NCBI GenBank assembly: GCA_024276465.1
Contig: JAJRXD010000025.1
Span: forward strand, 1-64,000
Source: Deltaproteobacteria bacterium
GTDB taxonomy: Bacteria > Desulfobacterota > WTBG01 > CAIYCZ01 > CAIRTM01
Length of the DNA stretch: 64,000 nt
Reading direction: 5' to 3'
Shown here: positions 1 to 64,000 of the stretch, one piece after another
Layout of the letters: the number at the start of each line of letters is the position of its first letter
Position numbering within the stretch: position 1 is the first letter of the stretch
Notes under the pieces: generated by a model
The model's input: only the letters and a program-made list of their open reading frames with translations
What the model was told of the DNA's origin: nothing
Databases searched by the model: none
Translations under genes and position numbers: made by a program

Positions 1-456
1 AAAACTCCTGTCGTAATAGTCCAGATGGGTGCTTGACCCAGGGGTGCCTGTCCAGACTGCCACACGCGCAGTGTATGTCCCGGCACTCCAACTGGATGGA
101 ATAGTATAGGAAAAACTGCCAGAACGATTAGACCTTGCCGATATGCTTGAAGTTGTCTGACCCCCAAGGTCTTTCTTTACACTCGACCCATATCGTATTT
201 CACAACCTACCCCAAAACTGTGGGACTCATTCCCTGTGTTTGATACCTTGTAATTTATAGTGATCCGATTGCCTGCTGTAACAGGACTGGGACTTATTGA
301 AGTAATTGTAACTTCAGCTGATACACTGGCATATGCGTCATAAGGAACAAGCAAGAACAATGCAAGCAAGGTAAAAGCAAAAATACAATAACCAAAAACA
401 TAATTTGGTAGATGCTGTTTATATCTAAATAAATTATTAATAATACATTTTTTCAT
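1..456 (-). CDS. Partial secreted protein with Ig-like/CARDB-type region
   Basis: The reading frame opens with ATG at 456, preceded by an AAGGAAAA ribosome site, and runs off the left edge of the window with no stop, so the C-terminus is missing. The first ~45 residues are a basic start, a hydrophobic stretch and a DAYAS cleavage-like site, which is a signal peptide. The following ~105 residues (VTITSISPSPVTAGN, then alternating polar and hydrophobic strands ending near the edge) resemble a beta-sandwich adhesion or CARDB-like domain. I do not recognise a specific function. It was found by translating the raw minus strand. Confidence 0.7.
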   Translation of the reverse strand, partial: MKKCIINNLFRYKQHLPNYVFGYCIFAFTLLALFLLVPYDAYASVSAEVTITSISPSPVTAGNRITINYKVSNTGNESHSFGVGCEIRYGSSVKKDLGGQTTSSISARSNRSGSFSYTIPSSWSAGTYTARVAVWTGTPGSSTHLDYYDRSF

Positions 457-655
457 GACGTTTTCCTTTATAAAATAATATCACTCAAGTTATAAATATA
501 AATTAGACCAAAAAGTTATTTTATTGTTAATATAACCAGCTGAAAAACTATTACGAATATCGAATTAATTCTTCTTTATTGCTCATATTTTGCCAAAGTG
601 TTGTGTATTACAAAAAAACATAGAATCTTTCAAATGACTTATATATATTACACCA

Positions 656-845
656 ATAAAAAACCGCCTTTAGGTAAAATTCAACCTTTAGGCGGTTTAT
701 TCAATAACTGAATTTGTTAACTGAGCTGTCCCTTGTTTTCCTCGACATCTCATACCCTCTAACCTGAATAGAATCAGGTTTTAATATTTATTACATATCT
801 GTTTCCTGTATCTTTCAACTGTAAATCCTGCCTTTGTTGACGGTT
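656..845 (-). ncRNA. Candidate orphan small RNA (~185 nt)
   Basis: A near-consensus sigma-70 promoter on the minus strand (see 851-879) would start a transcript near 845. It would end at the strong terminator at 661-698, giving ~185 nt. The interval has no open frame of note. It contains an apical hairpin (AACCTGA / TCAGGTT, about 760-782), and its ends can partly pair (CUGAA near the 5' end with UUCAG near 705). Size and layout resemble 6S-type RNAs, but I cannot show the diagnostic central bulge, so the family is open. A leader RNA is less likely because nothing is transcribed in the same direction just downstream. Confidence 0.45.
661..700 (-). terminator. Intrinsic terminator of the candidate small RNA
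   Basis: Arms at 661-675 and 684-698 pair over about 15 bp with one weak interior position around an 8-nt loop. Reading leftward, the stem is followed by a run of T (GGTTTTTTTATTGG). No protein gene lies immediately upstream on the minus strand, so it appears to end the noncoding transcript described next. Confidence 0.75.
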
Positions 846-850
846 CAGAA

Positions 851-879
851 ATAATATCCTACGTTCTGACAAAAGTCAA
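851..879 (-). promoter_or_regulatory. Sigma-70-like promoter for the candidate small RNA
   Basis: Minus-strand -35 TTGACT (plus coordinates 874-879), 17-bp spacer, -10 TATTAT (851-856). This is close to the housekeeping consensus and ends ~6 bp before the inferred RNA start. Confidence 0.55.
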
Positions 880-885
880 GATATT

Positions 886-1160
886 ATCACTCTTGTCCAA
901 AATCGGGTTTTACTTGGACAGCATAATTCCTTTTGGGTTGCTGAGATTTATTGTAACAACACAGTAAAACATTCCAAAAGCCTTAATAGAGGGTTTTTGA
1001 AGACCTTTTCCGGTTGGAACTTATATTTATTACTGCTTTTTTATGTTGGACAGCATATAAAGTTAACTGACAACCTGGATTTCAGAAAACACAGCTGTAA
1101 AGAGAAATCAAACACTTAGCTTGTCCAAAAAGGCAAATTCAGATTATTTTGGACAGTAGT
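886..1160. repeat. Cluster of TTGGACA / TGTCCAA motifs
   Basis: Five copies of TTGGACA or its complement occur near 893, 915, 1045, 1123 and 1147, two of them inside the longer word TTGGACAGCATA. The ~320-bp stretch before yheU has no credible gene. The copies could be protein-binding sites or remains of a small repeat; no function is assigned. Confidence 0.4.
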
Positions 1161-1221
1161 GATATTTTATAGTATTTTACTATTTTTACCGTTTTAATAG
1201 AGTTGATTTACAGGTTGCCGG

Positions 1222-1485
1222 TTATATCTCCCGCCATTTCAACAAACCCCTCACCACCGGATCGTCCACATTAAATATATTACAAGTTTCAGTTTCCTCA
1301 TCATAAACAAGAACAGCAATTCCCGCTTCAAGCTGAAACTTCACCTGCCTAATTTTTGTATCAATTGGCACTTCTTTATCCCCATAATCAGTCCCAGACC
1401 TTGAAATAAATTCTTCAATTAAACTCTGCAAAGTTTCAGGACTGAGTCGATCTGATGGTATTTTTATAGCCGACATTTCAATCAC
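1222..1485 (-). CDS. yheU: YheU family protein
   Basis: An 87-residue protein with the hallmarks of the YheU (UPF0270) family: LSPETLQSLIEEF, SRSGTDYG, and a lysine/glutamine-rich KIRQVKFQLEAG helix followed by AVLVYDEETET. The biochemical role of the family is not established. The GTG start at 1485 overlaps the stop of the upstream 44-codon frame (GGTGATT), suggesting translational coupling. ATG at 1476 (MSAIKIP) is the alternative start and would begin right at the conserved part. Length is normal for the family (~70-90 aa). Confidence 0.8.
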   Translation of the reverse strand: MIEMSAIKIPSDRLSPETLQSLIEEFISRSGTDYGDKEVPIDTKIRQVKFQLEAGIAVLVYDEETETCNIFNVDDPVVRGLLKWREI

Positions 1486-1616
1486 CCATCAACTTTCTCC
1501 CTGACAACCGCAACAAGCGTCTCCAAATTTTCACCTTTCAATTCCAAAAGAAAATCCAGATTATCTTCAGTATTCAAAAGGTTCTGCAATACTTTTATCA
1601 GCTTTTCTTTGGTCAT
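1482..1616 (-). CDS. Small 44-aa hypothetical protein upstream of yheU
   Basis: ATG at 1616 to TGA at 1482 encodes a 44-residue, leucine- and glutamate-rich, probably helical peptide (starts MTKEKLIKVLQNLLN). Its stop overlaps the GTG start of yheU, the typical arrangement of coupled genes, which is the main reason to think it is real. The ribosome site is weak. Its 5' flank abuts the repeat end GGGGTCAGGGCTACAC of the transposase remnant, so the original upstream sequence may have been replaced. Confidence 0.45.
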   Translation of the reverse strand: MTKEKLIKVLQNLLNTEDNLDFLLELKGENLETLVAVVREKVDG

Positions 1617-1629
1617 CTTGTGAAATACC

Positions 1630-1645
1630 GGGGTCAGGGCTACAC
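1630..1645. repeat. REP-transposase-type end motif GGGGTCAGGGCTACAC
   Basis: The motif lies directly at the 3' end of the truncated Y1 transposase and shares the core GGGGTCAGG with the inverted repeats around the toxin-antitoxin pair at 54.6-55.2 kb. It probably marks one boundary of the former element. Confidence 0.5.
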
Positions 1646-2083
1646 TTTTGACAGATTGAGATAAGAAATAATTGTATCGATCCTTTTTTTTAATTTTATA
1701 TCCTTATCAATTTGTATTGCAATAGCAACACGGCGGCTTGCCTGTGACACACCGGATTCACCAATACCGAAGTGTCTGCCGATATCCTTTAGCTTTTGTC
1801 CGCTGTATCTGTGGCATATATAAAGCTGCACGCGTTTTGACAATGCCAAATCTTCCGGCATCTCTTTTTCTACATGTTTAATTATTTCTCCAATATCAGG
1901 CTTTTCATGAAATTGCTTTGCATCAGGTAAATTACGGTCGGCTACTGTTCTGTCTACATATGTCGCTCGTATCCTGTTTATAAATTCAACACTGCCCAGT
2001 ATTGTTGATGCAAATATGTTCTGCAAAGGACTTTCAGCTTCTTTCCCAACCATAGATTCAACAAACCGGCGGTATTTCTTCAT
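1640..2083 (-). pseudogene. Truncated REP-associated (Y1) transposase, C-terminal part only
   Basis: The 147 residues match the C-terminal half of RAYT-type transposases of Desulfobacterota. They contain the linker ILGSVEFINRIRATYV and a DnaA-like helix-turn-helix (YSGQKLKDIGRHFGIGESGVSQASRR split over residues ~93-115). The catalytic HUH/Tyr domain, normally ~180 residues at the N-terminus, is absent. Upstream sequence passes within 45 bp into the unrelated AAA ATPase gene. It is therefore a broken relic, possibly cut when the ATPase gene arrived. Family assignment is by motif memory and should be searched. Confidence 0.65.
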
Positions 2084-2127
2084 AGATCCTTATGATCCTT
2101 ATGAACGCCGAAGCATGCTCACCTGCT

Positions 2128-3432
2128 TTATTCCAGCAGCCATTTCCAGGCAGGGACGGATTTAATGTTTATGCCATCCATGGAAAAATTTTTCTCCTGA
2201 TTATAGGTTATTATTAAATTGATTTCTGTTTCAAAATAATTTGCAGTGGTTGCCAGGCTTTCAAGCTCCCGCTGTATGGTTTCTTTCTCTGAAATATTCA
2301 GGCATACCTGCACTGCCATGATCGGTTTGCCGCGGTTGTCAACGACAATAAAGTCCACTTCCTGTCGTTTCCTGCTGGTGAGGTAATAATGCACTCTGTG
2401 CCAGTTTCGGCGCAGATGAAGGAAAACCATATTTTCCAGCGCCCGTGACTGACCCCCATCCCAGACCCGACTGTTTTTGTTAGCCAGAGCCCAGTCGATT
2501 GCATATATCTTTTTATAATTTCTTTCCTGCTCTCTTAGTGAGTCTGAAAAAACAGGTACGCTGAACAGCAGCCATGAATCTTTGGCCCACTCAATGTAAT
2601 TCCGAATGGCATCTTTGCTGGTAGTGTAGCCTGCTTGCTTCAAGTATCGGTAAGCGCTTTGCAGGGTGTACGGCTTGCTGATATTTGAGAGTAAATACCG
2701 ACAGAGCTGGATACATTGCCGGGGTTTGCTGACATTGTATCGCTGGATGATATCTTTGAGAATCATGGTGTCGAAATATTCGCGCAAAACAGGTTCCCGC
2801 AGGTATTCATCCATGTTGGCTATTGCCGGATAAGCTCCCCATGCTAAATATTCATCAAAAAGCCGTCTTGTTTCAGCCTGCCCTCTTGTGGATAGACTAC
2901 GCCCAGCTTTTTTGAATGTTAAGAATTCAGCAAAACTTAACGGGAATAAATCAGTTGATATAGCTTTTCCCCTGAGTTCTGTGGCAATATCATGGCTCAA
3001 CATTTTTGAAGAAGACCCGGAGACCACCACTTTCCAATTGGGATTTCTGGACAGGTCAATAACGTATTCTTCCCAGCCCTTTACTTTGTGAATTTCATCC
3101 AGGAGAAAAAGCAAAGGTGTTTTAAGGTTAATATTAGGGGTGAGTTTGAAAAACGTACTTTGGATTAAAGAAAGTTCGTTTGCATTTATGCTGGATAAGA
3201 TCGGATTGTCAAAATCGAGCCAGCAAATATGGTTAATTGATTGAATCTTTTTCTGATTAATCTGTTCAGAAGCTTCCTGCATTATTCTGAAGCTCTTACC
3301 AGTCCGTCGCGCTCCAATAATGGTTGATATCATGTTGTCAACACAATGAATACTCCCATTTCTGGGAAAGTATTCCGGCAGCCCTATATCCCTGAAATCG
3401 CAGAGTTTACGTTCGATTTCCAGTTCAATCAT
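2128..3432 (-). CDS. AAA+ ATPase with DUF4143 domain
   Basis: A 434-residue ATPase of the AAA_14/DUF4143 class. Walker A is GARRTGKS (~residues 41-48) and Walker B is LLFLLDEIHK (~108-117), followed by a sensor-like VVVSGSSSKML. The C-terminal DUF4143 part carries the nuclease-like signature QEVDFIVVD plus AVQVC near residues 365-385. The start at 3432 is preceded by GGGGGAT. Family members are usually solitary and scattered by horizontal transfer, and the function of most is unknown. Here it sits between a broken transposase and a tlpA gene, consistent with an acquired gene. Confidence 0.85.
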   Translation of the reverse strand: MIELEIERKLCDFRDIGLPEYFPRNGSIHCVDNMISTIIGARRTGKSFRIMQEASEQINQKKIQSINHICWLDFDNPILSSINANELSLIQSTFFKLTPNINLKTPLLFLLDEIHKVKGWEEYVIDLSRNPNWKVVVSGSSSKMLSHDIATELRGKAISTDLFPLSFAEFLTFKKAGRSLSTRGQAETRRLFDEYLAWGAYPAIANMDEYLREPVLREYFDTMILKDIIQRYNVSKPRQCIQLCRYLLSNISKPYTLQSAYRYLKQAGYTTSKDAIRNYIEWAKDSWLLFSVPVFSDSLREQERNYKKIYAIDWALANKNSRVWDGGQSRALENMVFLHLRRNWHRVHYYLTSRKRQEVDFIVVDNRGKPIMAVQVCLNISEKETIQRELESLATTANYFETEINLIITYNQEKNFSMDGINIKSVPAWKWLLE

Positions 3433-3495
3433 GTTGATCCCCCGGCTTTGTTGTTTGTAATGTTATTTTGGTCGCAAATGTTTCATTTTACGATC

Positions 3496-3535
3496 AAAAA
3501 TTAGTCGAAAAGTAGCAAGATGTCAACTAATTTTT
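3496..3535. repeat. Inverted repeat upstream of the AAA ATPase gene
   Basis: AAAAATTAGT (3496-3505) and ACTAATTTTT (3526-3535) are perfect 10-bp inverted copies 20 bp apart, ~65-100 bp before the ATPase start. They are suitable for an operator or a weak hairpin. The rest of 3433-3667 holds no gene; 3594-3625 carries a partial copy of the dispersed CGAAATGACA-type repeat. Confidence 0.35.
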
Positions 3536-3667
3536 AGGACAAATGTGAAAGAATAGTGGAAGAATGCGAGAAATTAGGGACATTTTATATTAACAAGATT
3601 TCTCCCGTTGGTCGAAATGACAATAAAAGGACTTTTCAGGCTACTAATTATTAAATTATAATTTGGG

Positions 3668-4216
3668 TTAAAGCTGCTCCCTGGCAAGGGTGTTAAAGAA
3701 CTGAAGGGCTTCAGGCGTATCAAAACGCATGGGCCCGATAATTTTTCTCCGCAGTACACCTCTTTTATCTATCACATAGGTCTCAGGAACCCCTGTTACT
3801 CCATAGCGTTTAGACACACCCATGCTCTCATCTAAAAGCACAGTGAGAGACAGGTTGTTGTTTTTCAAAAACCGGATCGCATCCTGAACCCCCTGTCTGT
3901 AGAGGATGGTTAAAATGACAAAATCAGGGTTGTTTTTCATCCTGTTGGAAAGCTGCTGCAAAGAGGGCATCTCTGCCCTGCAGGGAGGGCACCATGGAGC
4001 CCAGAAGTTAAGAAGAACCACACGGCCTTTTAAATGCTTAAGGCTCCATCTTTTACCATCCAGATCCTTAAGTGAGAAAAGAGGAGCAAAATCGCCTTCT
4101 TGCAGGACAACCTTCTGGTTCCTGCCCTGGCAGGCCGGTAAAAAAACTGACAGGGCCAGCAGCGCTGAGAGTAGAAATGTTGTGTACAAAGTTTTTTTAT
4201 TTTTTATCCAGTTCAT
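3668..4216 (-). CDS. TlpA/ResA-like thiol-disulfide lipoprotein
   Basis: 182 residues: a signal segment with lipobox FLPAC (Cys29) predicts a lipoprotein facing the periplasm. A thioredoxin-like domain of the AhpC/TSA-TlpA type follows, with the redox motif WCPPC (Cys76, Cys79) and the cis-Pro loop GVPETYVID. Such proteins reduce disulfides in exported proteins, classically apocytochrome c CXXCH motifs, which fits a genome with a 16-haem cytochrome. The start overlaps the 3' end of the response-regulator gene by 20 bp, so it is the last gene of the kinase-regulator operon. Confidence 0.85.
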   Translation of the reverse strand: MNWIKNKKTLYTTFLLSALLALSVFLPACQGRNQKVVLQEGDFAPLFSLKDLDGKRWSLKHLKGRVVLLNFWAPWCPPCRAEMPSLQQLSNRMKNNPDFVILTILYRQGVQDAIRFLKNNNLSLTVLLDESMGVSKRYGVTGVPETYVIDKRGVLRRKIIGPMRFDTPEALQFFNTLAREQL

Positions 4217-5567
4217 ATTTTTTTATTTTCTTATACAAAGTTTTTCTGTCTATCCCCAACAGATTTGCAGCCTGGCCCCTGTGGCCCCCTGTTTCGCGTA
4301 ATATTAATTTTATATGGTGTTTCTCCATATCTTCAAGGCAGCATAATTTATGATTATGCCTGCTGTAAATTTGTTCAGCCTGTTTCTGATTGACGAGCCA
4401 GGGAAAGGACCTGGCCTGCAGGGTGCTCCCATCCTCCAGTATCAATGCCCGTTCAATGGCATTTTCCAGTTCCCTGACATTTCCAGGCCAGTCACACGCC
4501 ATCAGGTGTTTCATTGTCTCAGGCAAAACCGCTGTGACTGGCACAGGTCTTTTTTTGTTATATTTTTTCAGAAAGTGATTTACAAGCAGGGGAATATCTT
4601 CTTTTCTCTCCCTGAGCGGGGGAATGTGTATGGGAACAACATTCAGGCGATAGTACAGATCTTCCCTGAAAGTTTTTTTAGCAGTGGCCCTTTTGATGTC
4701 ATGGTTTGCAGCTGCAATAATACGCACATCAACTTTTACTGTTTTTTCACTGCCAACAGGTTTTATCTCTTTTTCCTGTATGACTCTCAGCAGTTTTGCC
4801 TGGATATCAAGGCTCAAATTCCCGATTTCATCGAAAAAAAAGGTTCCGCCATTTGCCAGCTCAAAACTGCCGTATTTTGCATGGATGGCACCTGTGAAAG
4901 AGCCTTTGACATGGCCGAAAAGTTCACTCTCAAGTAATGTTTCCACAAGTGAGGAGCAATCCACAGTAACAAATTCCCTGTCTTTCCTGAGGCTGTAATT
5001 ATGAATTGCCTTTGCTATGAGCTCTTTTCCTGTTCCGCTTTCCCCTGTTATTAAGACAGTACTGTCTGTGGGGGCTGTCCTGCGCACCAGTTCATAAATA
5101 TTGCGCATGGCCTCACTCTTTCCGATAATGATATCAGACTCTTTTTTTGCCTTTAACTGCCGGCGCAGCCCGTGGTTTCCGGCAACACGGGATTTTCTTT
5201 CCAGGGCCATGTTAACCGCGCTTCGAAGCGTATCAGGAGTAAACGGTTTGGTAATATAGTCACAGGCTCCCAATTTTATAGCCTTAACCGCTGTTTCTAT
5301 GGAAGGATAGCCTGTCATGATCAGGATAGTTATTCCAGGGTCCATCTCCCTGAGCCGTTGCAGGGTCTCAATTCCTCCCATACCCGGCATTTTCAAATCA
5401 AGCAGAACAAGATCAAAAGGGTTGCAGTTAAATTTTTCAATGGCTTCCCTCCCGCACCCGGCAGTACAGACCTTAAAGCCTTCTTTCAGTAAAATCCGTG
5501 AACAGCTGTCCTGCATGATCTTTTCATCATCAACAACAAGCACATTGTTTTCAGGCTCCTGTTTCAT
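4197..5567 (-). CDS. Sigma-54-dependent response regulator (NtrC type)
   Basis: 456 residues from the ATG at 5567. An upstream in-frame start at 5627 exists, but it adds no family sequence and lies deep in the kinase gene. A receiver domain (residues ~8-120) has phospho-acceptor Asp57 in LVLLDLKMPG. An AAA+ domain has Walker A GESGTGKE, the sigma-54 contact loop as GSFTGA (a Ser variant of GAFTGA) and DEIGN in Walker B. A Fis-type helix-turn-helix lies at the C-terminus (GGHRGQAANLLGIDRKTLY). It overlaps the upstream kinase gene by 17 bp, so the two form a cognate pair. Targets are unknown; the divergent acetyl-CoA pathway operon is the obvious candidate. Confidence 0.92.
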   Translation of the reverse strand: MKQEPENNVLVVDDEKIMQDSCSRILLKEGFKVCTAGCGREAIEKFNCNPFDLVLLDLKMPGMGGIETLQRLREMDPGITILIMTGYPSIETAVKAIKLGACDYITKPFTPDTLRSAVNMALERKSRVAGNHGLRRQLKAKKESDIIIGKSEAMRNIYELVRRTAPTDSTVLITGESGTGKELIAKAIHNYSLRKDREFVTVDCSSLVETLLESELFGHVKGSFTGAIHAKYGSFELANGGTFFFDEIGNLSLDIQAKLLRVIQEKEIKPVGSEKTVKVDVRIIAAANHDIKRATAKKTFREDLYYRLNVVPIHIPPLRERKEDIPLLVNHFLKKYNKKRPVPVTAVLPETMKHLMACDWPGNVRELENAIERALILEDGSTLQARSFPWLVNQKQAEQIYSRHNHKLCCLEDMEKHHIKLILRETGGHRGQAANLLGIDRKTLYKKIKKYELDKK

Positions 5568-7491
5568 GGCTTTCCTGATGAGAAGCAGGCAGAGTAATGG
5601 TAAATGTTGTTCCTTTCCCAACAGCACTGTCCACCACTATGTTTCCATGGTGGCTCTGGATGATTCCATAAGAAGTGCTCAGGCCAAGGCCAGTTCCTTT
5701 GCCAACCTCCTTTGTAGTAAAAAAAGGGTCAAATATTTTCGATTGAATTTCAGGCGCAATACCTGTGCCTGTATCCTGAAATGAAACAAAAAAAGATGAA
5801 GCATCAGGAATAATGCCTGTTGTGATGGTCAGGTCTCCCCCATTTTCAGACATTGCTTCAGCAGCATTTACCATCATATTCATAAATATCTGCTTTATCT
5901 GATTTGGATCTCCCTGGCATAAAGGAAGAGAAAAGTCCAGGTGTTTAATAATACGAATGTCATGAAAAAGAACCTGATTTTCCAGGAAAAACAGTACATC
6001 AATTACGGCTTTGTTGATATCTACCGGCTCGAATCTGGATTCTGTTTGACGGCCGAATTCCAGAAGATTTTTTACTATTTCCTTGCATCTGGTAGCTTCC
6101 TGAACAATTTTTTTCAAGTCCTCAAGACGGGGATCATTGTCTGCCTCAAAATCCTCCATAAGGAGACTGGCAAAAATAATTATTCCCCCCAGGGGATTGT
6201 TGATCTCATGTGCTACACCTGCTGCCAGGCTTCCAAGAGATGCCATCTTTTCCGACTGAAGAAGACGGACCTGAGCCTCCTTCAACTCTCTTTCGGTTTT
6301 GATCTTTTCTCTGAGGTCGGTAAATACTCCCAGAGTGGCAAGTTCCTTTTCCCCTTCATACACAATTGAAGCAGACAGGCTGACAGGAATTTCCTCGCTG
6401 TTTTTTCCGTAGATAGTATGCATTAATTTTTCTGCTTTTCCATAACCTCCGAAATCCTCACTTCTTAATTTCCGAAGAATGTCTCTGGCAATTTCCAGGG
6501 GGTAAAGTTTTGTGATATGAAAATTACCTACAACCTCTTTCTCCCTGTATCCGGTCAGTTTCTCAGCAGCCCTGTTGAAAAAAATAATATTTCCCTGCAT
6601 ATCCGCCACCACTATACAGTCAGGGGAGCTTTCAAGAAGATTTGAAAGAAAGCCGTGTTTTTCACGAAGCTCCTGCTCCATCCGAATTCTCTCGGAAATA
6701 TCCATAACAAGTCCCTGGTAACCGATCACCTCTCCCCCCTCATTTTTTCTGACATGAGAGGTCATTAAAACAGGTATTTCCCCACCGTTCTTTTTTTTAT
6801 ATACAACTTCATAGTTTTTTACAAAACCATCCCTTTCGATCAGTTCCTGAAACACTCTTCTGTCTTCAGGGTTCACATACAGATCCTTATTAATGTCAAT
6901 TTTCAGGAATTCCTCCTTGCTTTCGTAACCCAGCATTTTCAGCAGAGCCGGGTTGCTGTCAAGAAACCTGCCTTCCTTTGTTGTGACACATATCCCCTGA
7001 TCTATCCGCTCGAAAAGGTTCCGATGTTTTTTTTCTGATTCGCGCAGTTCTTCTGTCAGTTTTTTCTGAACAGATATGTCCCGGATATATACAATATATT
7101 TTCTTTTCCCTGATTTGAGCATGGAATAGATGGAAAGGCAGATCTCTGTAATAACAGTTGCAGAAAAAGCTGTGTTGATTTTAATTTCCCTGGATATTTT
7201 TTTTTCTGTTCTCTTATCAAAGGTTGTTATGCCCCCGATGCTCTGGCTCTTTAAGGATTGAAAAATGCTTCTGTTTTTTTTATCAAGAAAATCCGTGAAG
7301 TTTTGTCCTGTCAGTTCCTCTGTTTTAAATCCTGTAATCGTGGAGACCATTCTGTTGGCAAACTCAACCCTGTTCTCATCATTCAGAACCAGAACCCCAA
7401 CCTCCCCCATTTCTGCTATGGCATGATACATTCTGGCCTGATCAGTTACTTCAGGGTCAAATAATTTGTTTTGCTTGACATGTTCAGACAT
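5551..7491 (-). CDS. Multi-PAS sensor histidine kinase
   Basis: 646 residues with no clear membrane segment, so probably a cytoplasmic sensor. Three PAS domains occur in tandem (~20-145, ~150-275, ~277-400), then HisKA with the phosphorylated His428 in GVAHEINNPLGG. The ATPase domain follows with DTGTGIAPE and GKGTGLGLS G-boxes. Helical linkers such as SERIRMEQELREK join PAS units. The domain set is typical of NtrB-like kinases working with sigma-54 activators, here the overlapping downstream gene. The input signal cannot be told from sequence; no haem or flavin ligand set is obvious. Confidence 0.92.
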   Translation of the reverse strand: MSEHVKQNKLFDPEVTDQARMYHAIAEMGEVGVLVLNDENRVEFANRMVSTITGFKTEELTGQNFTDFLDKKNRSIFQSLKSQSIGGITTFDKRTEKKISREIKINTAFSATVITEICLSIYSMLKSGKRKYIVYIRDISVQKKLTEELRESEKKHRNLFERIDQGICVTTKEGRFLDSNPALLKMLGYESKEEFLKIDINKDLYVNPEDRRVFQELIERDGFVKNYEVVYKKKNGGEIPVLMTSHVRKNEGGEVIGYQGLVMDISERIRMEQELREKHGFLSNLLESSPDCIVVADMQGNIIFFNRAAEKLTGYREKEVVGNFHITKLYPLEIARDILRKLRSEDFGGYGKAEKLMHTIYGKNSEEIPVSLSASIVYEGEKELATLGVFTDLREKIKTERELKEAQVRLLQSEKMASLGSLAAGVAHEINNPLGGIIIFASLLMEDFEADNDPRLEDLKKIVQEATRCKEIVKNLLEFGRQTESRFEPVDINKAVIDVLFFLENQVLFHDIRIIKHLDFSLPLCQGDPNQIKQIFMNMMVNAAEAMSENGGDLTITTGIIPDASSFFVSFQDTGTGIAPEIQSKIFDPFFTTKEVGKGTGLGLSTSYGIIQSHHGNIVVDSAVGKGTTFTITLPASHQESHETGA

Positions 7492-7528
7492 GACTTCCTC
7501 AGTATATAAATATGAGACTGTTTTTTAA

Positions 7529-7557
7529 CATATAATACTTTTTTTACTGAACCTCAA
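7529..7557 (-). promoter_or_regulatory. Putative promoter of the kinase/regulator/tlpA operon
   Basis: Minus-strand TTGAGG (7552-7557), 17-bp spacer, TATATG (7529-7534), ~40 bp before the kinase start. It is a moderate sigma-70 match. The rest of 7558-7860 holds no gene. Confidence 0.35.
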
Positions 7558-7860
7558 GAAAGATTGTTTCAGGGGAAAGTGAAATAAATACCAGTCTTGA
7601 TGAAGCTGTCAATCTTTTTTCTGTAATAACTTTCGCCATGCTGTGATATCAGGACAGGCACAAGTATTTGTTTCAATTCCCTGATACATTGTTTTGCCCG
7701 GCCATATAAAAACCAGCGAAGAAAGCATTTTCAGACCCAAAAACAGTAAAAATTATAAGAGGTATATGTTGTGGTTTTATATACGTAAAAGCCTATATCT
7801 TGTTAATGTGCAACAGAGCTTCAACATCGCAAAAGACCTTAAAAACCCTTTAAAAACAGG

Positions 7861-7889
7861 TTGACAAAAAGCATGTTGTGTAGTAGATA
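7861..7889 (+). promoter_or_regulatory. Promoter of the acetyl-CoA pathway operon
   Basis: TTGACA (7861-7866), 17-bp spacer, TAGATA (7884-7889). Transcription would start near 7896, leaving a leader of ~105 nt before fhs. It lies in the 510-bp divergent gap between the kinase gene and fhs. No folate or cobalamin riboswitch fold is evident in the leader. Confidence 0.55.
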
Positions 7890-8001
7890 TAAAAAATTTA
7901 ATTTTACTGTAAATGCAATTTATATTTATTATAGACACCTAACCGGCAACTTGAGTAAGACAGTAAGAATTTTATAATTTAATTTTGAAAGGGGATTGAT
8001 T

Positions 8002-9765
8002 ATGGCTTATGATGCAACAAAAATGCAGGATTGGCAGATTTCTGAGGCAGCTGAAGAGAATATGCCCACACATGAAGAATGGCGCGAAAAACTGTCTCTT
8101 GAAAAGGACGAATTCATGCCCGTGGGAAGGCTTGCCAAACTTGATTTTCTGAAGATAATAGAACGCCTTAAGGACAGGCCGGACGGCAAATATGTTGAGG
8201 TAACAGCAATTACTCCAACGCCCCTTGGAGAGGGTAAAAGCACAACCTCTGTAGGCCTTATGGAGGGTCTTGGTAAACGGGGCAGGAATGTGGGCGGATG
8301 TCTTCGCCAGCCATCGGGCGGGCCAACCATGAATGTTAAAGGTACTGCTGCAGGAGGCGGAAATGCTCTTCTCATCCCCATGACAGAATTTTCCCTTGGC
8401 CTCACCGGGGACATAAACGACATTGCAAATGCACACAACCTTGCCATGGTGGCACTGACCGCGAGGATGCAGCACGAGAGGAACTATAATGATGAACAGC
8501 TGCAGAGGCTCACGGGCATGCGTCGGCTTGATGTTGATCCAACACGGGTTGAAATGGGATGGGTGCTTGATTTTTGCGCACAGAGCCTTCGAAATATTAT
8601 AATAGGAATTGGCGGACGTTATGACGGATACACAATGCAGTCCAAATTTGGAATTACTGTTGGCTCTGAATGCATGGCTATTCTTTCCATTATTAAAGAT
8701 CTTGCGGATTTGAGACAGCGCCTTGATAATATTACAGTGGCTTTTGACAAAAGCGGCAAACCAGTCACGACAGGAGATCTGGAGGTGGGTGGTGCCATGA
8801 CAGCATGGATGAGAAACACTATTAATCCAACCCTTATGTGTACGGCCGAGTATCAGCCCTGCATGGTTCATGCCGGCCCTTTTGCCAATATTGCAGTGGG
8901 CCAGTCTTCAATCATTGCCGACAGGATCGGCCTGAAGATGTTTGACTATCATGTGACCGAGAGTGGTTTTGCTGCAGACATAGGCTTTGAAAAATTCTGG
9001 AACGTCAAAAGCCGTTTCAGTGGCTTAAAACCACATGTCTCGGTTCTGACAACCACTATTCGGGCGCTTGAAATGCACGGTGGCGGGCCAAGGGTTGTAC
9101 CGGGAATTGCCCTGCCCGAAGAGTATACAAAAGAAAACCTGGGTCTTCTTGAAAAAGGTCTGGTAAACATGATCCACCACATTAACACTATCCGCAAATC
9201 AGGTATTAACCCTGTTGTATGCATCAACTCTTTTCAGACAGATACAGACGCTGAGATCGAGATGGTAAGAAAAGCAGCAGAAGCAGCCGGAGCGCGCTGT
9301 GCAAAGTCAACCCACTGGGCAGATGGAGGTGACGGGGCTCTTGAGTTAGCTGATGCTGTAATAGAGGCTTGTGAAGAGGAAAATGAATTTAAATTCCTCT
9401 ATCCCCTTGAGATGAAGCTGCGGGACAGAGTGGATATAATTGCCAGGGAAGTTTACGGAGCAGACGGTGTTTCGTGGTCAGCTGATGCTGAAAACAAGGC
9501 AAAGATGCTTGAAAAAGACCCGCAGTACGCAGACTTTGCAACCATGATGGTTAAGACCCACCTGAGCCTTACCCATGATCCAACCCTTAAAGGTGTGCCA
9601 GCAGGATGGACGCTCCCCATACGGGATATTCTTATATACTCCGGCGCAAAATTTTTATGTCCCTGTGCAGGAACAATAAGCCTGATGCCTGGAACCGGGT
9701 CAAATCCAGCGCTCAGAAGAGTAGATGTTGATGTAAAGACAGGAAAAGTATCCGGCCTGTTTTAA
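8002..9765 (+). CDS. fhs: Formate--tetrahydrofolate ligase
   Basis: 587 residues; ATG at 8002 with AAAGGGG seven bases upstream (an in-frame TTG at 7996 is ignored). It joins formate to THF with ATP, giving 10-formyl-THF, the entry step of the methyl branch of the Wood-Ljungdahl pathway (reversed in acetate oxidisers). The N10-formyl-THF synthetase P-loop [12 protein letters not shown] is at residues ~71-82, with the conserved [12 protein letters not shown] and GLTGDINDI segments after it. It is slightly longer than the ~557 residues of clostridial enzymes because of an N-terminal extension. It is the first gene of a co-directional array ending near 29.0 kb. Confidence 0.97.
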
Positions 9766-9889
9766 AAAAGTTTAACTTCTACAGGTGTTTCGTTTATCCC
9801 CTACCCCTGCATTGATGTGCGGGGCAGCCGAGAACCCTGTCCCTCTGAGGGGACGAGGGAACAAGGTGAGTGAAAACCGGAAAAATATA

Positions 9890-11869
9890 ATGGACAAGGT
9901 TACAGTACACTTTTTACCCGCAGATAAAAAAATTACTGCTGCTAAGGGCACTACCCTTATTGACGCGGCCATGGATGCGGGAGTGCATATTAATGCTGCC
10001 TGCGGTGGTGAAGGGGCATGCGGGAAATGCCGTGTAATTATTACTTCCGGCGATGTGGAATGTAAAGACTGCAGCAAGATCCCTCCGGAAGACTATAAAA
10101 AGGGATACCGGCTTGCATGCCAGACAGTTGTCAGGGGTGATGCTGAGATTTTTGTACCGGAGGAATCTCAGCTTGATACAACAGCAGTAAAGGGAGCAAA
10201 GGATGTTAAGCATGACGGCAGGCATATAGTTTCTCAGGAGATTGAGAAGCTGGTCAGTGGTGCGTGGTACAACCCGGCACTGAAAAAATTTACTGTTGCA
10301 ATTGATCCCCCTACACTGAGTGACAACACAAGTGACCTTTCAAGGCTCCTCAGAGCGCTCAAACAACAGCACAACCTTGACAATGTTTCAACTGATTTTC
10401 TTCTTCTTAAAAGGCTTTCCAGAATCTTAAGGGAAGCAGAATGGAAAGTCACAGTGACAATAGTGCAGACCAGAATGGAATCGCAGTTAGGTGAGCACCA
10501 GTTGCGCGGATCACGGCTTCCCAAAATGATTAATGTTGAACCCGGAGAGACAACTGACAGGCATTATTCGATTGTTATGGACATTGGTACAACATCGCTG
10601 TGGGGCCAGCTTCTGGACCTTAACAGCAGGCAGTCACTGGCAGAGGCCTCGGAGTATAACCCGCAGATAAGTTTCGGAGATGATGTTATTTCCCGAATCG
10701 TTTATTCCCAGAAGAATGACGGGCTTAAAAAGCTTCAGGAAACGGTTGTCGGGGGCCTGAATAAAATAATTAATGATCTTATTCAAAAAACAGGTGTGGA
10801 AAGGAACCATATATCTCACATTACTGCTGCAGGAAATACGGTAATGACACACCTGCTTGTCGGTCTTGACCCGAAATACATCAGAGAGGCCCCGTATACT
10901 CCTGTCTGCAATTTTGCTCCCCCTGTGAGGGCCACAAGAATCGGGCTGGATGTTGCTGACTATGTATATATTTACACATTTCCATCTGTTGCAAGTTATG
11001 TTGGCGGTGATATAGTCTCAGGGGTTCTGAGCTCCGGAATGTACCAGAGAAAGGAATTAACCCTTTATATTGACATAGGCACCAACGGCGAAATCGTGGT
11101 GGGCAATTCCGAATGGCTGATGACTGCTTCATGTTCTGCCGGACCGGCTTTTGAGGGAGGAGGCCTTAAGTGCGGAATGAGGGCTACAGCCGGTGCTATT
11201 GAGAGGTTCAGTATTAATCATGATACACTTGAGCCAATGGTTATGACTATCGGTAAGGTCAAGGCCAAAGGCATCTGCGGTTCGGGTGCGATTAATATAC
11301 TTGCTGAATTTCTTAAAACAGGCGTGATAGATCAAAACGGAAAGTTCAACCAGGGATGTTCTACGAAACGAATCAGGCAGACTCAGGATGGTGTCGAATA
11401 TGTGCTTGTATATAAGGAGGAGACAGGGGCGCGGGAGGATGTGGTTATAACAGAGCCGGATATGGATAACCTGATACGTGCAAAGGCAGCCATGTTTGCA
11501 GGTTACCAGTGCCTTCTTGACAAGGTTGGCCTTACATTTAAAGATCTTGATCAGGTAATAATTGCAGGAGCTTTTGGCGATTTCATAGATCTTGATGAGG
11601 CTGTTACCATAGGGCTTTTGCCGGAAATCCCGAAGGAAAAATATTTTTTCATTGGTAACGGGTCCCTGCTTGGAGCCAAGCTGATCTGTCTTTCCAATTA
11701 ACTTCTGGACGACGGGGAACGAATTGCAAAGAAGATGACCAATATTGAATTGAGTGAGGATCATTCTTTTATGGACAAGTATGTGGCTGGTATTTTTCTT
11801 CCTCATACTGATGCATCCCTGTTTCCTGAAGTAATTAAGAGAATTGCTGAAAAAGGAAAAAAATGTTAA
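9890..11869 (+). pseudogene. acsV: Corrinoid protein reductive activator (RACo/AcsV) interrupted by an in-frame TAA
   Basis: N-terminal 2Fe-2S ferredoxin domain (CGGEGACGKC, later C near residue 80) followed by an ASKHA ATPase domain (MDIGTTSLWG; YIDIGTNGEIV; ICGSGAIN). This is the enzyme that re-reduces Co(II) of the corrinoid Fe-S protein. The frame from ATG 9890 is open for 603 codons, then has TAA at 11699-11701. The same frame continues for 55 further sense codons (LLDDGERIAKKMTN ... FLPHTDASLFPEV) to TAA at 11867. The downstream part is recognisably the normal RACo C-terminus, so the stop is internal. A truncated 603-aa protein may still be made. GTG at 9866, after GAGGGA, is an alternative start. 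Confidence 0.85.
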
Positions 11870-11888
11870 GCAGATGTGTGTTGAAAAA

Positions 11889-12665
11889 ATGAGTACCATC
11901 GTAGCTGTTGCAGGAAAAGGCGGTACAGGGAAGACAACAGTTGCAGGTCTTTTAATTCGATACCTGCAGCAAAACAGCCAAACCCCCATACTGGCTGTAG
12001 ATGCGGACCCTGATTCCAATCTTCCTGAAGCCCTGGGAATGACGGGTGAAAAAACAGTTGGAACAATAGGCAGGACCAGAGAAGATTTTTTTGTTAACAG
12101 AGGACAGGTGCCGGCAGGCATGCCTAAAGAAGCCTATCTGGAGCTTAAACTGAGCCAGGTTCTGGTTGAGGCAAAAGATATTGATCTGATGGTTATGGGC
12201 CGTCCGGAAGGCGCTGGATGTTACTGTTATATAAATAATGTTTTGAGAAAACACCTGGAGATTCTTGGTAAAAATTATCCTTATGTTATAATAGATAATG
12301 AGGCGGGGCTGGAGCACCTGAGCCGTCGCACTGCCCAGGACATAGATTTTCTGGTAATTGTTTCCGATTACTCCCTGAATGGTCTTCGGGCGTCAGTACG
12401 GATTAAAAAGCTTTCAGATGAAATGAAGCTTAATGTTAAGGCCCACTGTCTTATTATTAACTGCGCACCGGAATCTGTATCGCCCCGCTTTTTGGAAGAG
12501 GTGGATAAAACAGGGCTTCCCCTTTTAGGCTTTATGCCTGAAGACAAGACAGTGCCACAGTATGATATCGAGAGAAAACCGCTGATCAGCATGCCAGATG
12601 ATTCACCGGTTGTTACAGCCATTAACCCGATAGCCATCAAGATTTTTCAGGAAGGAAAACAGTAA
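11889..12665 (+). CDS. cooC: CO dehydrogenase maturation ATPase CooC
   Basis: 258 residues from ATG 11889 (ATG 11874 is a possible earlier start). MinD/ParA-type ATPase with deviant Walker A GKGGTGKTT at residues ~8-16 and the metal-binding CXC motif of CooC (Cys111-Tyr-Cys113 in GCYCYIN), plus AVDADPDSNL near residue 40. CooC inserts nickel into the C-cluster of CO dehydrogenase, and AcsF does the same for acetyl-CoA synthase. Which target applies here is not decided by sequence. It lies directly behind acsV and before the CODH/ACS structural genes. Confidence 0.9.
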   Translation: MSTIVAVAGKGGTGKTTVAGLLIRYLQQNSQTPILAVDADPDSNLPEALGMTGEKTVGTIGRTREDFFVNRGQVPAGMPKEAYLELKLSQVLVEAKDIDLMVMGRPEGAGCYCYINNVLRKHLEILGKNYPYVIIDNEAGLEHLSRRTAQDIDFLVIVSDYSLNGLRASVRIKKLSDEMKLNVKAHCLIINCAPESVSPRFLEEVDKTGLPLLGFMPEDKTVPQYDIERKPLISMPDDSPVVTAINPIAIKIFQEGKQ

Positions 12666-12689
12666 AATTCAAACCGCAAAATTTATGCG

Positions 12690-12840
12690 TCAACCCTGAT
12701 GCAGTTGTAAAAAGTCAGGAAACAGGCGACAAAGTAAAAAGTTCCAGATACAGGGTTCTCTATATTCAAAAGAAACCCGGATCATTTGGGGAATGGCCGG
12801 GGACGGTAGCGCAACGTATTTTACGAAGTCGTTAAACTTA
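12690..12840. repeat. Decayed copy of a dispersed GTAAAAAGTC / TTTTACGAAGTC repeat
   Basis: The 195-bp cooC-folD gap contains TTGTAAAAAGTC near 12704 and TTTTACGAAGTCG near 12820. These words resemble the inverted ends of the better preserved element at 45574-45716. The gap has no coding frame. Confidence 0.35.
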
Positions 12841-12860
12841 TTACATATAGGAGGATATAA

Positions 12861-13769
12861 ATGACAGCCAAGATTATAAGTGGTAAAGAGGTGGCTCAGC
12901 AAATCAGGGAGGAGCTCAGGCAGGAAGTTGCAGAAATGAAGGAAAAACATGGTGTTGTTCCCGGGCTCATAACTATTCTTGTGGGGGAAAACCCTGCTTC
13001 TGTCAGCTATGTGACTGCAAAGCAGAAAACCTCTCATGATCTGAATTTTTATTCTGTTCAGGATAACCAGCCCGAAGACATTTCAGAGGAAGATTTGCTC
13101 AAGCTCATCGACAAATACAACAATGACCCGAAGGTTCATGGCATTCTTGTTCAACTCCCGCTTCCAAAGCACATTGATGAAAAAAAGGTTTTGAATGCCA
13201 TTGACCCTGATAAGGATGTGGATGGTTTCCATCCTGTAAACGTGGGGCGGCTCATGATAGGAGGTGGTGAGGCAAAATACCTTCCATGCACCCCGGCAGG
13301 TATTCAGGAGTTGATTGTCAGGGCCGGCTATGAGACAGAAGGGGCTGAAGTTGTGGTGGTTGGTCGTTCTAACATTGTGGGAAAGCCCATTGCCAACATC
13401 ATGATGCAGAAAGCAAAAGGGGCTAACTCCACAGTAACTGTTGTACATACCCGCACCAGAGATATGGAGAGCCACTGCAAAAGGGCAGATATTCTAATTG
13501 TTGCAGCTGGTGTCCCCGACCTTGTAAAACCAGAATGGATAAAGCCCGGCGCCTGTGTTATAGATGTGGGTGTAAACAGGGTCGGAGAAAAGATAAGTGA
13601 AAAAACAGGCAGAAAAATTGCCATATTAAAAGGAGATGTTAATTTTGAGGCAGCTAAAGAAATTGCCGGTGCCATAACCCCGGTTCCTGGTGGTGTGGGT
13701 CCCATGACAATTACCATGCTGATGAAAAACACTGTGAAAGCAGCAAAATTTGCAAACAATATTCAGTAA
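12861..13769 (+). CDS. folD: Methylene-THF dehydrogenase / methenyl-THF cyclohydrolase
   Basis: 302 residues, ATG 12861 behind a strong AGGAGG. The bifunctional FolD converts formyl-THF to methenyl- and methylene-THF, so no separate fchA is needed. Visible signatures are the catalytic Tyr/Lys segment SVSYVTAKQKTS (~48-60), VHGILVQLPLP (~93-103), the cofactor-binding VVVVGRSNIVGKPI (~162-175) and PGGVGPMTI at the C-terminus. Length is usual. It is the methyl-branch step between Fhs and MetF in this operon. Confidence 0.97.
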   Translation: MTAKIISGKEVAQQIREELRQEVAEMKEKHGVVPGLITILVGENPASVSYVTAKQKTSHDLNFYSVQDNQPEDISEEDLLKLIDKYNNDPKVHGILVQLPLPKHIDEKKVLNAIDPDKDVDGFHPVNVGRLMIGGGEAKYLPCTPAGIQELIVRAGYETEGAEVVVVGRSNIVGKPIANIMMQKAKGANSTVTVVHTRTRDMESHCKRADILIVAAGVPDLVKPEWIKPGACVIDVGVNRVGEKISEKTGRKIAILKGDVNFEAAKEIAGAITPVPGGVGPMTITMLMKNTVKAAKFANNIQ

Positions 13770-13793
13770 CCAATAATTTTTAGGAGGTGAAAT

Positions 13794-15287
13794 ATGCCAG
13801 TTGATATATCTAAACAGCAGTACACAGGCAGTGTAAAGGCCTTAACTGTTGGTTCCGGGGAAGGAGCCTTAACTGTTGGCGGGGAGACAGCCTTTCCTTT
13901 CTGTACATTTGAGGGAGAAACACCCAACTCGCCAAAAATAGGTATCCAGATTCTGGATTATGCCCCTGATGACTGGGCAGAGGCCTGTCTGGAGCCTTAT
14001 AAAGATGTCGTTGCCGACCCGGTTGCCTGGGCAAAGAAAGCCCAGGATGAATACGGTGCTGATTTTATTCAGCTCTGGCTTAAAAGCACTGATCCCAACG
14101 GCCTGAACAGAAGCGCTGATGAGGCAGCTCAGACTGCAAAGGCTGTTGCAGAGGCTGTTTCAGTACCGCTTCTTGTGTGGGGTACCAATAATGCGGAAAA
14201 GGATGCCGAGGTGCTGAGCAAGGTTGCTGAAGTCTGCGCTGATTACGATATTATGATAGGGCCTGTAAGTGAGGACAACCACAAGCAGTTAGGGGCGCAG
14301 GCCCTGGCGTATAACCTGACGGTTGTGGCAAATACCCCTATTGATATTAATCTTGCGAAGCAGCTTAACATTCTTCTGAATAATCTTGGCGTACCGCTTG
14401 AAAAAATCATTATTGACCCGACAACAGGCGGGCTGGGATATGGACTTGAATATTCTTTTTCTGTCATGGAACGGATCCGCCAGGCAGCATTAACCCAGGA
14501 CGATGAAAAGCTGCAGTGCCCCTTCATCTCCAACCTTGCAGATGAAGTCTGGAAGACCAAAGAGGCCAAAATGCCAACAGACTCACAAATGGGGGATGCT
14601 AAAACCAGGGGCATATTGATGGAGTCTTTAACAGCTACAACACTGCTGAATGCCGGTGCTGACTTGCTTGTCATGCGGCACCCGGAGGCGATTTTGCAGG
14701 TGCGCCAGTATATTTCACAGCTTGGCGGTTTTGAGATGCCCAAATCTGCAAAAAAAGCTGCTGCAAAATCAAAACGCGCAGCTGAAGGAGTTGTGCCAGC
14801 AGCATCCAGAATTGCAGATTCATTAAAAGAAGGCGCACTGTGTGAAGTCGTACAGATTATGGATATGCCTGTTGACCTTGCTCCGGGTCATGCTATTGCC
14901 CTTATAAAGTGTGTCGAGGATGACTCTGCAGGTGATGGCCTTGTGCTTTCTGCAGGCGGATCCGCACTATCTGATGAGACTGTCCGGGGAGAACAGAAAA
15001 CAGAACAGAAGGAAACTGTAAAAGAAGAGTTCAAGCCCGAGAGTGAGTGGACGCCTGTTGAAAACATTACCGGTGACTACGAATATAAACTCGGCAAATC
15101 AAAAGACTTTGCAGGAAAAACAGTTAAACTGATTCAGGACAACTATGATAAAGGACACCCTGAAGAAAAGTTCGACTGGAGAGGCAGGGCCGGGGACAGG
15201 GAGGAAATGCTGAGGCAGGTAACAACCAGCCTGCACTACTGGTATGGTGAAGGCTATGGAAGTGAAAAGAGGAAGAAACCTGCTTAA
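13794..15287 (+). CDS. acsD: Corrinoid/iron-sulfur protein small subunit (CFeSP beta/delta)
   Basis: 497 residues with AGGAGGTGAAAT ahead of the ATG. The first ~320 residues are the TIM-barrel small subunit of the corrinoid Fe-S protein (GADFIQLWLKSTDP; IIIDPTTGGLGYG; ADLLVMRHPEA). AcsD pairs with AcsC to hold the cobamide that carries the methyl group between AcsE and acetyl-CoA synthase. A further ~175 residues follow. They begin with an Ala/Lys-rich linker (KSAKKAAAKSKRAAEG, ~315-330) and include an MDMPVDLAPGHAIALIKC segment and an acidic tail. The single-domain clostridial protein is ~320 aa, so this extension is notable. The gene lies 24 bp after folD. Confidence 0.93.
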   Translation: MPVDISKQQYTGSVKALTVGSGEGALTVGGETAFPFCTFEGETPNSPKIGIQILDYAPDDWAEACLEPYKDVVADPVAWAKKAQDEYGADFIQLWLKSTDPNGLNRSADEAAQTAKAVAEAVSVPLLVWGTNNAEKDAEVLSKVAEVCADYDIMIGPVSEDNHKQLGAQALAYNLTVVANTPIDINLAKQLNILLNNLGVPLEKIIIDPTTGGLGYGLEYSFSVMERIRQAALTQDDEKLQCPFISNLADEVWKTKEAKMPTDSQMGDAKTRGILMESLTATTLLNAGADLLVMRHPEAILQVRQYISQLGGFEMPKSAKKAAAKSKRAAEGVVPAASRIADSLKEGALCEVVQIMDMPVDLAPGHAIALIKCVEDDSAGDGLVLSAGGSALSDETVRGEQKTEQKETVKEEFKPESEWTPVENITGDYEYKLGKSKDFAGKTVKLIQDNYDKGHPEEKFDWRGRAGDREEMLRQVTTSLHYWYGEGYGSEKRKKPA

Positions 15288-15380
15288 GCAGTGTTCCATT
15301 CTTTATTAAACAAACAGGGGTGTTAAAACAAGAAATTGGGTTCATGATTGAAGCCCATTGCCCATGGAGGAAAAATCAAT

Positions 15381-17342
15381 ATGGCTAAAAAAGCAAGTGA
15401 AGATAAAATATTAACGAGCTGTGGGGGAACTCAGCAGATGATAGATCTGGCGCGCAAGGAGGGTATACCTACGGTGTTTGACAGAGCAGCTACCATGAAG
15501 CCCTGTCCCATAGGGGCAGAGGGGAGCTGCTGCAAGAACTGCGGTATGGGCCCATGCCGGGTTCCGCCATCAAAGAAGGAGGGGGAGCCGGCAAAGGTTG
15601 GCCTGTGCGGAGCAACTGCGGAGACTATATCAGCCAGGAACTTTGCACTAATGGTAGCAGCAGGCTCTGCTGCTCACTCGGATCATGGCCGTGGAGTAGC
15701 AGAGGTTTTTCTGCTGGCTGCAAAGGGAGAGATTCCGGGCTATGGGATAAAGGATGAACAAAAACTGATACAGCTGGGTCTGGACTTCGACCTTGATGTT
15801 GAGAATATGGAGATGAAGGAACTGGCAATCAAAGTGGGGGAGCTGTGTGTAGGCCAGTTTGGAAAGCAGGAGGGAGAGCTTGTATTTGTCAAGAGGGCAC
15901 CGCTTAAAAGGCAGGAGCTGTGGCGTAAAAACAACATGGTTCCGAGGGGTATTGACCGGGAAGTTGTGGAACTGATGCATCGCACGCATATGGGAGTGGA
16001 TCAGGATTACAAAAACATTACGACCCAGGCAGCAAGGGCAGCCCTTGCAGATGGCTGGGGTGGAGCGATGATTGCTACCGAGCTGCAGGATATAATGTTC
16101 GGAACCCCGGTGCCGACCACGGGATACATTAATCTGGGTGTCCTGGAAAAAGATAAGGTAAATATCATTGTTCACGGGCATGAGCCGCTCCTGTCAGAGA
16201 TGATCGTTGTAGCCTGTCAGGACCCGGAAATGCATGCTTTGGCAAAGGAAAAGGGCGCAGATGGAATCAATCTGGCTGGCATGTGCTGTACTGCAAACGA
16301 GATACTGATGCGCCACGGAATCCCCATTGCCGGCAACTTCCTCCAGCAGGAGCTTGCAATTATGACCGGTGTGCTGGATGCAATGGTGGTTGATGTGCAG
16401 TGTATTATGCAGGCAATACAAAAAACATCTGAGAGTTATCACACAGAGGTAATAACAACCTCGCCTAAAGCAAAGATGGAAGGTGCAAAGCATATACAGT
16501 TTGAAGAGCACGATCCGGTAAACACGGCCAAGCAGATTGTGAAGGCGGCCATAGAGAACTATACAAACCGTAAGGGAAAAGTAAATATTCCCAAGGTTAA
16601 GGAAGAGATGGTGGTTGGGTTTTCCCATGAGACTATCAATTATCTTCTTGGCGGAACTTTCCGGGCATCCTACAAGCCCCTGAATGACAATATAATCGGA
16701 GGCAGGATAAGAGGCATAGCAGGAGTTGTCGGATGTAACAATGCGCGGGATGTGGATGATGAGGTTCACCTGACCTTAATCAGGGAGCTGATAAAAAATG
16801 ACGTAATTGTACTTACAACCGGCTGTGTTGCCATGGCATGCGGCAAGGCAGGCCTGCTTGTTCCTGAAGCATCTAAATATTGCGGAACAGGCCTGGCAGA
16901 GGTGTGTGAAACAGTGGGAATACCGCCTATTCTGCATATGGGAGCTTGTGTGGATAACAGCAGGATACTGATTGCAGCAACTGCCGTGGTAAAAGAGGGA
17001 GGACTTGGTGATGATATTTCCGACCTGCCGGCAGCTGGAGCAGCGCCAGCCTGGATGAGTGAAAAAGCAATAGCAATCGGCCATTATTTTGTGGCCTCAG
17101 GAGTATATACTCTGTTCGGCACAACCTTTCCTACTACAGGCAGCAAGAAATATACTGATTATCTGTTTAAGGATCTTGAAGAAGAATGGGGAGGCAAATG
17201 GGATTTTGAACCTGACCCGCTTAAGATGGCAAAAAAGATGATAGACCATATCGATAAAAAGCGCAAAGCCCTTGGTATTGACAAGGCGCGCGAAAGGGTT
17301 CTCATGGATATGGAAATGAGAAGAGAGCTTGATGCTGTTTAA
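15381..17342 (+). CDS. acsA: CO dehydrogenase catalytic subunit
   Basis: 653 residues; ATG 15381 with GGAGG upstream (an upstream in-frame start at 15348 is less likely). It is a CooS/AcsA-type Ni-Fe-S carbon monoxide dehydrogenase that interconverts CO2 and CO at the C-cluster. N-terminal cysteines for the B and D clusters are in CPIGAEGSCCKNCGMGPC (residues ~38-55). Other family segments are HSDHGRGVAEV, GINLAGMCCTANE, GVVGCNNARDV and TTGCVAMACGKAG. It forms the bifunctional complex with AcsB encoded next. Length and motif order are normal. Confidence 0.97.
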   Translation: MAKKASEDKILTSCGGTQQMIDLARKEGIPTVFDRAATMKPCPIGAEGSCCKNCGMGPCRVPPSKKEGEPAKVGLCGATAETISARNFALMVAAGSAAHSDHGRGVAEVFLLAAKGEIPGYGIKDEQKLIQLGLDFDLDVENMEMKELAIKVGELCVGQFGKQEGELVFVKRAPLKRQELWRKNNMVPRGIDREVVELMHRTHMGVDQDYKNITTQAARAALADGWGGAMIATELQDIMFGTPVPTTGYINLGVLEKDKVNIIVHGHEPLLSEMIVVACQDPEMHALAKEKGADGINLAGMCCTANEILMRHGIPIAGNFLQQELAIMTGVLDAMVVDVQCIMQAIQKTSESYHTEVITTSPKAKMEGAKHIQFEEHDPVNTAKQIVKAAIENYTNRKGKVNIPKVKEEMVVGFSHETINYLLGGTFRASYKPLNDNIIGGRIRGIAGVVGCNNARDVDDEVHLTLIRELIKNDVIVLTTGCVAMACGKAGLLVPEASKYCGTGLAEVCETVGIPPILHMGACVDNSRILIAATAVVKEGGLGDDISDLPAAGAAPAWMSEKAIAIGHYFVASGVYTLFGTTFPTTGSKKYTDYLFKDLEEEWGGKWDFEPDPLKMAKKMIDHIDKKRKALGIDKARERVLMDMEMRRELDAV

Positions 17343-17410
17343 CACGATGAAAAAATTCTTCTGTTGTAATTAAAAATAAAACAGTAAACCCTTAAGAAGG
17401 AGATAAAAAA

Positions 17411-19618
17411 GTGTCAAAGATTATATTATCTGCTGCCATTAGAGGCGCTCATAAAATAGCATTTCGAGTTGAGAACAAATATTCTGAAGTTTTGAAAAAG
17501 CATGGGCCTGATCAGGAAATCGCATTTCCAAACACAGGCTATTTTCTGCCGATTATCTATTCCATGCTTGGGATTCCCGTAAAAACCCTGGGGGACTGTC
17601 AGCTTGTTTTTCAAAAGGCAAGGAAGCTCCTGCCACCGCTGGTTAAAGAAAATCATCATCTGCCATACCTTGCCCCGGGTCTTGATGCAGGCATGGCATC
17701 GCTTTTTTACCAGGAGATAGAGGAAGCTATTCGATATCTTGAGCAGCCTGACTTTTATCTGACCGGAGAGGATACCACGGATGATAATATCTGGCTTGGG
17801 GCGGCAAACGATATCATCCTCAGAAAGCGGGGAGTGGAATTTGTTGATGGGCGCGCGCCAGGGTTTGCTGCTATTGTTGGAGCAGCTCCGGACAGGGAGA
17901 CCGCAAAGAAAATAGCCGAGGAACTTCAGCTTAAAAACCTCTATGTGTTTATGGCATCAAACGACAGCGGAACCAGCTTTTCAGAACAGCTTGTTGATGC
18001 GGGAGTTCAGATAGGATGGAATACCAGGCTTGTGTCCTTTGGGCCTGATATCTCTGCTGCGGTGTTTGCACTTGGCTTTGCCACACGCGCTGCCATGGCC
18101 TTTGGCGGTGTTAAGCCCGGCGATTTCAGAAAAAATCTTATTTATAATAAAGACAGAATTTTTGCTTTTGTAATGGCCATGGGATTTGTAACAGATGAGT
18201 GGTATGCCACAGCAGCAGGCTGCATCAACTTTGGCTTTCCGGTTATAGCTGATACGCCCATACCGGAAGTGCTTCCTACCGGAATATGCACATATGAGCA
18301 CGTGGTATCCAATGTGCCGCATGATCAGATGGTTTCAAAGGCGATTGAGGTTCGGGGTCTTAAGGTTGCTGTAACAGAAGTTCCGATTCCTGTTGCATAC
18401 GGTCCTGCATTTGAAGGTGAAAGGGTGCGGGGTGATGATATTTATTTTGAATGCGGAGGAGGCCGAACTCAGATGGTGGAGTTTTCGGTCCTGAAGGAGA
18501 TGAATGAGGTTGAGGACGGCAAAATTGAAGTTTTAGGGACTGATATCCCGGATATTAAACCTGGCACCAAACTGCCGTTTGCAATATATGTTGAACTGGC
18601 AGGGCGCCAGATGCAGGAGGATTTCCTCCCTATACTTGAACGGCAGATTCACCACCTGATCAACTATGCCCAGGGCCTGATGCATATAGGGCAGCGCGAT
18701 ATTTCCTGGATAAGGCTGGCTAAACAGGCAGTTGAGAAGGGGTTTACTTTTGCAGACATTGGAAAGATACTGCATGCCATGTTCCATAAGGATTTTGGAG
18801 CTATTGTTGATAAGGTACAGGTTACCTTAACAACCGATGAAGCCAGGGTGACTGAAATTCTGAAGGAGGCTCGCGACACATTTAAAAAGCGCGATGCCAG
18901 GATCGCTGATCTTTCTGATGAAGCTGAGGGCACATATTATTCCTGCACTTTGTGTCAGTCCTTTGCCCCTTCACATGTATGTGTGGTTACACCTGAACGG
19001 ACAGGCCTGTGCGGTGCCTATAACTGGCTTGACTGTAAGGCAGCCTTTGAGATAAACCCGACAGGCCCCAACCAGCCTATTGAGAAGGGAGAAGTTCTGG
19101 ATGAACGTTTAGGAAAGTGGACCGGTGTTAATGAGTTTGTAAGGCAGGCTTCACGCGGCAAAGTGGAAAATGTCAGTGCGTACAGCATAATGACGGATCC
19201 CATGACCTCCTGCGGCTGTTTTGAGTGTATTGCGGCTTTTTTAGACAAATGCAATGGTATTATGACTGTGGACAGGGATTTCAGAGGTGACAGCACACCG
19301 TGTGGTATGAAATTTACTACTCTTGCCGGATCAGCTGGCGGCGGTGGAGTGACCCCTGGTTTTGTTGGTCACAGCAAGCATTATATTGGCTCCAAAAAGT
19401 TTATAAAAGCAGAAGGCGGAATCAAGCGCCTGGTATGGATGCCAAAGGCCCTTAAAGAAGAGCTGAAAGAGAAGATAAATCAACGTGGCAGTGAAACTGG
19501 AGTGGAAAACCTTGCTGACATGATTGCAGATGAAACGATTGGGATGACCCAGGAAGAGATTCTGCCCTTTCTGAAAGAGAAAAAACATCCGGCCCTTGAG
19601 ATGGAACCAATGGTCTGA
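17411..19618 (+). CDS. acsB: Acetyl-CoA synthase (CO-methylating)
   Basis: 735 residues starting at GTG 17411 after AAGAAGGAGAT. It is the alpha subunit that combines CO from AcsA, the methyl group from CFeSP and CoA into acetyl-CoA at the A-cluster. Likely A-cluster ligands are visible: Cys512 and Cys515 in CTLCQSFAPSHVC, and the Cys601-Gly-Cys603 pair plus Cys606 in CGCFEC for the distal nickel. The N-terminal half has LGFATRAAMAFGG, the AcsA-facing channel domain. Length matches bacterial AcsB (~730). TGA stop followed by TAA. Confidence 0.97.
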   Translation: MSKIILSAAIRGAHKIAFRVENKYSEVLKKHGPDQEIAFPNTGYFLPIIYSMLGIPVKTLGDCQLVFQKARKLLPPLVKENHHLPYLAPGLDAGMASLFYQEIEEAIRYLEQPDFYLTGEDTTDDNIWLGAANDIILRKRGVEFVDGRAPGFAAIVGAAPDRETAKKIAEELQLKNLYVFMASNDSGTSFSEQLVDAGVQIGWNTRLVSFGPDISAAVFALGFATRAAMAFGGVKPGDFRKNLIYNKDRIFAFVMAMGFVTDEWYATAAGCINFGFPVIADTPIPEVLPTGICTYEHVVSNVPHDQMVSKAIEVRGLKVAVTEVPIPVAYGPAFEGERVRGDDIYFECGGGRTQMVEFSVLKEMNEVEDGKIEVLGTDIPDIKPGTKLPFAIYVELAGRQMQEDFLPILERQIHHLINYAQGLMHIGQRDISWIRLAKQAVEKGFTFADIGKILHAMFHKDFGAIVDKVQVTLTTDEARVTEILKEARDTFKKRDARIADLSDEAEGTYYSCTLCQSFAPSHVCVVTPERTGLCGAYNWLDCKAAFEINPTGPNQPIEKGEVLDERLGKWTGVNEFVRQASRGKVENVSAYSIMTDPMTSCGCFECIAAFLDKCNGIMTVDRDFRGDSTPCGMKFTTLAGSAGGGGVTPGFVGHSKHYIGSKKFIKAEGGIKRLVWMPKALKEELKEKINQRGSETGVENLADMIADETIGMTQEEILPFLKEKKHPALEMEPMV

Positions 19619-19671
19619 TAACAAATAATAAAAAAATTAAAACCATTCAAAAAAGATAACAGGAGGTAACT

Positions 19672-21021
19672 ATGGCGCTTTCCGGAATTCAAATCTTTAA
19701 AATGCTCCCCAATACGAACTGCCAGGAGTGCGGGGTTCCAACATGCATGGCTTTTGCAATGAAACTTGCGGCTGGTCAGGCAGAGCTTGATTCCTGCCCG
19801 TATGTTTCAGATGAGGCAAGGGAAAAGCTGGAGGAGGCCTCAGCTCCCCCTATCCGGCCGGTGGTTATAGGAACAGGGGACAGTGCACTTAAGGTTGGAG
19901 GAGAAACAGTAATTTTCAGGCATGAAAAAACTTTTGTAAATAAACCCGGTATCGGGCTTTTAATAACCGACACCATGGATGAGGCTGAAGTAGATAAAAA
20001 ACTTAAAACATTCAAAGAGCTTGAATATGACAGAGTCGGCATGAAACTTAAGGCAGACATAGTGGCATTAAAGGATACTTCCGGTGACCCTGAAAAATTT
20101 TTAAAGCTTGTTGAAAAGGTAAAAAATATGGGGCTGACCACCCTGGTGTTAATGAGCGATAAACCAGAGGTTCTTGCAAAAGCGGTTAAAGCTGCAGGAG
20201 ACATCAGGCCTCTGATCTATGCAGCTACTGATGAAAATGTGGAAGAGCTTGGAAAACTTGCTCTTGAAAACAACTGCCCGATCGCAGTCCGGGGGAAAGA
20301 CCTGGAAAATGCTGCTGAGCTGACCTCAAAGCTTGCCGATATGAAGCTGAAAGATATAGTTATTGATACAGGAGCCCGGGAGATCAGGCAGGCATTCCAG
20401 GACCACATTGCTGTTAGAAGGGCGGCTCTGGTTGACAAGTTCCGGCCCCTTGGATTTCCTACAATTGTTTTCCCCTGTGATATGACGGATGATCCCATAC
20501 AGGAAACTGTTTTTGCTTCAACCTTTATCCCGAAATATGGCGGTATTATAATACTGTCTGAAGTGGATGGCCATAACCTGTTCCCCCTGTCTGTCCAGCG
20601 AATGAACATCTATACAGATCCGCAGAGACCAATGGCGACCACGGAGGGAATTTATGAGATAAACAATCCTGATGAAAACTCACCTGTTCTGATAACAAGT
20701 AATTTTGCCCTGACATACTTTATCGTATCTGGCGAAGTGGAATCAAGCCGGGTGCCATCCTGGCTGCTTATCAAGGATACTGAGGGCCTGTCTGTACTGA
20801 CTGCCTGGGCAGCGGGCAAATTTGTAGCTGATGCCATTGCCCCTTTTGTGAAAAAGTGCGGGATTGAAGATAAAATAAAGCATAGAAAAATTGTTATTCC
20901 AGGTGCAGCGGCTACCATAAGCGGTGATCTGGATGAGGAGCTTACTGACTGGGAGGTTCAAATCGGACCAAGAGAGGGAGCACACATAACCCCGTTTTTA
21001 AAGAACTGGAAGGCTGCGTAA
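19672..21021 (+). CDS. acsC: Corrinoid/iron-sulfur protein large subunit (CFeSP gamma)
   Basis: 449 residues with AGGAGG ahead of ATG 19672. The N-terminal 4Fe-4S module has the spacing C17-x2-C20-x4-C25-x16-C42 (NCQECGVPTC ... DSC). A TIM barrel and a C-terminal cobamide-binding domain (GDLDEELTDWEVQIGPREG) follow. It accepts the methyl group from methyl-THF through AcsE and passes it to AcsB, and its low-potential cluster is used by AcsV for reactivation. Confidence 0.96.
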   Translation: MALSGIQIFKMLPNTNCQECGVPTCMAFAMKLAAGQAELDSCPYVSDEAREKLEEASAPPIRPVVIGTGDSALKVGGETVIFRHEKTFVNKPGIGLLITDTMDEAEVDKKLKTFKELEYDRVGMKLKADIVALKDTSGDPEKFLKLVEKVKNMGLTTLVLMSDKPEVLAKAVKAAGDIRPLIYAATDENVEELGKLALENNCPIAVRGKDLENAAELTSKLADMKLKDIVIDTGAREIRQAFQDHIAVRRAALVDKFRPLGFPTIVFPCDMTDDPIQETVFASTFIPKYGGIIILSEVDGHNLFPLSVQRMNIYTDPQRPMATTEGIYEINNPDENSPVLITSNFALTYFIVSGEVESSRVPSWLLIKDTEGLSVLTAWAAGKFVADAIAPFVKKCGIEDKIKHRKIVIPGAAATISGDLDEELTDWEVQIGPREGAHITPFLKNWKAA

Positions 21022-21081
21022 GGCACCCTTAACTCAATGATGAAAAATTTATAACAGAGTTTAGAGGAGGATCATAAAATC

Positions 21082-21969
21082 ATGATTGTATCAATTGCAG
21101 AAAGCATAAACATTATGTCAAAAACCATTGGCCCTGCCATGAAGGAAAAAGACCCAAAGCCGATACAGGCAATGGCAATATCTGAGGCAGAGGCTGGTGC
21201 AACATTTCTGGATGTGAATATCGGGCCTGCAAGAAAAGGCGGAGCAGAGATGATGGAATGGCTTGTTAAGACAATACATGAAGTGGTGGATCTGCCGCTT
21301 TCACTTGACACCACTAATCTCGAGGCTATGGAGGCTGGTTTGAAGGCGCATCAAAAAGGCGGGCGCCCCCTTGTTAATTCTGTGTCCTGTCAGGCAGACC
21401 GTATTGATCCGGGTCTGGATATGGTGAAAAAATACGGAGCGCTCATGGTTGGTCTTCTCTGGGGGACTGACGGCATGCCGCGAGATGTAAACGAGAGGGC
21501 TTCGCTGGCAGTTGATATTATTTACAAGGCAAATGAAAAGGGTATTCCAAATGAAGATATCTTCATTGATCCGATTGCCACGCCAGTAAGCGGAGAGATT
21601 AATCAGGTTCTTGCCTGTACTGAATTTATGGGTATGCTCAAGGACATTGGCCCGGGATGCAAATCAACTGTTGGTCTGTCAAACGTCTCAAACGGCGCAC
21701 CTGATGAGCTGAGGCCGGCATTAAACAGGCCGTACCTGCTGATGCTGAAAAAACAGGGCCTGTATTCAGCCATAGTTGATGCCTATGATAAAGAGCTTAT
21801 GGCGATCTGCAAAGGCGAGATGCCTGAACTTGATGCTATTGTGGAGAAGGTAATGGATGGAGTGGAAGTAGATATGGCAAGCCTGTCAGAAAAGGAACAG
21901 CAGTATGCCAAGACGGTAAACGTTCTTATGGGTAAATCCCTTTATTCTGATTCCTGGCTGGAAATTTAG
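21082..21969 (+). CDS. acsE: Methyl-THF:corrinoid Fe-S protein methyltransferase
   Basis: 295 residues, ATG 21082 behind AGGAGG. It is a pterin-binding TIM barrel that moves the methyl group of methyl-THF to cob(I)alamin of AcsCD. Family segments are GATFLDVNIGPAR near residue 50, DTTNLEAMEAGL near 75, and STVGLSNVSNGAP near 195 with the Asn used for pterin protonation. Length is slightly above the clostridial ~262 aa. It is the last core pathway gene before a 240-bp gap and the electron-transfer genes. Confidence 0.95.
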   Translation: MIVSIAESINIMSKTIGPAMKEKDPKPIQAMAISEAEAGATFLDVNIGPARKGGAEMMEWLVKTIHEVVDLPLSLDTTNLEAMEAGLKAHQKGGRPLVNSVSCQADRIDPGLDMVKKYGALMVGLLWGTDGMPRDVNERASLAVDIIYKANEKGIPNEDIFIDPIATPVSGEINQVLACTEFMGMLKDIGPGCKSTVGLSNVSNGAPDELRPALNRPYLLMLKKQGLYSAIVDAYDKELMAICKGEMPELDAIVEKVMDGVEVDMASLSEKEQQYAKTVNVLMGKSLYSDSWLEI

Positions 21970-22006
21970 AAAAGACAGAACAGAGCACCGGTGAATATCT
22001 CTCAAC

Positions 22007-22025
22007 CCCCGCCCGCAGGGCGGGG
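22007..22025 (+). repeat. Strong GC hairpin between acsE and the cytochrome b gene
   Basis: CCCCGCCC and GGGCGGGG pair perfectly around a 3-nt loop in the 240-bp gap 21970-22209. No T-run follows, so it is more likely a processing/stability hairpin or REP-like palindrome than a terminator. The gap contains no gene. Confidence 0.5.
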
Positions 22026-22209
22026 AGTTTCTCCTGAGCGCCAGGTCAAAAAATATTCCCAGATCTTTTTCCTGCTTTCAATTACTTTGAGCGCTTTTTA
22101 ACCATAAATGTTTTTCTAAACGACAAAATGTACAGGGCAGACAGCTTGCCAGCTTTCAATTATCCCAGTTTGACAAATTTCCCTGTCTTTTCCCCCGGGA
22201 GATCCCATT

Positions 22210-22887
22210 ATGTATGATTTGGCTCGGGGGCCCTTGATGTGGGCCGCCTTTATAATTTTTACCGGAGGTGTAATATACAGGTCTGTTCAGTTATTTATGC
22301 TGACCAGAAAAAAAGACCGCAGTTTTTATACCTCACAAAGTCTCAAAAAACAGGACTCCGGCAAATATTCCTCTGAGGAGAAAAAACTGGAACTGCTTGT
22401 CTCCTTTCAAAACACCCTCATTGGGAAGCACCCTGTTATGGCCCTGATTTCGACTGTTTTTCATTTCTGCCTTTTTGTTGTTCCGGTTTTTCTTTTTGCT
22501 CATAACCTGGTGCTTTTTGAGTCCTGGGGCTTTGTTCTTGTGAGCCTTCCTGACTCTGTATGTGATATCCTTACAATCATTTTCCTTTTCTGTGCAGTTT
22601 TTTTTCTTGTCCGTCGTCTCGTTGTTCCCAAGGTTCAGGCTGTTTCAACACCCTATGATTTTCTTCTTCTCCTTATAACCGCGGCGCCTTTTTTGACAGG
22701 CCTGTTTGCCTACCATCAGTGGTTTGACTATAATACTGTTCTTATAATTCATATTCTGGCAGGGGAAGTGATGGTGGCTGCCATACCCTTTACCAAACTG
22801 GGGCATATGGTTTTCTTCTTTTTTGTCAGAATCCTTATTGGAAGCGAGTACAGTTTCGGGCGTGGAAGCAGAACATGGATAACATAG
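22210..22887 (+). CDS. NarI/HmcE-like membrane cytochrome b subunit
   Basis: 225 residues with about five membrane helices (residues ~8-28, ~75-98, ~105-130, ~145-165, ~180-205). Histidines placed as in the NarI/DsrM/HmcE family could ligate two b haems (GKHPVM, FHFC, and KLGHMV near 195). The closing GSEYSFGRGSRTW is characteristic of the TmcC/HmcE type. Such subunits pass electrons between membrane quinone or periplasmic cytochromes and a cytoplasmic HdrC/D-like Fe-S protein, and the next gene encodes one. The ribosome site is GGGAG. It begins the electron-transfer part of the operon. Confidence 0.82.
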   Translation: MYDLARGPLMWAAFIIFTGGVIYRSVQLFMLTRKKDRSFYTSQSLKKQDSGKYSSEEKKLELLVSFQNTLIGKHPVMALISTVFHFCLFVVPVFLFAHNLVLFESWGFVLVSLPDSVCDILTIIFLFCAVFFLVRRLVVPKVQAVSTPYDFLLLLITAAPFLTGLFAYHQWFDYNTVLIIHILAGEVMVAAIPFTKLGHMVFFFFVRILIGSEYSFGRGSRTWIT

Positions 22888-22935
22888 GAAGAAGTAGAGA
22901 CGCAAAATCTTGCGTCCGTACAGGAGTTAAAAATT

Positions 22936-23358
22936 TTGAGTGAAAATATGAAAACTGTTGATACAAAAAAAATCAAAGACATGCTTAAAATGAAAAAGGC
23001 AAGGATGAAACTCAGTCTTTCAGCCTGTGCAAGCTGCAGTATTTGCGCGGAAAGCTGTTTTCTCTTTATGAGCAAAGATAAAGATCCGCAGTACATGCCT
23101 TCCTACAAGGTTGTTAATTCCCTGGGAAAACTTTATAAAAAAAGAGGAAAAGTTGACCGTTTGTTTCTGGAGAAGATGAGAGATCTTATATGGAAAAACT
23201 GCGTGCTGTGTGAGCGCTGTTACTGTCCGTTTGGGATTGATATTCCCGGAATGATTGCTTTTGCCAGAAGCATTTGCCGGTCCCAGGGCATCTCCGGGGT
23301 TTATCCCCATACTCTTGGCGCACCTGAGGAAGAATATTCCAAAAACGAAACCGGATAA
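22936..23358 (+). CDS. HdrC/HmcF-like two-cluster ferredoxin subunit
   Basis: 140 residues from TTG 22936 (AGGAG nine bases before) or ATG 22948. Two cysteine groups, CASCSICAESC (~34-44) and CVLCERCYCP (~94-103), match 4Fe-4S binding in HdrC and in the N-terminal part of HmcF/TmcB. The CCG (HdrB/D) domain found in full-length HmcF is absent, so this is a short electron-relay form. Genomic context puts it between the membrane cytochrome b and metV, suggesting that it carries electrons between the membrane and methylene-THF reductase on the cytoplasmic side. Confidence 0.8.
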   Translation: MSENMKTVDTKKIKDMLKMKKARMKLSLSACASCSICAESCFLFMSKDKDPQYMPSYKVVNSLGKLYKKRGKVDRLFLEKMRDLIWKNCVLCERCYCPFGIDIPGMIAFARSICRSQGISGVYPHTLGAPEEEYSKNETG

Positions 23359-23387
23359 ATCCCTAATTTTTTTAATGGAGTTGAAAA

Positions 23388-24068
23388 ATGATTAAATCAA
23401 AAGCAAAACCCCTGGAAGAGATTAAGGAGATGCTTAAGGGCTACAAAAGGGTTCTCAATACCGGATGTGGCGGCTGTGCGTCTGTCTGCCTTGCGGGCGG
23501 CATGAAAGAGGTGGATGGTTTAAATACAAAATTGTCTGTTTCCTTTAAAGGAGACGGTGTTAGGTTTAAGGTAGACGGGTTTACTGTTGAGCGTCAATGT
23601 GAAATGGAATTTCTGGCTGAACTGGATCAGATGGTGGAACACTATGATGCTATCCTGTCCATGGCCTGTGGTGCAGGGGTCCAGTTCCTTGCAGAGCGTT
23701 ATCCGGACAAACCTGTTTTTCCTGCTGTAAACACGGCCTTTATCGGTGTTAACAGGGATCTGGGCTGGTATGAGGAGCGCTGCAAATCCTGCGGCGATTG
23801 CGTGCTGGGAATAACCGGCGGAATATGCCCGGTGGCCATGTGTGCAAAAGGACTTTTTAACGGACCCTGCGGTGGGCCTCAGGATGGACACTGTGAGGTG
23901 GACAAGGATATTCCCTGTGCATGGGTGAACATCTATGAACGCCTCAAGGCACAGGGCAGGCTGAACAATATATATAAACTGTATACGGCACGGGAGTGGG
24001 AAGATCAGATCCAGGGGCGCATTGTGCTTGAAGCATATAAAAGCAGATATGTTGAAGATGTGAAATAA
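23388..24068 (+). CDS. metV: MetV, methylene-THF reductase zinc/Fe-S partner subunit
   Basis: 226 residues, ATG after TGGAG. The C-terminal part holds the MetV cysteine cluster (CKSCGDCVLGITGGICPVAMC, split at ~141-162, then GLFNGPCGG). The N-terminal part has CGGCASVC and an MACGAGVQFLAERYP segment. MetV binds MetF in acetogens and provides an electron-entry cluster. It sits directly upstream of metF, as in acetogens. Confidence 0.9.
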   Translation: MIKSKAKPLEEIKEMLKGYKRVLNTGCGGCASVCLAGGMKEVDGLNTKLSVSFKGDGVRFKVDGFTVERQCEMEFLAELDQMVEHYDAILSMACGAGVQFLAERYPDKPVFPAVNTAFIGVNRDLGWYEERCKSCGDCVLGITGGICPVAMCAKGLFNGPCGGPQDGHCEVDKDIPCAWVNIYERLKAQGRLNNIYKLYTAREWEDQIQGRIVLEAYKSRYVEDVK

Positions 24069-24094
24069 AATTATACTTAAAAATTTCATGAAAA

Positions 24095-24145
24095 ACATGG
24101 AACCACAGAGCTCACAGAGAACAAACTCTGAGCTCTCAAAAACAT
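24095..24145. repeat. Dispersed CCACAGAGxTCACAGAG repeat, copy 1
   Basis: The metV-metF gap contains AACCACAGAGCTCACAGAG followed by an imperfect inverse (CTCTGAGCTC). A second copy lies at 32997-33042 before the cupin gene. It is a dispersed intergenic repeat that forms a hairpin. Confidence 0.5.
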
Positions 24146-24224
24146 CCAACTCTTTGATTTTTCAGACAAATCTCTGCGGTTTGTTTTTGACAATACACGT
24201 TTGACAATAAAAGGGGCTGTACAA

Positions 24225-25148
24225 ATGAAATCAGGAAGCAATTTAGAAAAGATTTTAGCGGAAGGTAAATTTGCCGTGACCGGAGAGCTGGGTCCTCCGC
24301 GTGGAGCTAATGCAGGTACTATTAAAGATAAGGCACAGCATCTTAAAGGAATGGTTGATTCTGTTAATATAACAGATAACCAGACTGCGGTTGTTCGCAT
24401 GTCAAGCATGGCAGCTTCTACCCTGCTGGTAAAAGAGGGCATGGAACCAAATTACCAGATGGTGTGCAGGGACAGAAACAGGATTGCAATGCAGTCTGAT
24501 ATTTTGGGTGCATATGCACTGGGGATAAGGAATATGCTTTGCCTCTCAGGAGACCACCAGCTTTTTGGCGATCATCCCAAAAGCAGAAAAGTTTTTGATA
24601 TTGATTCCATACAGCTTGTCAGTATGGTGAAAAAAATGAGAGATGAAGGGAAATTTCTAAACGGGGAAGAAATAGCAGACCCGCCCAGGATGTTTATCGG
24701 GGCTGCTGCCAATCCTTTTGGGGAGCCATATGAGTTCAGGGTGCACAGGCTCGCAAAAAAAATAGAAGCTGGTGCTGATTTTATTCAGACGCAGTGCATA
24801 TATAACATGGAAAGATTCAGGGAGTGGATCAAACAGGCAAATGACATGGGTCTTACTGAAAAAGTATATATCCTTGCAGGAGTTACTCCCATGAAGGCTC
24901 TTGGTATGGCAAGGTACATGCAGAAAAATGTTCCGGGAATGGATGTTCCCGACTGGGTGATAAAGCGCCTGCAGGGAGTTGAAAAGAAGAAACAGGCGGG
25001 AGAGGGAATTGCAATCTGCTGCGAACAGATAGAGGAATTCAGGGAGATGAAAGGCGTTGCAGGGGTGCACCTGATGGCAATTGAATGGGAGCACAGGGTG
25101 CCGGAGATAGTAGAAAAGGCAGGGCTGCTTCCGAGACCCACTGTGTAA
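24225..25148 (+). CDS. metF: Methylene-THF reductase MetF
   Basis: 307 residues from ATG 24225 behind AAAGGGG. A flavin TIM barrel of the MTHFR family that interconverts methylene-THF and methyl-THF. Visible are FAVTGELGPPRG near residue 15, NITDNQTAVVRMS (~53-65), LSGDHQLFGDHPKSR (~110-125) and the C-terminal GIAICCEQIEEFREM. It lacks the eukaryotic regulatory domain. It pairs with MetV upstream and lies among Hmc-like electron carriers, which argues for a ferredoxin/cytochrome-linked enzyme rather than a soluble NADH-only one. No NAD subunit is present. Confidence 0.95.
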   Translation: MKSGSNLEKILAEGKFAVTGELGPPRGANAGTIKDKAQHLKGMVDSVNITDNQTAVVRMSSMAASTLLVKEGMEPNYQMVCRDRNRIAMQSDILGAYALGIRNMLCLSGDHQLFGDHPKSRKVFDIDSIQLVSMVKKMRDEGKFLNGEEIADPPRMFIGAAANPFGEPYEFRVHRLAKKIEAGADFIQTQCIYNMERFREWIKQANDMGLTEKVYILAGVTPMKALGMARYMQKNVPGMDVPDWVIKRLQGVEKKKQAGEGIAICCEQIEEFREMKGVAGVHLMAIEWEHRVPEIVEKAGLLPRPTV

Positions 25149-25187
25149 AGCTTAAGAAGTTTGAAAAAAAGAAAAAAGGCAGATATT

Positions 25188-26888
25188 ATGAATAAGCGAA
25201 GGATTATTTCCTCAGTTGCTGCATTTCTTGGAATAGGTTTTTTTCTGTTTGCCGGAATAAAGAACCTGTACTCTGAAGAGGGAAAGGCCGGAGAAACCGG
25301 GGATGCAGCTCCTGCAGAAAAAAAAGCTGAAGAGTTAGCTGACCGCAGTGTTTTTATTTCCATTCCTGAAATATTCAAGGATCTGAAAAGGCCACCTGTA
25401 AAATTTAATCATGACAAACATTCCCGCGCACTGGAAAAAGAGGGCTGTGATAAGTGCCATCCCAGGGATAACAAAGAGAAACTTGTTTTTGAATTTCCTA
25501 AAGGCAGAGAGGATAAAGATCAGGAAGATCTCATGAATCTGTACCATGAAACCTGCATGGGCTGCCACAATGAAAGGATGGAACAGGGGGAGAGTGCCGG
25601 CGCAGTGACATGCGGGGAGTGTCATGTCATTGAAGAGGACTATCACAAAAAAGATTACCTGCCAATAATGCCCTCGTATTACGAGCCGCTGCGCGACACC
25701 TATCACCGGGACTGTATTTCCTGTCACCAGGATCCGGCAAAGGCTGTTGAGGAAGCCGGGGCTCTGGACTGGGCAGGATTTTATATGAAGGAAAAAGAGC
25801 AGATGATGCTGGACTGGCCGAAAGTTTACTTTGACCATTTTCTGCATGAAAAACACGAGAAAGCCCTGGATAACAAGTGCGAAAACTGCCATTACGTTTT
25901 TCTGATGTCTGCGGCAAACAGTTGCCAGGACTGGTTGATGGAAATACCGGAGGGGCAAAGCCTGACCGAAAGGAAAACAGCACATGCCAGGTGCATTAAC
26001 TGTCACATTGAGCTCAGGGACGAAAAAAAGAAGGCAGGGCCTGTTAATTGTAATGAATGTCATACCGGTACCTGGCGGACTGTTGAGGAGATGGCTGATG
26101 TTCCGCGCCTGAAGTGTGAACAGAAGGAAAAGTTCATTATTCAGATTGAAGAAGGCGCAAGGATGGATGGAGTTCCCTTTAACCATAAACTGCATGAGGA
26201 AAGCACAGTGTCATGCCAGACCTGTCACCATGACACTATGAAAACATGCGACTCATGTCATGCTCTGCAGGGAATCGAGGAGGGGGGTTTTGTAACTCTG
26301 GCAGAGGCTTATCATGAGCCTTCATCTCAATGGAGCTGTATTGGCTGCCATGAGTCTGAAAAAAAACGATCACAGTGCGCAGGCTGCCACAAGCACATGA
26401 GGGGTGGGCTTGTTGATGGAAGCTGTATTTCCTGCCACAGTGGTTCGCTGGACAGCCTTGAAAAAAGCAGAAAGATTGATTCCCCTGAGAATATTTTTCC
26501 GGAGGACCTGAAAGATGATATGGAGATTACAGTACTGGAAAAAGAGTATAAGCTTTCCAGGTTCCCTCATCTTGCAATTGTTAAAAAGCTGAATAACATT
26601 TTATCTGACAGCAGGCTGGCCAGATACTTTCACAAGGATGAAACGACCATATGCTCTGGATGTCATCATTACAGTCCTGTTGAGGCAAAAAAGAAGGTGC
26701 CCCTTTGCAGCACCTGTCACACTGTCAGGAAGGAACTTCAGAAGGCCGTGCCCACCCTGCTTGGAGCCTATCATCAGCAGTGTCTGGGCTGCCACAGGGA
26801 AATGGGAGAAAAAGAGGAAAAGATGCCCCAGGCCTGCAACGGGTGCCATGAGGAAAAGATCTCAGAACAGGCAAAAACCGGTTTGTAG
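25188..26888 (+). CDS. hmcA: 16-haem periplasmic cytochrome c (HmcA-like)
   Basis: 566 residues from ATG 25188 (an earlier TTG at 25161 lacks support). The N-terminal hydrophobic segment (~8-28) is a signal or anchor, so the protein is periplasmic. I count 16 CXXCH haem sites (CDKCH, CMGCH, CGECH, CISCH, CENCH, CINCH, CNECH, CQTCH, CDSCH, CIGCH, CAGCH, CISCH, CSGCH, CSTCH, CLGCH, CNGCH). The count and length both match the high-molecular-weight cytochrome HmcA of Desulfovibrio (16 haems, ~545 aa). It exchanges electrons with periplasmic c3 cytochromes and hands them to a membrane HmcB/C unit, here the next two genes. Confidence 0.93.
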   Translation: MNKRRIISSVAAFLGIGFFLFAGIKNLYSEEGKAGETGDAAPAEKKAEELADRSVFISIPEIFKDLKRPPVKFNHDKHSRALEKEGCDKCHPRDNKEKLVFEFPKGREDKDQEDLMNLYHETCMGCHNERMEQGESAGAVTCGECHVIEEDYHKKDYLPIMPSYYEPLRDTYHRDCISCHQDPAKAVEEAGALDWAGFYMKEKEQMMLDWPKVYFDHFLHEKHEKALDNKCENCHYVFLMSAANSCQDWLMEIPEGQSLTERKTAHARCINCHIELRDEKKKAGPVNCNECHTGTWRTVEEMADVPRLKCEQKEKFIIQIEEGARMDGVPFNHKLHEESTVSCQTCHHDTMKTCDSCHALQGIEEGGFVTLAEAYHEPSSQWSCIGCHESEKKRSQCAGCHKHMRGGLVDGSCISCHSGSLDSLEKSRKIDSPENIFPEDLKDDMEITVLEKEYKLSRFPHLAIVKKLNNILSDSRLARYFHKDETTICSGCHHYSPVEAKKKVPLCSTCHTVRKELQKAVPTLLGAYHQQCLGCHREMGEKEEKMPQACNGCHEEKISEQAKTGL

Positions 26889-26909
26889 ATATAAATATGA
26901 AATAATTAT

Positions 26910-27821
26910 ATGCCGAATAACCGTCGAAATTTTTTCAAACAATTAGCTGGAATTGGAAGCCTTCTCCTGCTTGGAAAGAAGAAAAAAGCACATGCTGCTT
27001 ACTCGGGACGCAGTCCGGATCAGTTAGGTGTTCTTGTTGATACAACCCTTTGCGTTGGATGCCGGAGTTGTGAAAAGGCCTGCAACCGGATTAACGAAGA
27101 TCTTCCGCACAAGCCTTCCGAAACTTTCAGAGACGATTCAGTCTTTGAACAGAGAAGAAGAATGGAGTGGGATGCCTACACCGTGGTTAACAGATACAAA
27201 AACCAGGGGGATGAAGGCAGATCCCTGTACGCAAAATTTCAGTGCATGCACTGTGTGTATCCGGCCTGTGAATCAGCCTGTATTGTCGGTGCATTCACCA
27301 GGGAACCGAACGGGGCGGTGATCTATGATGCCTGGAAATGTATCGGATGCCGTTACTGTATGGCAGCCTGTCCTTTTCAGGTCCCTGCATATGAGTACGG
27401 AAACGCCCTGACACCCCAGGTCAGAAAATGTACCTTCTGCTTTGAGAAAAGGCTTTCAGAGGGGAAGATTCCTGCATGTGTCGAGGCCTGTCCCATGCAG
27501 GTCATGAGCTTTGGGAAAAGAAACGATCTTATCAGAAAAGCGAAGAAAAAAATTAAAGAATCCAGTGACCGTTATCTTCCCCATATCTACGGCGAAAGAG
27601 AGGTGGGAGGTACTGCATGGCTGTATCTGTCAGGGGTTGCGTTTGAGGATATTGATTTTCCGAAATTAGGGTATGGACCTGTGCCTGGTTATACCGAGCC
27701 AATTCAGCATGCTATTTTCAAATGGTTTCTTCCACCCCTGGGTTTGTATACAATGCTGGGTGGAATTATGTGGTTTTTGAACAAAAAAAAGAAAAACCGG
27801 AAACAGTTAGAAAACAAATAA
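26910..27821 (+). CDS. hmcB: HmcB/HybA-like four-cluster ferredoxin subunit
   Basis: 303 residues. A twin-arginine signal (RRNFFKQLAGIG, residues ~5-16) sends the folded protein across the membrane. Cysteine groups for four 4Fe-4S clusters follow (CVGCRSCEKAC, CMHCVYPACESAC, CIGCRYCMAACP, CTFC ... CVEACP), then a C-terminal membrane helix (~275-292). This is the DmsB/HybA class that passes electrons between periplasmic cytochrome and an NrfD-type membrane protein. It lies 21 bp after hmcA and 2 bp before hmcC. Confidence 0.92.
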   Translation: MPNNRRNFFKQLAGIGSLLLLGKKKKAHAAYSGRSPDQLGVLVDTTLCVGCRSCEKACNRINEDLPHKPSETFRDDSVFEQRRRMEWDAYTVVNRYKNQGDEGRSLYAKFQCMHCVYPACESACIVGAFTREPNGAVIYDAWKCIGCRYCMAACPFQVPAYEYGNALTPQVRKCTFCFEKRLSEGKIPACVEACPMQVMSFGKRNDLIRKAKKKIKESSDRYLPHIYGEREVGGTAWLYLSGVAFEDIDFPKLGYGPVPGYTEPIQHAIFKWFLPPLGLYTMLGGIMWFLNKKKKNRKQLENK

Positions 27822-27823
27822 AA

Positions 27824-29035
27824 ATGAGTTCTCACCAACGTGCAGCACCTGTTGAAAAAAAGTTTTTTACCCCGGGCATGAAAATTCTTACTGCGGTTAT
27901 GGTCACCGGGCTTGGTTTCGGGCTGTACAGAATGATATTCGGGCTGGCATCTGTTACTAATTTAAACAATCAATATGCGCTGGGCCTGTGGATCGGGGCG
28001 GATGTGGCAACCGGGGTGGCCCTGGCAGCCGGTGGTTTTACCACAGGTGCTTTGGTCTATATTTTTAACCGCGAGCATTTTCATGCTATCCTGAGACCTG
28101 CTCTTCTCACAGCCCTGTTAGGATATACCTTTGTCGGGATAGGTTTAGAGTTTGACCTTGGCAAGTGGTATAATATATGGCATCCGGCAATTCCCTTCAT
28201 GTGGCAGGGAAATTCGGTTTTGTTTGAAGTCGGCATGTGTGTAATGGTGTACCTGAATGTTTTGTATATTGAATTTATGCCGGTTGTATGTGAGAGGTTT
28301 ATCGGCAGGGTAAATCTTCCGGGAATGCTTTCCTGTTTAAATAACCCTGTTGACATACTTCTCAGGTTTCTTGACCATATACTGGGCAAGATAATGTTCA
28401 TTTTTATAATTGCAGGGGTGGTATTATCCTGCCTGCATCAGTCCTCACTGGGGACATTGATGGTTATTGCTCCCTATAAGCTGCATCCCCTGTACTGGTC
28501 GCTTCTTTCACCGGCATTTTTTCTTTCCTCTGCTATTGGTGTTGGACTTCCCATGGTAATCTTTGAATCAATGCTTGCATGCAGGGCATTTGGGCGCAAG
28601 CCTGAAATGCGTGTTCTGACCCCCCTTGCCAGGATCATTCCATTCCTGATAGGCGTATATATTTTCTTAAAAATAGGCGATATGATTTTCAGGGGCACTT
28701 ATGTTTATCTTTTTGAGAGTTCTGTCCCGGCCATAATGTTCTGGATTGAATTCGGTTTTTTGACAGTGGTTCCCTTTTTCATGTTTATGTCTTCTGATAT
28801 TCGGCGGTCTCCGCGGGGACTGTTTATTGCAGCCACCATGTATATTATCGGAATTTTCCTGAACCGCAGCACTGTGTTTTTTATTGCTTTTAAACCGGTA
28901 TATGCTGAAAAGGCTTATATTCCCGCCATGGGTGAGTTTGCCCTTACCATCGGCCTTATTGCAGCCATTATATTTGTTTACCGGGTTTTTGTTACGATAC
29001 TGCCCGTCCTGCCGGCACAGGAAGAAAATTCATAA
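27824..29035 (+). CDS. hmcC: HmcC/NrfD-like integral membrane subunit
   Basis: 403 residues from ATG 27824, just after the hmcB stop. An upstream in-frame start at 27722 lies inside hmcB and is not used. About ten membrane helices with the NrfD/PsrC fold (for example AVMVTGLGFGLYRMIFG near residue 24 and LLTALLGYTFVGIGLEFDLG near 105). NrfD proteins bind menaquinone and may conduct protons. With HmcA and HmcB it would form a periplasm-to-quinone electron module. No hmcD/E follow here; the HmcE-like subunit is encoded upstream of metV instead. Confidence 0.9.
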   Translation: MSSHQRAAPVEKKFFTPGMKILTAVMVTGLGFGLYRMIFGLASVTNLNNQYALGLWIGADVATGVALAAGGFTTGALVYIFNREHFHAILRPALLTALLGYTFVGIGLEFDLGKWYNIWHPAIPFMWQGNSVLFEVGMCVMVYLNVLYIEFMPVVCERFIGRVNLPGMLSCLNNPVDILLRFLDHILGKIMFIFIIAGVVLSCLHQSSLGTLMVIAPYKLHPLYWSLLSPAFFLSSAIGVGLPMVIFESMLACRAFGRKPEMRVLTPLARIIPFLIGVYIFLKIGDMIFRGTYVYLFESSVPAIMFWIEFGFLTVVPFFMFMSSDIRRSPRGLFIAATMYIIGIFLNRSTVFFIAFKPVYAEKAYIPAMGEFALTIGLIAAIIFVYRVFVTILPVLPAQEENS

Positions 29036-29067
29036 TGGCCATAAAAAACCATAAAGGAGATAAGGAA

Positions 29068-29154
29068 ATGAAGCAGGAAAGCTGTCCGGAAGAGGATGAC
29101 ACAGGGGCAGGAGTTCATAGACTCTGCTGGATGAACAAAAAACAAGAATCATGA
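29068..29154 (+). CDS. Possible 28-aa peptide after hmcC
   Basis: ATG 29068 follows a good AAAGGAGATAAGGAA ribosome site and runs to TGA at 29154. The peptide (MKQESCPEEDDTGAGVHRL...) is acidic with two cysteines and has no membrane segment, unlike the small HmcD of Desulfovibrio. The strong ribosome site and position at the operon end are the only support. Confidence 0.3.
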   Translation: MKQESCPEEDDTGAGVHRLCWMNKKQES

Positions 29155-29163
29155 TTAGTTATT

Positions 29164-30402
29164 TCAGCTCTTTCGTTTATTGTTTTTTGATATAGACAGG
29201 AAAGCGAGAAGTGCAATTGCTGCACCAGAAGCACTGACCGGCCAGAACTCTCCGCCAAAATTTCCACGTTTCAGATAATCCACGGCAATACCTGTAATGG
29301 GCGCAATAATCATAATTGAGACTGATTGCGCCTGGTTTTCGATTGAAAGCACAGTTGCACCCTGAGTTTCTGAAGCGTGTTCTTCAAAACGGCTTATAAG
29401 AATTGGATGCCAGAGGTTCTGCAGAAGATAAGAAAGGACAAAACCGAAAATTGCAAGTGTATAAAGCTTGAAATAGAGAAAAGGCAAAAGCATTATATAG
29501 ATAATAAAGTTCGCTCCCCACAGGCGATGTGCTGCTGTCTCTTCATCTCCGGCATAGTCACAAATTATATGAGATTTTCGGCTCGCATATGCCGAAGCCA
29601 TGTAAAGCACAAAATAAACAGATCCCACAAGAATAGCACTTCGCTGCGTTTCATTGAGCATTACTCCTACAGGTAGTGAAAGTGCCGCACTTTTTAAAAT
29701 CGGCTGGAGATAATCTTTTGATGCCTTGAAAAAACCTGAAAAGCCCATTGACTCAAGTATCAGCCTGCGGAGTGACTTCCGCTTCACTGAAACACTCAGC
29801 GATTCCCACAGGTGTTTTGTCATGTGCTTTAAAGACACTTTGCCACCTGGCTGACCGTCAAGCTCTTTCGGATATCCTGCAAAGTTTATGATCCCCAGGA
29901 TATAGGGAATTATTGAAAAATAAAAAACAGAGGTGTAGTTACTGCTTGCCATTACAAAAATTGCAGCTAAAATCACTGAAAATGCAGATCCAATCTTTGC
30001 CCATGAGCGCGTATATCCATAGACTTTTGTTTTTTCGCCAATACGATTCTGCAGGCGCAGATAGGTGAAAATCATTGCTTTGTGCGTACCAGTGCGGAAG
30101 GCTTCGCCTATTGCGAAAAAAAACATTGCAGAAAAAAATTGCCAGAGCAGATTGCTTAAACCGAAAATGATGAATGAGACAATATAGGCCGTAAAGGAAA
30201 ATATCATTGATTTACGTCGCCCACAAATGTCAGCTACTGCGCCACTTGGAATCTCCATAAGGTTGACACATATTTCGCGAAAAGAAATAAGAAGGCCGAT
30301 CTGGAAAAATGACAGTCCCTTTTCTATAAATGCAAGCACTAAAAATGGCTGGTAATACTGCTGGTTCTTTAAAAATCCATAAAAAGAAAAACGCCTGATC
30401 AT
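29164..30402 (-). CDS. MFS transporter
   Basis: 412 residues with ~11-12 membrane helices. The MFS loop 2-3 signature is recognisable as GAVADICGRRKSM near residue 58, and FAIGEAFRTGTHKAMIFTYL near 95 is common in drug/metabolite MFS exporters of this subtype. Substrate is unknown. It faces the acetyl-CoA operon tail to tail, and neither gene shows a clear terminator in the 9-120 bp between them. Transcribed alone. Confidence 0.85.
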   Translation of the reverse strand: MIRRFSFYGFLKNQQYYQPFLVLAFIEKGLSFFQIGLLISFREICVNLMEIPSGAVADICGRRKSMIFSFTAYIVSFIIFGLSNLLWQFFSAMFFFAIGEAFRTGTHKAMIFTYLRLQNRIGEKTKVYGYTRSWAKIGSAFSVILAAIFVMASSNYTSVFYFSIIPYILGIINFAGYPKELDGQPGGKVSLKHMTKHLWESLSVSVKRKSLRRLILESMGFSGFFKASKDYLQPILKSAALSLPVGVMLNETQRSAILVGSVYFVLYMASAYASRKSHIICDYAGDEETAAHRLWGANFIIYIMLLPFLYFKLYTLAIFGFVLSYLLQNLWHPILISRFEEHASETQGATVLSIENQAQSVSIMIIAPITGIAVDYLKRGNFGGEFWPVSASGAAIALLAFLSISKNNKRKS

Positions 30403-30676
30403 AATCTTTTAGCCAATCAATATTTAAGAGGTTCTGCAATTATAATTAAAAAAACAGGAAAAAGATAAAAAATAACAGAATAAATTAATTTGTACGTTAC
30501 AGAAAAAGCAATAAAGATTGTATAACCTGTGATTAGTCTCGAATGCAAGCTGTCAACGCTGATCTGGTTTTGATATTTATGGTTGTCAAAATGCCTTCTG
30601 GCCTGTTATTATTCTCAAGTGCCTGCATTGGACAATTTATCGTTATGTCCTGTAAATAAAGCATAAAGTACGAGTC

Positions 30677-31318
30677 ATGTTAATACTTAAATTTATACCA
30701 TCTAAAGTTTTATCTCTGCAGGCCAGAAAACCAGCTGGTATAATTGGTCGATATGTAATGACCAGAATATTCAGCAGGGTTAATGCTGATCTCAACTCCC
30801 TTGTTAAGGAGATGCTTGATCTTAACAGGAACGACAGGGTGTTGGAAATTGGATTCGGGCCGGGAAAATTGATAAGCAAGATTGCAGAAATAACTACTGA
30901 AGGAGTTGTTGAAGGAATTGATTTTTCGCCAGCTATGTTCCGGGCAGCTGTCAAAGTTAATAAGTACCATATTGCAACTGGAAAAGTAAGGCTGCAAAAA
31001 GGAGAATGCAGCAGCCTTCCTTTTGATAATGAATCATTTGATAAATTGTGCTCATCAAACACCCTGTATTTCTGGAAAGATCCAGACAAAAACCTCATGG
31101 AGATGTTTCGGGTAATAAAGCCCGGGGGAAGGATTGTGATTGGGTTTCGAGATGATAAACAGATGAGCAGGCTGAATCTAAGTGAAGACATTTTCAGCAC
31201 ATATTCATTAGATGAAGTTGTCAGCCTGCTGACACATGCAGGGTTTTCAGACTCGCATATAGTAGAAAAAGAATGCAGGCCTTTTCATTCATATTGTGCA
31301 GTAGCAACCAGGCCATGA
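30677..31318 (+). CDS. Class I SAM-dependent methyltransferase
   Basis: 213 residues, ATG 30677. Rossmann-like fold with the SAM-binding motif VLEIGFGPGKL (~residues 54-64), acidic residue in VEGIDFS, then LPFDNESFDKLCSSNTLYFW (motif post-I/IV) and IKPGGRIVIGF. It belongs to the Methyltransf_11 group. Substrate is unknown. The 274 bp before it (30403-30676) show no gene. It is not obviously linked to its neighbours. Confidence 0.88.
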   Translation: MLILKFIPSKVLSLQARKPAGIIGRYVMTRIFSRVNADLNSLVKEMLDLNRNDRVLEIGFGPGKLISKIAEITTEGVVEGIDFSPAMFRAAVKVNKYHIATGKVRLQKGECSSLPFDNESFDKLCSSNTLYFWKDPDKNLMEMFRVIKPGGRIVIGFRDDKQMSRLNLSEDIFSTYSLDEVVSLLTHAGFSDSHIVEKECRPFHSYCAVATRP

Positions 31319-31357
31319 CAAATAAAAAATTGCCCCTGAAATGCTCATTTGCATATT

Positions 31358-31420
31358 AAAACCGGAATTTGCAGCAGGCATCTACTGCGGGATACCCCTC
31401 TGCTGCAAATTCCGGGTTTA
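31358..31420. repeat. Long perfect inverted repeat before the TauE/SafE gene
   Basis: CCGGAATTTGCAGCAG (31362-31377) and its exact complement (31400-31415) form a 16-bp stem, extendable to ~20 bp with one mismatch, around a 22-nt loop. It lies between the methyltransferase stop and the permease start. It could end the first transcript or act as an mRNA hairpin; no T-run favours one strand. Confidence 0.6.
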
Positions 31421-31444
31421 ATCGTCTGGCTTGAGAATTAAATT

Positions 31445-32251
31445 ATGGTGTTAGAAACAGAATGGATATTGTCATTTTTATTGTTGGGCTCTTTTGCTGG
31501 ATTTATGGCCGGGCTGTTAGGAATTGGTGGTGGCGGAATAATGGTTCCTGTGCTTACGGCAATTTTTTTACAACAGGGCATCCCTGTTGAAAATGTAGTG
31601 CATTTAGCTTTAGGCACATCAATGGCATCTATAATTATAACTTCAACATCAAGCCTGTGTGCTCATAATTCAAGGGGTGGGGTAATCTGGAAAGTTGTTA
31701 AAGGCATGGCCCCTGGTATTATAGCAGGCACCTTTGCAGCTACTTTTTTAGCCTCTCATCTCAGAGCTCTTTATCTTGCCCTGTTCTTTTCGGTGTTTAT
31801 GGCTTATGTGTCGATTCAAATGTTTCTAAACAAAAAACCAAAACCAGGCAGAGAATTAGCAGGAAATGGAGGGTTGCTGATCGCTGGTTCAGGGATTGGA
31901 GCAATATCGGCGTTAGTATCCATTGGGGGTGGGTCTTTAACAGTTCCGTATCTTGCCTGGCAGAATGTTGATATTAAAAAAGCAATTGGCACATCAGCAG
32001 CAATTGGATTGCCCATTTCAGTTGCAGGCACTATAGGATACGTAATTAATGGCTGGTCAAGTTCATTGACAGACAGCTATACGCTTGGTTTTGTATACCT
32101 CCCGGCAGCATTGCTGATTTCAGTAACCAGCTTTATTACTGCTCCTTATGGTGTTAAGATGGCTCATAAGCTGCCTGTAGCTGTTCTGAAAAAAGTATTT
32201 GCTGTTTTGCTGATTATTCTCAGCATGAAGATGCTGACTTCAGTTATGTAA
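31445..32251 (+). CDS. TauE/SafE family permease
   Basis: 268 residues with ~8 membrane helices. The two family repeats are visible: GFMAGLLGIGGGGIMVPVL near residue 20 and GAISALVSIGGGSLTVPYL near 150, each with the glycine-rich turn. Members export sulfite, sulfoacetate or other organosulfur anions, or import small carboxylates. In this setting sulfite or an organosulfonate is plausible but not shown. Confidence 0.88.
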   Translation: MVLETEWILSFLLLGSFAGFMAGLLGIGGGGIMVPVLTAIFLQQGIPVENVVHLALGTSMASIIITSTSSLCAHNSRGGVIWKVVKGMAPGIIAGTFAATFLASHLRALYLALFFSVFMAYVSIQMFLNKKPKPGRELAGNGGLLIAGSGIGAISALVSIGGGSLTVPYLAWQNVDIKKAIGTSAAIGLPISVAGTIGYVINGWSSSLTDSYTLGFVYLPAALLISVTSFITAPYGVKMAHKLPVAVLKKVFAVLLIILSMKMLTSVM

Positions 32252-32335
32252 TCGGGCAAAACAGGGGGCAGCGGGTGTGTTGAAAAAGTCATTTCAATGG
32301 GACTGAGGGGGTTTGTTTTAAAAAATCCAATAACC

Positions 32336-32361
32336 ATGATGCTGTCCGGGAATAGCATCAT
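32336..32361 (+). repeat. Hairpin overlapping the flavoprotein leader
   Basis: ATGATGCT and AGCATCAT pair perfectly around a 10-nt loop, ending ~6 bp before the AGAAAGGA ribosome site of the next gene. It could affect translation of that gene; no regulator is known. Confidence 0.35.
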
Positions 32362-32375
32362 AGAAAGGATTAAAA

Positions 32376-32954
32376 ATGGCAGAGATACTTGGAATATGCG
32401 GAAGCGCAAGAAAAAAAGGCAATACAGCTGCACTTTTAAAAGAAGTGCTGAAATCAACGGGTATGGAAAGTGAGCTTATATTTCTTTCAGACCTTGACAT
32501 AGGATTTTGCAGCGGTTGCAGAATTTGCATGAAAAACAGGGGAAAGTGTGCTAAGGATGATGACATGAAAGGCCTTATTGATAAAATTCTGTCATCTAAA
32601 GCCATTGTTCTTGGAACACCTAATTTCTACTATGATGTTTCCGGTTTAATGAAGAACATGATTGACAGAACTGTTTCAACAAGTTATTTAGGCATTGGTG
32701 AATACACGGGTGCTGAGTGGCATGGATGGAGACCGTTAGTTGAAAAAACCGGGGGCATAGTAATTACTCAGGCAGCATTCGGTGGAGAAAAGGCTGAAGA
32801 CACTTTTAACTGTTTCGCAGAATATTCAGGATTAAATCTTGCTGGAACTGTAATAGCATCCTTTGGCTCACAGACTGTCAATGAATTTCCTGAATATGTT
32901 GATGAAGCTGTTGAACTTGGGAAAAAGATAAAAAAGAGGATTAAGGGGAACTGA
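32376..32954 (+). CDS. Iron-sulfur flavoprotein / NADPH-dependent FMN reductase family
   Basis: 192 residues with a flavodoxin-like fold. The N-terminal GICGSARKKGNTAALL (~5-20) is the FMN phosphate loop. The compact cysteine motif CSGCRICMKNRGKC (~46-59) is of the Isf type that binds a 4Fe-4S cluster, followed by GTPNFYYDVSGLMKNMIDR. Such proteins move single electrons from ferredoxin and in anaerobes are linked to oxygen or peroxide defence. It is followed by cupin, rubredoxin and flavodiiron protein genes in the same orientation, which supports that role. Confidence 0.85.
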   Translation: MAEILGICGSARKKGNTAALLKEVLKSTGMESELIFLSDLDIGFCSGCRICMKNRGKCAKDDDMKGLIDKILSSKAIVLGTPNFYYDVSGLMKNMIDRTVSTSYLGIGEYTGAEWHGWRPLVEKTGGIVITQAAFGGEKAEDTFNCFAEYSGLNLAGTVIASFGSQTVNEFPEYVDEAVELGKKIKKRIKGN

Positions 32955-32996
32955 ATTAGCTCTCCGGGGTAAAACAGTCTCATAAAAAAAGGGAAA

Positions 32997-33042
32997 TAAC
33001 ATGAAACCACAGAGGTCACAGAGAAACACTCTGTGTTCTGGT
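32997..33042. repeat. Dispersed CCACAGAGxTCACAGAG repeat, copy 2
   Basis: AAACCACAGAGGTCACAGAG followed by ACTCTGTG forms a hairpin. It is a second copy of the unit at 24095-24145. A further hairpin (TCCCGAA / TTCGGGA) follows at ~33080-33097 before the cupin gene. Confidence 0.5.
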
Positions 33043-33139
33043 TTGTTTTGACCGGAACGTGCCGTGCAAGCCCTGTCCCGAATGCTTTCGGGATAGGCGG
33101 GGAGCTTCACAATATGTTTTGTTTTGAAGGGAGGATGAA

Positions 33140-33457
33140 ATGAGTTCTCAACCGCAAGTGAGCTTACTGGCTGATTTAGTGAAATATCAGGAAGAATCTG
33201 TTGTAAGTAAAACTTTGATCAAAAAAGAGACAGGTACTGTAACATTGTTTGCCTTTGATCAGGGGCAGGGATTAAGTGAGCATACCGCACCTTTTGATGC
33301 TCTGGTCTGCGTGCTGGATGGCGAAGCAGAAATTATGATTTCAGGAAACCCGTATGTTTTGAAAAAGGGTGAAATGATTATATTGCCTGTCAACGAACCC
33401 CATTCTCTAAAGGCTGTCAAAAAGTTTAAAATGATGCTTACCATGATCAGGTCATAA
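33140..33457 (+). CDS. Small cupin-domain protein
   Basis: 105 residues, ATG after GGGAGG. Single-domain cupin: the first motif region (GLSEHTAPFDALVCVLDGEAEIMI) and the second (LPVNEPHSLKA) carry His and Glu residues expected around a metal site. The product has no assigned reaction. Proteins of this size often accompany oxidative-stress genes in anaerobes, and this one lies before rubredoxin and flavodiiron genes. Confidence 0.8.
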   Translation: MSSQPQVSLLADLVKYQEESVVSKTLIKKETGTVTLFAFDQGQGLSEHTAPFDALVCVLDGEAEIMISGNPYVLKKGEMIILPVNEPHSLKAVKKFKMMLTMIRS

Positions 33458-33529
33458 ATTTATTTTTTTCAATCTGCTGACTGGTTGGTGGTTCATAAAA
33501 AATATTTTACAGCAAAGGAAGGCAGCAAA

Positions 33530-33691
33530 ATGGATAAGTATGTTTGTAATGTATGCGGTTATGTTTATGGTCCTGAAGAAGGGGATCAGGGTGCAGGAGT
33601 AGAACCGGGAACAAGGTTTGAGGATTTGCCGAATGATTGGGAATGCCCTGTGTGTGGTGCGTCAAAGGATGAATTTGAAAGGGAAGAATAG
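33530..33691 (+). CDS. Rubredoxin
   Basis: 53 residues from ATG 33530 with AAAGGAAGG upstream. The two knuckles CNVCGY (~6-11) and CPVCGAS (~39-45) bind one iron by four cysteines, with the aromatic YVYGPEEGD segment between. It donates electrons to the flavodiiron protein encoded 18 bp downstream in the same operon. Length is standard for the family (52-54 aa). Confidence 0.97.
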
Positions 33692-33709
33692 AAGCAAAGG
33701 AGCTACAGC

Positions 33710-34912
33710 ATGAGTTTTAATATTAAAAATAACGTATACTGGGTAGGCAAAATTGACTGGGAACTCAAAAGATTTCATGGCTATGAATACTCGACACATC
33801 GCGGTTCGACGTATAATTCATATTTGATCAAAGAAGATAAAACTGCTTTGATTGATACTGTATGGGGACCTTATTCAAAAGAGTTCATTGAAAACCTTGC
33901 TAATGAAATTGACCTGAATAAAATTGACTATGTAATCGCAAATCATGCCGAAGCCGACCATAGCGGCACGCTGCCGGAACTCATGCGCAATATTCCTGAC
34001 ACACCGATATATTGCACAAAAAACGGGCTCAAATCATTAAAAGGGCAGTATCATCAGGACTGGAACTTCAATGTTGTTAAGACCGGCGACACACTGAGCC
34101 TGGGGGACAAGGATCTGGTTTTTGTCGAGATGCCCATGCTCCATTGGCCTGACAGCATGCTCTGCTACTTAACGGGAGACAACCTGCTGTTCAGCAACGA
34201 TGCTTTCGGGCATCATTATGCTTCTGAATTAATGTACAGTGACCTGGTTGATCAGGCAGAACTGTATGCGGAATGTATTAAATACTATGCAAACATATTA
34301 ACGCCGTTCAATCCGATGGTTATTAAGAAAATAAAGGAGGTGCTGTCATTAAACCTTCCGCTTGATATGATCTGTCCATCCCATGGCATGATATGGAGAG
34401 ACCGCCCTGAGCAAATTGTTGAGCAATATTTAAAGTGGGCTGATAATTACCAGGAAAACCAGATCACAGTTATTTATGATACCATGTGGAACGGTACGCG
34501 CAAAATGGCTGAATGCATTGCGCAGGGGATCAGGGAATCGGACAAAGAAGTTAATGTTAAACTTTATCACCTTGGAAAAAGAGACAAAAACGATGTGATT
34601 ACAGAAGTTTTTAAATCCAAAGCTATTATTGTAGGTTCTCCGACCATTAATATGGGTATCTTAACTTCTGTAGCCGCTATCCTTGAATTAATAAAAGGTC
34701 TGAAATTCAGGGGAAAGAGAGCTGCTGCATTCGGATGCTATGGATGGAGCGGAGAGGCATCTAAAATCATTTCTGACAGTTTGGAAGCATCTGGATTTGA
34801 GATTGAGGATGAAGTTCTTAAAGTGAACTGGAATCCGGATAATGAAAGTATGGAAAAGTGTATTGAGTATGGAAAAAGATTTTCTGAAAAATCTGGGTTC
34901 AGAAAAAGGTGA
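33710..34912 (+). CDS. Flavodiiron protein (rubredoxin:oxygen oxidoreductase type)
   Basis: 400 residues: an N-terminal metallo-beta-lactamase domain with the diiron signature HAEADHSG (residues ~82-89) and later His/Asp ligands (LHWPDSM; SNDAFGHH; CPSHGMIW), then a C-terminal flavodoxin domain (VIYDTMWNGTRKMAECIA, ~255-272). These FprA-class enzymes reduce O2 to water or NO to N2O. With rubredoxin just upstream this is the Roo pair of sulfate reducers, a cytoplasmic oxygen scavenger. O2 against NO preference cannot be read from sequence. Confidence 0.95.
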   Translation: MSFNIKNNVYWVGKIDWELKRFHGYEYSTHRGSTYNSYLIKEDKTALIDTVWGPYSKEFIENLANEIDLNKIDYVIANHAEADHSGTLPELMRNIPDTPIYCTKNGLKSLKGQYHQDWNFNVVKTGDTLSLGDKDLVFVEMPMLHWPDSMLCYLTGDNLLFSNDAFGHHYASELMYSDLVDQAELYAECIKYYANILTPFNPMVIKKIKEVLSLNLPLDMICPSHGMIWRDRPEQIVEQYLKWADNYQENQITVIYDTMWNGTRKMAECIAQGIRESDKEVNVKLYHLGKRDKNDVITEVFKSKAIIVGSPTINMGILTSVAAILELIKGLKFRGKRAAAFGCYGWSGEASKIISDSLEASGFEIEDEVLKVNWNPDNESMEKCIEYGKRFSEKSGFRKR

Positions 34913-34948
34913 AAAAATCAGGCGGAATATCCTGGGGGGAAAGGGTGA

Positions 34949-35461
34949 CTATTTGTACCAGCCGGAATATTTCAGATAACTGCTGGCAATGCGCTTGATC
35001 TGTCCTTCCAGAAGGTCGTTGCTGATGGCCTTTACTTTTTTTGCAGGTGTTCCTGCATAAACACTCCCTGATTCCACGACCGTATTTTCCAGAACAACAG
35101 CCCCTGCTGCAATAATGCTGTTACTTTCAATAACTGCCAGGTCCAGAACAACAGCTCCCATCCCAACCAGCACATTATCGTTTATAGTACAGCCGTGAAT
35201 AACAGCATTATGTGCAATTGAAACATTATTACCTATGCTGGTCCCAGCTTTTTTGTAGGTGCCGTGAATTGTAGCATTGTCCTGTACATTTACCTTATTG
35301 CCCAGACGTATGTAATGTACGTCACCTCTTAACACTGCATTAAACCATATGGAGCAGTCATCACCCATTGTAACATCGCCAATAATTACAGCATTTTCCG
35401 CCAGGAAGCAGTTGCTGCCGAAAACAGGCGTTTTGCTGTTTAAGGTTTTTATCAGTGCCAT
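34949..35461 (-). CDS. Gamma-class carbonic anhydrase-like hexapeptide protein
   Basis: 170 residues from ATG 35461 (a 23-codon longer frame starts at 35530 but its extra part is low-complexity). Left-handed beta-helix repeats such as VIIGDVTMGDDCSIW run through most of the length. Possible metal-binding histidines sit in NATIHGTY, SIAHNAVIHGC, the pattern of gamma carbonic anhydrases (CamH/YrdA group). It would supply CO2/bicarbonate interconversion, which fits a CO2-using organism, but many relatives have no proven activity. Confidence 0.85.
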   Translation of the reverse strand: MALIKTLNSKTPVFGSNCFLAENAVIIGDVTMGDDCSIWFNAVLRGDVHYIRLGNKVNVQDNATIHGTYKKAGTSIGNNVSIAHNAVIHGCTINDNVLVGMGAVVLDLAVIESNSIIAAGAVVLENTVVESGSVYAGTPAKKVKAISNDLLEGQIKRIASSYLKYSGWYK

Positions 35462-35757
35462 TTGTGTTGTTCCCGCATCGGTTTTACTGTCTTCTTCGGG
35501 GTTTAGCGCAGCACTCTCTGTGGAAGACAAATCCTGCTGATTTTTTTAATAATGTTTTCATTGGATAGCCCTGGCTAATATTTGCAAAAAAAGAATGTGC
35601 TTTTTCCATGATGCAGATGTTCCAAAGCAGCATGAATAGCACATTATTGTTTCCATATCAGGTAGCATAATTTACTTAACAATTCAAAAAAAAGTAACTG
35701 AGAATACTACATGCTGCTCATAGTAGTCCGTTCTGTGATTTTTATTGCATACGAACC

Positions 35758-35864
35758 TGTCATTGCGAGGGAAGCATGACCGAAGCAATCTCCTGAAAAC
35801 AGGGGGATTGCTTCGTCGGGGCCTGCCCCGATTTTATCGGGGTTCCTCACTCCTCGCAATGACA
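35758..35864. repeat. TCATTGCGAGG palindromic mobile-repeat element, copy 1
   Basis: Perfect 13-bp terminal inverted repeats TGTCATTGCGAGG (35758-35770) and CCTCGCAATGACA (35852-35864) bound ~107 bp that also contain internal palindromes (GCAATCTCCT / GATTGC; CCCCGATTTTATCGGGG). It is a MITE-like unit without genes. A diverged second copy is at 45912-46007. Confidence 0.8.
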
Positions 35865-35916
35865 GCTGTTAATCAGGACTTTCCGTTCAGCCACTATTTA
35901 GGAAACGTTCTACTAT

Positions 35917-36041
35917 ACTGTGTCATAATAGAATTGTGGTAGCCGCAAACTTCAGTTTGCGCTTTTAGGCCCATGCAATTTCGATATGTAACGCCCCGCA
36001 GGCGGGACAGCTACCCAACCCATTCATGATTGTGACACAGT
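35917..36041. repeat. MITE-like element with ACTGTGTCA termini beside hflX
   Basis: ACTGTGTCATAAT (35917-35929) and ATTGTGACACAGT (36029-36041) are 13-bp inverted copies with one mismatch. Nested inverted words (GTGGTAGC / GCTACCC; GCAAACTTCAGTTTGC) lie inside. It ends 20 bp from the extended hflX reading frame. The stretch 35462-36060 holds this, the repeat above and no gene. Confidence 0.5.
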
Positions 36042-36060
36042 CGCTCCACCTGTTTCTTCA

Positions 36061-37332
36061 TTAAAACAATCTGCTAAAATATCTTTTGTTAAGGTGGCTG
36101 ATGGTGCAGTCAATATACATGGCATTTTCTTTATAGGCTATGTTTCCAACAATACAATGCTCATACAGATCAGCAAGGCTGTCACATTTGCTGTATGGAA
36201 GCTCAATGGTTTGTTAAAAAAACTGCTCCTGAAAGCATTCTTTAATCCTGATGGCCAAACGATCTTTTGATTCAGGGTCCAGAGAAGATATTACAACTGA
36301 CTGAGGATACCTGCTTTGAAGTATAAGGCGTCCTGTTTCATCTGAAAACAGATCAATCTTATTAAACACTACCAGCTGAGGGACATCTCCGGCTCCGATT
36401 CCATCCAGAACTTCAATTGTGGTTTCCATATGTTTTTCTACTGCATGGTGACTGATGTCAACTACATGGATTAACATATCCGCCTCTTTCACCACATCCA
36501 GAGAAGAATGAAATGAGGCAATCAGTCCATGGGGAAGATTGCTGATAAACCCTACGGTGTCGGAAAGAAGAATTTCAGGCTTGGTAATCCCTTTCAGCAA
36601 CCGGGTGGTTGATTCCAGTGTTGAGAACAATCGATTTTCAACTCTCAGACTGGTTCCGGTAAGCAGGTTCATCAATGTTGATTTTCCAGCATTAGTGTAT
36701 CCCACAAGCACAACATTAAAGTAACTGCGCCTTCTTTTATTTTGAGTCTTTCGTTCACAGGCAATTTTTTTCAGACTTCTCCTGAGCCTGCTGATACGGT
36801 TTCTGACAATTGTCCGGTCAACATTAATCTGCTTTTCACCCATTCCCTTTGTTGCACCTATTCCTCCCCGTTCCCTGTCAAGGTGTGCCCACATACCCAC
36901 AAGACGGGGCAGCATATATTCCAGGCTTGCCAGCTCCACCTGAACCCCGGCTTCTGAAGTCCTGGCATGTTGTGCAAATATTTCGAGGATAACCTGTGTG
37001 CGGTCCCATACCATGCAATTGAGCATATCCTCCAGGTTATAACTCTGCTTGGGAGAAAGGTCATGATCAAAAAGAATAATCTCAACTGAATTCCCGTCAA
37101 TCTGATCTTTTATCTCTTTAAGCTTACCTTTTCCCATATAGGTTCTGGGGTCCGGCGAATTACGGGACTGAATGAATTTCCCAACTACTTCATGCCAAAG
37201 AGTCTTTGCCAGTGCAGCAAGTTCATTAAGAGACTCTTCAGTATGCATCACGTCAGTCGGTTTAAGATTGACAGCAGCTAAAAAAACTTTCGTTTTTGTT
37301 AATGTTTTATCATGCTTAGTGAAATTTTTCAA
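36061..37332 (-). pseudogene. hflX: GTPase HflX interrupted by an in-frame TAA
   Basis: The first 372 residues contain the HflX N-terminal domain (TYMGKGKLKEI; LFDHDLSPKQ), a helical linker (GIGATKGMGEKQINVDR) and the GTPase domain with G1 GYTNAGKS, G3 DTVGF and G4 NKID. TAA at 36214-36216 stops the frame. The same frame then continues for 50 residues (QTIELPYSKCDSLADLYEH ... HLNKRYFSRLF) to TAA at 36061, and that part matches the usual HflX C-terminal domain. HflX splits and rescues stalled ribosomes. A truncated but possibly active 372-aa protein would be made. It is the last gene of the minus-strand run from 43.8 kb. Confidence 0.85.
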
Positions 37333-37351
37333 ATTAACCTCTTTTATCTGT

Positions 37352-38287
37352 TCACAAAGGTCTTGACCTGATGTCTGAATGGGCGACAGACTGTTTTCTG
37401 TTTGTAAAGTTCAGCAGGATAAGAGAGGCAGCTATTATGAGCATACCTGCAACAGGAACCAGCTCAGGCTTCTCTTCCGGCAGTACAGCCCAGCTTAGTA
37501 TTGCACCGCAAACAGGGATAATGAATTTCCACAGGTTCAGATCTGAAACTTTTACCTCCGGGCGTTTGAGCAGGATAAACCAGATTGAGAATGCTGCAGC
37601 AGAGAGGAAGCTCAGCCATAGAAGTGCCATGTAATATTCCGGCGGATTCAGCTGCATGGAAAAACCTTCAACAGGCAGTGAGACGAGAAAGAGGCACAGT
37701 CCCCCGGTCATGAGCTGGGCTGAATTCAATACAAGGGGCGATATCTGTGCATTATGTTTCATAACGATTATATTGCCAATACCGGAAGAAATATTTGCCA
37801 GGATTAAAAGAAATATCCCCAGCAGTTCCCTGTTGCCGGCTGTGCTGTATTCAAAACGATTAAGGCTGATCAGGATAACCCCTAAAATACCTAAAAAAAT
37901 GCTCAAAAACTTTGACAAACCAAGCTTATCATCTTTTACGCTGCAATGGGCGAGCAGTGCTGAAAACAGTGGTGCGGACCCTATCACAATAGCACCCAGC
38001 GCACCCGGTACCATGCTGAGCCCTGTATAAAACAGGGCGTAAAGCAGAAAGGTCTGGAAGAAGCTTATCATGAGTATTTTGTCTGAATTTTTTTTTATGA
38101 GAGCAGGAAGTTTCATGGGAGAACCGCAAAAAGGCATTATTAACAGGCCGGCAAAAAAGAAACGGAGTCCTGCAAACTGCAGGGGGGTGGTATATTTCAG
38201 GCCTATTTTGATCCCGACAAATGCCGAAGACCATAGCAGGCAGGCAATAACAGCTAAAAACGGAGTGTCAAGAAGTTTGTTTTTCAT
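37352..38287 (-). CDS. EamA/DMT family transporter
   Basis: 311 residues from ATG 38287 (an earlier in-frame ATG at 38353 overlaps the ABC-F gene). Ten predicted helices in two EamA repeats: ACLLWSSAFVGIKIGLKY and GAIVIGSAPLFSALLAH in the first, NIIVMKHNAQISPLVLNSAQLMTG opening the second. These carry amino acids, purines or other metabolites outward. Substrate is not deducible. It lies 16 bp after the ABC-F gene and 19 bp before hflX in one run. Confidence 0.87.
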   Translation of the reverse strand: MKNKLLDTPFLAVIACLLWSSAFVGIKIGLKYTTPLQFAGLRFFFAGLLIMPFCGSPMKLPALIKKNSDKILMISFFQTFLLYALFYTGLSMVPGALGAIVIGSAPLFSALLAHCSVKDDKLGLSKFLSIFLGILGVILISLNRFEYSTAGNRELLGIFLLILANISSGIGNIIVMKHNAQISPLVLNSAQLMTGGLCLFLVSLPVEGFSMQLNPPEYYMALLWLSFLSAAAFSIWFILLKRPEVKVSDLNLWKFIIPVCGAILSWAVLPEEKPELVPVAGMLIIAASLILLNFTNRKQSVAHSDIRSRPL

Positions 38288-38303
38288 GTTAAAATTAATA
38301 GTA

Positions 38304-40160
38304 TTATTCAAGCTCTTCCAGTTTCTTTTCAAATATGGCTTTCTGCGCATCAAACCTGCTGGTAGTCTCCTCTAACTCATCAAAAAGCCGGTCAATTACT
38401 GTCTGGCAGTTATGCATGGTTTGTGAGAGCTCTGCTATGCGTGGCCCGTCTTTGGACTGTGAAGCTGACTGCATCAGGTCAATGCTCTGGTTTAATCTCT
38501 TTTCGTTAAGATCGATCATGTTTTCCAGGTTGCTGATGCTTTTTTCAAGGGGGCTTAAAACTTTTCCCCGCTCAGTGATAATCTCGGACCGCCTGCGGCG
38601 CAGCTCTTTTTTTGTCAGCCTTTCCCCGGGCTTTTCTGCGCCTGGAGTTTTTCTGACCCGCTTGAGAGGAGCATCCTTGTCCCCCCAGCCCCCATTGTCT
38701 AAAAACCTGTGATAGGTTCCCTCGAACAGATACGGGTACTGGTACTGGAACACAATCAGCCTCTGGGCCAGGGCGTGGAGAAACATTTCATTGTGAGTAA
38801 CCATAACGACCGCACCTTCAAAACTGTCAATTGCAGCCAGCATGGCATCGCATGACTCCATGTCAAGGTGATTTGTCGGCTCATCCAGCAGCAGCAGGTT
38901 TGCCGGAGTTACAAGAAGCTTGGCTATCATTACCCTGCTCTTTTCGCCTCCTGAAATGACGCTGATCTTTTTTAATGCATTGTCACCCTCAAACATCATT
39001 GCTCCGCAGACGTCACGGGCTAACTGACTGTCAACGTGATCGCAGGAATACAGGATCTCTTCTTCTACTGTTCGCGAGTCCACCAGGCTTGCAATGTTGG
39101 TTTGCTCGAAGAGCCCTTTTTTTACATTAGGGTTGTATGTGATGCTGCCTTTTTGAGGTTTCAGCACCCCTGCAAGAAGCTTCAGCAGGGTGGTTTTTCC
39201 CTTGCCGTTCTGGCCGACAATACAGATCCGGTCGCCCTTTGCTATGGAGAAGGAAAAATCCCTGATAAGCAGCAGCTCCTGGTCGTATGAAAAGCTGATA
39301 TCACTGATGGTTGCAAGATATTTTGCAGAGAAGGAAGTGTTTTGAAATGAAAAATCAAGGGCCTTGATTTTTTCAAGCTTTTCCTGCTTTTCCTGTTTCT
39401 CAAGTGTTTTGACCCGGGACTGCACCATATTGGCAAGGCGTGCCTTGGCCCTGAACCGTGTTATAAACAGCTCGATGTCCTTTCGCCGTCTCTCATCATT
39501 GATTCGCGTTTTTTCATATATTTCCTCGTCCTGGAGAATCTGTGCATAGTAGTTCGAGGTGTTGCCTGAAATTTTTCGGATTTTCCTGCGGTGTATACCA
39601 ATGGTATGGGTGACAATTTTGTCCATAAAACTGCGGTCATGGGTAATGAGTATCAGCTCGTGAGGCCAGGCAAGCAGAAAGCGTTCGATCCAGCGTATAG
39701 AGGTAATGTCAAGATAATTGGTTGGTTCGTCCAGAAGCAGCATGTCAGGCTCGGAGACCAGAACTTTGGCAAGGTTCAGCCGTACCTGGAAACCACCTGA
39801 AAATTCTTCCGGATGGCGCTGCATGTCCTGGGAAGAAAAGCCTAATCCGTCAAGGATTTTTTCAACTTTCCAGTGGTTGAGCTGTTCTTCTTCCGGCAGT
39901 CCTTTCAGGCCCTCCTTTAAAACCGTCTCCTCTGTAAAATCAAGGTGCTGGCGGACATAACCGATGCGGTAGCCACGCGGAAAAGTTATGGTGCCTGAGT
40001 CCGGGTGCTCATCTCCTGTTATTATTCGAAAAAGAGTGGTCTTCCCGTGGCCGTTGCGGCCCACAAGCCCTACCCTCTCACCCTGATTAACCCTGAAGCT
40101 GATACCCTCAAACAGGGTCTGACTTGCAAAACTTTTTGAAATATTTTCAACACTGATCAT
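38304..40160 (-). CDS. ABC-F type ATPase (ribosome-associated)
   Basis: 618 residues with two ABC domains and no membrane part. Walker A motifs are GRNGHGKTT (~35-43) and GQNGKGKTT (~315), with signatures FSGGFQ and ISGGEK, each followed by LLLDEPTNYLD / LLLDEPTNHLD. The inter-domain linker (~190-275) is rich in charged residues, and the C-terminal ~100 residues form a coiled coil (ELRRRRSEIITERG). ABC-F proteins of the Uup/YheS/EttA kind act at the ribosome E site. The exact subgroup needs a tree. Confidence 0.92.
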   Translation of the reverse strand: MISVENISKSFASQTLFEGISFRVNQGERVGLVGRNGHGKTTLFRIITGDEHPDSGTITFPRGYRIGYVRQHLDFTEETVLKEGLKGLPEEEQLNHWKVEKILDGLGFSSQDMQRHPEEFSGGFQVRLNLAKVLVSEPDMLLLDEPTNYLDITSIRWIERFLLAWPHELILITHDRSFMDKIVTHTIGIHRRKIRKISGNTSNYYAQILQDEEIYEKTRINDERRRKDIELFITRFRAKARLANMVQSRVKTLEKQEKQEKLEKIKALDFSFQNTSFSAKYLATISDISFSYDQELLLIRDFSFSIAKGDRICIVGQNGKGKTTLLKLLAGVLKPQKGSITYNPNVKKGLFEQTNIASLVDSRTVEEEILYSCDHVDSQLARDVCGAMMFEGDNALKKISVISGGEKSRVMIAKLLVTPANLLLLDEPTNHLDMESCDAMLAAIDSFEGAVVMVTHNEMFLHALAQRLIVFQYQYPYLFEGTYHRFLDNGGWGDKDAPLKRVRKTPGAEKPGERLTKKELRRRRSEIITERGKVLSPLEKSISNLENMIDLNEKRLNQSIDLMQSASQSKDGPRIAELSQTMHNCQTVIDRLFDELEETTSRFDAQKAIFEKKLEELE

Positions 40161-40196
40161 CTGAATATTAAAATGAAAACCGTAACAGAGCAGGAT

Positions 40197-41201
40197 TTAC
40201 CTGTCTGTCTGCTGGTTCAGCATCTGTTCGCAGGCATGAAGCACTTTTTTTACTTCCAGTCTTTTCATGCAGTTACTGTGTTTGCAGGGTTTTAAATAGC
40301 ATGGCACGCACGCCATTTCATCCTCTCTCACAACAATGCTTGTCTGGTTTTGCGGACCCACGTAAAAGGGATCAGTTGGACCAAAAAGGCCTACAACCGG
40401 AATATCTACAGAGGAAGCAAGATGCATTACACCAGAATCAATACCAACAAACAGCGCAGCGTCCTTTATGACTGAACAGAGGCTTTTCAGGCTGAGTCTG
40501 CCGGTTAAATTAATAATATTTATGCTATCACAGGTTTCCTCTGCAGTCCTTATTATTTTGCTGTTATGCTGTATGTTTTCTTTACTGCCAACAAGGACAG
40601 GGGTTAAGCCATAATTTTTATTCAGTAAAACTGTTAATTCAGCAAATTTTTCATGATCCCAGGTTTTTGAAAGTCTCCTGAGTGATGCACCAGGGGAAAT
40701 GATGACAAATTTTTCCGGAAGGTTAGGGTTGTCCGGGGTGCTGCTGACATTAATGAGTCCGACATAATCACTTGCTGTGACTGTTATATTTAAACGATTC
40801 AGCAGTTTTATGTTGTTATACAAGCTGTTATGGCCTTCAATGTTTTCTTTTATGTCAAGACAGATGTCCCATGGAAAATTAGAAAAACCGGCTTTTATTC
40901 CTGCTCTGCTCAATGAAGTTAAAAAAAGGCACTCTTCAGATCTTGCAAGGGATATTATCAGGTCATAGCTGTTACTGCGTATTTTTTGCAGAAGCCCGTA
41001 TTTGGCTTTAAGACCGCTCTGTCTGAGCATTATCCTGTCCACAAAGGGTGAACCTGAAAGCAGTTCCTGCAAATAAGGTTTTACAACTGAATGTATGGAT
41101 GCATGGGGAAAGCTGTCCCGCAATGTCTTTAAAAGCGGGAGAGAAAAAACCATGTCCCCAATCTGGTTCAGGTGAAGTACACATATTTTTTTCAAGTTCA
41201 T
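40197..41201 (-). CDS. Glycosyltransferase family 9 (heptosyltransferase-like)
   Basis: 334 residues: GT-B fold of the ADP-heptose:LPS heptosyltransferase family. Motifs are HLNQIGDMVFSLPLL at the N-terminus (~10-24), ISPGASLRRLSKTWDHEKFAEL (~165-187) and the donor-site GIDSGVMHLASSVDIPVVGLFGP (~252-275). A C-terminal cysteine-rich stretch (CVPCYLKPCKHSNC) is common in this family. It builds the LPS inner core, so the cell has an outer membrane. Next to the prenyl synthase gene with a 12-bp gap. Confidence 0.88.
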   Translation of the reverse strand: MNLKKICVLHLNQIGDMVFSLPLLKTLRDSFPHASIHSVVKPYLQELLSGSPFVDRIMLRQSGLKAKYGLLQKIRSNSYDLIISLARSEECLFLTSLSRAGIKAGFSNFPWDICLDIKENIEGHNSLYNNIKLLNRLNITVTASDYVGLINVSSTPDNPNLPEKFVIISPGASLRRLSKTWDHEKFAELTVLLNKNYGLTPVLVGSKENIQHNSKIIRTAEETCDSINIINLTGRLSLKSLCSVIKDAALFVGIDSGVMHLASSVDIPVVGLFGPTDPFYVGPQNQTSIVVREDEMACVPCYLKPCKHSNCMKRLEVKKVLHACEQMLNQQTDR

Positions 41202-41213
41202 GTCTGAGCCTGC

Positions 41214-42137
41214 TTAATTTTTTCTGTCAATAATATAGCGTGCAATATGTCGCAGGGGATCAGCTTTATTATCAAACACCTCAAGAGATTCAATCGCTGA
41301 CTCGACCAGGTCGGCTTGAATTTTTTTAGATTTGTTCAGACCGACTACAGAGGGGTAGGTGATTTTCTTTTTTTGCCTGTCTGCCCCTGCCTTTTTGCCT
41401 AACATGCTGCTGTTGCCCTCAATGTCCAGAATATCATCAGAAATCTGAAATGCCAGCCCTGTTTTTTTGCCATAGGAAGTGACGGCCATTATCTGTGTTT
41501 CATCGCCGTTGCCAAGTATTGCCCCTGAAATAACAGAGGCGGCAATCAATGCCCCTGTCTTACGGGTATGTATGAACTCGACAGTGGAAAGCCCAACAGT
41601 TTTACCTTCTGATTGAATGTCAACAGCCTGTCCGCCAACCATTCCCTGATATCCGGCAGCACGGGCAATCAGACCTGTTACTTCAAGAACGTTTTCCGGG
41701 GATATGCGTGGAGATAATCCTGCAGTTGTTATAAGGGCAAAGGCATCAATCATCAGCCCGTCACCTGCCAGCAGGGCCAGCCCTTCCCCGAACACCCTGT
41801 GGTTTGAGGGTTTTCCCCTTCTTGTGTCATCATCATCCATTACCGGAAGGTCATCATGGATCAGTGAAAACGTATGTATTAATTCAAGAGCGCAGGCTAC
41901 CGGAACCACATCAGCCCCGTTCCCGCCTACAGCCTCAGCCCCTGCCATGCAGAGAACCGGTCTTAGCCTTTTACCCCCGGCAAACAGGCTGTACTGCAGT
42001 GCCTTTATGATGTCGGACAGCAGGCCGACAGGTTCGGGAAAATGAGATTGAAGTGCCCTGTCAATAACTGTCTTTTTTTTACTGAGGTAGTTTTTTAAAT
42101 CCAAAATATGCCCCTGCTTTCTATTCTTTTGCTGCAT
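41214..42137 (-). CDS. ispA: Polyprenyl (farnesyl-type) diphosphate synthase
   Basis: 307 residues: all-helical trans-prenyltransferase with both aspartate-rich motifs, LIHDDLPVMDDDD with RRGKPSNH (residues ~87-105) and FQISDDILDIEG (~238-249), plus GGKRLRPVLC near residue 54. It condenses isopentenyl diphosphate to C15 (or C20) chains, the precursor for menaquinone, undecaprenol and similar lipids. Chain length is judged C15-C20 from family resemblance only. No xse/dxs genes are adjacent, unlike the common ispA cluster. Confidence 0.9.
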   Translation of the reverse strand: MQQKNRKQGHILDLKNYLSKKKTVIDRALQSHFPEPVGLLSDIIKALQYSLFAGGKRLRPVLCMAGAEAVGGNGADVVPVACALELIHTFSLIHDDLPVMDDDDTRRGKPSNHRVFGEGLALLAGDGLMIDAFALITTAGLSPRISPENVLEVTGLIARAAGYQGMVGGQAVDIQSEGKTVGLSTVEFIHTRKTGALIAASVISGAILGNGDETQIMAVTSYGKKTGLAFQISDDILDIEGNSSMLGKKAGADRQKKKITYPSVVGLNKSKKIQADLVESAIESLEVFDNKADPLRHIARYIIDRKN

Positions 42138-42182
42138 TTTAAAAGAAGCTGTGTGATGTTTTTGTCAAACTTTAAGGGGGTG

Positions 42183-43760
42183 TTACGGATAAATGACTAA
42201 TGTTTTGACAATTGATTTCGTTATCTGATTAAACAACCTGTGCACCTTTAATGTTCTCCAGTTCCTGCAGACTACCTCAATAACAATCAGTTTTCCAGAG
42301 GACTCAACAGCATACAATTGAACTTTTGCAGCCCTGTTTTTTTTTGTTCCAGACAGCAGAATTTCGTATCCCCTGCCCCCTCCCAAATCAATAAGCCTGT
42401 AATGATCAATTTCCAGATCAGAAAGACCGCTTCTGCCTTCCTGAATGTCCATAATTTTTTCAAACATTTTATTTTCGGGGATCCATCTGCTGTCCTGCTT
42501 TCGGGCGATAATGGAAATATTTATGTTTGGAGGATAATCAATGGATATTTTAGTCTGGCCTTTGACAGAGCTGTCAGCCACAGCATGTTCTCCGGGCAGG
42601 TTTAAAGAAAAGCAGCCATTGGGATCATTATAAAAACCGGTTTTGTCAGCAGATTTATTTTTTGTTTCAGTGAAAGGTTTTTTTTTCAGCTCAGACGAGG
42701 GTTTGTCCCCTGTCTCTGTGGAGGAGTTGACTGCTGGTTTGAAAGCAGGTTCTTTTTTCTTTTTAGCAGCAGAGGTTTTTACAGGACGGCTTTTAAGGCC
42801 GGGTTTTTCTGATACCTGCTTTCCTGTTAAAGGGGCTGATTTTTCTCTGCCATATTGCATCACAAGGAAAGCAGCTGCTGAAATGATAATTATAACTGCA
42901 GCTGCTCCCCAGATAAAAAAACGGCGGAAAAAAAAAGACCTTGAAGGTCTTTCGGGTTTATGGTCTGCAATGATTTTTTCACTGTTTTCTGAATCACTGC
43001 TTTTTGTTTCAACAGTTTCCCGCAGGGTCTTTTTAACAGGTTTTTCAACTGCTGCTTCTTTGCCTTTTTCAACAAGCCCGGATGACATTAAGGAATACAA
43101 AACCTTATAAACCGAAAACTCATCATATCCGCTGTCATAGATCACCTGCTTGATGGTCCGTTTCCCGTCAATCAGAGAAATGACAGGTTTTTCATCTGCA
43201 TTGAGTTCAAACCCCTCCTGTTTCTGTGCTCTGGCAGATAATTTGAGGACATGGTTGTATCCTGGGACCTGTTTTTTTAAAACCGAGATTTCATCAACAC
43301 GCCTGGAAGCCTCCAGGATGATCCCCATGGTATCCATGGGAGTAAATATCTGTCCCCCAGGATTTACTGTTGTGTCCGTATACTCAAATTCACCTTTTTC
43401 CCAGAGAAACAGGCTGTATAAAATCTGTTCTACCTGCTGGTGGATAAATTTCTCCAGATCATCAATTGAGATATATCCCCTGTCTACCAGGACTTTACCA
43501 AGTTTCTGCTGCTTTTCACGGGAAATTCTCAAACACTCTTCTATCTTTTCTGTGCTGACTTCCCCCTCACTCTTTAAAAGGTATCCCAGGCGCTCTTCTT
43601 TATTTGAACTTGATGCAGAAACAATTGTGCCGTCTTTAAAATAAACAACAACTTTATCATCGTCACCGGACACCTGCAGGGTGCCTGTTTTTTTGTCATT
43701 GCTCAAAAGCTGTAATAAACTGGAAAGATAAAAACTGTCAATATTGCCTCGAAGTGGCAT
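42183..43760 (-). CDS. DUF4388 (PATAN-like) protein with membrane anchor
   Basis: 525 residues. The N-terminal DUF4388 domain (~1-125: MPLRGNIDSFYLSSLLQLL, then GTLQVSG) is a regulatory module common in Desulfobacterota and Myxococcota. It is followed by a GSPII_E-N-like helical stretch (LGKVLVDRGYISIDDLEKF, ~95-115). A winged-helix-like part (~185-225), a charged linker, one membrane helix (~277-300), a low-complexity Lys/Ser/Pro region and a C-terminal ~140-residue domain (FYNDPNGCFSLNLPGEH) follow, presumably outside the membrane. Function unknown; possibly a motility/polarity or gliding regulator as inferred for other DUF4388 proteins. Confidence 0.72.
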   Translation of the reverse strand: MPLRGNIDSFYLSSLLQLLSNDKKTGTLQVSGDDDKVVVYFKDGTIVSASSSNKEERLGYLLKSEGEVSTEKIEECLRISREKQQKLGKVLVDRGYISIDDLEKFIHQQVEQILYSLFLWEKGEFEYTDTTVNPGGQIFTPMDTMGIILEASRRVDEISVLKKQVPGYNHVLKLSARAQKQEGFELNADEKPVISLIDGKRTIKQVIYDSGYDEFSVYKVLYSLMSSGLVEKGKEAAVEKPVKKTLRETVETKSSDSENSEKIIADHKPERPSRSFFFRRFFIWGAAAVIIIISAAAFLVMQYGREKSAPLTGKQVSEKPGLKSRPVKTSAAKKKKEPAFKPAVNSSTETGDKPSSELKKKPFTETKNKSADKTGFYNDPNGCFSLNLPGEHAVADSSVKGQTKISIDYPPNINISIIARKQDSRWIPENKMFEKIMDIQEGRSGLSDLEIDHYRLIDLGGGRGYEILLSGTKKNRAAKVQLYAVESSGKLIVIEVVCRNWRTLKVHRLFNQITKSIVKTLVIYP

Positions 43761-44149
43761 GATTCATCCGTTGGTAAAATCCATCAAAATATTCACTTAA
43801 TGCGATAGAGCAGTCTACCATACAGATTGTGAGAGTGCAATTAGCATGTGCAGCAGGCTGGGTTTTGTTAGGTTCTGCCCGTGATACAAAGCCTTACATG
43901 CTCCCCAGTTTCCTGAACTTTTTTCGCCATGAAACTGGTGGTGAGAGACACATGTTGTCTTCCCGGACAAAAGCACAAATCTCAGACAAAGAATTTTTAC
44001 CACAAGTATCAGGACTTGTCTGTCGACAACCAAAAGTCATTTTTTCAGTATCTTTATGGTGCAGGGGGAGATCATGATTTTTATTCATTATACCACTTGC
44101 TTGATTATTTTTAATTTTAAACCTCCAAACCAAAAGTAAAAAAGTTATG
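43761..44149. other. Gene-free 389-bp gap
   Basis: Short frames on both strands are unsupported by ribosome sites or recognisable sequence. It separates the DUF4388 gene start from the 3' end of the PAS-LuxR gene. I see no clear promoter, hairpin or repeat in it. Confidence 0.4.
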
Positions 44150-45511
44150 TTATTGTAAAGACATGAGAAATGATGCCAGGTTTGTTTTTTCCCTGTTTAA
44201 GCCAAGTTTTTTTCTAATGTTCTCCCTGTAAAAATCTATGGTTCTTTTCGACAAACCCATGATCTCTGCTATCTCTTTTGTCCTTTTACCCTGTTTTATA
44301 AAATTTGCTACCTTTATCTCTGTGGGGGTGAGATTGATCAGCCTTCTGGACAGTTTCTGCAAGAATGGTGACAAAATATCGCTGAGATTTGATTCAAGTA
44401 TATTCGTATAGCTTAGCTGCCTTGAATTTAAATTTGTATCTTTTATTTTCTCTATATATGGCGTAACCAGTTCAGTTACATTCACTAAAATTTTTTCTCC
44501 CACATCCTCTACATCTTCACTCCTTCTGTCCAGCATTATTCTCAACGCTGTGTTTAATTCTTTAAGGCTTTCGGTCTTAGTCTTTAATTCATTTTTGCTA
44601 TGCTCTAATTGTTTGTTGGTTTTTAACAGTTCAGCAGTACGTTTTTTAACGTGTTTTTCAAGCCCCTCTTTTGCCTCTCTGAGTTCTTCCTCTCTTTTTT
44701 TTCTTCTTGTAATGTCCCTGATTACTATTAATCCCCCGGATTCATTCCCATCCTTGTCCATAGTAAGTGTGATCTGAGTTTCCACTGGATAAGTGCTGCT
44801 GTTTTTTCTCTGCCACAGGGACTCATACTGGTAAACTATCCCATGTTTACGCACAATAGAACGCGATGTGGCAGTTCTCCTGCTGTTTTCATGAGGGCAA
44901 TAAACCAGTTCTGAAGCATGCTTACCCATCAGTTCTTTCCCGGAATACCCTGTAATATCCTTCACGGAGGTGTTTGTTTTTGTTATATAGCCCATTGAAT
45001 CAGTAGCAATGATACCGTCTGCACTTGTGTCAAATATTTTTTCTAAATATTCTTTTGTTTTTTGTAATTCCTCTTCTGCCTGCTTGCGTTTTGTGATATC
45101 ACGTATAATTGCTATATAAAAAGGTTCTGGCTTCAGTCTTACTGATGAATGTGAAATCTCAACAGGAAATGCTGTGCCATCCTTTTTAAGTCCAACGTAT
45201 TCAGAAGTTGTTTCCATTACATGTGAGATGCCTTTTTCAAGAAATTTATCTCTGTTGTTTTCTTCAGGCCGCCGTGTTGATTGCGGCATCAGGATCAGGG
45301 TGGACTTTCCAGTCAACTCCTCTTTTCTGTAACCAAAGAGTTTTTGAGCTGTTTTGTTGCAATAGACAATTTTCCTTTTGCTGTTTGCTATAATAATCGC
45401 ATCCGGCGTTGAATCAGCAATGGATTGAAATGTTGTTTCAGTCTCCCAAAAGTCGGGATCGTTTTTTTGCCCGGGTTCAACCTGCTCTTTTACCCTGTTG
45501 TTATCATGCAT
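44150..45511 (-). CDS. PAS-domain regulator with LuxR-type DNA-binding domain
   Basis: 453 residues: two PAS domains with PAC tails (~20-145, ~147-275), a long coiled coil (~275-325), an unassigned helical stretch, then a LuxR/GerE helix-turn-helix (~385-445: LTPTEIKVANFIKQGKRTK, IAEIMGLSKRTIDFYRENIR). There is no kinase or receiver domain, so it senses a signal through PAS and acts directly on DNA as a one-component regulator. This architecture is abundant in Desulfobacterota. Its targets are unknown; it stands alone. Confidence 0.88.
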   Translation of the reverse strand: MHDNNRVKEQVEPGQKNDPDFWETETTFQSIADSTPDAIIIANSKRKIVYCNKTAQKLFGYRKEELTGKSTLILMPQSTRRPEENNRDKFLEKGISHVMETTSEYVGLKKDGTAFPVEISHSSVRLKPEPFYIAIIRDITKRKQAEEELQKTKEYLEKIFDTSADGIIATDSMGYITKTNTSVKDITGYSGKELMGKHASELVYCPHENSRRTATSRSIVRKHGIVYQYESLWQRKNSSTYPVETQITLTMDKDGNESGGLIVIRDITRRKKREEELREAKEGLEKHVKKRTAELLKTNKQLEHSKNELKTKTESLKELNTALRIMLDRRSEDVEDVGEKILVNVTELVTPYIEKIKDTNLNSRQLSYTNILESNLSDILSPFLQKLSRRLINLTPTEIKVANFIKQGKRTKEIAEIMGLSKRTIDFYRENIRKKLGLNREKTNLASFLMSLQ

Positions 45512-45573
45512 TTTTCATGTCCCCTGTAATAACAACTGTTTCACACAAAAACGCTCTATTAGTCTTGATGGCT

Positions 45574-45716
45574 TCGTAAAAAGTCCAACTTCGGCGTTGC
45601 GCGGCATCCTTTCCCGACATTAACCGGGATACAGTAAGTACGCCTCATTCCTGGAGGATTTGCGCGCCTTGAATTTGAAGCTTTTTACTTTGCCATCGAA
45701 TTTTCACTTTTTACGA
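45574..45716. repeat. TCGTAAAAAGT inverted-repeat element
   Basis: TCGTAAAAAGT (45574-45584) and its exact complement ACTTTTTACGA (45706-45716) bound 143 bp with no gene, a dispersed repeat type whose decayed copy lies in the cooC-folD gap. The region 45512-46277 otherwise holds only this and the next repeat. Confidence 0.65.
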
Positions 45717-45911
45717 CTTTATCAGTCTTTAATCATACCCTCTTTTTCGTCATAATAAAATAGTTTTAAGTGGAAACAACCGAGTGGAGAACAGAGGAAT
45801 TTAACAACGTACTGCTTTATCTGGATAATATGGACGGGAAGATCTTTAGTAAGAAGTTTTAGAGAACTTTGAATAGTGTTGTGTCAAACCTGTAACGGCG
45901 TAACAAAGATA

Positions 45912-46007
45912 GTCATTGCGAGGATCCACGATAAATCGGGACAGGCTCCAGCCGCGGCAATCTTTTTGGCAAAAAGCACAAGATTGCCTCGCTAAGCTCG
46001 CAATGAC
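45912..46007. repeat. TCATTGCGAGG palindromic mobile-repeat element, copy 2
   Basis: GTCATTGCGAGG at the left and GCTCGCAATGAC at the right end bound ~96 bp, diverged inside from the copy at 35758. Outer flanks carry TGTTGTGTCAA and TTGACACGACA, an 11-bp inverted pair with one mismatch. Confidence 0.7.
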
Positions 46008-46277
46008 ATGCGACTTTATATTGTTGACACGACAATAGGTTAATTCAAACCTTCTTACGGCACCACAGGGGTTCCCTCTTGTTTTATGTCTGTTTGTCCA
46101 GTATTTTACGATCTTATCATGTCAAAGATTAAAAGCAAAGCGATTTTTTATGTTTTATTATGTTGTTAACCATTTCAGTACCCTTTCCAGTATTTTCCGG
46201 CAGAAACAGTAAAATCATATTTGACATGCTTTGAGAAAGTCTGTATATTTTTTACCAAAGTCTGTTTATATTTTTGT

Positions 46278-46361
46278 GCCTGGGTGGCGGAATTGGTAGA
46301 CGCAAGGGACTTAAAATCCCTCGGCCGCAAGGCTGTACGAGTTCGATTCTCGTCCCAGGCA
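46278..46361 (+). tRNA. tRNA-Leu (anticodon UAA)
   Basis: The acceptor stem GCCTGGG pairs with CCCAGGC and is followed by discriminator A. The D-arm GCGGAATTGGTAGACGC, anticodon stem AGGGA/TCCCT with loop CTTAAAA (anticodon TAA) and the long class-II variable arm CGGCCGCAAGGCTGT are present, then the T-arm GTTCGATTC. The CCA end is not encoded. It reads UUA leucine codons. Its 3' part is duplicated at 48432, marking it as an integration site. Confidence 0.97.
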
Positions 46362-46364
46362 TTT
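46308..46364 (+). repeat. Left 57-bp direct repeat (att site in tRNA-Leu)
   Basis: It runs from the anticodon stem (GACTTAAAATCCC) to three bases past the tRNA end and is identical to 48432-48488. Direct repeats of this kind arise by tyrosine-recombinase insertion at a tRNA gene. Confidence 0.85.
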
Positions 46365-46491
46365 AATTTTTTAAGGGGTTACGGCTTGTTATTTATAGCT
46401 GCAGCCCTTTTTTGTATCCTGTTTTGCAGGAAAAATGCCGGAGTTGTTGGAGATGTTTAAGGGGAGGGTGAGAAAATTCAGGCAATAAAAA

Positions 46492-46510
46492 AGCCGGTCA
46501 GGGACCGGCT
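46492..46510 (-). terminator. Terminator of the 167-aa islet gene
   Basis: AGCCGGTC and GACCGGCT pair perfectly around a 3-nt loop, followed on the minus strand by TTTTTTATTG, 20 bp after the gene's stop codon. Confidence 0.85.
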
Positions 46511-46529
46511 AAAAGCCTTAAATAAAAAA

Positions 46530-47033
46530 TTATTTTGTTTTTAGAAAAACCCGTAGCGTTTTAAATATAAAAGCAAGGGATTCAGCGGTATAATGCCTTA
46601 CATGTAGGAGATATTTAAACTCATCAAACCATTTATGAAACCACTGCATCTGTACAATTTTCATACATTCATAAAGAGAGTCCTCAAAGCAGACAGCTAA
46701 ACCGTAAATTATTGCAAACGTTTCATTAGCGCATAATGCTTCTTTGCTTTTCACTTCATTAGTCAGCAAATTTATTGGACGGTATCTCATAATTAGTGCA
46801 GTCATAAGGCCAGCTATCTTTGATCTCTCGATTTTATCATCTATTTTATATCTATATTTAAGTATTGTGCAATCAATGGAGTAATGTTCTATAATTTCAT
46901 TGACTAACGGATATGATAACTTGACCTCCTTTGAGTCGAAAAAATTAACTTCTAAAAAATAATTCCAAAGACCCATTAGTAGCTCTGTTCTTTTTTTTTT
47001 CATTTCCTCGATATTGATTTCCCCTGGTTTCAT
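46530..47033 (-). CDS. Islet hypothetical protein, 167 aa
   Basis: ATG 47033 to stop at 46530, ending just before an intrinsic terminator. I do not recognise the family. The sequence is largely helical, rich in Lys, Glu and aromatic residues, with one hydrophobic stretch around ALCANETFAIIYGLAVCFEDSLYECM (~98-123, given here only as a landmark split: ALCANETFAI, IYGLAVCFED). There is no signal peptide. It is the leftmost of three co-oriented genes in the tRNA-bounded islet, and the following small membrane protein gene lies 59 bp upstream. Its clean terminator argues for a real transcribed gene. Confidence 0.6.
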   Translation of the reverse strand: MKPGEINIEEMKKKRTELLMGLWNYFLEVNFFDSKEVKLSYPLVNEIIEHYSIDCTILKYRYKIDDKIERSKIAGLMTALIMRYRPINLLTNEVKSKEALCANETFAIIYGLAVCFEDSLYECMKIVQMQWFHKWFDEFKYLLHVRHYTAESLAFIFKTLRVFLKTK

Positions 47034-47092
47034 AAAACACCCCTTTAAATAAGGCTTGTATTAATTGGTTTTTCTTAAAAGCGTAACGGGAT

Positions 47093-47257
47093 TTATTTAA
47101 GCCAATATCCTACTACGGCCCCTACTAAACCCGCAATAAATTTTGGTACTTCAATGCCTTTGTATAAGCAAAATACAGCCATGAATAAAATCACAATAGT
47201 CACTAAAATTTGAATACTTAATTTAACAAAATTTATTAACGCTTTGCTGTTTTCCAT
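47093..47257 (-). CDS. Small two-helix membrane protein (holin-like), 54 aa
   Basis: ATG 47257, TAA at 47093; a ribosome site AAGGATAAGG precedes it. The 54 residues form one clear membrane helix (IQILVTIVILFMAVFCLYKG, ~15-34) and a second hydrophobic segment rich in glycine (FIAGLVGAVVGYW, ~40-52) with a Lys end. Size and layout resemble small holins or toxin-like membrane peptides, but no homology is claimed. It lies inside the tRNA-Leu islet. Confidence 0.55.
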   Translation of the reverse strand: MENSKALINFVKLSIQILVTIVILFMAVFCLYKGIEVPKFIAGLVGAVVGYWLK

Positions 47258-47275
47258 TCACCTTATCCTTTCCCT

Positions 47276-47312
47276 AAAAAAAAAGAGTAGAAGGAACATC
47301 TACTCTTTTTTT
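47276..47312 (-). terminator. Bidirectional terminator in the islet
   Basis: AAAAAGAGTAGA (47276-47287) pairs with TCTACTCTTTTT (47299-47310); T-runs occur on either strand. It separates the 102-aa gene from the 54-aa gene. Confidence 0.8.
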
Positions 47313-47340
47313 AGGTTGCCTATATCAGGGTACAATATGT

Positions 47341-47369
47341 GATAAACAGATAATGATTATCTGTTTATC
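47341..47369. repeat. Perfect 29-bp palindrome after the 102-aa gene
   Basis: GATAAACAGATAAT and ATTATCTGTTTATC are exact complements around a single central base. It begins at the stop codon of the 102-aa gene and has no T-run, so a protein-binding or recombination site is more likely than a terminator. Confidence 0.65.
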
Positions 47370-47677
47370 TATCCCTTAATAAAGGTTTTAATTACATGGA
47401 TAGCTTCGGATATATTCTGCCCGAAGAATCTAACTTCACTTTTCTTCTTGTTATAGGCCCCATCAAGCGTATCAATTAGTTGCTGCCCAGCCCTTAAGCT
47501 TTCTTCGGTTACACAAGTTGTTGAAGTATTTTTGTTGCCCTCCTTGTGGTATTCTCTAATAAGACCACCCACTTCAAAAACAGCCTTTGTGTCTTGCACA
47601 GCTTTTTTCATGCATGCACCAATTTGTTGTACGTTTTCTTTCTTTCCCAACAGGGAAATGGGGTTAGCAGTGCTCAT
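47369..47677 (-). CDS. Islet hypothetical protein, 102 aa
   Basis: ATG 47677 with AAGAGGAAAAAG upstream. 102 residues (MSTANPISLLGKKENVQQIG ...), soluble, helical, one or two cysteines (CMKK, TTCVTEESL) and no recognised domain. The distinctive N-terminus NPISLLGKKENVQQIGACMKK might be a family hallmark for a search. It is followed by the 29-bp palindrome and a terminator. Its promoter would lie in the AT-rich 47690-47760 stretch. Confidence 0.6.
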   Translation of the reverse strand: MSTANPISLLGKKENVQQIGACMKKAVQDTKAVFEVGGLIREYHKEGNKNTSTTCVTEESLRAGQQLIDTLDGAYNKKKSEVRFFGQNISEAIHVIKTFIKG

Positions 47678-47824
47678 TGCTTTTTCCTCTTTTTATTGAT
47701 TCGTTTTAGTAATGCAAAATAAAAGAGATCTTAATAATAAGTTAATTTTTTTTCACTTAAAATCTAGCTTGCCTTCATTTATGTTTTTCTACACAACATA
47801 CAAAGCAAATCAGGCCTTGACAGA

Positions 47825-48120
47825 TTAGACTGTTGGACGGGATGGCCTATCGGGCCTTTTATTAATTGAGACATCTTTTGTTGTTATGAGGTATGGATGT
47901 GTGCTTCCTATGCTGTTAGCTCTCCAACCCTTGTGTTCCTGCAAGAGCTTTAGCCTTTCTGCCGAGCCAAAATTTGCTTTCCTGTCGGTATTTTTACTAC
48001 AAACTTAAGTTCTTGTTTTTCTGGTGTCAAGTTTTTTTAATGGCAAATAGAACAATAAGTATAAAAATAACGTTACCAAAGATAGCTTCTTTGACCCCAA
48101 CCCCACTCCGATGACAATGG
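47825..48120 (-). other. Non-coding or decayed stretch of the islet
   Basis: On the minus strand an 48-codon-scale open stretch (ERLKLLQEHKGWRANSIG ... RPDRPSRPTV) ends at 47825. In the same frame it is preceded by TAA at 48005-48007 and then by a hydrophobic MPIVIGVGLGSKKLSLV frame. No start codon suits the downstream part. It may be a remnant gene with an internal stop; the remaining 47700-48430 shows nothing else. Confidence 0.3.
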
Positions 48121-48431
48121 GCATAGTATGGCTAAATTCTTGTTGGTACTTTTGCCCTTTGCCTTTTTAATATCTAAATATATCATATTATATACCCATT
48201 TGTCAATAAAAAATTGATTTATGTAAAATGTATATGGAGCATGGGAGACCATTACATATGGTGTTCATATGAGAAACAGGGATCTCACTATTTACAGAGA
48301 TGTCAAAACCCCTGTCCCCGTGAGAATCAAAACCCGTTATAACAGAACCTAACAGAATCAAACACAGAGCAAAAAAGTGAAGCAATTACAGCTTATTGAA
48401 AAATCATCGAAAATTCAAATTTTCTGTTATT

Positions 48432-48488
48432 GACTTAAAATCCCTCGGCCGCAAGGCTGTACGAGTTCGATTCTCGTCCCAGGCATTT
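48432..48488 (+). repeat. Right 57-bp direct repeat (tRNA-Leu 3' copy)
   Basis: Identical to 46308-46364. It lacks the 5' half of the tRNA, so it is not a second tRNA gene but the far attachment site of the islet. Confidence 0.9.
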
Positions 48489-48744
48489 TTTCAGGCTTTT
48501 TCAAGAACTTACTTCCTCAATACCTCCCTGTACAATCAATGCTACATCGACATTTTTCAGTCTGCAGGAGCGCATTTATGAGTGATTGATTAACTGTTAA
48601 TCTGAGCCGGTCTCAATCGCTCTGTTACCTTTTTTGAAACCTTCTTTAAGTCATCGGTTTAATTATTGGATAATCCCCCGGGCGAACAGGAAATGCTCCT
48701 GTTTGCCGACACCCTAACTGCTCAGAAAAACATTGCTATTTTTC

Positions 48745-48773
48745 TTGACATTTATCAGCCCATCGGATAAGAT
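48745..48773 (+). promoter_or_regulatory. Promoter of the RHS/YD gene
   Basis: TTGACA (48745-48750), 17-bp spacer, TAAGAT (48768-48773), ~57 bp before the ATG at 48830. A hairpin (AACAGGA / TCCTGTT) lies upstream at ~48683-48704. The rest of 48489-48829 is empty. Confidence 0.65.
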
Positions 48774-48829
48774 GGTTTTATTCCCAGCCATTCAGCCATT
48801 TTACCAACCAACAAAAAGAGGGGTGCGTT

Positions 48830-51800
48830 ATGAGCAAGCTATTTATCCTGCTGTTTTTAATCCTGTCACTTATAGTTTTACCAGCTTTTGCAGGTCCTGT
48901 TCCAGATACCGGGCAGACAAAGTGTTATGACAATACTGTAGAAATTCCCTGCCCGCAGCCGGGTGAGCCTTTTATGGGCAGGATGCACAGTGTCCCTGCA
49001 ATCCCCACTCCTACACTGACCTTGGCAATGGTATTATACAGGACAATGTCACGGGCTTGATGTGGCAGCAGGCAACAGCACCCGGCACTTATACATGGTA
49101 GCAGGCGCTTGATTATGTATCAAATTTAAACAACAGCGGTGGGATAGGCAACTATACGGATTGGCGATTGCCGACAATAAAGGAGCTGTCAACCCTTGTG
49201 GACAGCAGTATACCTGTCCCAGGCCCCACAGTAGATATCAACTATTTTCCTGATACGGTTGCGTCCGAATACTGGTCGTCTACTACGGACGCATTCAGTA
49301 CCAATGACGCATGGATTGTGAGTTTCTACCTCGGCGGCTACGTGTACAACTACTATAAGACAACCACCTATTATGTACATGTACGTGCCGTGCGCGGTGG
49401 ACAGCCTGAGCCTCCTGACCGTTTTATTGACAATGGCGACGGTACTGTTACTGATATCTATACTGGATTGATGTGGCAGCAGGCAACAGCACCAGGCACA
49501 TATATGTGGCAGCAGGCTCTTACGTACTGCCAAAATCTTGCTCTTGGAAACTACAGCGACTGGCGGTTGCCGAACAGAAATGAGCTGCAGACAATTGTGG
49601 ATTATACCAGTTATAATCCTTCAATAGAAACTGTTGCATTTCCTGACACGGTTGCGTCCGAGTATTCCGGGTACTGGTCGTCTACTACGGTCGCATCCGA
49701 AATCGGTTTCGCATGGGGAGTGGATTTCAAGTACGGCGTAGTGTATGGCCCCCACGTGGGCCAAGCCAATAGTAAGGCATACAGCGATTTTACCCTTTAT
49801 GTGCGTGCCGTGCGCGGCGGACCGTGTGGGTCATTTGGTGATTCAGACAATGATTCTGTCCCTGACATCACAGAATACAATTACGGTACAGATACCTATT
49901 GTGGATATTCCGCTGAGCCGGTAAACACTGCACTGGGCAGTTATGTATATGAACATACGGACTTGACAGTTCCAGGTATTGGAATGCCTTTTAAATTTAC
50001 AAGGGCTTACAATTCTCTTGACCCATACAATGGTCCCCTGGGATATGCCTGGACGTACAATTACAATATTCTGTTAACTGATAATGGAACATTTGTAACA
50101 GTAAAATGGGGAGACGGGCATGAAAACATATATTATCAGCAGCCTGACAGCTCTTACCTGCCTGCTTTTGGCAGTATGTACGATGTCCTTGTAAAAAATC
50201 CTGACAATACTTTCACTGTTACCAGAAAGGATCAAACCCTATATCTTTTTGACACCTCCGGCAAACTTACCTCCATTGCTGACAGGAATGCAAACACCAT
50301 AACATTTACCTATGATATTGATAATAATCTCACTACAGTTACAGATACAGCAGGCAGGGATTTCATTTTCAGCTATGATGCCCAGGGCAGAATTACTCAG
50401 CTTGATGATCCGATTGGCAGAACAATAAGTTATGAATATGACGGTCCTGGTGATTTAATCAGGATAACAGATGCCAATGGTGGACAAACCTGGTTTGATT
50501 ATGACAGCTTTCACAGAATCACAAGGATAATACTGCCCCAAGCAAATATCCTTATTGAAAATATTTATGATTATGCCGGAAAGGTAGTTTCACAGACAAA
50601 CGGCAGGGGATATGTGACTGCATTTGAATACGATTTTCCATATAATAATCAAACAACCATTACAGACCCCTCAGGCAACACAACTGTTCACATCCATGAT
50701 ACTTCATACCGTCTGCTGGAGGTTATAGATCCCCTGGGAAATTCCATACAGTATACCTACGACAGCAACAGCAACAGGACCGGGATAACTGACAAGAACG
50801 GCAACATAACCAGCTACACTTATGATGCAATGGGCAATGTGACTTCAAAAACAGATACTCCCGGCAATGTAACTACAATTACCTATGACAGCAATAATAA
50901 CCCCTTGAGCAGGACAGATGCAACTGATAATCAGACAACATACAGCTATGATGCAAAGGGTAATCTTTTAAGCACAACAGATGCCCTTGGCAATATCACC
51001 ACAACAACCTATAACAGCCAGGGACAGGCGATTACCGTAACTGATGCTGATAACAATACAACCACGTTCAGTTACGATGCAGAAGGTAACCTCATTGAAA
51101 CAGAAGATGCCCTGCATAATATCACTGCTTTTACCTATGATGTTGTGGGCAGAAGAATAAGCATAAGCGACCCTGATAACAACACCACATATTTCAGCTA
51201 TGACAATAACACCAACCTTTTAATAATAACAGATCCCCCTGGAGGTGTTATCGCCTATACATATGATGCAAACAACAACAGAACCTCTGAAACTGATCCA
51301 AACAATAATACCACAATGTTTGATTACGATAACGATGATTTGCTGGTTTCTGTTACAGATCCTTTGCTTAATGTTACATCCTACACCTACAATGAACTGG
51401 ATAAAAAAGAAAGCACAACAGATGCCCGTGGAAACATGACCATATATGCCTATGATGAAACAGGAAACCTTATTCAGGTTGAAGATGCTCTTAATAACAT
51501 CACAACCTATGTTTATGATGCCAATGGCAATTTGGTGAGCATGACTAATGCAAAGGGGGAAACTTTTAGTTACAGCTATGATGCTCTGAACCGTTTGATC
51601 CAGAGCACCGATCCATTAGGAAATGTTACACAACAGGACTATGATGTCCTTGGCAGACTTATACAAAAGACAGATGCAGAGGGTAATGTCACAACATTCT
51701 CCTATGACCCATCGGGCAGACTGATAAAAGTTGTTGACGCAATGAACAATGAAACAATGTATGAATATGACAATGCTGGCAACAGGACCCTTATAACAGA

Positions 51801-53685
51801 TGCCAGGGGTAAATGCACTGGATTTACCTATGATGCTTTAAACCGCCTGATTGAAAAGACAGACCCTTTGGCAAACAGCTACAGTTACAGCTATGATTCA
51901 GTCGGCAACAGGATAAGCCTTACTGATGCCAATGGAAATACTATAAACTACACTTATGATGCAAACAGACGCTTAACAGAAGTTGATTATCCTGATAATG
52001 CCACAGTAACTTTTACTTATGACTCAAATGGCAACCGGACAGGCATGATTGATAAAAATGGAACCAGCACATATCAGTATGATGCATTAAACAGACTGAC
52101 AAACCATACAGATTCCTATGGCAAGACAGCAGGTTATGGATATGATGAAGCGGGCAATCGCACAACTGTCACATATCCTGATGGAAAACAGGTCTCTTAT
52201 GCCAACGATGCCCTGAATCGAATATCTGCGGTTACTGACTGGCTGGGAGGTGTTACCAGCTACAGCTATGATTCTACAGGTAACGTCAGTCACATGACAA
52301 ATCCCAATAACACTGCAGTTGATTACACCTATGACACTGCTGACAGGCTTACAGCATTAAATAACGAAAGATCAGATAATACTACAATTGCAGGCTACAG
52401 TTATACGCTCGATGCATTGGGAAATCACAAACAGGTGTTAAGGAATGTTCCTCTTGACCCTGTTCTGACTCCTCAGCTGGATAATTATCTGTATGATGAT
52501 GATAACAGGATGACAGAGGTCAATGCCGACACATACGCCTATGACAGTAACGGCAATGTAACAGGCAGCAGTACTGGTAATATTTATACCTATGATTATG
52601 AGGACAGATTGACAGAAGCCACAACAGGAGGAACAACCTGCCAGTATGTATATGATGGTGCTGGAAACAGAATTGCAAGAACAGAAAGTGCAGTTACAAC
52701 CAGGTATGTTCTTGATCTGAATGGTTCACTCAGCCAGGTTCTTGCAGAGACTGATGATGTTGGCATTATAGATACATATTATGTCTATGGTCCTGGCCTC
52801 ATATCCAGAATAAGTCCTGACAATTCAACAAGCTATTTTCATTATGACAGCCGTGGAAGCACAGTTGCCCTGACAGATGCAGCAGAAGCAATAACAGATA
52901 AATATGCTTATGATGAATTTGGCAAACTTTCCAATTCTGAAGGCACAACTCAAAACCCTTTTAAGTATGTTGGCAGGTTTGGTGTCATGGATGAAGGTAA
53001 TGGACTGCATTTTATGAGGGCAAGGTATTATGATGCTGGTACCGGGAGGTTTTTGAGTAAGGATGTTATGCAGGGAAAATCAACAAGTCCTCAGGAGTTG
53101 AACAGGTATGCCTATGTTGTGAATAATCCTGTTATGCTGGTGGATATATCCGGATTATCAGCAAAGGAAGGGGCTTTTCAATTTAATGCATTGGGATCGT
53201 CAGACAGTATGCACGATGTACTATTGCCAATGTCTGATCTTTCTTTTCAAATGGCAGGTAGTACCCCAGAGTTTATTCAGAATGCTGATCAATATATTTC
53301 AAAAGCACTTTCTGGAAGTAAAGTTCTATACCATACGAAGATAGGATTAAAATTTATAGATAAAATTTATGAGGGCATTATTGATGGATTTAACAAGTCA
53401 GTATCAACCCCTATCTCTGGAGCAGTTGAAACAATCATTGAAGGAGTAAAAATACTTGGTTATGGATGGGGTGAACTTGGTACTAATATTAATAAAAGCA
53501 CAAAAAAATTAGTTGATGAAAACGGCGAAATTATTTTAGATGTATTTTGTGATGGTTCTTATAGCTGTGCTACTGATTATTTCTCAGGGTATTCTGGCAT
53601 GGGTGGAAATAAGAGTATTTATCCAGAGCGAACGAGAAATATTGAAAACTATTTACGTCAACAATATCCCGGATATTCTGAATAA
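48830..53685 (+). pseudogene. Giant RHS/YD-repeat secreted protein with DUF1566 domains; N-terminus broken
   Basis: ATG 48830 begins a signal peptide (MSKLFILLFLILSLIVLP) followed by GQTKCYDNTVEIPCPQPGEPF. At ~48972 one T is missing from a T-run, shifting the frame: the expected YGQDAQ continuation is present one frame over. TAG at 49099-49101 (W-stop-QALDYV, where the second repeat has WQQAL) stops it again. From 49102 the frame is open to 53685: a DUF1566/Lcl domain pair, a DUF6531-like entry (TALGSYVYEHTDLTVPGIGMP), about 40 YD repeats, the RHS core (ARYYDAGTGRFLSKD ... NRYAYVVNNP), then a ~180-residue variable C-terminus. RHS proteins export C-terminal toxins or adhesins. The open frame from 49168 alone gives 1505 aa. 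Confidence 0.85.
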
Positions 53686-53705
53686 ATTTGCAGAAAGGGT
53701 TTATT

Positions 53706-54341
53706 ATGGAAAGAAAAAAACAAACTGTTTTTAAGTCATTTTTTAAAACAAATATAATCAGATTTACTATCATTATTACTGTCTTGGTAATCTTTTTAGA
53801 TTTATCTGCCTATGCCATAGACGTCAGATACTCCTACGATTCCCTCAATCGTGTCATTAAAACAGATTACAGCAATGGTATCATGGTTGAATATACCTAT
53901 GATGCTGCAGTAAATCGTCTGCTGAAAGAAACCGCGCAATCAGCGGAAAGTGATGGGGATGGCTATTTTGACAACTGGGATAATTGTCTTACAGTTCCTA
54001 ACGGACCTGGTTTGGGAACATGTGTGAGGACAGTGAGTGGAGTAGTTATGGGTTTTGGGGTTTCCTGCAATAATGATGGAAATTGTGAAACAGGAGAAAC
54101 CTGTCAGATGGCTCAGGGAGATATTAACGCCAACGGCATCGGAGATGCCTGTGAATGCTATGCAGACTGCAACAACAGCACTAATGTAGACATATTTGAC
54201 CTTCTTATAATGAAGAATGACTACAACAGCACTAACTGTCCCTGTGATGCTGACTTGAATGTTGACGGCGGTGTTGATGTTTTTGACCTGCTTATAATGA
54301 AAAATCAGTATAACAGGACGGGGTGTCCGGTGGCGCTGTGA
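53706..54341 (+). CDS. Secreted protein with one YD repeat and dockerin-like calcium repeats
   Basis: 211 residues from ATG 53706 (an earlier frame start at 53688 is not needed). There is an N-terminal hydrophobic export segment (~20-42). One RHS-type YD unit follows (RYSYDSLNRVIKTDYSNG), then DSDGDGYFDNWDNC-type thrombospondin-3 motifs, and two paired repeats NVDIFDLLIMKNDYN and DVFDLLIMKNQYN. The latter resemble type I dockerins with Asp/Asn calcium positions. It begins 20 bp after the RHS gene. It may be a detached carboxy-terminal partner or a shuffled module; I cannot assign a function. A weak hairpin (AAGCGGG / CCCGCTT, ~54452-54472) follows. Confidence 0.75.
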   Translation: MERKKQTVFKSFFKTNIIRFTIIITVLVIFLDLSAYAIDVRYSYDSLNRVIKTDYSNGIMVEYTYDAAVNRLLKETAQSAESDGDGYFDNWDNCLTVPNGPGLGTCVRTVSGVVMGFGVSCNNDGNCETGETCQMAQGDINANGIGDACECYADCNNSTNVDIFDLLIMKNDYNSTNCPCDADLNVDGGVDVFDLLIMKNQYNRTGCPVAL

Positions 54342-54570
54342 GAGGGGTTTAATAAAGCAATGGCTGATCCAATCGTGCATAAATGTACTCTTGCAGTAAT
54401 GGAAAAGATAAAAAAGCAGCTGCTCTGAAAATAAATGCCCTGCAGCTAAAAAAGCGGGAGACCTGCCCGCTTCTTTACAATCTTCTTATGCAGCGCAAGC
54501 TGACGGATCTGTTTCTGTTGTTCTTCTACGCGCTCTCAGCGTTTCGAACAAAAAAGAAAACTAAAATATT

Positions 54571-54586
54571 TCAAGACCTGACCCCA
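54571..54586. repeat. Left inverted repeat TCAAGACCTGACCCCA
   Basis: Exact reverse complement of 55138-55153. The pair brackets the toxin-antitoxin genes. The GGGGTCAGG core also occurs at the transposase relic at 1630. The 54342-54570 stretch before it holds only an unsupported frame. Confidence 0.85.
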
Positions 54587-54611
54587 CATGTGTGTCAACA
54601 AACTTTTCCTT

Positions 54612-54640
54612 GACAAAACCAGCAAAAACAACTACATTGT
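54612..54640 (+). promoter_or_regulatory. Promoter of the toxin-antitoxin operon
   Basis: TTGACA (about 54612-54617), 17-bp spacer, TACATT, ~27 bp before the antitoxin ATG. Confidence 0.45.
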
Positions 54641-54666
54641 AAGACATAAATTACAGGAGGTGTATT

Positions 54667-54885
54667 ATGAGCACATCTGTTACAGTAAGATTGCCAGATA
54701 ATTTAGCACATCAGCTCAATGATATTGCAAAAGAAACTGAGAGGTCAAAAGCCTTCCATATCCAGAAGGCCCTTGAGACTTACATGGAAGACCATGCTGA
54801 TCTTCAGGTTGCTCTTGACAGGCTTCACGATCAAACTGATCCGACAGTCTCCAGCAAAGAAATGAGAAAGTCCCTTGGCATATAA
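54667..54885 (+). CDS. RHH antitoxin (RelB/CopG-like)
   Basis: 72 residues, ATG behind AGGAGGTGTATT. The N-terminal ribbon-helix-helix (SVTVRLPDNLAHQLNDIAKET, split at ~4-24, then RSKAFHIQKAL) binds DNA as a dimer; the acidic C-terminus (~40-72) would wrap the toxin. It probably represses its own operon. The stop overlaps the toxin start by 11 bp, the classic antitoxin-first layout. Confidence 0.9.
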   Translation: MSTSVTVRLPDNLAHQLNDIAKETERSKAFHIQKALETYMEDHADLQVALDRLHDQTDPTVSSKEMRKSLGI

Positions 54886-55129
54886 TATCATTTACAAGAA
54901 ATCCGTCCAACATGATCTTAAAAAACTGAGTAAGGCAGAAGCAAAAAAGCTTTTAGATCTGCTTGAAAATGATCTTTCCAAAAAAGCAAATACTTTTCCT
55001 GCTCTCAAGGGCAAGTTTTCCGGGCTGAGAAAATATCGGGCAGGCAACTACCGTGTAGTTTATGCCCTAATAGACAAAGATGTCATTGTTTTACGTATCC
55101 GTCATAGAAAAGAAGTGTACAAATATTAA
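54875..55129 (+). CDS. RelE/ParE-family toxin
   Basis: 84 residues from TTG 54875, overlapping the antitoxin end. It has the RelE fold signature: YKKSVQHDLKKLSKAEAKKLL, then the LKGKFSGLRKYRAGNYRVVYALIDKDVIVLRIRHRKEVY core given here as landmarks FSGLRKYRAGNYRVVY (~49-64) and VIVLRIRHRKEVY (~70-82). Arg and Lys/Tyr residues at the mRNA-cleavage site are kept, favouring RelE-type mRNA interferase over ParE gyrase poison. Paired with the preceding antitoxin. Confidence 0.88.
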   Translation: MAYNIIYKKSVQHDLKKLSKAEAKKLLDLLENDLSKKANTFPALKGKFSGLRKYRAGNYRVVYALIDKDVIVLRIRHRKEVYKY

Positions 55130-55137
55130 AAGGCCAA

Positions 55138-55153
55138 TGGGGTCAGGTCTTGA
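55138..55153. repeat. Right inverted repeat TGGGGTCAGGTCTTGA
   Basis: Nine bases after the toxin stop; exact reverse complement of 54571-54586 over 16 bp. Confidence 0.85.
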
Positions 55154-55212
55154 CAAATAAAATATAACATCTCTTCGACCTTATCCACACATGAAGAAAG
55201 AGACAAGTGATA

Positions 55213-55803
55213 ATGAAAAACAGTAAGGACTCAAACCTGAAGCAGAGGCTTGTCAGACTGCTGCTTGAAAAATCCTTTAAATACAGTGATGAGCCGGTAT
55301 TCAGGCTGGCTTCAGGCAAGCTGAGCAGCTATTACATAGACTGCCGGAAAGTGACCCATTCTGCTGAAGGCAAGTATCTGATCGGAAATATTATATTTAA
55401 TATGCTTCAGGATCTGGATGTAAATGCTGTTGGCGGGCTTACAATGGGAGCAGACCCTGTTGCCTGCCCGGTTTCCTTAATCTCTTTTCTGAACAACAGC
55501 AACATCGCCTCCTTTTCCATCCGCAAGGAGAGGAAAGAACATGGAATGAAAAAGATGGTTGAGGGGGATGTAAAGGAGGGTGACAGGGTTGTTATTGTTG
55601 ATGATGTTATAACAACCGGGGGTTCTACAATAAAGGCAATTGAAGCAGTGAGGGCTGAAGGGTTAGAGGTTGTAAAGGTAATTGCTCTGGTTGACAGGCA
55701 GGAGGGCGGCAGACAGGAGATCCTTAAACATGTTTCAGATGTTGAACCTGTCTGCACAAAATCCGACCTGCTTGAGGCTTATAAAAAAGCAGTTAGCCCC
55801 TGA
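55213..55803 (+). CDS. pyrE: Orotate phosphoribosyltransferase
   Basis: 196 residues from ATG 55213. Type I PRTase that makes orotidine-5-phosphate in pyrimidine synthesis. Visible: FRLASGKLSSYYIDCRK near residue 28, GGLTMGADPVA (~76-86), catalytic-loop RKERKEHG (~102-109) and the PRPP motif VVIVDDVITTGGSTIKAIE (~124-142). Length is typical (~190-210). It stands alone, unlinked to other pyr genes, and lies just right of the TA module. Confidence 0.95.
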   Translation: MKNSKDSNLKQRLVRLLLEKSFKYSDEPVFRLASGKLSSYYIDCRKVTHSAEGKYLIGNIIFNMLQDLDVNAVGGLTMGADPVACPVSLISFLNNSNIASFSIRKERKEHGMKKMVEGDVKEGDRVVIVDDVITTGGSTIKAIEAVRAEGLEVVKVIALVDRQEGGRQEILKHVSDVEPVCTKSDLLEAYKKAVSP

Positions 55804-55813
55804 ATTGTCAGTG

Positions 55814-56440
55814 TCAGGCTGTTTTTGTCCATTCCTTATACAGATCAAGTGCAAGCCACTCCCACCTGCACAGAGGATTTTCAGGCAGCCACAGGCTCTG
55901 TTTTTTTTCATCTGTCAGCCACAGGTAATAGGGAAAACGATGAGATGTCATATGAACAGACTGTGGAGGAACTGCTTTCTGCCTTTCAATAAAAAGCCAT
56001 GTAATGACCCACAGTGTTTCTGCTATTGGGCTGAACTTCCAGGACAGAGCTTCAAGCACTTCTTCATTATCCAGGCCTTTTAACTGGCTCAGCAGCAGCG
56101 GAATAATCTGCTGCCAGGCAGAATGCGATGAGGAGTGTGCTATTGAATGTTTGACAATGGCTTTTCTTGTTTCAAGGGGCATAAGATTCATATCATTTAT
56201 TATGAATTTATGTATGTCCTGTACAGTTGTGTCCAGCCCTGCCTGTGTTGAAAGTTTTAAAGGAGGCAGATCATCAAATGCCCTGATTATTATGCCTGTT
56301 TCATGGTAACAGTGAAAAAGCTCCCTGACCCAGCTGACCATGATAAGGTCTTTTTCCTGTGGCAGAAGATGTTCTGGCAGATCAAAATGCCCTGTTTTCC
56401 TGAAATCCCTGTGGATTTTATTAATAATTGATTTTTGCAT
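55814..56440 (-). CDS. Conserved hypothetical protein, 208 aa
   Basis: ATG 56440 behind GGAGAAATG (an earlier in-frame start at 56470 is less suited). Soluble, rich in Trp, His and Leu (for example VSWVRELFHCYHETG, HSIAHSSSHSAWQQIIP, SVHMTSHRFPYYLWL). The repeated His-Ser pattern suggests metal or helical-repeat structure, but no family is recognised. It converges on pyrE with a 10-bp gap and diverges from the ferredoxin gene at 56580. Confidence 0.6.
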   Translation of the reverse strand: MQKSIINKIHRDFRKTGHFDLPEHLLPQEKDLIMVSWVRELFHCYHETGIIIRAFDDLPPLKLSTQAGLDTTVQDIHKFIINDMNLMPLETRKAIVKHSIAHSSSHSAWQQIIPLLLSQLKGLDNEEVLEALSWKFSPIAETLWVITWLFIERQKAVPPQSVHMTSHRFPYYLWLTDEKKQSLWLPENPLCRWEWLALDLYKEWTKTA

Positions 56441-56579
56441 GTCATTTCTCCAAACATCAGTTACAGGCAAAGAGTGTAAAGGAGCCCTGATTTTTTGTTT
56501 GATTTAGAAGTGCAGGTATGATATAAAAAAAAACTTTTAAAAGCAATTAGTCATATTCTTTTTAGAGGATAGATGAATT

Positions 56580-57533
56580 ATGGCAGACTTGATTATTAAT
56601 GGAAAAAAGATTAAAGCAAAAGAGGACAGAACCCTTCTGCAGGTTGCCCGCGATAATGGAATTGATATCCCGACCCTGTGCTCAAAAGATGCTCTGGAAC
56701 CATATGGTGCGTGCCGTTTGTGTGTTGTTGAGATCAGAAAAGGTGGCATGGTTTCGCTTGAATCATCATGCACATACCCGGCTGAGAATGGACTGGAGGT
56801 AAGCACTGACTCTTCAGCTGTAATAAAGGCCAGAAAGTTTGTCCTGGAACTGCTTCTTGCCCGCTGCCCCAATGTAAAAATAGTGAAAGAGCTTGCTGCT
56901 GAATATGGAATTGAAAAACCGCCTGAGCACCTGACACAGGAAAATGAATACTGTATTTTATGCGGCCTGTGTGTGCGGGCCTGTAATGAGGTGGTGAAAG
57001 CAGGGGCCATAGGTTTCTCAGGAAGCGGAAAGAACAAGCAGGTTGAAAGTCCTTTTGGCCTTGAGGCGCAGGACTGTATTGGGTGCGGGACGTGTGCTTT
57101 TGTATGTCCTACTGGAATAATCAAGGTAAGAGACATAGAAAAAGCAACTGAAAAAACACCGGATGGTGAGGTTGAAATCGGCCCGGAGAGGATGATTGAG
57201 AACTGGAACAGAAGCCTGAAGATGCAGACCTGCATAGTTTCGGGGAATCCGTTTGCCCCTGAATTTATGCTGAAGCGTTTCCGCGAGCAGCTGAGCCTGC
57301 CGAACCAGTTTTTTAATGTTTCACCAAGCTACAGGCAGTGCCCGTCAGTTGATGAAGACCTGTGCATAGGATGCGGCGAATGCCTGGATGAATGTCCCAT
57401 TGGCGCAATCCGGCTTATAGAAAAAGAAGACAGCGAAATAAGGTCCAACATCATGTCAACTCACTGCTGTGGCTGCAGAACATGCACTGTTTACTGTGTA
57501 AGGGCTGCTATTAAAGTGCAGGAGACAGCCTGA
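56580..57533 (+). CDS. Multi-cluster ferredoxin protein (NuoG/HydA N-terminal type)
   Basis: 317 residues, ATG behind AGAGGAT. Order of domains: a 2Fe-2S domain (PTLCSKDALEPYGACRLCVVEI, ligands at ~C33-C51, C66), a NuoG-like His-Cys segment (C at ~95), two 4Fe-4S motifs (CILCGLCVRAC; CIGCGTCAFVCP) and, past an unassigned middle part, two more at the C-terminus (CIGCGECLDECP; CCGCRTCTVYC). No catalytic H-cluster or molybdenum domain follows, so it is a stand-alone electron wire. It could serve a hydrogenase, formate dehydrogenase or heterodisulfide-type complex encoded elsewhere; the location of that partner is unknown. Confidence 0.85.
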   Translation: MADLIINGKKIKAKEDRTLLQVARDNGIDIPTLCSKDALEPYGACRLCVVEIRKGGMVSLESSCTYPAENGLEVSTDSSAVIKARKFVLELLLARCPNVKIVKELAAEYGIEKPPEHLTQENEYCILCGLCVRACNEVVKAGAIGFSGSGKNKQVESPFGLEAQDCIGCGTCAFVCPTGIIKVRDIEKATEKTPDGEVEIGPERMIENWNRSLKMQTCIVSGNPFAPEFMLKRFREQLSLPNQFFNVSPSYRQCPSVDEDLCIGCGECLDECPIGAIRLIEKEDSEIRSNIMSTHCCGCRTCTVYCVRAAIKVQETA

Positions 57534-57561
57534 TTTTTACACAAAACCATGATATATGAAT

Positions 57562-57603
57562 AAAGGTCTGCTTTGAATGTTACAGTCAGCAGGCCTTTTT
57601 TTT
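57562..57603 (+). terminator. Terminator after the ferredoxin gene
   Basis: AAAGGTCTGCT and AGCAGGCCTTT pair (one G-U) around ~15 nt, followed by seven T's. Confidence 0.75.
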
Positions 57604-57617
57604 AGGAGCTGGTCAGC

Positions 57618-58232
57618 ATGACAGAAACTATGCTTGCATTTGCAGACAGGTTCAGCGGTGCATACGGATACCTGATTCTGTGCGTGTGCGCATGTATAGA
57701 AAATCTTGTGCCGCCAATACCCGGTGATACGGTAACGCTGTTTGGAGGTTATCTGACAGGTATTGGAAGGCTGAATATGTTCGGTGTTGTTTTGTCCACT
57801 ACTGTTGGAAGTTTTGCCGGGTTTATGATGATGTTTTTTCTGGGCAGGTTGCTTGGAAGAAAATTTTTCCTTGACAGAGATGTTTTGTTTTTTTAAAAAA
57901 AATATTTTAACAGGGCTGCAGACTGGTTTGAAAAGTATGGATATATTGTGCTTCTCTTTAACAGGTTTTTATCAGGCGCAAGGTCTGTTATTTCACTGTT
58001 TGCCGGCATTACATCCATGAACACAGTCAGGGTGGCAATATACAGCTTTATCTCATGTCTGGTGTGGAATATGTTTCTGGTTTTTGCAGGATGCAAGGTG
58101 GGCGAAAACTGGGGGAGTGTTTCGGAATTTCTGAAGAAATATAATGCTGTTGTCATGTTTGTTCTTGCAGTACTGCTGGTTGTGTTTCTGATTGTGAAAA
58201 AGCAGAAAAAAAGTGCGGACCATCTTCCTTGA
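57618..58232 (+). pseudogene. DedA-family membrane protein interrupted by an in-frame TAA
   Basis: The frame from ATG 57618 (after TAGGAGC) encodes the N-terminal DedA half, with the hallmark ENLVPPIPGDTVTLFGGYL (~27-45). TAA at 57894-57896 stops it after 92 residues (LDRDVLFF). Beyond the stop the same frame continues 111 residues with the rest of the family signature (YFNRAADWFEKYG, LLFNRFLSGARSVISLFAG) to TGA at 58230. DedA proteins flip undecaprenyl phosphate or phospholipids. A product of 92 residues would lack the catalytic Arg-rich part, so this copy is likely inactive unless the TAA is read through. Confidence 0.88.
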
Positions 58233-58343
58233 AAAAAACAGTTGAAAAATATATAATGAAAATAATGTTATAACGCAGAATTGATGAACTTGTAAAAAGC
58301 CACCAATGTTGTTTCAGATGGTTGAGTTGCCATCAGAATTTGT

Positions 58344-58417
58344 TCGGGGATCGTCTAATGGCAGGACACCGGGTTTTGGTCCCGGCAGTGGAGGTTCGAA
58401 TCCTCCTCCCCGAGCCA
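58344..58417 (+). tRNA. tRNA-Gln (anticodon UUG)
   Basis: Acceptor TCGGGGA pairs with TCCCCGA (58407-58413), discriminator G, encoded CCA at 58415-58417. The anticodon loop GTTTTGGT places TTG. The T-arm GAGGTTCGAATCCTC is normal. 71 nt plus CCA. The 49-bp gap to gatC is notable because GatCA amidates misacylated Gln-tRNA. Confidence 0.96.
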
Positions 58418-58465
58418 CCCTGATTGCAAATACAGATATTAACCTGTCCCGCACATGGAGCAGAT

Positions 58466-58756
58466 ATGAAAATTACCAAGAAGGATGTTGAGCATGTTGC
58501 AACACTTGCCCGCCTGCGGTTTGATGAAGGGGAAGTTGAGCTTTTCACGGACCAGCTGAACAAAATCATGGAATATTTTGAAAAACTGAAAAATGTTGAC
58601 ACAACAGGTGTTGTACCATCAACACATGCTGTTGATCTGAGTAATGCTTTTCGTGAAGATGCTGTTAAAAAATCCCTTCCTTCAGATGAGTCATTAAAAA
58701 ATGCACCTGATTCTGAGCAGACCTTCTTTAAGGTTCCTAAAATCATTGAGGTTTAG
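58466..58756 (+). CDS. gatC: Asp/Glu-tRNA amidotransferase subunit C
   Basis: 96 residues from ATG 58466. The small stabilising subunit of the GatCAB complex that turns Glu-tRNA-Gln and Asp-tRNA-Asn into the amide forms. Family pattern: VEHVATLARLRFDEGE near the N-terminus and LKNVDTTGVVPSTHAV (~50-65) with a conserved Arg-Asp segment (FREDAV). Four bases before gatA. Placed directly after tRNA-Gln. Confidence 0.95.
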   Translation: MKITKKDVEHVATLARLRFDEGEVELFTDQLNKIMEYFEKLKNVDTTGVVPSTHAVDLSNAFREDAVKKSLPSDESLKNAPDSEQTFFKVPKIIEV

Positions 58757-58759
58757 TCC

Positions 58760-60241
58760 ATGACAAAACAACTGTACCAGATGACAATCCATGAACTCAA
58801 TAAGCTTCTGGAGGACAAAAAAGTCAGCTCCGGAGAAATCGTCGAGTCTGTTTTTAAAAGAATTGAATCAGTTGAGGAAAAAGTGCACGCATATATCACT
58901 CTGACATATGACCTGGCAATGCAGCATGCCCGTGACGCTGATGGCAGAATTTTGAGAAAAGAGGCAGGTTTTTTAACAGGGATACCGCTTGCAATAAAGG
59001 ATATTATCTGCATTTCAGGTGTAAAGACAACCTGTGGCTCAAAAATGCTTGAAAATTTTATCCCCCCCTATGATGCAACAGTCATTAAAAAAATAAAGAG
59101 CCAGAGCGCAGTTTTTGCAGGCAAGACAAATATGGACGAGTTTGCCATGGGGTCCTCCAATGAAACATCTTTCTTTGGCCCGGCCCGTAATCCCTGGGAT
59201 ACAGAGAGAATACCCGGGGGCTCAAGCGGCGGGTCTGCTGCAGCTGTGGCTGCAGATGAATGCATTGCATCTTTAGGGTCAGACACTGGCGGGTCCATCC
59301 GCCAGCCAGCCTCCCACTGCGGTGTTGTCGGGCTGAAGCCCACCTACGGCAGGGTTTCACGCTTCGGGCTTATTGCCTTTGCATCATCCCTTGACCAGAT
59401 CGGCCCTGTTACAAAGGATGTTGAAGATGCTGCCATTCTTCTGAACTGCATAAGCGGGTTTGATCCCATGGATTCCACCTCTGTTAACAGAGAAGTGCCT
59501 GATTATACAAAAGCACTTGTTAAAAATGCAAAGGGGCTGACCCTTGGCATACCAAAGGAGTATTTTGTTGAGGGTCTTGATCCTGAGGTTGAAAAAGCTG
59601 TAAGGGACGGGATCCGGGAGATAGAAAAACAGGGGGCAAAAATTAAAGAGATCTCCCTGCCGCACACGCAATATGCTGTTGCTGTATATTATCTGATCGC
59701 TCCTGCAGAAGCCTGCTCCAACCTGGCACGCTATGATGGTGTAAAGTACGGGTATCGAAGTGACTGTAAGTCAAACCTGCGGGAAATGTATGAGATTACA
59801 CGCTCTGAGGGTTTTGGTCCGGAGGTGAAAAGGCGGATTATGCTTGGAACCTATGCCCTGTCCGCAGGCTATTATGATGCCTACTACAAAAAAGCTTCAC
59901 AGGTTCGTACCCTGATATGCCGGGATTTTGAGAATGCCTTTAAAGAGTGTGACCTTGTGGTAACCCCTACAGCCCCTGCTCCAGCATACAGGGTGGGAGA
60001 AAAAATTTCCGATCCATTAAGCATGTACCTTGATGATATCTTTACTGTCCCTGCAAACCTGGCTGGCCTGCCATGTATATCCGTGCCCTGCGGCTTTAAT
60101 GACAAAGGACTCCCCATGGGGCTTCAGGGTATCGGTAACCTGTTTGAAGAGGAGAAGGTGCTGCGCTGTGCATACTGTTTTGAGCAGAATACTGACTGGC
60201 ATTTGCGCAGACCCTTTAAAGACGCTGTCAGTGCCTGTTAA
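58760..60241 (+). CDS. gatA: Asp/Glu-tRNA amidotransferase subunit A
   Basis: 493 residues. Amidase-signature enzyme that releases ammonia from glutamine for the tRNA reaction. The catalytic triad is recognisable: Lys in [11 protein letters not shown] (~77-83), Ser in [13 protein letters not shown] (~152-165) and the nucleophile Ser in [14 protein letters not shown] (~172-185). Family length (485-495). Convergent with the cobalt/nickel transport genes, overlapping cbiO by 14 bp at the 3' ends. gatB is not adjacent in this window. Confidence 0.96.
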
Positions 60242-60971
60242 CATGAAGTAAATTGGCTGCTATTAATTTTTCTTTATTATCAAGAAAAGCTTTCAGATCT
60301 CCCTGATAAAACATCTCATGGTGTTCTGACAAAACCAGGGTCTTTTCACCCAGGTCACGTGCCAGATGAAGATTGTGTGTGGCAGTAATTATTGTGAGGG
60401 GCAGTTCCTGCAGAAAATCTATCAGCCAGCCTGTTGTTCTCGGGTCCAGATTAGCTGAAGGCTCATCAAGCAGTAATACCTCAGGCTCCAGGCAGAGAAG
60501 AGCTGCAAGACAGACCTTCTGCTTTTCTCCACCGCTGAGCCTGAAGGGAGGGGTGTTTAAATATTTTGCTATTGAAAACTTTTCAGACCAGTGCCTGACT
60601 TTTTCATCCACATCATTGACTTTAAGCTGCCTTAAACCGAATGCAATTTCATCATAGACTGTAGGATTAAAAATCATTGTATCAGGGTGTTGAAACAAAA
60701 ACACAACCTCTTTCCTGAATATCTTATTAAATTCCCTGTCCTTCAGGGCTGCCCGGTTTAGTTCCCTGCTTTTATAGAAATATTTTCCATCCTCCGGGTA
60801 TATGAGGCCGTTTAATATTTTCAGAAGGGTGGACTTCCCGCTTCCGTTTGTTCCAAGCAGAACAACCTTCTCTTTTTCTTTTATTTCTAAATTTATTTTC
60901 TTAAGCGCGGGAATATGTTCATTTTGAGAGCCTGTAAATGAATGGCTGATATTCTGAAGTTTAATCACCAA
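60228..60971 (-). CDS. cbiO: Nickel/cobalt ECF-type ABC ATPase
   Basis: 247 residues: single ABC domain with Walker [10 protein letters not shown] (~37-45), Q-loop LFQHPD near 90, signature [10 protein letters not shown] (~139-148) and Walker [13 protein letters not shown]. It is the ATPase of the group I ECF/Nik-Cbi metal importer encoded with its partner genes just upstream (CbiQ, CbiM, NikK/L-like). Overlaps cbiQ by 11 bp. Metal preference (Ni or Co) is not set by this subunit. Confidence 0.9.
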
Positions 60972-61512
60972 AGAATCCCCTTGACCTCATTGCCTGCGTG
61001 ACTTCCCGGGAATTATTGACTGATTTGTTCAGAAAGAAACAGATCATTGAAGAAATATAGTTATGCAGATCTTTTGTCTGCGCCCTTTTTATTACCCTGC
61101 TTTTGAGGGCAAAGGCAAAATCATCATATATTTTTTTAAATGTCAAAATCTGGGAACCGGCAAGAACGAGGATAAATGTCATTGTGCTGGAAAAAGACAG
61201 AGCCTTAAACAGGTTAACCCTGTTAATAATAAAAAACCCCATAAATGTCAAAAGAAATACCCTCAGATTGATAAGCACTATGTACTGTGCCCATGGATGT
61301 CCCTGTATCAGCGAAACAGTGAGGTATGAAACCGAGATAATGGAATTGAAAAAAACAACCGCAAAAAAAGCTTTTCTGAATAATAATAAAAACTGTGCCC
61401 CGGACAGAACAAACATAACAACAAGAAAACCAGCCAGGAACATGATGTTGTGGTAGGAAGTAACAACAATTACAGCCGCAGCATAAAACAGCAGAAACAG
61501 TTTATCTTTCAT
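60961..61512 (-). CDS. cbiQ: CbiQ-like membrane (ECF T) subunit
   Basis: 183 residues from ATG 61512 (a 15-codon longer frame begins at 61557 inside cbiM). About four membrane helices (IMFLAGFLVVMFVLS; VLLTFMGFFIINRVN; MTFILVLAGSQIL) and a C-terminal loop ending [13 protein letters not shown], which corresponds to the ARxRG-type coupling motif that contacts CbiO. It links the ATPase to the substrate subunit CbiM. Short for the family (~220-260 aa), possibly lacking the N-terminal helix. Confidence 0.82.
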   Translation of the reverse strand: MKDKLFLLFYAAAVIVVTSYHNIMFLAGFLVVMFVLSGAQFLLLFRKAFFAVVFFNSIISVSYLTVSLIQGHPWAQYIVLINLRVFLLTFMGFFIINRVNLFKALSFSSTMTFILVLAGSQILTFKKIYDDFAFALKSRVIKRAQTKDLHNYISSMICFFLNKSVNNSREVTQAMRSRGFFGD

Positions 61513-62155
61513 GAAATATTTCGCTGAATGTTCTTTCCAGAAATTTATAAACAACAACTGTTAAAATTCCCTCTCCAATACCAATCAGCAGATGTGGAAT
61601 GATTAGAGCAGGGATCGTAACAGACAAGCCAAAAGGGAAAAAAAGAGGGGACCCGTCTTCAGATCGACCCATTAAAGGTTGAACCCCGAGAACAACAGCA
61701 ATTGCCAGAGCAGAGATATTAATAGAAAGCCATCCCGCAGCAAACAGTGCTACTGTTTTTTTCCATCGGGAAAGTGTTTTAAAAGTGTAAAAAGCAACAA
61801 CACTTCCGATAAATCCGATACCCAGGGCATTAACAGGAAGTGTGGTAATACCACCGTTTCCGAAAAGAACAGCATTAATAAAAAGAACCAAAGACACTGA
61901 AAGAAATGCTGTCCATATGTCAAACACTACAGCCAGTAATGCTACAGATGTAACATGGGCAGTTGTTCCTCCGGGCAGAGGGATAGCAATCATCATGGCC
62001 ACAAAACAAAATGCTGTTAATGATGCAACAAAGGGTATGGCCTGTTCATTCAGTTTTTTTTTGATTTTCCTTAGTCCGTAAGCCCACAACCCTGCAGAAA
62101 TTCCATAAAGGGGGATATACACTTTCGGGGAAATAAATCCATCAGGTATATGCAT
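61502..62155 (-). CDS. cbiM: CbiM/NikM-type nickel/cobalt substrate-binding permease
   Basis: 217 residues starting MHIPDGF, the essential N-terminal metal-binding sequence in which His2 coordinates Co2+ or Ni2+. About six to seven helices; conserved PGGTTAHVTSVALLAVVFD (~62-80) and FGNGGITTLPVNALGIGF (~97-114). It binds and moves the metal, which CODH/ACS (Ni) and the corrinoid protein (Co) in this window both need. Overlaps cbiQ's start by 11 bp; 2 bp after the upstream barrel gene. Confidence 0.92.
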   Translation of the reverse strand: MHIPDGFISPKVYIPLYGISAGLWAYGLRKIKKKLNEQAIPFVASLTAFCFVAMMIAIPLPGGTTAHVTSVALLAVVFDIWTAFLSVSLVLFINAVLFGNGGITTLPVNALGIGFIGSVVAFYTFKTLSRWKKTVALFAAGWLSINISALAIAVVLGVQPLMGRSEDGSPLFFPFGLSVTIPALIIPHLLIGIGEGILTVVVYKFLERTFSEIFHER

Positions 62156-62157
62156 TT

Positions 62158-63144
62158 TTAAAACAGCATTGAGAAACTCAGGATAAAACGATACCTCTCT
62201 TTTCCTTCTGCTCCCTGCTGCTGGCTTTCCTCATTTAAGTTTGTCCACACAGGAATTTTTACTCCCAGCCCAAGGCTGGCTGATTTAAAGTATACCCTGA
62301 ATCCGGGCAGTATATAAAGAATTTTTCCGCCCGTGGCTTCCTGTCCATGGCCTTCTTCCTTGTCCCGCTCCAGATGAAGATAATTAAGCTCAAAATTTCC
62401 GTCAATCCTCATCTTTATGTCTGACCAGGCAAACAGGCGGCAGGTCAAGGCATAATTAATTCTGAATTCATCTCCAAACTGCCGTGTTACCCCGTCATGA
62501 TATCTGTATTTTCTGAAAAGAAGGTAAGAGATATCAGAAACAGTTGTAAGTCTTTCTGACAGCTGCTTGGTTGCAGAAAAGCCCAGCGTATAGGAAGGCC
62601 GTCCAAATCCAAGCTGCATTCCAGGGTCAATAAGCTCATGTTTGTGATCTCTTTTGTTGGCATTGCCTGTGGGCAGGGTGAGTCCGCCGTAAATATTAAA
62701 ATGCCAGTCTGTTAAATCATCAAGGCTTTCATTTTCAGGTATCAGCAGCCAGCCCTCATCATATTTGAAGCCAAGAGCCCCCATAATGGATATGTCTGCA
62801 AAACCGGATGTGGAAAAAGAGTTTTCAAGCTCTTTTACGTGATAGGGCAGAAAAACATAAAGAGAAAAACAGGATTTTATTCCATAGCCAAGGCCTAACA
62901 TGAAAAAAGTATTTGCATCATACTCATCATCATTGCCTGGTTTATATTTTCTGAACCGGGCATAGTCCATCTTTGTATAAACAAGAAAGCGGCCCTTTGG
63001 CAGGGTGGCTGAGCTGGAGGTTTCTATGGGTGCGCCAGGCCCCTCAAGCCCGGCCACTCCCAGGGAAGCAATCCCGTGATGGGCAGATGCTGATTCAGCA
63101 CTGAACAGAACAATGAATAACATTAAAAAGAGCATTTTTCTCAT
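62158..63144 (-). CDS. Outer-membrane beta-barrel-like protein in the Ni/Co operon
   Basis: 328 residues with a signal peptide (~1-22, ending SASAHHG). The mature part is rich in alternating polar/aromatic strands (for example MDYARFRKYKPGNDDEYD, FSLYVFLPYHVKELENSF, FELNYLHLERDK) and closes on a phenylalanine (FILSFSMLF), the usual end of outer-membrane barrels. The ATG overlaps the stop of the NikL-like gene. Its place inside a Nik/Cbi transport operon suggests outer-membrane passage of Ni or Co, but no family match is recognised. A His pair (AHHGI) follows the signal peptide. Confidence 0.6.
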   Translation of the reverse strand: MRKMLFLMLFIVLFSAESASAHHGIASLGVAGLEGPGAPIETSSSATLPKGRFLVYTKMDYARFRKYKPGNDDEYDANTFFMLGLGYGIKSCFSLYVFLPYHVKELENSFSTSGFADISIMGALGFKYDEGWLLIPENESLDDLTDWHFNIYGGLTLPTGNANKRDHKHELIDPGMQLGFGRPSYTLGFSATKQLSERLTTVSDISYLLFRKYRYHDGVTRQFGDEFRINYALTCRLFAWSDIKMRIDGNFELNYLHLERDKEEGHGQEATGGKILYILPGFRVYFKSASLGLGVKIPVWTNLNEESQQQGAEGKERYRFILSFSMLF

Positions 63145-63575
63145 GAATCTTTTTTTCTGAAAAAAAGTTTTAAAATTCCAAAGAGTCCTAAAATTATTCC
63201 AAGGCCGACAAAGATGTTCAGGTAACGCGCAAAAAGAGGCTTTTGCGTCTGCTTGAGAACCCTGTCTTTACCCACTTCGATCGTGAAATCGAGCCCGTGC
63301 CCGTCTTTTGAGAAAATTTTTATTCGCCATATTCCCTGCCTGTCCGGCAGCAGGGTCATTCGGCCAAGCTTGTCTGTTCTGCCAACCTGAAAAGGGATTT
63401 TTTCCTCAGGAGCATAAACCTCATAGCCTTCATATGAAAACTTTGAATTGTCCTTATAGAAAAAATTAAGCACTATCACATTGGCGTTAGCAACTTCATA
63501 TTGCAAATCATGTGACCAGCACAGCGTTGCTGTACTCAACAAAAAAAACAGAGCAAATATAAATCTGAACATCAT
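63141..63575 (-). CDS. NikL-like periplasmic protein with C-terminal membrane helix
   Basis: 144 residues: signal peptide (~1-20, ATLCWSH), a small beta domain (VLNFFYKDNSKFSYEGYEVY ... LLPDRQGIWRIKIFSKDGHGLDFTIEVG) and one C-terminal helix (~117-137, YLNIFVGLGIILGLFGILKL) ending in Lys/Arg. This architecture is that of NikL, which with NikK helps deliver Ni2+ to the NikMQO importer. ATGA overlaps on both sides show strict coupling. The His in WSHDLQYEV follows the cleavage site as expected for metal-chaperone subunits. Confidence 0.7.
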   Translation of the reverse strand: MMFRFIFALFFLLSTATLCWSHDLQYEVANANVIVLNFFYKDNSKFSYEGYEVYAPEEKIPFQVGRTDKLGRMTLLPDRQGIWRIKIFSKDGHGLDFTIEVGKDRVLKQTQKPLFARYLNIFVGLGIILGLFGILKLFFRKKDS

Positions 63576-64000
63576 TTGACCTCAAAGTTAAGATTAGCTG
63601 TACGTATTGTTTCATCTGCTTTCGGGGAAGCGGTCTTTTCTTTGAATGTTGCGGAAATAACCTGGAAACCGCCATGTTTTATGCGGATATTAATCCTTCC
63701 GTCTTTGCCTGTTGTGCCCCTTGGGTTGCCGTCATATGTCACTATAACGCCTTTGAGGGGATGCTTCTGATAGGTGACAAGCAACCGGACTTTATCGTTT
63801 TTCTCTAATTCTGAAAGATTGTTAAGGGGAACTATCTCAAGAGAATCAGTGAGAGGTTTTTCCATGCTTTCATTCCACTCATTTATCAGTTTTACACTTT
63901 CAACAGAATACCAGCTGTAAACAGGCATTCTGGCCTCATCCCGGGGAATGTTTCTGGTGCCATAGGGTGTTTTTGTCCAGTAGCCTGTTGAAAAAACCGA
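63572..64000 (-). CDS. Partial DUF4198/NikK-like periplasmic protein
   Basis: The frame extends to the right edge without a start: upstream codons give SVFSTGYWTKTPYGTRN before MPVYSWYSVESVKL, so the N-terminus lies outside the window. The visible ~142 residues match the C-terminal half of DUF4198 proteins (WYSVESVKL, LEIVPLNNLSELEKND, VTYDGNPRGTTGKDG and a closing beta strand). These are NikK-type periplasmic nickel-handling proteins. Its stop overlaps the next start (ATGA). Confidence 0.8.
   Translation of the reverse strand, partial: SVFSTGYWTKTPYGTRNIPRDEARMPVYSWYSVESVKLINEWNESMEKPLTDSLEIVPLNNLSELEKNDKVRLLVTYQKHPLKGVIVTYDGNPRGTTGKDGRINIRIKHGGFQVISATFKEKTASPKADETIRTANLNFEVK

Follow-up and report, generated by a model that had tools for sequence, protein, structure and literature searches.

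The gene block beside the Wood-Ljungdahl cluster

The window, i.e., the whole analysed stretch of 64,000 nucleotides, contained seven closely packed genes on a single strand at positions 22210–29035, directly 3′ of a complete Wood-Ljungdahl cluster (Table 1). In order, they encode a TmcC/HmcE-like cytochrome b, a 140-aa protein, MetV, MetF, HmcA, HmcB, and HmcC, with identities assigned via Pfam and NCBIfam profiles. The preliminary description had placed these genes here, in one direction and with tight spacing, and the coordinates and profile matches bore this out. The longest open reading frames of metF and hmcA start at TTG codons (24201 and 25161) and that of hmcC at 27722; an ATG at 24225 is the likelier start of metF, and 25188 and 27824 are the likely starts of hmcA and hmcC. 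With the likely start codons, the intergenic gaps were 48, 29, 156, 39, 21, and 2 bp. The Wood-Ljungdahl operon set (CODH/ACS, CFeSP, AcsE, Fhs, and FolD) was fully present in the window, with acsE 240 bp upstream of the block. Counts from a promoter and terminator scan of the region were not above those of shuffles, so the transcription units of the block remained undecided.

Table 1. Coordinates of the features in and upstream of the block, and the basis of their assignment.
Feature	Position	Strand	Basis
Fhs, formate-THF ligase	7996–9765	+	context, Wood-Ljungdahl cluster
RACo-type corrinoid activator	9785–11701	+	context
CooC-type P-loop maturation ATPase	11844–12665	+	context
FolD	12861–13769	+	context
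CFeSP small subunit AcsD, 497 aa	13794–15287	+	context
CO dehydrogenase catalytic subunit	15348–17342	+	context
Acetyl-CoA synthase	17411–19618	+	context
CFeSP large subunit AcsC	19672–21021	+	context
AcsE, methyl-THF:CFeSP methyltransferase	21082–21969	+	context
GC-rich 8-bp hairpin, weak T tract	22007–22025	+	between acsE and block
Cytochrome b membrane subunit, TmcC/HmcE-like	22210–22887	+	profile matches, alignment of 82 sequences
Truncated HmcF/TmcB (HmcFn), 140 aa	22936–23358	+	profiles, alignment, tree
MetV (PF12225)	23388–24068	+	profile, tree, alignment
MetF (PF02219), catalytic methylene-THF reductase subunit	24225–25148	+	profile
HmcA, hexadecahaem cytochrome c	25188–26888	+	profile, haem motif count
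HmcB/HybA-like periplasmic four-cluster Fe-S protein	26910–27821	+	profile, motifs
HmcC, HybB-like NrfD-family membrane protein	27824–29035	+	profile, residue comparison

Subunits and their relation to known complexes

The cytochrome b was nearest to TmcC (4.5e-61, vs. 3.4e-52 for HmcE) and its alignment showed four invariant histidines (85, 98, 181, and 199), a pattern that, as far as sequence can indicate, is consistent with two b haems. The 140-aa protein had been taken for an HdrC-like protein with two clusters. The clusters were supported by eight invariant cysteines in two [4Fe-4S] sites; the HdrC identity was rejected, as its NCBIfam matches were HmcF, TmcB, and DsrK. The HmcF match (8.2e-32) covered only positions 37–152 of 457, and the protein (HmcFn) retains the two-cluster N-terminus of HmcF/TmcB but lacks the CCG (disulfide-reductase) domain at the C-terminus. 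This domain was absent from all 57 HmcFn scanned, whereas reference HmcF/TmcB carry it, and 82 HmcFn split from 33 full HmcF/TmcB in a tree (SH-aLRT 99). The second HmcFn motif, CxxCxRCYC, is two residues shorter than the CxxCxxCxxxC of the full proteins, a signature that was partly ascertained because CVLCxRCYC had itself served as one of two patterns in the scan.

With MetV (13 conserved cysteines) adjoining MetF, the core criterion for type II MetVF was satisfied. In a tree with 39 HdrA-linked, glutamate-synthase-linked, or other MetV as comparison set, the 79 MetV adjacent to HmcFn, including that of the window, formed one side of a branch (SH-aLRT 95). The grouping of MetF was less clean (three changes). 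AlphaFold models of HmcFn (pLDDT 86) and MetV (pLDDT 80) had no match in the PDB at E ≤ 0.001 and were therefore uninformative on docking; no convincing match among solved structures emerged when the sequences of MetV, MetF, HmcFn, cytochrome b, and HmcC were used as queries.

HmcA scored 415 bits against NF045713, above the 400-bit equivalog cut-off, and contained exactly 16 CXXCH motifs. HmcB (3e-100; 335 bits vs. an equivalog cut-off of 420) had 16 cysteines in four clusters, a twin-arginine start (RRNFFK), and a C-terminal hydrophobic stretch. HmcC was nearer to the HybB type (330 bits, cut-off 450) than to HmcC proper (257 bits, cut-off 550), and retained the equivalents of HybB D58 and Y99.

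The block resembles the Hmc complex of Desulfovibrio-type sulfate reducers (HmcABCDEF) in its 16-haem HmcA, four-cluster HmcB, NrfD-type HmcC, and HmcE cytochrome b, and HmcFn matches the N-terminus of HmcF. It differs by two inserted folate genes, and translation of both flanking gaps (21960–22215 and 29020–29170) revealed no hmcD-like ORF. The Hmc order A-B-C-D-E-F (A-B-C-E-F in reference Hmc loci) is replaced by E-F′-MetV-MetF-A-B-C, and the window's genome had no DsrA above cut-off. The earlier assignment to Hmc was accordingly kept in a sharper form, with an HmcF that lacks the CCG domain and MetVF in its place. From the Tmc complex (TmcABCD) the block differs by a TmcB that is shortened and joined by MetV(F), by the lack of a TmcD-like protein in the module, and by HmcABC in place of TmcA, which leaves the TmcC-like cytochrome b as the only representative of Tmc. 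The Qrc complex and the HybAB of E. coli hydrogenase-2 likewise combine a periplasmic four-cluster protein with an NrfD-type quinone-reactive subunit; their partner is a molybdopterin-like protein or a hydrogenase rather than HmcA, cytochrome b, and MetVF.

Recurrence of the module in other genomes

Using HmcFn alone as query, 80 public loci were fetched from Desulfobacterota-type lineages. Within 3.5 kb of HmcFn, cytochrome b was encoded in 79, MetV in 77, and MetF in 53 of them, and the core of cytochrome b, HmcFn, and MetV was complete in 77. The order of the window, whose conservation had been left to be checked, was kept in relatives: it recurred exactly, or as far as the contig extended, in other members of the family and order. 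Loss of this order in relatives had been named as refuting the earlier interpretation; that condition was not fulfilled, and the interpretation was supported. Recurrence in independent assemblies ruled out a chance adjacency or an assembly chimera. MetF lay away from the module in 27 loci, and of 12 genomes in which metF did not adjoin the module, 11 encoded elsewhere a MetF sharing at least 70% identity with that of the window. Some of the loci bear the label "Myxococcota", which in our unchecked reading is a naming effect of NCBI records titled "Deltaproteobacteria bacterium".

The periplasmic partner varied. HmcABC, proposed in the preliminary description as the periplasmic module, held for the window but not as the sole type, since the tetrahaem TmcA was commoner (57/80 loci, vs. 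12/80 with HmcA(BC)); in the TmcA-bearing relatives, the TmcB-like protein was again the truncated form. One locus (L236) had the layout of the window with a full, CCG-containing HmcF in place of HmcFn-MetV-MetF, between cytochrome b and hmcA (44%), hmcB (67%), and hmcC (72%). Pairwise distances correlated between HmcFn and MetV (0.81) and between HmcFn and cytochrome b (0.72), which fits co-inheritance but was not counted as evidence, because vertical descent alone could produce it.

A putative membrane-linked methylene-THF reductase

Gene content, conservation, domain loss, conserved cofactor ligands, and the grouping of MetV and HmcFn were directly observed. On these grounds we consider it likely that the block encodes a single membrane-bound, cytochrome-linked methylene-THF reductase (MTHFR), whose assembly, activity, electron path, and direction are inferred. 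In this complex, MetVF would stand in for the CCG domain of full-length HmcF/TmcB. The flavin-containing MetF would interconvert methylene-THF and methyl-THF in the cytoplasm, and electrons would pass from the Fe-S centres of MetV to the two clusters of HmcFn, then to the b haems, and across the membrane to HmcA and to the HmcB-HmcC pair, which may exchange electrons with menaquinone. No biochemical, transcript, or proteome evidence supports the complex, and published MetVF enzymes, mostly soluble on purification, count against it, as do the 27 loci with a distant MetF and the less clean grouping of MetF.

From the cited potentials (CH2-/CH3-THF −200 mV, menaquinone −74 mV, formate −432 mV), we calculated about −24 kJ/mol for electron transfer from methyl-THF to menaquinone and about −45 kJ/mol from formate to methylene-THF, the latter with charge moving inward across the membrane. 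Since both are favourable, the complex could run in either direction. For this genome, oxidation of methyl-THF (electrons from acetate or methyl groups passing to menaquinone or cytochromes) was slightly favoured because neither acetate kinase nor DsrA was found, while an AMP-forming acetyl-CoA synthetase (AcsA) and futalosine-pathway menaquinone genes (MqnA/MqnD-family) were present. Gene absences are provisional, given 181 contigs and 95% completeness. The same complex working reductively, with periplasmic formate or cytochrome electrons reducing methylene-THF and energy conserved by inward electron flow in autotrophy or acetogenesis, remains a possibility to be held tentatively. The complete Wood-Ljungdahl cluster with Fhs, a Sec-containing FdnG/FdnI-type formate dehydrogenase with cytochrome b subunit, the Hmc-type cytochromes, and the energetics from formate fit it, against which stand the missing acetate kinase, the presence of AcsA, and a sole detected NiFe hydrogenase that is soluble and Vhu/Nuo-like. 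Acetate kinase is dispensable for assimilatory CO2 fixation. This reading competes with the favoured direction and not with the architecture.

The architecture itself would be void if metVF merely ended the Wood-Ljungdahl operon, with an independent Hmc complex around it and MetVF acting as a soluble enzyme dependent on ferredoxin. The position after acsE in a C1 operon and the solubility of published type II MetVF, which takes reduced ferredoxin in vitro (PMC8760232), agree with this. We regard it as improbable, because the CCG part of HmcF is missing from this Hmc complex with no full HmcF above cut-off elsewhere in the genome, MetV next to HmcFn forms a separate group, and most loci pairing metV with cytochrome b and HmcFn have no Wood-Ljungdahl genes alongside and a shuffled order. 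That HmcFn and cytochrome b feed HdrABC/MvhD, with MetVF meeting the membrane only via Hdr as modelled for Sporomusa ovata, is very improbable: hdrCBA-like genes follow the module in four Syntrophales-type loci (L098, L107, L108, and L124) and the window's genome has a second MetVF beside an HdrA (L057), yet Hdr genes were absent from the block and from most of the 80 loci, and HdrA-linked MetV fell outside the HmcFn-linked group.

The cytochrome-linked complex differs in composition from all four MTHFR types published so far. Types II (MetVF, ferredoxin in vitro) and III (MetVF-RnfC2, NADH) share MetV and MetF but are soluble, without membrane or cytochrome subunits, and no RnfC2 gene occurs in the block. 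Type IV (MetVF-HdrCBA-MvhD; Moorella thermoacetica, S. ovata; PMC8760232, PMC9430772) also joins a MetVF core to an electron-transfer module, but the block has neither HdrCBA nor MvhD and instead encodes, together with MetVF, a transmembrane cytochrome b of its own as well as cytochromes of the periplasm. The S. ovata enzyme is already membrane-linked (PMC9430772, PMC8760232), so the preliminary claim that known MetVF partners are soluble was too strong. In line with its statement that no well-characterised enzyme of this composition is known, the literature searched contained no description of the combination, although subscription papers and preprints were mostly outside its coverage.

With somewhat less assurance than for the complex itself, we propose a probable fifth MTHFR class. 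It would be a widespread respiratory complex of Desulfobacterota-type bacteria, with HmcFn docking MetVF to cytochrome b and with exchangeable modules on the periplasmic side (TmcA, or at least two kinds of HmcABC). Methylene-/methyl-THF would then act as a direct respiratory acceptor or donor, at a coupling site of Wood-Ljungdahl acetate oxidation or autotrophy; enzymology is lacking. A membrane link of MTHFR has been debated since the 1970s (PMC8578096), and measurements in S. ovata and T. phaeum showed activity coupled to the membrane or to quinone without identification of the membrane-integral link (PMC9430772, PMC6895022). If correct, the proposal would attach a Wood-Ljungdahl enzyme to membrane cytochromes, a physical link between C1 metabolism and the respiratory chain of the sort sought for decades, and would make the Hmc/Tmc transmembrane conduit a modular chassis with an exchangeable cytoplasmic enzyme. 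The question becomes directly testable because the membrane subunit and the putative docking protein are encoded beside MetV, also in cultured strains; carriers include Desulfoluna, Desulfocicer vacuolatum, and Desulfosarcina widdelii.

Composition of the block and comparison with known systems

The gene content and place of the block agreed with the preliminary description, based on gene calls and Pfam/NCBIfam matches. Its seven genes, all on the plus strand with intergenic gaps of 2–156 bp, encode, in order, a cytochrome b resembling TmcC and HmcE, a two-cluster protein of 140 aa, MetV and MetF, HmcA with 16 haems, HmcB with a twin-arginine motif, and an NrfD protein resembling HybB/HmcC. 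The same strand carries a complete Wood-Ljungdahl set upstream of the block (Fhs, RACo, CooC, FolD, AcsD, CODH, ACS, AcsC, and AcsE); the next ORF after the block is on the opposite strand. The 140-aa protein had been called a two-cluster, HdrC-like protein; the two clusters stood, but its best NCBIfam match was HmcF (positions 37–152 of 457, 8e-32), followed by TmcB and DsrK. This protein (HmcFn) stops where the second half of HmcF/TmcB would start, which in reference proteins contains the CCG (disulfide-reductase) domain; none of the 57 HmcFn proteins scanned had this domain. All eight cluster cysteines are invariant. The second cluster motif is CxxCxRCYC rather than CxxCxxCxxxC, a signature subject to partial ascertainment, CVLCxRCYC having been one of the two scan patterns.

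Published methylene-THF reductase (MTHFR) types comprise MetF alone, MetVF, MetVF-RnfC2, and MetVF-HdrCBA-MvhD (S. ovata data: PMC9430772), only the last of which has been tied to membranes. H2-driven methylene-THF reduction was reported for S. ovata membranes (PMC9430772) and methyl-THF:viologen/AQDS activity for T. phaeum membranes (PMC6895022), the membrane-integral link to MetVF remaining unidentified in both. MetF-HdrABC and Tmc were reported separately in syntrophic sulfate reducers (Murali et al., 2023), and passages of the D. autotrophicum genome paper name two TmcBCA clusters and MetF with no link between them. No description of the HmcFn-MetVF combination was found in open-access literature; subscription papers and preprints were outside the search. 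The block lacks defining subunits of the Hmc and Tmc complexes and fits neither type III nor type IV MTHFR. By these membership tests it is, as far as sequence can tell, a MetVF-type MTHFR carrying an Hmc/Tmc-derived membrane module; complex assembly is inferred.

Conservation and putative exchange of the module

The order of these genes, whose absence from relatives would have refuted the preliminary proposal, was kept in five related genomes (G002, G004, G005, G009, and G010) and, as far as contigs reach, in G008 and G006. The latter two have one additional gene between HmcFn and metV (a REP-type transposase in G008), and no cytochrome b was called next to HmcFn in G006. Scanning an HmcFn alignment, the sole query, against 84,980 species genomes gave 118 relatives, of which 80 were kept, mostly on MAG contigs and from Desulfobacterota-type lineages. 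HmcFn was accompanied, on its own strand and at most 3.5 kb away, by cytochrome b (79/80), MetV (77/80), MetF (53/80), and, as periplasmic partner, TmcA (57/80) or HmcA (12/80). MetV was missing within this distance at L127, L151, and L170; the L127 contig ends 338 bp past HmcFn. In 11 of 12 genomes whose module has no adjacent metF, a MetF sharing at least 70% identity with the window's is encoded elsewhere. Isolates carrying the module include Desulfoluna butyratoxydans, D. limicola, D. spongiiphila, Desulfocicer vacuolatum, and Desulfosarcina widdelii.

In quick-search trees without bootstrap, a single branch (SH-aLRT 95; 118 MetV) divided the 79 HmcFn-adjacent MetV from HdrA-linked, glutamate-synthase-linked, and other MetV. 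Likewise, 82 HmcFn were split from 33 full-length HmcF/TmcB (SH-aLRT 99; 115 N-terminal regions, few columns). Both proteins would thus each form one dedicated group; the MetF tree was less clean (three changes).

A locus from another family of the phylum (L236) encodes a beta-propeller protein, a cytochrome b, a full-length HmcF that has the CCG domain, HmcA, HmcB, and HmcC, its HmcF occupying the position of HmcFn-MetV-MetF. Identities to the window proteins were 44% (HmcA), 67% (HmcB), and 72% (HmcC), vs. 44–47% (HmcB) and 31–35% (HmcC) for reference Hmc loci (L216–L218); the closest HmcBC found outside HmcFn-linked loci therefore comes from a locus of this layout whose HmcF is of the ordinary kind. 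At L104, L128, and L099, a different HmcBC accompanies the core (cytochrome b, HmcFn, and MetV); in its NrfD protein, Lys occupies the position of HybB D58. The window's HmcC retains the HybB D58 and Y99 equivalents; since the equivalent QrcD residues, D70 and Y110, are reported to be essential for Qrc function (PMC13059093), menaquinone exchange at this HmcC is plausible by analogy.

Putative electron path and direction

Electrons probably pass through the block, from the MetF flavin via the MetV Fe-S to the two [4Fe-4S] clusters of HmcFn, from which they would reach the two b haems of the cytochrome b, HmcA/HmcB-HmcC, and finally menaquinone or periplasmic cytochromes. Gene content and ligand conservation are observed, including four invariant His of the cytochrome b assigned to two b haems; assembly and path are inferred, without experiments. 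Using redox potentials from PMC6895022 and PMC8578096, we calculated approximately −24 kJ/mol for methyl-THF to menaquinone and −45 kJ/mol for formate to methylene-THF; both being negative, either direction is possible. DsrA over the cut-off was found neither in the window's genome nor in 16 searched genomes from its family, order, or class, and acetate kinase was not found in the window's genome. This genome encodes AMP-forming acetyl-CoA synthetase, MqnA/MqnD-family menaquinone genes, and an FdnG/FdnI-type formate dehydrogenase, the only NiFe enzyme found being a soluble Vhu/Nuo-like hydrogenase. Such gene content weakly favours methyl-THF oxidation there, with absences resting on 95% completeness.

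Other MTHFR neighbourhoods and cytochromes

Locations of the block and of additional features
Feature	Location	Observation
Block	window 22210-29035	cytb-HmcFn-metV-metF-hmcA-hmcB-hmcC
HmcFn	window 22936-23358	truncated HmcF/TmcB
ORF after block	window 29164-30402	
AcsD	window 13794-15287	497 aa (close relatives ~495-502, Syntrophales loci 312-332); extra residues C-terminal
RHS-repeat protein	window 49168-53685	1505 aa, Lcl_C domains; smaller ORF downstream
Gene between HmcFn and metV	L102 10390-10981	REP-associated tyrosine transposase-like (tested in L043, same genome); similar-sized gene in L103, same genus
metV-metF	L058 1908-9532 (own genome, C108)	then two glutamate-synthase-like proteins and a GlmS/FwdC-like protein
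15-haem cytochrome	L231 2753-9988 (own genome, C69)	
10-haem cytochrome	L232 2903-8639 (own genome, C169)	

The window's genome contains five MTHFR homologues (L001–L005; contigs C94, C173, C117, C108, and C60), partnered by Hmc, HdrA, glutamate-synthase-like, and HdrCB proteins, with one canonical-looking. L058 represents a third kind of MetVF neighbourhood, with similar ones at L076, L081, L069, L073, and L052, possibly another undescribed MTHFR association. At Syntrophales-type loci (L108, L120, L121, and L124), a TmcA-type module lies directly 3′ of CODH/ACS genes, with hdrC-hdrB-(hdrA) after it and, at some loci, a second MetF-like gene, which suggests a combined system. The L231 and L232 cytochromes adjoin molybdopterin oxidoreductases (ArrA/PhsA/QrcB-like with DsrP-like NrfD; NapA/Fdh-like), which may be terminal reductases of unknown kind.
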